Source of the DNA: Phycisphaerae bacterium
Lineage (GTDB): Bacteria; Chloroflexota; Anaerolineae; 4572-78; J111
Length of the DNA stretch: 28,480 nt
Reading direction: 5' to 3'
Assembly: GCA_028285035.1 (NCBI GenBank)
Contig: JANQQF010000098.1
Location: 1-28,480 of the forward strand
The notes beneath the pieces were generated by a model that did not search any database, was not told the DNA's origin, and saw nothing but the letters and a program-made list of their open reading frames with translations. The position numbers and the translations under genes are program-made. Shown piece by piece: positions 1 to 28,480 of the stretch (position 1 is the first letter of the stretch; each line of letters starts with the position of its first letter).

Positions 1-93
1 GCGCTCCCGCAGTTGCCTTCGGCTAGTGGTTCGTCGGATCCACGCCCACAGGAGCCTTTCACTCCCTAGTTGTCGCCCCTGCCGGGCGTACAC
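1..93 (-). mobile_element. 5' end of a group IIC-like intron (cut by window edge)
   Basis: Read on the minus strand from position 93, the RNA begins GUGUACGCCCGGCAGGGGCG, which resembles the GUGYGCCCGGC... start of bacterial class C group II introns. It folds as expected for the start of domain I: a CGCCC/GGGCG hairpin, a GGAG-UGAAAG-CUCC hairpin, then a GUGG...CCAC stem followed by UAGCCGAAGGCAA, close to the UAGCC...GGCAA segment of known IIC introns. The element starts directly after the T-run of a terminator hairpin (95-124), the usual insertion site of IIC introns. Only 93 nt are inside the window, so the maturase and domains V/VI cannot be seen. The family match is from memory and by eye. 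Confidence 0.75.
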
Positions 94-94
94 A

Positions 95-124
95 AAAAAA
101 CGCTGCGAGAATGCAGCGTTTTTT
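95..124 (-). terminator. Rho-independent terminator of the LysM gene and intron insertion site
   Basis: A perfect 12-bp inverted repeat (95-106 and 113-124, core CGCTGC/GCAGCG) has a 6-nt loop and A/T runs on both sides, so it could act in both directions. On the minus strand it lies 25 nt after the LysM stop codon and ends in seven T residues that abut the GTG start of the intron-like element. Confidence 0.9.
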
Positions 125-149
125 GATTTATCAGTTTTGGTGAGTTTAC

Positions 150-1166
150 TTACGGAATAATCAACACCTGACCTGCTTGAATATCATCGGGGTTCAGTAA
201 GCCATTGGCAGCGACCAAAACCTGCATTGATACGCCGTACCGCTGAGAGATAAAGAAAAGCGTTTCACCCGCAGATACCGTGTGAGACAGGCCATTGCCT
301 GGCGCAGGGGCGGCAAAGGTTTGATCTGGGGCCGTGACGATGTGTAGGGTTTGGCCCGGGTAAATGGCGTCAGGATTGATCAGATAATTTGCTGCGGCCA
401 AAGCTTCAACAGTTGTGCCGTAGCGAAGGGCGATGCTAAAGAGTGTTTCACCCTCATTAACTATATGTAGCCCGTCCTGTGGAGCGGCCACCGGATTGTA
501 GACGGGTGCGCTGTAGCCATCATAGCCGGGGATCACCAAGTTTTGGCCTTCATAAATTGTTTCGGAGGTCAAGCCATTCGCTTGCATAATTGCTTCAATC
601 GTAGTTCCGTAGGCTTGGCTGAGGGTGAAGAGGGTGTCGCCATAACGCACAGTGTAGTCGCCGCCTGAAATCGGAGCAGCGGGGGCAGCATAGTTACCAA
701 CAGTTTGACTGGCTGGCGGATTCACCGCGATCGGTCCACCACTGGGCAGTTCATCTTCGGTTTTTACACTGACAATAATCGGCTCACCGGAACTGGCCTG
801 TTCAGCAGAGGGGGGCGTAAACACTTCTGGTTGCGCCGCAGCTTCCTCTTCCCCGATATCACTGGTTACGATTTCGCTAGACAAATCAATGGCTTGAGTC
901 GTCGGCAAAGTTTGCTCGTTGGTACCACTGGTATCCAATGAAGAATTCGTTGCGGTAGGCTGAACATTGATCGTTGTCGGGGCAACAACAGAGTCTAAAT
1001 CAGAGGTATCTGCACCAAGCGGGGCCAAGGTGGGGGGCAAACTTTGTTCGGTAGCGGGCTGTGCTTCAACCTGGGCTTGATCTCGTTGTAAAGAGCAACC
1101 ACTCAGTGTTGCTAATGAAATCGCAAAAAATATTCCATATGTATAGAGTTTTGGCGGTTTAGCCAT
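150..1166 (-). CDS. LysM-domain lipoprotein (three LysM repeats)
   Basis: Predicted surface lipoprotein that binds peptidoglycan or another N-acetylglucosamine glycan. The N-terminus has a short hydrophobic segment and a lipobox ending LSGC, with the lipidated Cys at about residue 24. Residues 25-170 are a Ser/Thr/Pro/Ala-rich linker without a recognisable fold. Three LysM modules follow at about 171-213, 234-277 and 295-338, each with the YTV..GDTLF start, the YG(T/V) turn and the GQ.L.I end. There is no catalytic domain, so it probably anchors or scaffolds rather than cuts. A GAGGAG ribosome binding site lies 10 nt before the ATG and a good promoter at 1226-1254. The gene is transcribed alone, ends in a strong terminator, and is divergent from the NYN gene. 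Confidence 0.9.
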   Translation of the reverse strand: MAKPPKLYTYGIFFAISLATLSGCSLQRDQAQVEAQPATEQSLPPTLAPLGADTSDLDSVVAPTTINVQPTATNSSLDTSGTNEQTLPTTQAIDLSSEIVTSDIGEEEAAAQPEVFTPPSAEQASSGEPIIVSVKTEDELPSGGPIAVNPPASQTVGNYAAPAAPISGGDYTVRYGDTLFTLSQAYGTTIEAIMQANGLTSETIYEGQNLVIPGYDGYSAPVYNPVAAPQDGLHIVNEGETLFSIALRYGTTVEALAAANYLINPDAIYPGQTLHIVTAPDQTFAAPAPGNGLSHTVSAGETLFFISQRYGVSMQVLVAANGLLNPDDIQAGQVLIIP

Positions 1167-1225
1167 TGTTATGCATCTCCTCGTCCATAAACACCGTAAC
1201 TAGACATAATACCAAATTACATATC

Positions 1226-1254
1226 AATATATCATCTTTGTAACATTACGTCAA
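1226..1254 (-). promoter_or_regulatory. Sigma-70-type promoter of the LysM lipoprotein gene
   Basis: On the minus strand TTGACG (1249-1254) and TATATT (1226-1231) are separated by exactly 17 nt. Transcription would start near 1219, about 50 nt before the ATG. Confidence 0.65.
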
Positions 1255-1399
1255 GTTAATCTTTGGTCCTAAATATATTCGTCGAATTTTCGAAAATCAG
1301 GACGAACTAGGGGAGATTCGGGGGCATCCTCTCGTCCCACCCCTGTACTTATCCAAATTTTTGGGACGCACTCTTTTAACATTCAGCCCTCTTTTCCCA

Positions 1400-1428
1400 T
1401 TGGCTTCGGTAATTGTCCATGTTATAAT
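1400..1428 (+). promoter_or_regulatory. Promoter giving a possibly leaderless NYN-gene mRNA
   Basis: TTGGCT (1400-1405) and a consensus TATAAT (1423-1428) are 17 nt apart. The expected transcription start, about 7 nt past the -10, coincides with the ATG at 1434. That leaves essentially no 5' leader, and no ribosome binding site precedes the ATG. Confidence 0.65.
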
Positions 1429-1433
1429 GCATT

Positions 1434-1901
1434 ATGCAATGGCTCATAGACGGACATAACCTTATCGGGCAGATGCCAAATCTACGGCTTGATGACCCCA
1501 ACGATGAAGAAAAGTTGTTGGAAGAGCTACGACGATTTCGGGCCAAAAGTGGTGATCAAATCACGGTCGTTTTCGATGCTGGACAGACCTACCAGCCAGG
1601 AACCATGATAAAGCGTGGGGGCATCACCATTCAGTTTGCCCCACACGGGCAAACCGCCGATGCGGTTATCAAACGTCGACTACAGAAGATTAAAAATCCA
1701 CAAGCGACGATAGTGGTCACCTCCGATCGGGCGGTTCAACAGGCGGCCCGTCATGTACAAGTGCGAGCCATCACCGCGCAAGAATTTATTCAAAAGCGGC
1801 TCCATAATCACGCTATGATTGATGGTGATGAGGGGAGTCAAACTGACGTTCGTCTCTCGTCTAACGAGATTGATGAATGGTTGGATATATTTGGGCAGTA
1901 G
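1434..1901 (+). CDS. YacP-like NYN-domain ribonuclease
   Basis: A 155-residue single-domain protein of the NYN/PIN-like nuclease fold, similar to B. subtilis YacP/Rae1. The four acidic positions expected for metal binding are visible: LIDGHN near residue 7, VVFDAG near 48, TADAVIKRRL near 76, and VTSDRAV near 97. The length fits the family. The likely role is metal-dependent RNA cleavage in the cytoplasm; the substrate cannot be read from sequence. The ATG is chosen because the family starts just before the LIDG strand and the promoter leaves no room for a longer protein. A histidine kinase gene begins 3 nt after its stop, so the two are probably co-transcribed. Confidence 0.85.
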   Translation: MQWLIDGHNLIGQMPNLRLDDPNDEEKLLEELRRFRAKSGDQITVVFDAGQTYQPGTMIKRGGITIQFAPHGQTADAVIKRRLQKIKNPQATIVVTSDRAVQQAARHVQVRAITAQEFIQKRLHNHAMIDGDEGSQTDVRLSSNEIDEWLDIFGQ

Positions 1902-1904
1902 ATT

Positions 1905-2975
1905 ATGACCCTTAAAAAAATTACAATTGCTATTCCTGAAGCACTGTTTGAAAAAGGATTGACTGAAGCTGAAGTGCACGGACAAGTCAATCGCTGGTTG
2001 GTCATCTCGCTTTTTCAGCAAGGGAAGATTTCCCCGACAGAAGCCAGCCAGCTGTTGACCACGGATGTTGATGGCTTTTTTGAGATGCTGGATAAACAGG
2101 GCATTTTATACAAAAATGTGCGGGAAAGTCGTCAAGATGTCCCCCGTCTCTCGCCCGTGCTAGCGGAATTAGCTCAGGCAAAAAGCACAATGGCGATGCT
2201 GGAAGAAGATCTGGCGGAAACAAAATATCAGTCGTATCAAATTAATAAACAGCTAAACGAAGCGGATAGCGTACGGAGCGAATTTATTGCGACAGTCAGT
2301 CATGAGTTACGAACGCCGCTAAACTCAATTCTCGGCTTTGCCAAGCTCTTATTAAATCAAAATGTTGGTCCGCTTAATGACATTCAGCAGACTGATCTAT
2401 CTCTCATTTATGATAGTGCCCAACACCTACAAGGTCTGGTCAATGACATTTTAGATTTATCGAAGATTGATGCCGGAAAAATCCGACTAGATAAAGAAAT
2501 GGTGCCTGTTGAAGAAATTATTGTTGGGGTCATTCCCTCAACAATGTTGTTGATTGAAGGTAAGCCCATTGAACTTAAAGAAGATATTGAGCACAATCTG
2601 CCTAAAGTGTATGTAGATCGAGGACGTATCCGTCAAGTGGTGTTGAATCTACTGTCAAACGCTAGCAAGTTTACGGATGCGGGCTGTATCACTTTACGAA
2701 TTAGACAAATTCAGCAGGATGAGACGGCATTCGTCTGCTTCTCTGTGTCAGATACAGGCATAGGCATTGCCGATGAGGATGCAGACAAGGTGTTTGAAGC
2801 CTTCAGACAGATTGATAGTTCCGTGGGGAGACGGGCCGAGGGTACAGGCTTGGGGATGCCAATTAGTCGCAAATTAGTCCGTTTGCATGGCGGTGAGTTA
2901 TGGTTTGAAAGCAAAATCGGACGGGGTAGCACCTTTCATTTCACCATTCCAATCGAGGCTGAACCCGTCGTTTAG
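1905..2975 (+). CDS. Sensor histidine kinase with UPF0175-like N-terminal domain
   Basis: Cytoplasmic histidine kinase without membrane segments. Residues about 20-70 (pattern LFQQGKIS..EASQLL...FFEMLDKQGI) resemble the small helical UPF0175 family, often annotated as antitoxin-like. A coiled linker follows at about 85-125. The HisKA domain has the H-box VSHELRTPLN with the phospho-accepting His at 133. The HATPase domain has N-box NLLSNA, DTGIGI and GTGLGMPI, so it should be active. There is no PAS, GAF or TM sensor, so the input probably enters through the N-terminal domain. It follows the NYN nuclease by 3 nt and precedes a receiver-kinase gene by 42 nt, so the three may form one operon. 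The UPF0175 assignment is by pattern only. Confidence 0.85.
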   Translation: MTLKKITIAIPEALFEKGLTEAEVHGQVNRWLVISLFQQGKISPTEASQLLTTDVDGFFEMLDKQGILYKNVRESRQDVPRLSPVLAELAQAKSTMAMLEEDLAETKYQSYQINKQLNEADSVRSEFIATVSHELRTPLNSILGFAKLLLNQNVGPLNDIQQTDLSLIYDSAQHLQGLVNDILDLSKIDAGKIRLDKEMVPVEEIIVGVIPSTMLLIEGKPIELKEDIEHNLPKVYVDRGRIRQVVLNLLSNASKFTDAGCITLRIRQIQQDETAFVCFSVSDTGIGIADEDADKVFEAFRQIDSSVGRRAEGTGLGMPISRKLVRLHGGELWFESKIGRGSTFHFTIPIEAEPVV

Positions 2976-3017
2976 GTCAAGTTAGGTAGGTTCCTTAGCT
3001 TTGGGAGAGATAAGGAT

Positions 3018-4292
3018 ATGAATAAAAAAATTCTCCATATCGAAGATCATCCAGCAAACCGAATGTTGGTAAAACAGGTTTTAGAGGGAGCTGGGTTTAC
3101 CGTCGTCGAGGCGGTTGATGGATTGAGTGGGATTCAAACAGCACGCACCGAGAAGCCCGATTTGATCTTGATGGATATCAATATTCCAGGTATTGATGGA
3201 CACGAAGCTGCGACCCGTATAAAGAGCCTCCCCGAACTAAGCCAAGTCCCGATTGTTGCCGTAACCGCCCGCGTTATGGCTGGGGATCGCGAACGGACTT
3301 TAGCCGCTGGGTGTGATGGTTATATCGCCAAACCCATTGATGTTGATAAACTCCCTCGTCAGGTTGCCGAATTTTTGGGGGGTATGCGAGAAACGATTAC
3401 CGTTGAGCAGGAAAGTGCCTACCTTAAGGAATATAATGAACGATTGGTCAGCCATCTAGAAGAAAAGGTAGAAGAGTTAACCCGGGCGAATGAAGCTCTC
3501 AAACATACCGATAAAATGAAGTCTCGCTTTATCAGTTTAGCGGCTCACGAACTTCGGACACCTGTGGCTGCTGTACACGGCTACCTTAGCTTACTGACGA
3601 CACCGGGCAGCCCTTTTATTGAGAGTGCGGATGATGGGACCAAACAAATTGTCGAGGGGATGAGTACGGGCGTTGATCGCTTACGCGGATTAATTCAGGA
3701 TATGTTGGATATCACCCGCATTGAGGCAGGCACGTTACAACTTAAATATGCACCCGTCAATTTAGACCAAGTCTTCAAAAAAATTGGAAAAGAATTTACA
3801 GAAGCGATCGAAAAGCGAAGCCAAGTTTTAACCATTGCCGATATTACTCATATTCCGGCCATGTGGCTTGATGGGGAACGAGTGACCCAAATTCTGAGAA
3901 ATTTAGTGGGCAATGCGATTAAATATACACCTGATGAAGGTGAAGTATCGGTCTCCGCTGATTTTATCGACCACACCTACCAGGATGCGCCATCTCCTGT
4001 CGCCACCCAATTTATTAAGATCACTGTGAGTGATGCAGGCGTTGGGATTCCTGCAGATCAACAAGAAAAAATATTTACCAACTTCTATGAGGTCCGTGAG
4101 ATCGAGCATCATAGCACAAGCAAAACGGATTTTATGGGCAGTGGGGCTGGGTTAGGGTTACCGATTGCACGAGGCGTTGCTGAGGCACACGGCGGCTCAT
4201 TGTGGGTAGAAAGTGAAGGATATGATCCCGAAACATACCCTGGCAGTAAATTTCACCTAATTTTGCCAATCGAGACAAACCCACCCCTGTAA
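3018..4292 (+). CDS. Hybrid protein: receiver followed by histidine kinase
   Basis: The receiver domain spans residues about 1-122 and is complete: acidic pair near 9-10, phospho-acceptor D53 in LMDINIPGIDG, T83, and K105 in AKPID. A coiled coil (about 130-168) joins it to a HisKA domain with H-box AAHELRTPVA (His 177) and a HATPase domain with N-box NLVGNAIKYTP, DAGVGIP and GAGLGLPI. The architecture places the receiver before the kinase, so phosphorylation of D53, perhaps by the kinase encoded just upstream, could gate the second kinase. AAGGAT lies at a normal distance before the ATG. No DNA-binding output is encoded nearby on this strand. A terminator follows at 4323-4356. Confidence 0.9.
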   Translation: MNKKILHIEDHPANRMLVKQVLEGAGFTVVEAVDGLSGIQTARTEKPDLILMDINIPGIDGHEAATRIKSLPELSQVPIVAVTARVMAGDRERTLAAGCDGYIAKPIDVDKLPRQVAEFLGGMRETITVEQESAYLKEYNERLVSHLEEKVEELTRANEALKHTDKMKSRFISLAAHELRTPVAAVHGYLSLLTTPGSPFIESADDGTKQIVEGMSTGVDRLRGLIQDMLDITRIEAGTLQLKYAPVNLDQVFKKIGKEFTEAIEKRSQVLTIADITHIPAMWLDGERVTQILRNLVGNAIKYTPDEGEVSVSADFIDHTYQDAPSPVATQFIKITVSDAGVGIPADQQEKIFTNFYEVREIEHHSTSKTDFMGSGAGLGLPIARGVAEAHGGSLWVESEGYDPETYPGSKFHLILPIETNPPL

Positions 4293-4322
4293 CATATTTC
4301 ATAAAAATCATTTTGACAACCG

Positions 4323-4356
4323 ACTCCACCACGCTTATCATGCAGGTGGAGTTTTT
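4323..4356 (+). terminator. Rho-independent terminator after the receiver-kinase gene
   Basis: ACTCCACC (4323-4330) pairs with GGTGGAGT (4345-4352) over a 14-nt loop and is followed by a T-run. It closes the NYN/kinase block that starts at 1434. Confidence 0.85.
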
Positions 4357-4426
4357 GTCATTATGGCAATGAAGGACAAGCCGTTAGCGCAGTAATATAT
4401 TCAAATTGATAGGTGAGGTTGGGCTT

Positions 4427-5149
4427 TTGAGACAGTGGTATGAGCAATTGCCAAAAGAAAAACGGGGTATTTATGGTGTCTTGATTGGTGTTGTTCTTCT
4501 AACGATTCCTTGTTATTGTCTTGGTTTTTTTGTTTTAGTCTCACGCCCGGAACCAGTCCCCCCAACCTCAACGCCTTTACCAGTTGTATCGCCTACCCAA
4601 GCCCCAGTTGATCAAACAGTTGAAGCTACAGTGTCACCTACGCCCGCCACGCCAACAGCTACCTTAGAGCCGACCCCAACTCAATCTTTCCCAGAAACAG
4701 CCACCCCAACCCCACTACCGACCAATACACCGACAGAAACTCATACGCCAGATCCCACCGACTCACCTGAGCCGGATGCAACCTCGACAGACACACCGAC
4801 AGTAACGAGCACCGCAACTGAAACACCAACAGTGACCAGCACGGCGACTGAAACACCAACAGCAACCAATACGCCAAGTCCGACAACAACCAACACATCT
4901 GTACCAACAGATACGCCTACATCAACACCTATACCAACTGAAACACCGACTGCGACACCTGAGCCAACTGAAGAGCCAACTGCGACATCTGAGCCGACTG
5001 AAGAACCGACCGAAGAACCAACTGCGACATCCGAGCCGACTGAGGAACCAACCGAAGAGCCAACAACAGAGCCGACCGAAGAGCCGACTGAGGAACCAAC
5101 GCCGGAACCGACCGAAGAGCCCACCGTCGAGCCAACCGAAGAACCGTAA
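4427..5149 (+). CDS. Membrane-anchored Pro/Thr/Glu-rich repeat protein
   Basis: One membrane segment near the N-terminus (about residues 15-40) is followed by some 200 residues of low-complexity sequence. The first part is TPT/TET repeats; the last roughly 70 residues are acidic EPTEEPT repeats. It is probably an extracytoplasmic, possibly glycosylated stalk with no folded domain. I place the start at TTG 4427, because GAGG (4415-4418) lies 8 nt upstream; the in-frame TTG at 4406 has no clear ribosome binding site. Such proteins are common in Chloroflexota, and no specific function can be assigned. The repeats could also be a polymorphic or assembly-sensitive region. Confidence 0.7.
4560..5145 (+). 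repeat. Coding low-complexity repeats (TPT, then EPTEEPT)
   Basis: Degenerate ACA/CCA-rich codon repeats encode Thr-Pro units in the first two thirds. From about 4965 the repeat changes to GAGCCGACTGAAGAA-type units encoding Glu-Pro-Thr-Glu-Glu. Unit boundaries vary and codons are mixed, which fits slippage plus selection on the protein. Confidence 0.85.
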
Positions 5150-5543
5150 ATTGAGCGATTTTCTTCATCGATTGACTCCCGAAATTAATAGAAGTATACT
5201 ACGCGCCAATGCCAAATCAGCTACTAGGTTAAATGATTCGCAAAATGTGATGAAATAAAATTTAGAGCTTCGTCCAAATAGACCAAAAATCGAGTAGTTT
5301 TTGGCGAATCATTAATAAGTAAATCAATTTTTAGGCCCCTTTAAATCTGATTTTCATCATTTCCAATCATGATTTTCCAAACTTTCTGCGGTTTACTTAA
5401 AATAACACCAGAGATATTGCCCCGACATAGCAAACTAAACAAAATTGCTTGTTTCAGGAACTATTGTGAAAAGTTTAGAAAGTTATGACTGGGTCAGTAC
5501 GTTATATCTGTGCTACTAGCCACTTAAAAACAAGGATTTTGTT
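5150..5543. other. 394-nt intergenic region with one long imperfect inverted repeat
   Basis: No gene is supported here. The main structure is the inverted repeat at 5232-5313. A weak TATATC near 5505 could serve the following lipoprotein gene, but I see no matching -35. No terminator hairpin with a T-run was found directly after 5149. Confidence 0.5.
5232..5313. repeat. Inverted repeat, possible small mobile remnant or RNA structure
   Basis: AATGATTCGC (5232-5241) matches the reverse complement of GCGAATCATT (5304-5313) perfectly. The pairing extends inward by about four more bases after one single-base bulge. The 82-bp span is AT-rich and non-coding, consistent with a MITE-like remnant or a structured transcript. 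No second copy is seen in the window. Confidence 0.5.
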
Positions 5544-6557
5544 ATGAGGCGTATAATTTTTGTTTTGATCGGACTGCTATTTTGCACTGTCGCCTGTCAA
5601 TCTACTGAGCCAAAGCTACCGGATCCAACCTACACGCCCTATCCAACGTACACGCCTTACCCAACTTACACGCCAGCACCGGCTGCTCAAGCTGTAAACC
5701 AACTACCTTCCGAGGCGATTGAAGACCTAGTTTGGCCGACAGGGGCACGCGATGATGTAATTCCATATGAGGATGCCCAACACTTTTTCGGAGAGACGCT
5801 CACTGTTGAAGGCAGAATTATCAGAACACATAATGCAGGGAGCGTAGTATTCCTAAATTTTGCTCCAGAGGCTGACAGTTTTACAGCCGTGATTTTCCCC
5901 GACGATTGGGAGAAGTTTCCAGCGCCTCCGGAAAATCTGTTTTATGGGCAACTGGTCCGTATTCAGGGTGTTATTGAGGAATATAAGGGGAAGCCAGAAA
6001 TAATCATTCGAGATCCTTGGCAGATTGAAGTGGCGCTAACTTTGGGGCAACCTATTGTTAGTGAATGCAATTGTGCTGAAAGTCCAACTGTATCACCAAC
6101 GGTTGTTGCGAATTTACCAACATCCACGCCAACAAATCCGACCAGCGAACCAGAAATCAGTCCATCACTGACCGTTGAAGAGCAAGCCAGTAGTTTTGAA
6201 CCACCCGCTATTACGACCACAATAACTCCTACATTAGTTGTATCTGAAACAAATGAAGTACAATCCACAATCATATCTTGGGCGGATGCAGCGGCTTATG
6301 TGGGGCAAGAAATAACCGTAGAAGGCAATGTAGTAAATACCTATAATTCAGGAAAAGTTATTTTTCTGAATTTTGCCCAAGATTATCAAACAACATTCAA
6401 GGTGGTTATATTTCCCGATGATTGGCCTCTATTTCCAGAACCACCTGAACAGTATTACCAAAATCAGGCCATTCAGGTGACAGGTCTCATCAAGATGTAT
6501 AACAATGCACCGGAGATCATTGTGGAGTCTCCTGATCAGGTCAAAATTATAAATTGA
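5544..6557 (+). CDS. Lipoprotein with two OB-fold-like domains
   Basis: A signal peptide ends in a lipobox-like TVAC (Cys about 18), so the protein should be surface-anchored. A PTYTPY repeat (about 27-45) forms a short spacer. Two homologous domains follow, at about 72-160 and 245-337, separated by a Pro/Thr/Ser linker. Each has the order VEG.(I/V)(I/V).T.N(A/S)G.V(V/I)FLNF, VIFPDDW..FP.PPE and a final PEI(I/V) strand. This matches the OB-fold nucleic-acid-binding pattern seen in YhcR-type extracellular proteins. The likely role is binding of an extracellular polymer, perhaps DNA; the nearby comEC copy supports DNA but does not prove it. AAGGAT lies 8 nt before the ATG. No nuclease motif is seen. 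Confidence 0.8.
   Translation: MRRIIFVLIGLLFCTVACQSTEPKLPDPTYTPYPTYTPYPTYTPAPAAQAVNQLPSEAIEDLVWPTGARDDVIPYEDAQHFFGETLTVEGRIIRTHNAGSVVFLNFAPEADSFTAVIFPDDWEKFPAPPENLFYGQLVRIQGVIEEYKGKPEIIIRDPWQIEVALTLGQPIVSECNCAESPTVSPTVVANLPTSTPTNPTSEPEISPSLTVEEQASSFEPPAITTTITPTLVVSETNEVQSTIISWADAAAYVGQEITVEGNVVNTYNSGKVIFLNFAQDYQTTFKVVIFPDDWPLFPEPPEQYYQNQAIQVTGLIKMYNNAPEIIVESPDQVKIIN
5625..5678 (+). repeat. Three 18-bp coding repeats (PTYTPY)
   Basis: Three consecutive 18-nt units (5625-5642, 5643-5660, 5661-5678) encode PTYTPY, PTYTPY and PTYTPA, with third-position differences between units. They form the spacer between the lipid anchor and the first OB-like domain. Confidence 0.85.
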
Positions 6558-6596
6558 CGGCCATACTTAAAAGGTCATCTTAAGGTGTAAGTAACT

Positions 6597-7601
6597 GTGT
6601 CATTACCAACCATACTACTCATCGGGGCTGCGGTCAGCATTGCAGCAACCGTTATCTCTATTTTTATCGCATTTAACTCCGAGCGTGAAGCTCGAAGTGC
6701 CATTTTTCCAATCGTTCGTGAGGAAGAAACGTTACGGGCTCGGCGAGCCCGTATTTACATTTTTGGTTGGGCCGCCGTAACTGCAGTATTTCTAGGGGGA
6801 TGGCTTGCCTCACAGCGTATCCTCGCCACTCCAGCAGATACACCTATCACGCAAGAAATCGCAGCTGAACCTTTAGAAGAGGCTGAAGTTGTAGCCTTTT
6901 CAACCGATGAAATTGAAGCAACTTCCGCCCCAACAAATACACCAACTGCCCCGCCACCAACCCCAGTTACCGAAACTCAACCGACAGATACACCTATTCC
7001 ACCCACCAGTACACCGGCTCCTCCTGATACACCAACACCGTCCCCAACAGAAACCTCTCCAACACAAGAAGCAACAGCAACTGAAACACCGATTCCGCCA
7101 ACCGTAGCTCCAACGACAACGCCTGTTCCCCCCACGCCAACAAATGAGCCAGTGCCTACGGACACCCCCGTTATAGAAGAGGCAACAGAAGAACCAACGT
7201 CTGAGCCAGAAAGCGTAGAAGAAAACATAGAAGAGAGCGAAACAACAAGTGAAACCGCTCAGGTAGCAAATCCTGCCCCCAGCCAAGCTGAAATGGGGCC
7301 TATTGAATTTGCCTCTGAAATTACGGAAGATGTTACGGCAGTCGATCCCGGCGACGTTTTCCCATCTGGTATCGAAAGGCTGTATGCTATCTTTCCTTAT
7401 CGAGGCATGGAAAACGGCCTTGATTATAAATTGATTTGGTATCGAGATGATGTTGAGTTGTGGCGGGATGAAGGAGAGTGGGAGTGGGGTCGCCAAGCTC
7501 GCCTATTTAGTTTCTTCTCTGCGCCAAGTGCCGGTCAATATAAGTTGGAACTCCACGTCAATGACTCTATTTTAGCGACCGGTTTTGCTGAAATCCAGTA
7601 A
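6597..7601 (+). CDS. Two-TM protein with Pro/Thr linker and C-terminal beta domain
   Basis: Two membrane segments (about 5-27 and 53-76) enclose a short charged loop. A Thr/Pro/Glu-rich linker follows (about 105-225), then a folded C-terminal domain (about 230-334) with FPSGIERLYAIFPYRGM, a Trp-rich centre (WRDEGEWEWG) and YKLELHVND. I recall the same domain at the ends of other Chloroflexota surface proteins but cannot name a Pfam family. It looks like an Ig-like or beta-sandwich module outside the membrane. The start is GTG 6597, with AAGGTG about 10 nt upstream. It lies between the OB-fold lipoprotein and the comEC copy and is followed by a hairpin at 7632. Confidence 0.75.
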   Translation: MSLPTILLIGAAVSIAATVISIFIAFNSEREARSAIFPIVREEETLRARRARIYIFGWAAVTAVFLGGWLASQRILATPADTPITQEIAAEPLEEAEVVAFSTDEIEATSAPTNTPTAPPPTPVTETQPTDTPIPPTSTPAPPDTPTPSPTETSPTQEATATETPIPPTVAPTTTPVPPTPTNEPVPTDTPVIEEATEEPTSEPESVEENIEESETTSETAQVANPAPSQAEMGPIEFASEITEDVTAVDPGDVFPSGIERLYAIFPYRGMENGLDYKLIWYRDDVELWRDEGEWEWGRQARLFSFFSAPSAGQYKLELHVNDSILATGFAEIQ

Positions 7602-7631
7602 GTAAAATTAGCGTTATCACATTTACTCTGT

Positions 7632-7660
7632 TAAAATCGTTGCGCTATGCAACGATTTTA
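7632..7660 (+). terminator. Perfect 12-bp hairpin, likely terminator, covering the comEC start
   Basis: TAAAATCGTTGC (7632-7643) and GCAACGATTTTA (7649-7660) form a perfect stem with a 5-nt loop and A/T tails. It could terminate the preceding gene in either direction. It also covers the only plausible start codon (TTG 7640) of the truncated comEC, so that gene is either poorly expressed or controlled by the hairpin. Confidence 0.65.
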
Positions 7661-8578
7661 CATTCCCCCCTCATTCTATTAACAATAGGCTGGATCATCG
7701 GCCTACTTCTGGGGCGATGGTTTGTCCCTCCCTGGATTTTCATCATTCCCCCTCTTATTCCTTTAGTCAGCGCAATCATTTTATATCACAACAACCCTAA
7801 ATTTCGCATTGGAGCTGGTATCGGTTTAGCCTCTGTACTTGGCGCATCGCGCATTTTATTCACCTTGCCCAGCTTCGATGAGGCGGATGTAGCCTTTTAC
7901 AATGAAATGGATACTCCCGTTGAAGTCACAGGAACCGTCATCGCAGAGCCTGATGTCCGTGATTTTCATATTAATCTTCACCTCGCCACAGAAACAATAA
8001 CTACTCAAGGGGAAATTCATCTAGCGACCGGCCTGGTATTGGTCCGTGCCCCGCGCTATCCACAGTATCAATATGGAGATCGTTTAGTCGTTCGAGGCAA
8101 GCTAGAAACACCCCCAATTTTTGAAGATTTTTCATACAAGGATTACCTTGCTCAATTTGGTATTCACTCAATGATCCGTAGACCAAAAATTGAGTTGGTT
8201 GAGCGTGATCAAGGTAATCCATTTTGGACATTAATGTTAATTTTCAAGAGAGAAGCTGCACATACCATCAATGCTATCTTAAGTGAACCTTATGCGTCCT
8301 TGTTAAACGGAATTTTGTTAGGCATTGAAACAGGTATTCCCCGTGATTTATATGAGCAATTTAACTTGACCGGAACATCTCACATCATTGTCATTTCTGG
8401 CAGCAATATCTCTCTGATTGCTGGGATTTTACTTTTATTAGGCCAAAGAGTACTCGGCAGGCGCCTTGCCCCACCCATAGCTATCATTGGTATTGTAATT
8501 TACACATTTTTGGTTGGCGCTGATGCTGCGGTCAGTCGAGCGGCGGTCATGGGGGGAACCTGGGTCTTAGCGGTTTGA
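7640..8578 (+). pseudogene. comEC: comEC paralogue, truncated after the first part of the Competence domain
   Basis: The product resembles the DNA-uptake channel ComEC/Rec2 but stops after 312 residues, where full proteins usually run well past 450. N-terminal hydrophobic segments, the DUF4131-like OB region (about 60-170, VLVRAPRYP..QYGDRL) and the start of the Competence domain (SHIIVISGSNISLIAG) are present. It aligns with the second comEC at 27042: over about 159 residues before the break I count roughly 77% identity. It then ends WVLAV-stop where the other copy reads WIIALWVGRP. The TGA falls near a Trp codon of the intact copy, but no convincing homology follows, so this is more than a single nonsense change. 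The start is TTG 7640, inside a hairpin. Probably non-functional for transport. Confidence 0.8.
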
Positions 8579-8703
8579 TTGACTGATCCCATATGCCTCC
8601 CAATATCTTTTTTGATTGTTCTTCAAGTTTATATGAATTTTAAGACCTCTTTTCATGGGACAATAATTCATATTGATCCTGTTCTAACATAACAACATTT
8701 TCC

Positions 8704-8949
8704 TTATTCATAACCCTCTAAGGGTACCCATATTCCCAAAAGCTCTAAGACAGTAATCAATGAGGCTAGGTCAGCATTGGGTAAATTTTTTAACACCCAT
8801 TGCGTGATACCAAGAATTTGTTCGACCTGAACCATACCGAAACTGCCAGAGGTATTCATCAGCTCAAAGAACTTCTTAAGCGTAAGTTCATCGGTATTGG
8901 GACCATTATTGATAACAAAATTGTTATCGCTGATATGTGTTTTTGTCAA
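8704..8949 (-). CDS. Small hypothetical protein, last gene of the SPFH operon
   Basis: An 81-residue, mostly helical, acidic protein that I do not recognise. It has no signal peptide or membrane segment. The pattern NTDELTLKKFFELMN and a Leu-rich second half suggest a small helical bundle. The start is TTG 8949. A possible AAGGA sits about 17 nt upstream, inside the loop of a small hairpin (8953-8981), so the start is uncertain. It lies 56 nt after the 136-residue gene on the same strand and is the last gene before the truncated comEC, which runs towards it. Confidence 0.45.
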   Translation of the reverse strand: MTKTHISDNNFVINNGPNTDELTLKKFFELMNTSGSFGMVQVEQILGITQWVLKNLPNADLASLITVLELLGIWVPLEGYE

Positions 8950-8952
8950 TTT

Positions 8953-8981
8953 GACAGCTAGTAGAATCCTTAGTAGCTGTC
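8953..8981 (-). promoter_or_regulatory. Small hairpin upstream of the 81-residue gene
   Basis: GACAGCTA (8953-8960) pairs with TAGCTGTC (8974-8981). On the minus strand the loop holds AAGGA, the only ribosome-binding-site-like sequence before the TTG at 8949. It has no T-run, so it is not a terminator. A translational role is speculative. Confidence 0.3.
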
Positions 8982-9005
8982 TTACATCACCTGGACTTTA
9001 CCTGC

Positions 9006-9416
9006 CTATACAGATAAAGTAAATGCCTTGAGATCAAAGGATAAGGCGAGCGCCAGCAAGGTTTGTCGGATACCTTGATGATAGGCCTTCAAATGGCCTT
9101 CTAAGTTTTCGGGTAAAGGCACGCCGCCATGTAGGACCAGCCAAGCTACTTGAAGATTTCGCTCGATATCTTTGAGTGTCCAAGTCCTTAACCTTAGCTC
9201 CCCAGTTTGGGTTTTCTTTACAGGCTCCTCACCATTAAGATTGATCCCAAATTGTTCAGCGAGAAAGGCCAAGACTGCCTCTGCCCCCTCGCAATAAGCT
9301 GTGTAGTAACCATTATTCGTACGCATCAACGCGGCCGGGATACTGCTCCGCATTCCGGTTTTTGCGGCAAGCAAATGGTTTCGAACGCCTTCGGCTTGCC
9401 ATAATTTTTTAGACAT
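9006..9416 (-). CDS. Hypothetical 136-residue protein of the SPFH operon
   Basis: I do not recognise a family. The protein is cytoplasmic and rich in helices: a basic N-terminal part (MSKKLWQAEG), a central segment with NNGYYTAYCEGAEAVLAFLAEQ, and a C-terminal part with WTLKDIERNLQVAWLVLHGG. The start at 9416 is preferred because a strong AGGAAAAGGG precedes it. Earlier in-frame codons (up to 9464) would overlap the SPFH gene and lack a ribosome binding site. It begins 22 nt after the SPFH stop, so co-transcription and a joint function are likely. Confidence 0.6.
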   Translation of the reverse strand: MSKKLWQAEGVRNHLLAAKTGMRSSIPAALMRTNNGYYTAYCEGAEAVLAFLAEQFGINLNGEEPVKKTQTGELRLRTWTLKDIERNLQVAWLVLHGGVPLPENLEGHLKAYHQGIRQTLLALALSFDLKAFTLSV

Positions 9417-9438
9417 TGCCCTTTTCCTTTCTTTATCA

Positions 9439-10188
9439 TTAATGACCATTGCCATTTTGTCCATTTGTGTGTGGCTGGCCTAACATAGGTAACATATGGG
9501 CGCTTTCTGGTGATCCCATCATCAAAGCGATCTGGCCTGTTCGATTTTGTAAGCTGTTGATAAAACTTAGCTGATTAAAAAGCTGGACAAATTCAGGAGT
9601 CGGACAATTTCGCAACACCTCGCGTAACGCCTCATTATGTTTAACATTCAACATCGTCTCTTTGAATGCTTTAGGCCCAATCACTTCTTTAATTAGAATC
9701 CCGTCATTTTTTAACGGGGCCAAACCCAAAACCCGCATCGTTGCAGTTAAGTAGTGAACGAGATTGTATTCGATAATCGTCATCGTTTGTTGGTTGGAAA
9801 GGGTTTCAGCTTCATATTTAGCCACTAAACGGCGGAGACCTTGGTTGGTGTAATCTTTAACGATCGTGTTGAACAAGGCATCGCCTCCCTTGACTAACTG
9901 TGCGGCGGCGGCTTTGCGTGCTCGATCGGGTTGAAACGTGAAGAGAACGGTTATTTGAATGGTGAAGGGAATGTTGTCCTGACTTTGCACTTCCTCAAAG
10001 AAGAAGGTGCCAACGTGAATGCTTGTTTTTACAGGGGGTAGGACTTTCTCAAAAAACGGGATAATCCAAAGTAGACCAGGGCCTTTAACCCGGTGGTATC
10101 GGCCCAGCCGTAAAATCGGTGTGGTATGATTGTCGGGCGTAAAGTAGATGCCAACTAATTTTCCTAGCGCTTGAATAAGCCACGTCAT
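9439..10188 (-). CDS. SPFH/band-7 domain protein without obvious membrane anchor
   Basis: A 249-residue protein matching the SPFH (stomatin/prohibitin/flotillin/HflK) fold. The typical segments are visible: RVKGPGLLWIIPFFEKV near residues 38-54, then strands ending in the DNIPFTIQITVLFTF core, then helices with VKDYTNQGLRRLVAKY. The usual N-terminal transmembrane helix is absent or replaced by a short amphipathic stretch (WLIQALGKLVGIYF). The C-terminus is Gly/Asn/His-rich and disordered. Such proteins form membrane-associated ring or cage oligomers. The start at 10188 is chosen because GGAGG lies 8 nt upstream; the upstream in-frame ATG (10203) overlaps that site. It is 21 nt after a small gene and 22 nt before the next. 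Confidence 0.8.
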   Translation of the reverse strand: MTWLIQALGKLVGIYFTPDNHTTPILRLGRYHRVKGPGLLWIIPFFEKVLPPVKTSIHVGTFFFEEVQSQDNIPFTIQITVLFTFQPDRARKAAAAQLVKGGDALFNTIVKDYTNQGLRRLVAKYEAETLSNQQTMTIIEYNLVHYLTATMRVLGLAPLKNDGILIKEVIGPKAFKETMLNVKHNEALREVLRNCPTPEFVQLFNQLSFINSLQNRTGQIALMMGSPESAHMLPMLGQPHTNGQNGNGH

Positions 10189-10209
10189 AATATATTCCTC
10201 CATTTGCTG

Positions 10210-10431
10210 TTAGATCAAAATTTCCCACCACGGTTTTTGGGTTTCAACCGTTTCATTTCTTGAGCAGAGATAGGTTTTTGTATCTAGGCCAAAGATCCTT
10301 TGCTGCATAATCACCACCCGGCGATCCTCATTTTGCACAACCAAGGAACCAAATATGGGCCTCCGCCAATGAAGGATCTGTCGTCGATTTCTGTCTCTGA
10401 CCCGAACTTCGGAGCATTTGATAATTGTCAC
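10210..10431 (-). CDS. Small basic hypothetical protein, first gene of the SPFH operon
   Basis: A 73-residue Arg-rich protein (EVRVRDRNRRQILHWRRP) with no signal peptide or membrane segment and no family I recognise. Alternating hydrophobic residues (SLVVQNEDRRVVIMQQ) suggest beta strands. The start is GTG 10431, supported by GGAGG (10444-10448) at 10 nt. The stop lies 21 nt before the SPFH start. The position in front of an SPFH protein suggests an accessory or adaptor role, but this is only context. Confidence 0.55.
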   Translation of the reverse strand: MTIIKCSEVRVRDRNRRQILHWRRPIFGSLVVQNEDRRVVIMQQRIFGLDTKTYLCSRNETVETQKPWWEILI

Positions 10432-10461
10432 GATTTATATGCCTCCGTTTGATTATTTTTC

Positions 10462-10473
10462 TTACGATCGTAA
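10462..10473. promoter_or_regulatory. 12-bp palindrome upstream of the SPFH operon
   Basis: TTACGATCGTAA is a perfect palindrome 14 nt before the ribosome binding site of the 73-residue gene. Its position fits an operator, but a chance palindrome cannot be excluded. Confidence 0.3.
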
Positions 10474-10638
10474 TATCAGAATATAAAACCATCTTGTTTT
10501 ACTATGATACACGCGAATTCACTTTTTTAAGCTATCAATTGTGTAATAAATATACTTAAGTATTGTGCTTCCTAGCCCTAAAATCTAATAGTTATTTAGG
10601 GTTCTGTCATTCAAATCTCACAAACAATATAAAATTTC

Positions 10639-10673
10639 TAACAAAATAAAAACAAGATACAATCTGTATCTTG
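10639..10673 (-). terminator. Terminator of sat
   Basis: CAAGATACA (10653-10661) and TGTATCTTG (10665-10673) form a 9-bp stem with a 3-nt loop. On the minus strand it is followed by TTTTTATTTTG, a good T-run. It lies about 60 nt after the sat stop codon. Confidence 0.75.
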
Positions 10674-10731
10674 CAAAAGTGGGGCCTGCTATGGGAAGTT
10701 ATCTGACGAGAAGTTATATTAAGGTGAGGAT

Positions 10732-12132
10732 TTAGGGGATTGTTGTGGTTTTAGCCTTTCGAGGGAAGTGAGGCAACATTTTAAGATAGTGGTGAGACCA
10801 GACAGACACTTTTGGAAAGGTCTTAAAGATATTATCATCACTCAAAACAAATTGTTTTAATTTGGAATATAAGCGGGGGATGAATTTTTTTGGCTCATTT
10901 ATTATAGTATTAATGGTCCGGTTGATATAATAAGGCATCGTTTTTCTATCAAAAATCTCTTTCAATAAAACACCAGAAATGACAGGTCGCATAAACCCTT
11001 TGGGAGGCATTTTGCCTTGTTTTAGTAAACCCCGTATCTCAGAACCACTCAGATAATAACCTTTATTTTTATGGGGACAGGTTTTGAGCGTAACTATCCC
11101 TTTACATTTATAACAGTACGAGGTGGGGGCATAGGACAGTATCTCAATTCCTAATTCAGCCTGGCTAAATCTGTTAAAGATATCAACTGCGGCCTGGGGA
11201 TCATAATAATTACCCACCCCGGCATGATCCCGCCCTACGATAAAGTGAGTACAGCCATAGTTTTTGCGGCAGAGCGCGTGGAAAACCGCCTCACGGGGAC
11301 CGGCGTAACGCATCGGGGCTGGAAAAACGCCAAGCAGGGTATGCTCATCCGGGTAGTAATATTCGAGAAAGATCTTATAACTTTTTAACCGAGTCTTCGC
11401 TGGAATATCATCAGATTTTGTTTTCCCTAGAAGGGGATGTAGTAAAAGACCGTCAGTGATTTCGAGGGCGTTTTTAAAGACATACTCGTGACCAAAATGA
11501 ATAGGGTTTCGAGTTTGAAACCCAGCGATACGCTTCCATTTCTTTATTATAAATTCATTACGGGTTTGGGCAGGAACACTATTTTTGCGTAAAACGCGAA
11601 ACCTGTTCGGATCGGGCCAATTAAGACCCCATACATCGCCACCAAGTAAAGTATCAGTCTCCTCATTTAAGAGCCGTTGAACACCTGGGTGCCTAACGTC
11701 ATCTGTTCCATAAATAATACGTGCTTCTCGTAATTTATCGCGACGAAATTTATTGGTGACGGTCATTAGGCCCAGAATAAGTCCACTGTAGGTTAAAGCT
11801 ATTTCTTGCCCTTCTTTGATAAAATATGAGGCAAGATCATTGATAGACAATGTTACAGGTAAAGACCAGATTAAACCATTTGCCAGACGCATCTCCTCTA
11901 AAACACAGTTGTAATCAGCGTGCCCCATAAATCCAGTTAATGGGCTATAAGCGCCTATCGCCATCATCTCCAGGTCTGCCGCTTGAAATCGAGAGATAGG
12001 AATCTGAACAAGACCTTTGGCGCGTTCAAGTGCGGCTTCACGGGCAGGGCCTTGCAGTTGGCGGTCGATCAGTGTGCCGCCATGAGGGGGAATACCAATC
12101 GGGTCAATTGATAAATCAGTCGTCGTGTACAT
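10732..12132 (-). CDS. sat: Sulfate adenylyltransferase (ATP sulfurylase) with C-terminal extension
   Basis: Makes adenylyl sulfate (APS) and pyrophosphate from sulfate and ATP, or the reverse. An N-terminal PUA-like domain (about 1-175) is followed by the catalytic Rossmann-type domain with QTRNPIHFGHEY (206-217, both catalytic His present), GRDHAGVGNYYDP (300-312), CYKC...CPHK and SGSEIRGLL. Most homologues have HRAHEY where this one has HFGHEY. The usual RPEV motif here reads RPVI, so the active site is slightly unusual. Bacterial Sat is normally about 380-400 residues; here about 65 residues follow the conserved end, basic and aromatic, with no APS kinase domain. No other sulfur genes are adjacent. 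AAGAGG lies 7 nt before the ATG. A fragment of a second sat sits just upstream. Confidence 0.9.
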   Translation of the reverse strand: MYTTTDLSIDPIGIPPHGGTLIDRQLQGPAREAALERAKGLVQIPISRFQAADLEMMAIGAYSPLTGFMGHADYNCVLEEMRLANGLIWSLPVTLSINDLASYFIKEGQEIALTYSGLILGLMTVTNKFRRDKLREARIIYGTDDVRHPGVQRLLNEETDTLLGGDVWGLNWPDPNRFRVLRKNSVPAQTRNEFIIKKWKRIAGFQTRNPIHFGHEYVFKNALEITDGLLLHPLLGKTKSDDIPAKTRLKSYKIFLEYYYPDEHTLLGVFPAPMRYAGPREAVFHALCRKNYGCTHFIVGRDHAGVGNYYDPQAAVDIFNRFSQAELGIEILSYAPTSYCYKCKGIVTLKTCPHKNKGYYLSGSEIRGLLKQGKMPPKGFMRPVISGVLLKEIFDRKTMPYYINRTINTIINEPKKFIPRLYSKLKQFVLSDDNIFKTFPKVSVWSHHYLKMLPHFPRKAKTTTIP

Positions 12133-12177
12133 AATATTGCCTCTTGTAATGATAATCAGATTTTATCTGTTGTTATT

Positions 12178-12284
12178 CATCTCCAGGTCTGCCGCCTGAA
12201 ATCGCGAGAGAGGAACCTGAACAAGACCTTTGGCACGTTCGAGTGCGGCTCTGCGGGCAGGGCCTTGCAGTTGGCGGTCGATCA
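12178..12284 (-). pseudogene. Remnant of a second sat gene (5' part only)
   Basis: The 107 bp match 11965-12071 of sat at about 90% without gaps. The reading frame is preserved: the fragment reads LIDRQLQGPARRAALERAKG and continues to FQAADLEM, then meets a stop at once. Several differences are synonymous or conservative (I/V, I/L), so it looks like a piece of a diverged paralogue rather than a fresh copy of this gene. It covers about residues 21-56 of Sat. It sits 45 nt before the sat ATG and would be in the sat leader if transcription starts upstream. Confidence 0.8.
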
Positions 12285-12454
12285 AGTGAGGTTATATGAT
12301 GATATTTAAGTTAAGGTGACAGGAGAAGTGGTGTACTGATATTAATATCTTAACACATTTAAGTTTGAATTCGGTTTGAATTCGCTTTGTGCAGTCCTAT
12401 GGATGGAGTGGGCGGCATAACTCTGCTAAAAAATTCGAGATGAATATGACAACA
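12285..12454. other. Spacer between sat remnant and signalling operon
   Basis: No gene is supported. It contains a 12-bp palindrome GATATTAATATC (12338-12349) and an 11-bp tandem direct repeat GTTTGAATTCG (12363-12373, 12374-12384). Either could bind a regulator; neither is convincing alone. Confidence 0.35.
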
Positions 12455-12513
12455 AGGAAAAAATAAAGAGCGAGATAGACTGTTAAGCGTTACGACAGTC
12501 TCTGTCTCGCTCT
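12455..12513 (-). terminator. Long terminator hairpin closing the signalling operon
   Basis: Arms 12467-12483 (AGAGCGAGATAGACTGT) and 12495-12513 pair over about 17 bp with a 2-nt bulge and an 11-nt loop. On the minus strand they are followed by TTTATTTTTTCC. It lies about 50 nt after the stop of the last operon gene, giving a clear 3' boundary to the four-gene unit. Confidence 0.85.
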
Positions 12514-12564
12514 CTAGTACGAGTTGAACTTTGGTCTTGATGGTCTTTATCAACTCAAGGGTAT

Positions 12565-14535
12565 TTAGTCATCAGCCAACTCAAGCCGATATCCCTCTCC
12601 TCTTATGACAATGATATATTTAGGGTGTTTTGGATTAGGTTCGAGTTTTTTACGCAAACGACTCATCGTTGAATTAATTCTGCCTTCTTCTATTCGACCT
12701 TTCTCCATCTCTGACACATCTGCCTCAAAAGTCACACCAAAAACCTGTTCCGCAATCGCTGTCCGAGATGATAGCTGCCCTGAACGATGATAAAGATAAC
12801 GCAGTAGTTCAAATTCCTGAGAGCTTAGGGGGACTGACCTCCCTTCAACCCACACTTCTTTGTTAGTTTCATCAATCCAAAGACTCTGGAGGGCTTGTTG
12901 AGGTAAATCTTCTCTGGGTGGAGGCGGGGTCAGCCTTTGACAAAGCAGGGCGGCAGTTAGCAAACTGTGAAGATAGGGGATTAGCTCACGGCGTATATAT
13001 CTTATCTTCGGATCATAACGGATCAAATAAGCCAGGGTACTAAAAAAGAGTCCAGCCAGATAGACATTCAAATCTTGGTCAATGATCGTGGAAGCTAAGT
13101 ATCGAATCCTTTGAACCGCCTGAAGAATCTTCTGGGCTTCAAGATCTAAATCCTGAGTATCAATCGCTTGCGCTAAATTACTCACAGCTAATAGGCGCTG
13201 CTCCAGGTCGTATCGTGTCGCTATGTCTAGCGTTTCGAGCAACTCAAGCTTCAGGGCAGCCTCTAACGAAACAAAATCACGCAGCAAGGGGCCTTGACCT
13301 ACCTGAGTGAAATAAACTAGCCACGTTTTTCCGATACGATTGACCAATACATTGTCAATATTTAGCCTGCCGTGAATCGTACCACAGACGATAGGCTGAT
13401 CAAACCCAATCCGTTCTTGATATAAATAAGTGATAGGATTTTGCAGGGTAACGGGCGAACTTTCTGGGAGGTAGAAGGTCAACTGATGCGGTGAATAATC
13501 AAAGCGGGCTAGATCATTAGCCAGTGCTTCTTGGCACAGGGTTTCCACGCGCGCTTCTAATTCTGCTTGCAAAATCATTTCACATCGGAACAAATCATTG
13601 AGTTCTACTTTTTTTAAGTGCTTACCATTTCTGTACCAGGGTGCAAGTGTATTATGAAAAAGCTCATCGATAGCTACCTGAATCATATCAGTCGATTTAT
13701 TTTGATAAAATTCTCTAAAAGTTTTGATCCTCTCTAAATCGCCATCCACCACGGTATAGATTGTGGCTCCATAATGAACCGTTTCTTCTGTTTTCTCCTT
13801 TACCGTACTGCCCGGTCCGATGCCTTTTGGGACAGATTGATCATAGTGATTATTCTCTTGATAAATTTGTTGTCTTTGCCCTACAGATAGAATAAATTGT
13901 TTTTCTCCGCCCTGTTCGGTATAAGCAAATCCTTGCAGGATCACTTGTCCCGTTTCTTGAAAGAGCAGCTGATAAATCGTAATCTGAGTATTCTCATAAA
14001 AAAGTTTACGAAATAAATCTTCTAGCTCCCCCATTCGATCTGGTAAATTATCGTCATCTAGTTGTGAATCAATCAAGTTTGCCAACATAAAGAAGGAATT
14101 ATTGTTACGCCAATGAATGGTCAAATCCCAATTAAGATGAAGATACTCCTGAAATACTTCTTGAACTGCTTGGAACATAGCCTCCGGCCCTTCACCCTTA
14201 CCAATAAATTTTACGGCTGGGGCCAAGCCATCTAGTGTTTGCCCTAAAGCTTCTCGGGCGTGTTCATAGCTCGGATGCGCGGTCAGTATTATTTTGGGCA
14301 TTGAGCGGTATCGTTCATCTTGCGCCAACACTAATCCGCCAATATCCTCTTCTGCTTCGTCCACCTCCATCCGAATATCAAGAATAGCAATATGAACATG
14401 TTTACTGCTCAAAATTATGCTCGCTTCAGATACCGTACTAGCCATTAAAACCTGATAGCCAGCTTGTTCTAAGAGCCTGGCGTGCACAGCCAGGAAATTT
14501 AAATTATTATCCATAAAAAGGATAGTTTTTTTCAT
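12565..14535 (-). CDS. Response regulator: receiver + dead kinase-like (TCAD9-type) domain + OmpR winged helix
   Basis: The receiver (1-130) has D9, phospho-acceptor D53 (ILDIRM), T85 and K113 in GKGEGPEA. Residues about 140-440 resemble the TCAD9 kinase-like fold known from Chloroflexota: a beta-rich N-lobe with FILSVGQ, where active relatives as I recall them have a Lys, then TIHGRLNIDNVLV in place of HGDLN, then WLVYFTQVGQGPLLRDF in place of IDFA. All three expected catalytic residues (K, D, D) are thus replaced by S217, R390 and Y408, so it is a pseudokinase if the family call is right. A helical region follows, then a DNA-binding winged helix (about 545-655) with QEFELLRYLYHR and the RGEGYRL wing. 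It is the DNA-binding output of the operon. Its ATG overlaps the previous stop (ATGA), so translation is coupled. The TCAD9 call is from memory of the motif. Confidence 0.85.
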   Translation of the reverse strand: MKKTILFMDNNLNFLAVHARLLEQAGYQVLMASTVSEASIILSSKHVHIAILDIRMEVDEAEEDIGGLVLAQDERYRSMPKIILTAHPSYEHAREALGQTLDGLAPAVKFIGKGEGPEAMFQAVQEVFQEYLHLNWDLTIHWRNNNSFFMLANLIDSQLDDDNLPDRMGELEDLFRKLFYENTQITIYQLLFQETGQVILQGFAYTEQGGEKQFILSVGQRQQIYQENNHYDQSVPKGIGPGSTVKEKTEETVHYGATIYTVVDGDLERIKTFREFYQNKSTDMIQVAIDELFHNTLAPWYRNGKHLKKVELNDLFRCEMILQAELEARVETLCQEALANDLARFDYSPHQLTFYLPESSPVTLQNPITYLYQERIGFDQPIVCGTIHGRLNIDNVLVNRIGKTWLVYFTQVGQGPLLRDFVSLEAALKLELLETLDIATRYDLEQRLLAVSNLAQAIDTQDLDLEAQKILQAVQRIRYLASTIIDQDLNVYLAGLFFSTLAYLIRYDPKIRYIRRELIPYLHSLLTAALLCQRLTPPPPREDLPQQALQSLWIDETNKEVWVEGRSVPLSSQEFELLRYLYHRSGQLSSRTAIAEQVFGVTFEADVSEMEKGRIEEGRINSTMSRLRKKLEPNPKHPKYIIVIRGEGYRLELADD

Positions 14536-15407
14536 TCCTCCTCCTCTCTCACGCTTGGTTGCTGAAAATCTTGTGGTCTGATTTTAACTATATCACCTCC
14601 TTTTTGTGGCAGCGCAAACCAACTGTTCGCAGCTACCCTGATGACCCATTCTGTCGAACGTGTCTGTTTTTCCAAAGGGAGTTGTTCAGAGGCGGCTAAT
14701 AAAAGTTCTAGCCAATAGGTCTGCAATAACTCGCGATGATACGTATCCATCCGATTGTTGGCCAGATTAAGTTGCTTGAAAAACAGATAGCCCAATACCT
14801 CCAGAATAATCCCACTCGTAGTCCCTACAATGCCGATACTCAATTTGGTAAACCAAGCCAGATAAATCCCAATTAAAATCAGCAAAAATCCAAGAATAGA
14901 AACAACCCCTGCCATCCAGTAATTAAGTTTGGCCTGTTGACGAGTCTCTTTGTGATCAGCTTTTATTTGCTCGGACACTTTTATGGTCGACATCCGCAGA
15001 CGAGGCCAGGTCTCCAGCGTAGTTCGAATCGTCTTGAGCAAGGCTTCAGGACCTTCCGCTTTATTAACCCAAGCCAAGGCCGGGGGTAAATCATCGGCAT
15101 TCAGGCCTAGGGCGTTGCGTATATTCTCAGGCGAAGCCTGAAAGCCAGTGAAGATGATTTTGGGGATATTACGAAATACCTTATCCATTGCAATTTCTAA
15201 GCCGCTAATATCATTGATGTCGTCATCTTCAATCAATCTAGGATCAAGAATGGCCAAATCTACACCTGTATTTGTAAGGATAGAACGCGTCTCATAAGGC
15301 GTTGCCGCCACCTTAACTTCATATCCAGCTTCAACTAAGACCTTGTACCAAGTATCACGCGCTTTAGCATCATTGTCGGCTAACAAAATTATGTTCCGCA
15401 TCATCAC
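14532..15407 (-). CDS. Membrane response regulator: receiver + two-TM CyanoTRADDas_TM-like domain
   Basis: A receiver domain (1-135) with D11/D13, phospho-acceptor D55 (AILDPRL), T87 and K116 in NKAEGPEALL. After a charged coiled segment (140-162) come two membrane helices (about 164-186 and 189-210) and then FFKQLNLANNRMDTYHRELL. This arrangement resembles the two-helix domain found with TRADD-N domains in cyanobacteria and Chloroflexota. A cytoplasmic tail of about 80 residues ends the protein. There is no enzyme or DNA-binding domain, so it probably relays the phosphorylation state to a membrane partner. GTG 15407 or either of the next two ATG codons may be the start; GGTGA lies just upstream. 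It starts 6 nt after the giant kinase gene. Confidence 0.75.
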   Translation of the reverse strand: MMMRNIILLADNDAKARDTWYKVLVEAGYEVKVAATPYETRSILTNTGVDLAILDPRLIEDDDINDISGLEIAMDKVFRNIPKIIFTGFQASPENIRNALGLNADDLPPALAWVNKAEGPEALLKTIRTTLETWPRLRMSTIKVSEQIKADHKETRQQAKLNYWMAGVVSILGFLLILIGIYLAWFTKLSIGIVGTTSGIILEVLGYLFFKQLNLANNRMDTYHRELLQTYWLELLLAASEQLPLEKQTRSTEWVIRVAANSWFALPQKGGDIVKIRPQDFQQPSVREEEE

Positions 15408-15413
15408 TCACCA

Positions 15414-18400
15414 TCAATTACTATTTACCGTTTCTTTTTGGGCCGTTTCTATGGGAAGGGTGATGACCATCGTTGTCCCCTTATCGCTGGTGGCCTCCAG
15501 GCGAATATCCCCCCTATAAGTTTGAAAAATAGTTTGGGCCAACATGAGACCGATACCAGAGCCTCGGCTTCCTTTTGGTTTTGGTATCGGTTTTTTGAAT
15601 AACCGTTTGGCAATATTTGGAGATATACCAGGGCCGGTATCGGTAATTGAGATCTCAACGGCTTCCCTGAGTAACTGGGTCGCCACGATAAGCTGTCTCT
15701 CCTGACGCTCTGATTTATCCATAGCTCGTATCGCATTATCAATCACCAACTCCAGCCCCCGACGCAGCCATTCTCGACTGGCGCGGATCGTTACTTGATC
15801 TAAATCTTTATCAGGTTTGTAATGTAGCTCTACCGATTTGTAACGATTATGAGTCCACTGTAGGTCTAGATACGATTTCAACAACTTGTTGATTTGAACC
15901 GAGTCTATAGCATCCTCATAAGATAGAGGAGCGGTAATTGGAATCTCTTTAATAAGCTTAATCGCGATTTTGAGCTGTTCCAACTCATCACGCATCTCAG
16001 CCGTAACGTTTCCTTTTTTGATCATACTTTGCAGCAAGGCTACCCGCCCCAAGGCTGTACCAACCTCACGATTAATGTTATGACCCCAAGCGGTGTGAAC
16101 CATCTTGATCCAATCTACAGCCGTATGGGTGCCGATGTACCCTTTGATCTTTTTCATTTCCTCATATTGGCCAGCACGATCAATCGCCACGGCTGCTACA
16201 CTTGCTAAACTTTCTAATAATGTGATCTGACGTTCTGAAAATGAACGTGGTTTATCATCGCGGACATAGAGTACGCCAATTGCGTCTCCTCCGCTTAATA
16301 AGGGCGTACCAAGTGAGGCCCGATAACCTTTTTTGATGAAGGTAGGGTTGAAATCAGGTATTTGTTGTGCATCGGGAATAACGATAGTTCTCCTCTTGTC
16401 AATGATCTTACGAGCACGTCCGTCTCTGTGACGCGATTGGGAGGTGTACCATTCAACTACCCCCTTAGGATTAATTCTAAGGGCTCGGGTAAATTTCTCT
16501 TTTTTTGCATCCCAGAATAGAACGCTGCTTTCTTGCGTGTTTGTAAGGCTCATTGCCTCATAAATAATTACTGATAATACCTCTTCTAATTCAGAAACCC
16601 CAGCTAAGACGATGGCGGCTTGATGTAAGGCATTTACCTCATGTAAACGTTCGGTTGCTTCCTGATACAGTCGAGCATTTTGGATAGCACTAGCGGCTTG
16701 AGCTGCTAAAGCTTCCAAGACTCTTTGATCTTCTTCATCAAAAGCATTAAAATCAGCATGTTGGACACTAATAACACCAAAAACCTCATTGTCAACCTCA
16801 ATTGGTACGACAAGTTCTGAGCGTGTCTCCAAATCTCCAATCAGATAATCAGGATCGGTTGTAACATCATTAACCAATTGAGGCTGGCGTTGTTTTGCTG
16901 CACGTCCTGTAATCCCAATACGTTCGTTTATGCCTTGTTCTAGATCTATTTCTAGATTGTAAACCTGTGATGATTGTGTAAACTTTTTTCTAGGGTAGGC
17001 CGAAACCATTCTACTTGTGCTTGCTTCTATCAATCTAATACAAGCAAAGCAATTTTCTTTACCCTGATATCTTGTTATGCCCCAGGCTTGTTCAACAATT
17101 CGGGTCAGAATCTTATCTAATTCAAGTGAACTCGTTACTAAACGACCAGCTTCATATAAAGTTTGACGGAGCCCAACACGTTTCTGTTCTCGCTCATACA
17201 ATTGTGCATTTCTGATGGCAGTAATAGCGTGCTCACCAATTACTGTGAGTAGTCTCTCATGATGATGATCAAAAGCATTAGGAAAATCGTTGACCAGTTC
17301 CAATGTCACAATAGAAACATCGTCCGCCTGTAAAGGTACGCCTAAATAGGAACGGATAGGTCTCTCCTGATCCATTACTTTAGGCTTAATGTCCTTGCGA
17401 TTCAAACAATCCTTGATCAACAAGGGTTTTTTGTGGCGTACAATCCAGCCGGTATATCCTTCATCAAGCGAATACTTGCCATTTGCTTGTGTGGTATATC
17501 GAGGATCGCCTACCTGACGAAAAACTATCATGGCTTGACGATCTTCATCCCAACGACATATCTCAGCCGCTCTGTAGTCAATTAGAGATCGAACTGAGGT
17601 CAAAATGGTATTTAAGGTGATATCTAGGTCAAGACTGGTGTTGATAATGCGGCTAATATTAGCAATAGCAACCATATGTTGAGCGTGTTGTTCCTTCTGA
17701 CGGTATAAGGTGGCGTTCTGGATAGCAATGCCTGCTTGAGTAGCCAAAGCTTCTAAAGCTCGTTGATCGTCTTTATCGAAGACATTGAGATCAGAATGTT
17801 CTAAGTTAATAACACCGATTGCTTGTTCCTCAACTTTAATCGGTACGGCTAACTCTGAACGGGATTCTGGGGTATATTCAATATAGTCGGGGTTGTCGGT
17901 GGTATTACCAACCAATTGCGATTTTCCACTTATGACCGCTCGCCCGGTGACTCCAATCCGGGCGCCTGTTGTCAGGTCTATATCGCCTACTCTTTCTTGT
18001 AATATTTGTAACTGCTCTTTTGGGTAAGTAGCAGCAAATACTAACTTATTGTTGTTTATTAAGGCTAAATGGCTAAAGTGTGCTTGTTCACCATAAGCAT
18101 TCATAAAGGTCCAAGCTTGCTCGACAATAATAGAAAGAATTTTGTCTAAATCCAAAGAACTGGTTATGGCCCGACCAGCCTCGTTTAATGCTTGTAAAGC
18201 TCTAGCTCGTTTTTGGACCTGATCATACAATTGTGCATTACGAATAGCTACAGCCGCCTGATAAGCAAACAGTTTAATGTTAAGCAACTCATCATCTGTA
18301 AAGTGGTGTCTGCTCCTATAACTAACGATCATTACTCCTACTTTCGAGTCTCTAGTGATAAGAGGAACAGCTACTGAAGACAAAATTTCCTCACTCTTTG

Positions 18401-21400
18401 AGAAAGGGTCGTGCATTAGCGGATCGGTTGGCCTGTTTTCTGCAACATATAGGTCGTCAAGGGGTAAGATGTTATGAATTACCGATTGCTCAGTCACCCT
18501 CCCCGGCGCAAGAATCTGCTCAGGATGTTGAACCCCAACCATTGCAGGTGGAAAGCCAAACCGCTCCAAATCCTGGTCGTAGGTATAGAGGGTTACCACA
18601 TCACAACCCAGAACAGTGTATATCTCTTTCACAATAGACTCTAGCGTACTTTGTGGGTCTTCCAACACGGTCACCTCAGCGACCACCCGAGTAGCATTGT
18701 GCGCTTTCCGAACCTGATCGAGCAATTTAGCCTTCGTCAAGGCTAAGGCCGCATGATTAGCAAAAGTTTCGGCAATTTTTCGTTCATCTTCATTGAAGTT
18801 ACGAATACGCTTATAATTTACATAGAGTATTCCAAGTGGGATATCATCCACACTTAGGGCAACCCCCTGAAAACTCCGGGCTTCTATAAAATTAAGAAAA
18901 TCTTGGGTGAGTTGGCCCAGGAAAGGATATTTCTCTTTATCTTCTATATCCCCAACGCCAGCCCATTTCTGTTCTAAGACGGCAAAGTCTGTGGGACTTG
19001 TCCAAGCTCTGCCCTGAAGAAAATTCGCCAGTGTTCCGGTTGGAATACCCGAAGCAACCACTCCGTCCACAACGAATCGATTCTGAGAAACATCATAAAA
19101 TAAGGTAGAAGCTGAGTCAGCCTCTAATACTTCGCAAGCACTTTGAACAATTTGTTTTAGAACTTGTGGTAGTTCAGCTACGCTGGCTAAGGCCTCTGAA
19201 GCTTGACGCATATAGTCCAACTCTTTGATTCGTCGAGAACTATCATAAGCAATAGCAGCCTGGTTGACATACAGTTGCAATGCAGCAACTTCAGACCTCA
19301 GAAAATGTCGAGCCTTACTATAATGAAGCCACATCACCCCAATTCGTCTCCCTTCTAAGGAGACGGGTAGGCACAAGGCAGCAGAAATATTACGCCAGAA
19401 CACACTCGGATTAATATCTGGTTTCTTGCTTGTATCTTCGATAATTTCAGGTTGACCTGTATGCATTACTTGTATTGAATATCCATTTGGTCGAACCACA
19501 TTACTAATATCAACTTGTGTATCATCTGTACCTACAGTAATTAGATATTGGGCTTGCCCCATTTGATCAATTAAAATCAGGCTACCTCCATCCGCCTTAG
19601 CAGCTACAAGAGCCTGTTCAATAATATCTTGCAATACCTGTTTAGGGTTGTGGGATGAAACAAGAGCATTGCTGGCCTCAAAGAAGGAATTGAGCCTCTC
19701 CTGAGCAATGTTAGTTTCATACAATAATTGTGTATTATCGATGGCTACTGCTGCGGTGTTAGCAAACATCAGTAATGAGTTAATGTCTTCGGATGTGATA
19801 GGTGAACGGGTAAACTTATTGTCAGCAACTAAAAGACCAATTACTTGTTCCCGAGCTATGAGCGGAACCACAATAAGGGGTAAAGCCGGTTTAAAGGCCT
19901 GAACGAAGTTGTCTGGAATTTTTTCAGCTTCATTTTGATTAATCAGGATCCAGGATTGTTTATGAACAATTTGTGAAAAAATGTCATGGTCTACTTCAGC
20001 TAATGGTATCTGAAGACCATCAATCCTCTCTCCCAAAGGAGTAATAGGTAAGGCATCTTGTTCTAATAACATAAGGTATTTTTGGAAATCTTCCCGGCGA
20101 TGCCGGTGATGATGAGCCCAATCTTCCCACGCCTCTGCTTCGGTCAAGTATCCAATCCCCATACGACCAACAAGATGATCTCTGGTTTCATCAAGTAATA
20201 GCAGCACAGCTCGATTGAAACTTAGACCATAACCGGCTGTCACACCTGTTAATATAACATGTAATATTTTGTCCAAATCTCTGGCAACTTGGATATAATC
20301 ACCGATTTTATGCAGAATAGCCAACTGCCCAAACATACGCTGTTCCCGACTCATCAATCGAGAAGTTTGTAAAACAATTGAAGCTTTAGCTGCAAATCGT
20401 TCCAAAATCTCCAAATTCGTCTGGGTCAGTCTATGCAGGTTTGTAGTACAGGCGACAAATAAAACAGCCTCTACCTCGCCAGCATGTTTTAGCGGAATGC
20501 CAACCACTGTCTGAAAATGGTAAGCCTCAAAAATATCTTCACGGTCAGACCATTTATCATAATCGTAGATAATTTGAGCTTGACCAGTTTGGGCCGTAAG
20601 CCCAATTATGCCTTCTGTATATGGAAACCTGTGTCCGATGAGTACATCTGGTAACTCATAGACTACTTGCAAATCCAACTCTTGGAGCTGGGAGCGATTA
20701 ATACACAAGCCACCAGCGGTGCAGCCCACCAACTCGGCTGCTAAACGAACGACCTCAGGTAATAATTTAGCTGTTTCTTTCTCAGCCCGAATATGTCGTG
20801 ATGCTTCATCTAATGCCGTCAAAAGTTGTGTCTGTTCGCTTAGTTCGACAACAAGTTCAGCCCCTTCTATAGCAGTCACAACAGCATCAGCAAATAGATG
20901 GAGGATCCACTCGTCTTCTTTAGAAAAACCAATCGCAGGTTTGGGCTTTCCACTTTCATCTTTTTTGTTATCAACTCGTAGTAATCCGATCAGTCTATTT
21001 TTATTTTTGCATTTCTTTATCAAAGGGATAGCCAAGACTGAATAAAGATCCTCAGATTGTCCATGATACCCCTGCCATTGAGCAGCAGAATGTGTGCGTA
21101 ATGTTTCACCATACGCACTAAAGAGCTTTCCTTCAAAAGCAATATGTCCGTTCAGGCCACTTTTTGGATGACTCTGAATGGCAAATTCTCGTCCTTTTTC
21201 AAACTCTCCTTCTCGATGCCCATAACTGGCTTCAAGACTCAAGTAATCGGGGCGTTTAACTAGAAAAATCGCAGAAGTCTCTGCCCTTAGAATCTCCGTT
21301 GCGTGTCTCGCGACCAAATTCAATCTTTCATTGAGTGGCATATCAGCCAAGTTACCCATGATCTCGCCATTAACCTGAGCCAGTCGCTCCAAGCGATGAA

Positions 21401-24338
21401 GTTTGCTAGTATCCTGGTGGATTAACTCGGCATTTTCAAGGGCAACTGCGGCTAAATTCCCCAAATGAGCCAGTAAATTTTGTTGTTCTGGGCCAAAGAT
21501 TTGATCTTCTACTACATCATGAACAACAATAACGCCCCAAATTTTATCTTGCCAGGTAATTGGAGCACCAACTACTGCAGTAAAATTACATGCATCAAGC
21601 TGTGGCATGCGATGAGGCCAATTTCGATAATCCGATATAAAGACAGGCTGTCTTATTTGAATTACCTGACTCACAACACTATCTTCAATCTCAAATGTTT
21701 CTTCTCTAAATTGACTTAAATCTCCAGATGATTCAACCAAAGTGAACCGCCGACTATCTTCAGCCAAGGCGTAAAGTCCCCCCCCTTTAGCCCCTAATAA
21801 CTCTACAGCTCGTTCTAAAATAGAGTTAAGCAGCTCTGGCATCTGCCGATAACCGGTGATTTCGAGCGCTGTTTGATGTAACTCACCTAAAGTGTGGGCC
21901 CGATCATGGGTTTGTTCAAATAGTCTGGTATTCTGGATGGCAATTGCGGCTTGGGTTGCCATTAGGGACAGGATTTGTAAATCATCTTCATTAAAGGCAT
22001 AACGGTCGCTTCGACTGTGTCCATCTAACGTCCCAATAATCTCACCACCTGCCACAAGAGGGGTACTAATAATGGCTAACCACCCCTCTTCATCCGCCGA
22101 TGGGTTAAAAAAGCGAGGCTCACTAGGTAGATTATTCGCAATCATTGCTCGACCTGTCTGAACGGCCCGACCAGCAATACTTTCGCCTATCTCATCACGA
22201 GTGCCTTCTGTTACCTTTTTGCTTAGGTTATACGCCCCTTTGAAGGTCAAGTATTGTTTTTGATCATCTAGCAGTAAAATGCCTGCTGAGTCTGTGTCGA
22301 GTAACTTTGCGGTTTGTTCAGAGATTAGATTAAGTAATCTAGGCAGAGCCAATTCTGATTGCATAGCTCGGGTAATCTGGTGTAAGGCCAAGAGTTGTGA
22401 AGCCATCCATTTAGAATGGTCTCGCTCTTTGACGACTCTTCCCAAGCGGGCGTTCTCTATCAGAATAGCCAACTGACCAGCCAATTCCTGAAGTAATTCT
22501 AAATCACGCTGACTAAACTGCTGCTTTTGGGTGCCATTAACAAAGAGCGCCCCGATGACTCTAAAATTAGGTATCTCATTGGACTCAGATCGAATTTTTA
22601 AGGGAACACCCATAATGGATTTGATCCCTTTGTTTTTCGTCGATTGTTTTACCCGTGAATCTCGTTTGGTGTTGGGAATCACGATTGGTTGGCCAGAAGC
22701 AATGACAAGATGGGTCAGCCCGTCCTGTCGCGGGCTAAATTTATCTATCGTTGACGATGATAATCTTACCGCTTGGGTAGGGTGCCCCGTTTCTTCACTA
22801 ACCAAAGTAACCGTACCGGATTTGGTACCAAGCAAAATGCAGGCACTCTCCGTAATCTTTTGCAATATCTCATCTAAAGGCAGAGCCGCAAGGGATCTAA
22901 CAACATTTCGAAGTATTTGGGACTCAATGGGTACTACCAGATGACTGATCAATTCAGAAAGGAATACTGCATCTGAGTCCTTAAAAAAATTGCTGTTTTT
23001 GTTGTCAGCATTGATCACTCCTAATATACGTCCATGTGAAACAATGGGTACCGATAGTAAAGAGCCACAATTTCTGCTGTTGGGTAGTTCTTTAAAGTAA
23101 GTGTCTTGAGCAACATTCGGACAGTTATAGGATGTTCCTGTCCCCATAACCCGCCCTGCCACCCCTTCGACTAAAGATAGTTTTACAAAGGAGTTCTTAT
23201 CTTTGAGTTCACCATCAATAATCCATATCTTCATTTCAAGCTCATTTGTGACTGGATTAGCCAGCATAATTGAACCTGAATCTGTGCCGATACTTTGCAA
23301 TCCCTCTCTAAGAATCGCCTCCAAAACGTCCTCTAAATCAAGGGCTGCACTGATACGCTTGTTGATTTTGTTAAGTATCTCTAGTTGATGGGCACGCTGT
23401 TCTATTTTATGAGCATCTTCTTGTTCTTTCGCTTTGAGACGGGCATTCTCAATTGCCGTCGCTGCTTGAGCCGCAAATAGATCGGTGAGTCTAAGTTCAG
23501 ACTTAACAATGGGTCGCTGACTAACCTTGTTATCCATCGACAACTTACCAATCACTTTCCCTTGTACAATTAGGGGGATGCAAGCCCATTGTTTAACCCC
23601 TTTTCGCTTCAAAACGCGTTCGTAGGGAATGGAGCGATTATTTCTTCGTTCGAAGATATGGGGACGAGGATCACTCAGTAAGATTTGCATATACTTATCT
23701 TTGGACACAGGGCGTTTATGCCCAACAAACTGTTCCCCTACATTAACTTGGGCTGTCCCTATCATTGTTTTACGATTTTCAGACAAGAGGTAGAGACACA
23801 CCCGGTCAAAACCAATAGCTTGTACACCCTTGAGAATAACGTCTAGTACCTGTGTTAAACTCTGCCTGCTAAGCAAGGCTGGACTGCTCTGCATCAATTG
23901 CTCTAAAATCTGTTTTTCGTGAGCTACACTTTTTAGTCGGCGATGTTCGACGGCTGTCTGGATAAGCATTTCTAGTTCTTCAAAGTTTAGTGGTTTGGTC
24001 AGATAGCGATAGGCCCCGCTCCGTAAGGCTTCCAGCGCAGAGCCCATTCCTCGCCCGGTAAAGACAATAACTTCTGTTTCCGGATAGCGGCTCTTAATTT
24101 CTTTAGTCAACATCACGGCTAGGGGTTCTGGCTCTTGATCCGCTTCAGGTGCCAATAAATCATCTATCAACGCAATATCGTAATTGCTTTGGTCTTTAGC
24201 AAGCAATTCTAATGCTGCCTTAGCATCGAATGCCGTATCAACTTGGCAGTTGAGCGTACGGTTCAAATATTTAGCCAAACCCTCCCGGAGACTTTCTTCA
24301 TCATCCACGAGTAACACCTTCAACAGTTCCTGACTCAT
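15414..24338 (-). CDS. Giant hybrid kinase: receiver + 15 GAF domains + histidine kinase (2974 aa)
   Basis: The N-terminal receiver (about 1-130) has D12/D13, phospho-acceptor D59, T94 and K115 (LTKP). From about 150 to 2730 I count 15 consecutive GAF domains, each running from an L..(I/V)L..I helix to a final (A/V)AI.NA.L-type helix, about 170 residues per unit. GAF 12 and 14 are especially alike (ARIGVTGRAV and ERIGITGRAA; NPDYIEY and DPDYLIG), pointing to internal duplication. The C-terminus has an atypical H-box, AWGHNINREVG (His about 2753), then a HATPase domain with VIDNAIRAM (N about 2868), TDTGPGI and GSRGSGIGL. No membrane segment is seen, so it should act in the cytoplasm as a multi-ligand sensor. 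GGGGA/AGG precedes the ATG; the upstream gene ends 15 nt before. One unbroken frame of 8.9 kb argues for strong selection. Confidence 0.9.
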   Translation of the reverse strand: MSQELLKVLLVDDEESLREGLAKYLNRTLNCQVDTAFDAKAALELLAKDQSNYDIALIDDLLAPEADQEPEPLAVMLTKEIKSRYPETEVIVFTGRGMGSALEALRSGAYRYLTKPLNFEELEMLIQTAVEHRRLKSVAHEKQILEQLMQSSPALLSRQSLTQVLDVILKGVQAIGFDRVCLYLLSENRKTMIGTAQVNVGEQFVGHKRPVSKDKYMQILLSDPRPHIFERRNNRSIPYERVLKRKGVKQWACIPLIVQGKVIGKLSMDNKVSQRPIVKSELRLTDLFAAQAATAIENARLKAKEQEDAHKIEQRAHQLEILNKINKRISAALDLEDVLEAILREGLQSIGTDSGSIMLANPVTNELEMKIWIIDGELKDKNSFVKLSLVEGVAGRVMGTGTSYNCPNVAQDTYFKELPNSRNCGSLLSVPIVSHGRILGVINADNKNSNFFKDSDAVFLSELISHLVVPIESQILRNVVRSLAALPLDEILQKITESACILLGTKSGTVTLVSEETGHPTQAVRLSSSTIDKFSPRQDGLTHLVIASGQPIVIPNTKRDSRVKQSTKNKGIKSIMGVPLKIRSESNEIPNFRVIGALFVNGTQKQQFSQRDLELLQELAGQLAILIENARLGRVVKERDHSKWMASQLLALHQITRAMQSELALPRLLNLISEQTAKLLDTDSAGILLLDDQKQYLTFKGAYNLSKKVTEGTRDEIGESIAGRAVQTGRAMIANNLPSEPRFFNPSADEEGWLAIISTPLVAGGEIIGTLDGHSRSDRYAFNEDDLQILSLMATQAAIAIQNTRLFEQTHDRAHTLGELHQTALEITGYRQMPELLNSILERAVELLGAKGGGLYALAEDSRRFTLVESSGDLSQFREETFEIEDSVVSQVIQIRQPVFISDYRNWPHRMPQLDACNFTAVVGAPITWQDKIWGVIVVHDVVEDQIFGPEQQNLLAHLGNLAAVALENAELIHQDTSKLHRLERLAQVNGEIMGNLADMPLNERLNLVARHATEILRAETSAIFLVKRPDYLSLEASYGHREGEFEKGREFAIQSHPKSGLNGHIAFEGKLFSAYGETLRTHSAAQWQGYHGQSEDLYSVLAIPLIKKCKNKNRLIGLLRVDNKKDESGKPKPAIGFSKEDEWILHLFADAVVTAIEGAELVVELSEQTQLLTALDEASRHIRAEKETAKLLPEVVRLAAELVGCTAGGLCINRSQLQELDLQVVYELPDVLIGHRFPYTEGIIGLTAQTGQAQIIYDYDKWSDREDIFEAYHFQTVVGIPLKHAGEVEAVLFVACTTNLHRLTQTNLEILERFAAKASIVLQTSRLMSREQRMFGQLAILHKIGDYIQVARDLDKILHVILTGVTAGYGLSFNRAVLLLLDETRDHLVGRMGIGYLTEAEAWEDWAHHHRHRREDFQKYLMLLEQDALPITPLGERIDGLQIPLAEVDHDIFSQIVHKQSWILINQNEAEKIPDNFVQAFKPALPLIVVPLIAREQVIGLLVADNKFTRSPITSEDINSLLMFANTAAVAIDNTQLLYETNIAQERLNSFFEASNALVSSHNPKQVLQDIIEQALVAAKADGGSLILIDQMGQAQYLITVGTDDTQVDISNVVRPNGYSIQVMHTGQPEIIEDTSKKPDINPSVFWRNISAALCLPVSLEGRRIGVMWLHYSKARHFLRSEVAALQLYVNQAAIAYDSSRRIKELDYMRQASEALASVAELPQVLKQIVQSACEVLEADSASTLFYDVSQNRFVVDGVVASGIPTGTLANFLQGRAWTSPTDFAVLEQKWAGVGDIEDKEKYPFLGQLTQDFLNFIEARSFQGVALSVDDIPLGILYVNYKRIRNFNEDERKIAETFANHAALALTKAKLLDQVRKAHNATRVVAEVTVLEDPQSTLESIVKEIYTVLGCDVVTLYTYDQDLERFGFPPAMVGVQHPEQILAPGRVTEQSVIHNILPLDDLYVAENRPTDPLMHDPFSKSEEILSSVAVPLITRDSKVGVMIVSYRSRHHFTDDELLNIKLFAYQAAVAIRNAQLYDQVQKRARALQALNEAGRAITSSLDLDKILSIIVEQAWTFMNAYGEQAHFSHLALINNNKLVFAATYPKEQLQILQERVGDIDLTTGARIGVTGRAVISGKSQLVGNTTDNPDYIEYTPESRSELAVPIKVEEQAIGVINLEHSDLNVFDKDDQRALEALATQAGIAIQNATLYRQKEQHAQHMVAIANISRIINTSLDLDITLNTILTSVRSLIDYRAAEICRWDEDRQAMIVFRQVGDPRYTTQANGKYSLDEGYTGWIVRHKKPLLIKDCLNRKDIKPKVMDQERPIRSYLGVPLQADDVSIVTLELVNDFPNAFDHHHERLLTVIGEHAITAIRNAQLYEREQKRVGLRQTLYEAGRLVTSSLELDKILTRIVEQAWGITRYQGKENCFACIRLIEASTSRMVSAYPRKKFTQSSQVYNLEIDLEQGINERIGITGRAAKQRQPQLVNDVTTDPDYLIGDLETRSELVVPIEVDNEVFGVISVQHADFNAFDEEDQRVLEALAAQAASAIQNARLYQEATERLHEVNALHQAAIVLAGVSELEEVLSVIIYEAMSLTNTQESSVLFWDAKKEKFTRALRINPKGVVEWYTSQSRHRDGRARKIIDKRRTIVIPDAQQIPDFNPTFIKKGYRASLGTPLLSGGDAIGVLYVRDDKPRSFSERQITLLESLASVAAVAIDRAGQYEEMKKIKGYIGTHTAVDWIKMVHTAWGHNINREVGTALGRVALLQSMIKKGNVTAEMRDELEQLKIAIKLIKEIPITAPLSYEDAIDSVQINKLLKSYLDLQWTHNRYKSVELHYKPDKDLDQVTIRASREWLRRGLELVIDNAIRAMDKSERQERQLIVATQLLREAVEISITDTGPGISPNIAKRLFKKPIPKPKGSRGSGIGLMLAQTIFQTYRGDIRLEATSDKGTTMVITLPIETAQKETVNSN

Positions 24339-24353
24339 CCTACTTCCCCTGAA

Positions 24354-26624
24354 TTAATGATACTTACCGGTAGGTAACTCTACTAAAAAAGTGGTACCGA
24401 TTAGCATATAGCTTTTTTCAACACAAATCTTCCCGCCTAAACTATCAACCAAACTACGGGCAATATATAATCCCTGACCTGTCCCATTAGTACGCGTTGT
24501 AAAACCTAGCTGGAAAATTTTCTCATGCAAACGTCGGTGGATACCAGGCCCCATATCAGTGATTCTAATTTTGATCGGATGCATTTTATCCTGATCCTGA
24601 TATGATGTTTTTACAGTTAGTATTTTGCCCCGCTTTGGTTTTAAAGCCATCTGTTGGGCCGCATTAAGCATAATATTAAAAAACAGTTGCTGTAACTGAA
24701 TACTATTTCCTATCAAGTTAGGTAATTTGTCACTCAATTGAGTTTCTATGCTGACCCGCTGACTTTGCATTGTTGGTCGAAGTAAAGATACTGCCCTGCG
24801 GATGATTTCATTAATGTCGATATGTTGCTCGTCTTCCGAGCGCATCAATTGCTGAAAAAGTTCAACTGTCTCTTTCAAATCACTGAATGTTGTCAAAATT
24901 TTACCTACAGTTTGTTGCATTTCACCCAAACTCAAAGAATAGATTGTTTCAGGATCAGAAACTTGACAATCTAACTGTAAGTTGCGAAGCTGGAGTTCCA
25001 GTCCTGACAATTTGTTATATACCTCGTGGCTAAAGCCTCCAGCCAATTGTCCACTTAGAAGTATTTTGTCCATACTTTGAAAGCGATGTTCTATTTTTCC
25101 GCGTTCAATTGCTACAGAAAATAAAGAACAGGTGGTCAATGTATCTCGTAGATGATGATGATTGAAGGTCTCCGGTTGACGATGAAACAGAAAGACCGCT
25201 CGGTGTGTCTCTCCGGCAGCTTCTATGGGAACACCAATGCAAGACTCAAATGACAGTAGGTCTAACAGCTTACGAAACCGTGCTTGTGCTTGGTCTGATA
25301 CCCTATTCTCCAAAATTTGTTCACTGTCACGAATTACCTCCCGAACTGGACTGGCTTTGAGTGCATGAATTGCTGCTCTATTTAATTCTATCTCACCTAT
25401 ATCTATTGTTATTGATATTGCTTGAGAAATAGGGTTGAATTTGAAAATAAGACCATGTTCCGCTCCTGAAGCTATGATTAATTGTTTTAGGCCAAATCTA
25501 AACTGTTCTACCAATGAATGATTGGTATTCACGGTAGGAGCTAGTTTGTGAAACGGTTTTGAAGGGCTCAACTGAGGGAAAACTGTCGTCATCTGCCAAG
25601 GTGGCATCACCTCCCCCCGACCAATTCGAGTTAACAATTGGAGAATTTCATCTAAATCAAGCGGTTTTACAAATACTTCCACGACACCCACTTCCTCAAT
25701 CTCGCAGCTTCGTTTAGCCAGGTGTTCAGGTGTCGTCATAATAACCGCGTGGCAATTACTCCCGCCCTGTCTTATTTGTTGTAATAAGGCTAGCCCATCC
25801 CTGCTGTCTGATAGGTTGAGATCTACAATCAGTAGTCCATACCTTTCAGAAAATATTTTCTCAATGGCTTCTTTTGTATTTTTTGCCGCATCTACTGCAT
25901 ACCCTTGGTGCTGCAACCAATCCACCAAAGGTAACCGGATATCATCATAATCGTCTACCACTAAAATACGTCCAACCCGCTCAAAAAAAGGGGGGATAGT
26001 TTGACAGGCTTCCTCTAGGTATACTATCTTTGAAACGTCTGGCTTGTAAGCAATATTTAAGTTAGACAGTGGGTTAAGTTTTTGTACGACTCCGGTTACT
26101 AAATCCTGTTGTTGTAGCCGTGCCCGGACACTCAAACGCAATTTTCTGGCATGACTATTTAAGCGAGTAATAACGGCTTCGATTTGATCACCAATCCAGA
26201 TAACGTCCTCTGGTTTCTTTATATCCCAGGTTGCCAGCTCTTGAATAGGGATTAAGCCATCAACACCTGGCATTATTTCTACAAATATCCCATACGCGAG
26301 GACACTTTTGACAATACCCTCGATTATATCGCCCTGCTGAAACTGTTTAGCAAACTCTTGCCAGGGGTCGGACAAGATGGCTCGATGACTGAGTTCTAAG
26401 CTATACTCAGAATCATCAAGTTTAATGACAATCCCCTCAATACGATCCCCTTCTTTCCATAGTGTACGAGGGTCAATTGTCCCAGCCCAGGTCAGTTCTC
26501 GACGGCGAACATAAGCCCGAGTCCCATCATCTAGATTTATGAATATCCCATAACGCATTACCTTCTCTATCGTGCCTACAACTTGTTGTTGCAGACAATA
26601 ATCTTGTCTAGCCTGATCTGGCAT
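24354..26624 (-). CDS. Hybrid histidine kinase with two N-terminal S1 RNA-binding domains
   Basis: Domain order: S1 (about 10-82, with VVGTIEKVMRYGIFINL and SLELSHRA), S1 (97-170, with IIEGIVKSVLAYGIFVEI and LRLSVRARL), possibly the start of a third S1 (172-195), a receiver (218-335; D224/D225, phospho-acceptor D268, K320 in VKPL), a GAF-like domain (about 375-510), HisKA (H-box FSHEVYNKL, His 533) and HATPase (NIMLNAAQQM, DMGPGI, GTGQGL). All kinase motifs are intact. S1 domains usually bind single-stranded RNA in ribosomal protein S1, PNPase or RNase E; as the N-terminal part of a histidine kinase they are unusual and suggest that RNA or the ribosome is an input. The first gene of the four-gene operon, behind an extended -10 promoter. 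Its GGGGCGGAGT site lies immediately before the ATG. Confidence 0.9.
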   Translation of the reverse strand: MPDQARQDYCLQQQVVGTIEKVMRYGIFINLDDGTRAYVRRRELTWAGTIDPRTLWKEGDRIEGIVIKLDDSEYSLELSHRAILSDPWQEFAKQFQQGDIIEGIVKSVLAYGIFVEIMPGVDGLIPIQELATWDIKKPEDVIWIGDQIEAVITRLNSHARKLRLSVRARLQQQDLVTGVVQKLNPLSNLNIAYKPDVSKIVYLEEACQTIPPFFERVGRILVVDDYDDIRLPLVDWLQHQGYAVDAAKNTKEAIEKIFSERYGLLIVDLNLSDSRDGLALLQQIRQGGSNCHAVIMTTPEHLAKRSCEIEEVGVVEVFVKPLDLDEILQLLTRIGRGEVMPPWQMTTVFPQLSPSKPFHKLAPTVNTNHSLVEQFRFGLKQLIIASGAEHGLIFKFNPISQAISITIDIGEIELNRAAIHALKASPVREVIRDSEQILENRVSDQAQARFRKLLDLLSFESCIGVPIEAAGETHRAVFLFHRQPETFNHHHLRDTLTTCSLFSVAIERGKIEHRFQSMDKILLSGQLAGGFSHEVYNKLSGLELQLRNLQLDCQVSDPETIYSLSLGEMQQTVGKILTTFSDLKETVELFQQLMRSEDEQHIDINEIIRRAVSLLRPTMQSQRVSIETQLSDKLPNLIGNSIQLQQLFFNIMLNAAQQMALKPKRGKILTVKTSYQDQDKMHPIKIRITDMGPGIHRRLHEKIFQLGFTTRTNGTGQGLYIARSLVDSLGGKICVEKSYMLIGTTFLVELPTGKYH

Positions 26625-26685
26625 ACTCCGCCCCTGAATAGTATTTTGAGAAAAATTCTGGTTTTATGTTGATTGCCGTTGATTT

Positions 26686-26694
26686 ATTATATCA
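26686..26694 (-). promoter_or_regulatory. Extended -10 promoter of the signalling operon
   Basis: On the minus strand TGATATAAT gives TG-n-TATAAT, a consensus extended -10 that does not need a strong -35; none is seen. Transcription would start near 26679, about 55 nt before the first ATG. Confidence 0.6.
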
Positions 26695-27041
26695 CGTTCA
26701 ATGTAATACTATCTTGCAATTGACTAACAATTAGCTAACAGAATTTCTTATTATTCAGTTTTAACTATTCCTTAGCGGCAGAAATATATTGATTTGCATG
26801 CAAAAAATACACTACCCTAGACAATTAAGCCTTAAGTCCAAATCTATCATGTTCACTACCCCCTCAAGCTTCTATGGATGCCCTATCCAGAAGTAGTCAG
26901 CCGATAAATCAGTGATTTCCTTTGCCGCTTCAAATCAATGTCCAATGGTAACAACGAACGCACTATATCATCAGATACATAACCAGAAATTTCGTGTGTC
27001 CGATATACTATGTTAAAATCATCGGTACAGGAGAATTTCTG
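26695..27041. other. Divergent intergenic region between signalling operon and comEC
   Basis: No gene is supported. It contains a perfect 12-bp palindrome TTTGCATGCAAA (26793-26804) that could be an operator. Weak plus-strand -10 candidates lie before comEC (TATACT 27004-27009, TAAAAT 27014-27019) without a clear -35. Confidence 0.4.
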
Positions 27042-28480
27042 ATGCCACTGTTATCTCGTCTAAGTATAGCTTGGATACTCGGAATTGCTTTAGCTAACTG
27101 GTTTAACTTCCCTTGGCCAACCCTTGCCTTGCTCAGCCTTCCTGCACTTAGTGCTCTGCTCCTTTATCGACACAATACATCTGCCCAAACTGGAGCTATG
27201 CTTGTCCTGGCTTTGATATCAGGAGCTTTTCGATTAAGTTTCTTCCAACCTGTCATTGATAACTCACAAATTGCCTTTTACAACGATCAAGATACACCGA
27301 TTACCACTACGGGTTTAGTTGTTGATGAGCCAGACATCCGAGATAATTACATCAACCTCCGCCTAGAGGCTGAGTCCGTTCAAATAGACGGTACCATTCA
27401 GCCTGTTGAAGGACTGATTCTTATTCGTGCCCCTCGTTATCCAGAGCGTTTCTATGGTGACCGTCTCACCGTTACGGGCAAAATAGAGACTCCCCCTATC
27501 TTTGATGATTTCTCTTACAAAGATTATTTAGCCCGTTTTGGCATCCACTCAATGATCCGACGACCTAAAATTGAATTGATCGAAGGCAATCAAGGTCATC
27601 CATTCTGGGCAACAATGTTTGACTTCAAAGCCCAAGCCTCCCAAACCATTAATCGCATTCTAGCCGAACCCTATGCCTCCCTGCTCAATGGTATCTTGTT
27701 GGGCATTGAAACAGGTATCCCTCGTGATTTGTATGAGGAATTCAATCTGACTGGAACCTCTCATATTATCGTCATTTCGGGCAGCAACATCGCCCTGATT
27801 GCAGGTATATTCCTCCTGCTGGGTCAACGCACTGTTGGCAAACGATATGCCCCACCATTAGCTCTCGTCGGTATCATTATTTACACGCTTTTAGTTGGGG
27901 CAGATTCTGCGGTAAGCCGAGCCGCCTTTATGGCTGCACTCTGGATTATCGCCTTATGGGTTGGGCGGCCAGCCTTTACGTTAAATGCACTTTTCTTTGC
28001 TGCCTTCGCTCTGACTCTGATTAATCCCTTAACCCTGTGGGATGTGGGCTTTCAGTTGAGTTTCATGGCCACACTTAGCCTAATTATCCTCGTACCGCCT
28101 TTGGAAAGAGTTATCTTTGGTTGGTTGCAAAATCGGTTAAGAACCGAGCAGGTTGGTTTCGTGATGGCACTTTTCAGTGAGTTAGTCATCCTTACCCTAG
28201 CTGCTCAAATTATGACAGGACCACTCATCGTCTATCACTTTGGCCGTTTTTCTTTAGTATCCTTGTTGAGTAACCTACTTATTTTACCCGCTCAACCACC
28301 TATTATGATTGTAGGTGGCTTGGCGACATTGGCAGGAATGATTTGGCTCCCATTGGGGCAGATCATCGGCTGGTTAGTCTGGCTACCCTTGGCTTGGTCA
28401 GTTTGGGTTGTTGAGCAGACCGTCCAACTCCCTTACGCTTCCCTCGATTTAGGCAGATTTCCTATTGGATTACTGATCTT
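27042..28480 (+). CDS. comEC: ComEC/Rec2-type DNA-uptake channel (3' end outside window)
   Basis: An open frame of 479 codons runs off the right edge. The product begins with hydrophobic helices (MPLLSRLSIAWILGIALANW), has a DUF4131-like OB region (about 60-170), and then the Competence domain with TSHIIVISGSNIALIAG, VSRAAFMAALW and the family segment WDVGFQLSFMATLSLI, followed by further membrane helices. ComEC moves single-stranded DNA across the inner membrane in natural transformation. The C-terminal metallo-beta-lactamase-like domain of many ComEC proteins would lie beyond the edge, so its presence is unknown. AGGAG lies 8 nt before the ATG. This is the intact counterpart of the truncated copy at 7640-8578, at least as far as it is visible. 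Confidence 0.9.
   Translation, partial: MPLLSRLSIAWILGIALANWFNFPWPTLALLSLPALSALLLYRHNTSAQTGAMLVLALISGAFRLSFFQPVIDNSQIAFYNDQDTPITTTGLVVDEPDIRDNYINLRLEAESVQIDGTIQPVEGLILIRAPRYPERFYGDRLTVTGKIETPPIFDDFSYKDYLARFGIHSMIRRPKIELIEGNQGHPFWATMFDFKAQASQTINRILAEPYASLLNGILLGIETGIPRDLYEEFNLTGTSHIIVISGSNIALIAGIFLLLGQRTVGKRYAPPLALVGIIIYTLLVGADSAVSRAAFMAALWIIALWVGRPAFTLNALFFAAFALTLINPLTLWDVGFQLSFMATLSLIILVPPLERVIFGWLQNRLRTEQVGFVMALFSELVILTLAAQIMTGPLIVYHFGRFSLVSLLSNLLILPAQPPIMIVGGLATLAGMIWLPLGQIIGWLVWLPLAWSVWVVEQTVQLPYASLDLGRFPIGLLI

Follow-up and report, generated by a model that had tools for sequence, protein, structure and literature searches.

The window, i.e., the whole stretch of 28,480 nucleotides analyzed here, comprises four co-directional genes on the minus strand (12565-26624), each encoding a receiver (REC) domain according to the ORF calls and Pfam: (i) gene 1, in slot 1 (24354-26624; 756 aa), an S1-S1-REC-GAF-histidine kinase; (ii) gene 2, in slot 2 (15414-24338; 2974 aa), a REC-(GAF)15-histidine kinase; (iii) gene 3, in slot 3 (14532-15407; 291 aa), a REC-2TM protein of the CyanoTRADDas_TM type; and (iv) gene 4, in slot 4 (12565-14535; 656 aa), a response regulator in which a TCAD9 domain, a predicted APH-fold pseudokinase, is placed between REC and a winged helix. 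The coordinates of the ORF calls agree with the arrangement described in an earlier, sequence-only reading of this DNA, with 15 nt between genes 1 and 2, 6 nt between genes 2 and 3, and a 4-nt overlap of genes 3 and 4; gene 3 may alternatively start at ATG 15401 in place of GTG 15407, and its database copy comprises 289 aa. The same reading had the genes bounded by a promoter and a long terminator. The terminator stands, displaying a long hairpin followed by a U-rich tract on the minus strand (12458-12516; arms 12464-12479/12501-12516; fold z of -3.48, with 1 of 200 shuffles folding equally well); the promoter is only suggested, by a putative extended -10 element (TGnTATAAT; minus strand, 26694-26686) seen by eye about 60 nt before gene 1 and lacking a clear -35, and a consensus promoter scan of the minus strand between 26625 and 26993 listed none. 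From the sequence, we infer a single transcript for the four genes. A search of the whole window against Rfam gave no match at the gathering threshold. The flanking genes, encoding ATP sulfurylase, SPFH, and ComEC-like proteins, are of the housekeeping kind and form no defence island. Two ComEC-like genes are present, one of which (7640-8578, plus strand; 312 aa) covers no more than the beginning of the Competence domain and appears truncated, the other (26994-28478, plus strand) running off the window.

The Pfam search agrees with the four domain architectures, the GAF domain of gene 1 and the receivers of genes 3 and 4 scoring below their cut-offs. The slot 1 kinase displays two S1 domains, REC, GAF_2 (22.7 bits, below the cut-off of 28.6), and HATPase_c, and the slot 2 kinase displays REC, 15 GAF stretches, and HATPase_c. 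A home-made profile counts 14 GAF domains in gene 2, the most among the loci examined, with 1 to 12 in the related kinases, some of which are cut by contig ends. By eye, the H-box histidine lies in a GFSHEVYNK motif in slot 1, present in 7 of 7 aligned rows, and in a WGHNINRE motif in slot 2, present in 41 of 41, the window being included in both counts. Neither kinase has predicted membrane parts. As in two-component systems, a kinase with an H-box histidine and a HATPase domain adjoins a receiver protein, and the idea of two kinases serving more than one output finds support.

The resemblance of the membrane and kinase-like domains to CyanoTRADDas_TM and TCAD9 is borne out by scores above the Pfam cut-offs, with 58.7 bits against 24.3 for CyanoTRADDas_TM (PF20712) in gene 3 and 68.4 bits against 40 for TCAD9 (PF19974) in gene 4, which also matches Trans_reg_C. 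The receivers of the two proteins score 26.7 bits (gene 3) and 29.0 bits (gene 4), below the cut-off of 30.2. In the gene 4 receiver, Asp53, Thr85, and Lys113 are identical in all 64 aligned rows, and the usual acidic pair is replaced by Asp-Asn, also in 64 of 64; in the gene 3 receiver, Asn12, Asp55, and Lys116 never vary across 26 rows, Asp11 hardly does, and Thr87 is present in at least 90%. In addition, residues 1-134 of the gene 4 model (mean pLDDT 89.7) match receiver structures, PorX receivers among them, in a VIA-align comparison that listed mainly receiver structures and hence hardly tests TCAD9. Given the conserved phospho-site residues and, for gene 4, the model matches, both sub-threshold receivers are taken as genuine. 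The model of gene 3 (mean pLDDT 81.6) displays a long helical hairpin after the receiver; no known activity was found for CyanoTRADDas_TM.

The Foldseek matches of TCAD9 include APH(3')-Ia, homoserine kinase, and maltokinase, on the basis of which the modelled domain is assigned an APH-type fold. With alignment columns assigned by reading motifs, (i) the β-3 lysine occurs in none of the 64 rows, (ii) the aspartate of the HGD motif is not one of the eight most frequent residues, which together account for 58 of the 64 rows, and (iii) the DFG-type aspartate is present in 52 of 64, the window carrying tyrosine instead. Because the β-3 lysine is missing throughout and the window protein additionally lacks the DFG-type aspartate, the domain is best described as a pseudokinase, as had been suspected, and it probably relays or gates rather than phosphorylates. 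Searches at E values up to 0.001 gave 173 relatives for gene 4 and 148 for gene 3, 120 of them listed in each case. A mobile-element reading was considered and, as far as plasmids and phages go, rejected, the matches of gene 4 to 96 plasmid records never spanning 80% or more of its length and gene 3 having no match in the phage collection.

At E values up to 1e-50, REC-TCAD9 was found in at least 28 of 396 genomes of the class of G008, at least 6 of 400 genomes of its phylum, at least 19 of 56 genomes in the order of G011, and 1 of 48 genomes in the order of G405 (G405 itself); these genome sets overlap, and the survey counts are lower bounds because only a few first-look candidates were scored per genome (three in two TCAD9 surveys, six in the REC-2TM survey, and two in the S1-kinase survey). 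In a first scan with gene 4, 13 of 17 matches fell in Chloroflexota or groups within it, the others comprising two from one Proteobacteria MAG, one from an Acidobacteria MAG, and one from Pantoea that covers the winged helix only.

The gene neighbourhood was compared in 76 stretches (the window, L048, and L072-L145), mostly chosen by TCAD9 and labelled mostly with home-made profiles, 50 locus proteins and the database protein P0044 being checked with Pfam. These stretches contain 66 REC-TCAD9 ORFs, 31 with and 35 without the winged helix, which do not count as independent events because several loci are near-copies. Three ORFs start at a contig end; the remaining 63 all have 0.7 kb or more of upstream sequence. 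A HATPase gene on the same strand immediately precedes 61 of them, and for the last two (L048 and L081) the contigs end 1.0-1.2 kb upstream, showing only REC-2TM there. GAF and HATPase occur in one ORF in 58 of these 61 upstream kinases; the other three are L096, which has no GAF, L106, where it sits in the following ORF, and L117, at a contig end. A second anchor, the S1 kinase, matched at 1e-25 in at least 28 of 396 genomes, comprising 15 new loci, seven already in the sample, a match at a contig end (G098), and five partial matches. In each of the 15 new loci a GAF protein follows the S1 kinase, separated from it in L132 by a lone REC, and the GAF kinase is followed by REC-TCAD9 in ten, by EAD7-REC-CHAT in one (L131), and by the contig end in four. 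Taken over the sample, 23 of 24 S1-kinase genes precede a GAF protein, and in the 24th (L130) the GAF ORF overlaps by about 420 nt. The S1-kinase anchor gives the same neighbourhood as the TCAD9 anchor.

L089 and L124 carry the four genes in precisely the order of the window, and L130 comprises the first three genes followed by the contig end. Where REC-TCAD9 is devoid of a winged helix and has room downstream, a separate winged-helix gene comes next in 13 of 28 cases, those of L099 and L138 displaying, by Pfam, Trans_reg_C and AAA/STAND-like matches mostly below cut-off. The operon of the window is one case of a recurring module, and the neighbourhood comparison, with its kinase gene in 61 of 63 cases and two cases cut by contig ends, failed to overturn the earlier proposal of a conserved operon. 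An SPFH/Band_7 gene, a possible accessory partner, recurs in the vicinity of the module in many loci, often directly after the TCAD9 gene (9439-10203, minus strand, in the window; further cases in L125, L138, L139, L141, and L143). With a home-made Band_7 profile, for which three of these same loci supplied the seed, it was found within 2.4 kb downstream in 8 of 48 rows (the window, L072, L076, L078, L083, L086, L087, and L106) and on the opposite side, over 7 kb away, in three (L103, L109, and L110), and not in the other 37.

The membrane protein of the window occupies a swappable slot that lies after the GAF kinase and ahead of the TCAD9 regulator, being one of several exchangeable outputs, an aspect that the sequence-only reading had missed. 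The Pfam matches above cut-off in slot 3 comprise (i) REC-2TM proteins with PF20712 (L048, L079, L081, L089, and L124), (ii) REC joined to a CAP12-type TIR (L074 and L112), and (iii) REC-EAD7 (L073, L075, L083, and L125); L072 carries REC alone, and other relatives have a small degenerate receiver or nothing. Two further REC-2TM relatives fall short, PF20712 scoring 22.3 bits against the cut-off of 24.3 in L113 and L130 having no Pfam match. A REC-2TM survey of 396 genomes at E up to 1e-30 gave 22 matches in at least 15 genomes, four of which extend past the receiver into the membrane part, all four in such operons (L048, L081, L113, and L130). Among the 120 REC-TIR matches listed out of 7344, 65 carry REC and PF10137.

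Other places in these loci encode related fusions, including REC-CHAT (L105), EAD7-REC-CHAT (L131), REC-TCAD9-TIR_2 (L136), and REC-TCAD9-CHAT (L140), all above the Pfam cut-offs, and REC-TCAD9-SIR2_2 (L097, L098, and L099), with SIR2_2 at 25-32 bits against 24.5 and thus only just above in two; SIR2_2 is below cut-off in L128 and L129 and is not matched in L126. P0044, known as a protein alone, displays a caspase-REC-TCAD9-wHTH architecture above the Pfam cut-offs. By eye, the His/Cys motifs look intact for CHAT in three proteins and for the caspase in P0044.

On a 27-row tree of the regulator, the slot-3 label changes 10 times, against a mean of 10.5 for shuffled labels and with values as low in 81 of 200 shuffles; because the observed changes resemble those of shuffled labels, the slot-3 output turns over quickly. 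Slot 3 is also dispensable, since 16 of the 27 rows, including operons with only the small degenerate receiver, hold no ordinary REC or REC-effector there. The small degenerate receiver lies between the GAF kinase and the outputs (L073, L075, L076, L079, L082, L083, L087, L088, L090, and others), often where the kinase has no detected N-terminal REC, and by eye its acidic pair looks lost. In L075, a plus-strand gene (4411-6489) encoding TCAD9-bDLD1-EAD7, with a kinase motif intact by eye, lies upstream of the operon carrying REC-EAD7 in slot 3; homotypic EAD7 coupling of the two proteins is possible.

A tree of 92 receivers, built by a quick method from few columns, with 42 of 89 inner branches open and the deep forks weak, places the 15 slot-3 receivers (eight with 2TM, four with EAD7, two with TIR, and one alone) in one clade (SH-aLRT 95), which nests inside a 42-row clade with the slot-4 (TCAD9) receivers (SH-aLRT 99). 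Neither clade includes the slot-1 and slot-2 receivers, the REC-CHAT receiver of L105, or the stand-alone receivers encoded in L103, L105, and L119. In the window, identity between the receivers of slots 3 and 4 is 38% (132 columns), compared with 21% (81 columns) for the slot 2 receiver and 28% (54 columns) for that of slot 1. At the level of sequence, the slot-3 and slot-4 receivers evidently share ancestry. The earlier picture of four receivers as equal kinase targets does not hold up, because those of slots 1 and 2 lie outside the clade of output receivers, as far as the weak deep forks of the tree go.

Links to conflict-system domains, proposed from the outset, are supported. TIR, caspase, EAD7, and APH-like kinases are described as conflict-system effectors or adaptors in PMC7159879 and PMC8195603, the former describing EAD7 as recruiting effectors. 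The REC-TIR proteins carry a CAP12-PCTIR_TIR domain and match PDC-S35 of PADLOC, and the C-terminus of the REC-TCAD9-SIR2 protein of L099 matches ThsA. BrxL and PglZ genes lie directly upstream of a HATPase kinase gene in L096, with a REC-TCAD9-AAA gene next downstream; by eye, the ATG of the kinase gene lies about 13 nt after the BrxL stop and its product has a degenerate receiver-like start, and the three domain scores of the REC-TCAD9-AAA gene are all below the Pfam cut-offs. This link to BREX comprises a single locus, L096, to which the PADLOC scan of flanks was confined. PADLOC gave no match for genes 1, 3, and 4 of the window at E up to 0.001. The conflict-type domains and the BREX-adjoining locus speak for the suggested stress- or invader-sensing switch, the housekeeping flanks and the three genes unmatched in PADLOC against it; a role in invader sensing or defence is plausible.

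The best reading, which we consider moderately probable, is a branched two-component system that drives sister receivers with exchangeable conflict-type outputs. Two kinases would integrate internal signals, that of slot 1 sensing through its two S1 RNA-binding domains and that of slot 2 sensing small ligands or redox state through its long GAF array, and would phosphorylate a pair of sister receivers that share an unusual feature, Asp-Asn in the place of the acidic pair. The slot-4 receiver, tied to the APH-fold pseudokinase and the winged helix, would alter transcription, and the slot-3 receiver would carry the acting module, a two-helix membrane hairpin here and TIR, EAD7, or nothing elsewhere, CHAT or SIR2-like parts being attached to receivers or regulators outside that slot. 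The direction of phosphotransfer, the signals, the defence role, and the role of the 2TM protein as an effector rather than an anchor are what we infer from sequence. Such a system would most likely be a stress- or infection-triggered switch, in which a conflict-type effector and a gene-expression response are licensed together. A wider proposal, to which we would give slightly less than an even chance, is a kinase-gated class of conflict systems in which histidine kinases sensing both RNA state and many small ligands phosphorylate a plug-in receiver, phosphorylation deciding on both transcription and a suicidal or immune effector; the membrane hairpin, TIR, and the death-like adaptor would be its swapped outputs, with caspase/CHAT and SIR2-like domains on related receivers.

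The strongest competing explanation, which we nevertheless regard as unlikely, is an ordinary, if elaborate, two-component system that controls metabolism or redox in Anaerolineae, in which the 2TM part would only tether the receiver to the membrane and the TIR, CHAT, and SIR2 fusions would be functionally unrelated offshoots. The housekeeping genes around the operon, the many slot-3 positions devoid of an ordinary REC or REC-effector, and the winged helix, a normal OmpR-type output, are all consistent with it, but the receivers of the 2TM, TIR, and EAD7 proteins form one clade in the same operon position, and regulators fused to caspase, SIR2-like, CHAT, or TIR domains exist. Less probable still are receivers that respond to nucleotides or ligands as switches of their own, without input from the kinases, a mode proposed for MoxR-vWA receivers in PMC8195603; although the uniform Asp-Asn pair and the small degenerate receiver added in many operons would fit such switches, kinase genes adjoin wherever the contig allows, the H-box histidine is present in all aligned rows, and the Asp/Thr/Lys of the receiver are invariant. 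The phosphorelay of the sequence-only reading, taken in the strict His-Asp-His-Asp sense, with an HPt protein encoded elsewhere and the N-terminal receivers of slots 1 and 2 as intermediates, is very improbable: both kinases are hybrid, with an N-terminal or internal REC, but their receivers lie outside the clade of output receivers, and it is left unsupported because a Pfam search of the four proteins, at E up to 0.1, found no HPt domain.

Compared to known systems, the branched, kinase-driven arrangement favored here combines familiar parts. OmpR-type two-component systems with GAF-containing kinases comprise kinase cores, phospho-Asp receivers, and a Trans_reg_C winged helix, all of them common to the module, which differs by (i) a pseudokinase between receiver and winged helix, (ii) two kinases, (iii) a second, sister receiver with exchangeable outputs, and (iv) 15 GAF domains in one kinase and S1 domains on the other. 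The TIR and SIR2 effectors of CAP12/Pycsar and Thoeris are shared through the CAP12-PCTIR_TIR domain of REC-TIR and the ThsA match of L099; small molecules trigger the effector in those systems, whereas here it is fused to a receiver. We know of no slot exchange in PorXY, which also differs in its effector. PorXY likewise has a receiver fused to a non-transcriptional effector domain, PglZ, the link to PglZ being described in PMC12839542.

The MoxR-vWA ternary or EAD-coupled conflict systems, reported in Chloroflexi among others, have in common with the module a constant core and variable TIR, caspase, EAD7, APH-like kinases, receivers, and S1, according to PMC7159879 and PMC8195603. The core here is a histidine kinase pair, and the 16 window ORFs scanned gave no Pfam match to MoxR or vWA, the MoxR-vWA ternary arrangement being absent among them. 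In these sources, no histidine kinase was found among vWA-associated effectors (PMC7159879, 2020), conflict-system receivers occur independently of histidine kinases (PMC8195603, 2021), and the TIR and caspase-like protease effectors are tied to NTPases, proteases, or nucleotide signals (PMC7159879, PMC8195603).

A literature search, with subscription journals and preprints mostly beyond its reach, found no description of the operon; within the literature searched, the parts are known and the kinase-driven, slot-swapping arrangement appears undescribed. Judged from its domains, with membrane, NAD-cleaving-type, or adaptor parts taking turns in one slot from genome to genome, the module looks like a kinase-controlled alarm or cell-suicide switch. 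With one receiver family, several swapped outputs, and two kinases, it is directly testable. If histidine kinases do license exchangeable effectors by way of a shared receiver, as they appear to, this conserved module would tie the most common signalling machinery of bacteria to immunity and programmed death.
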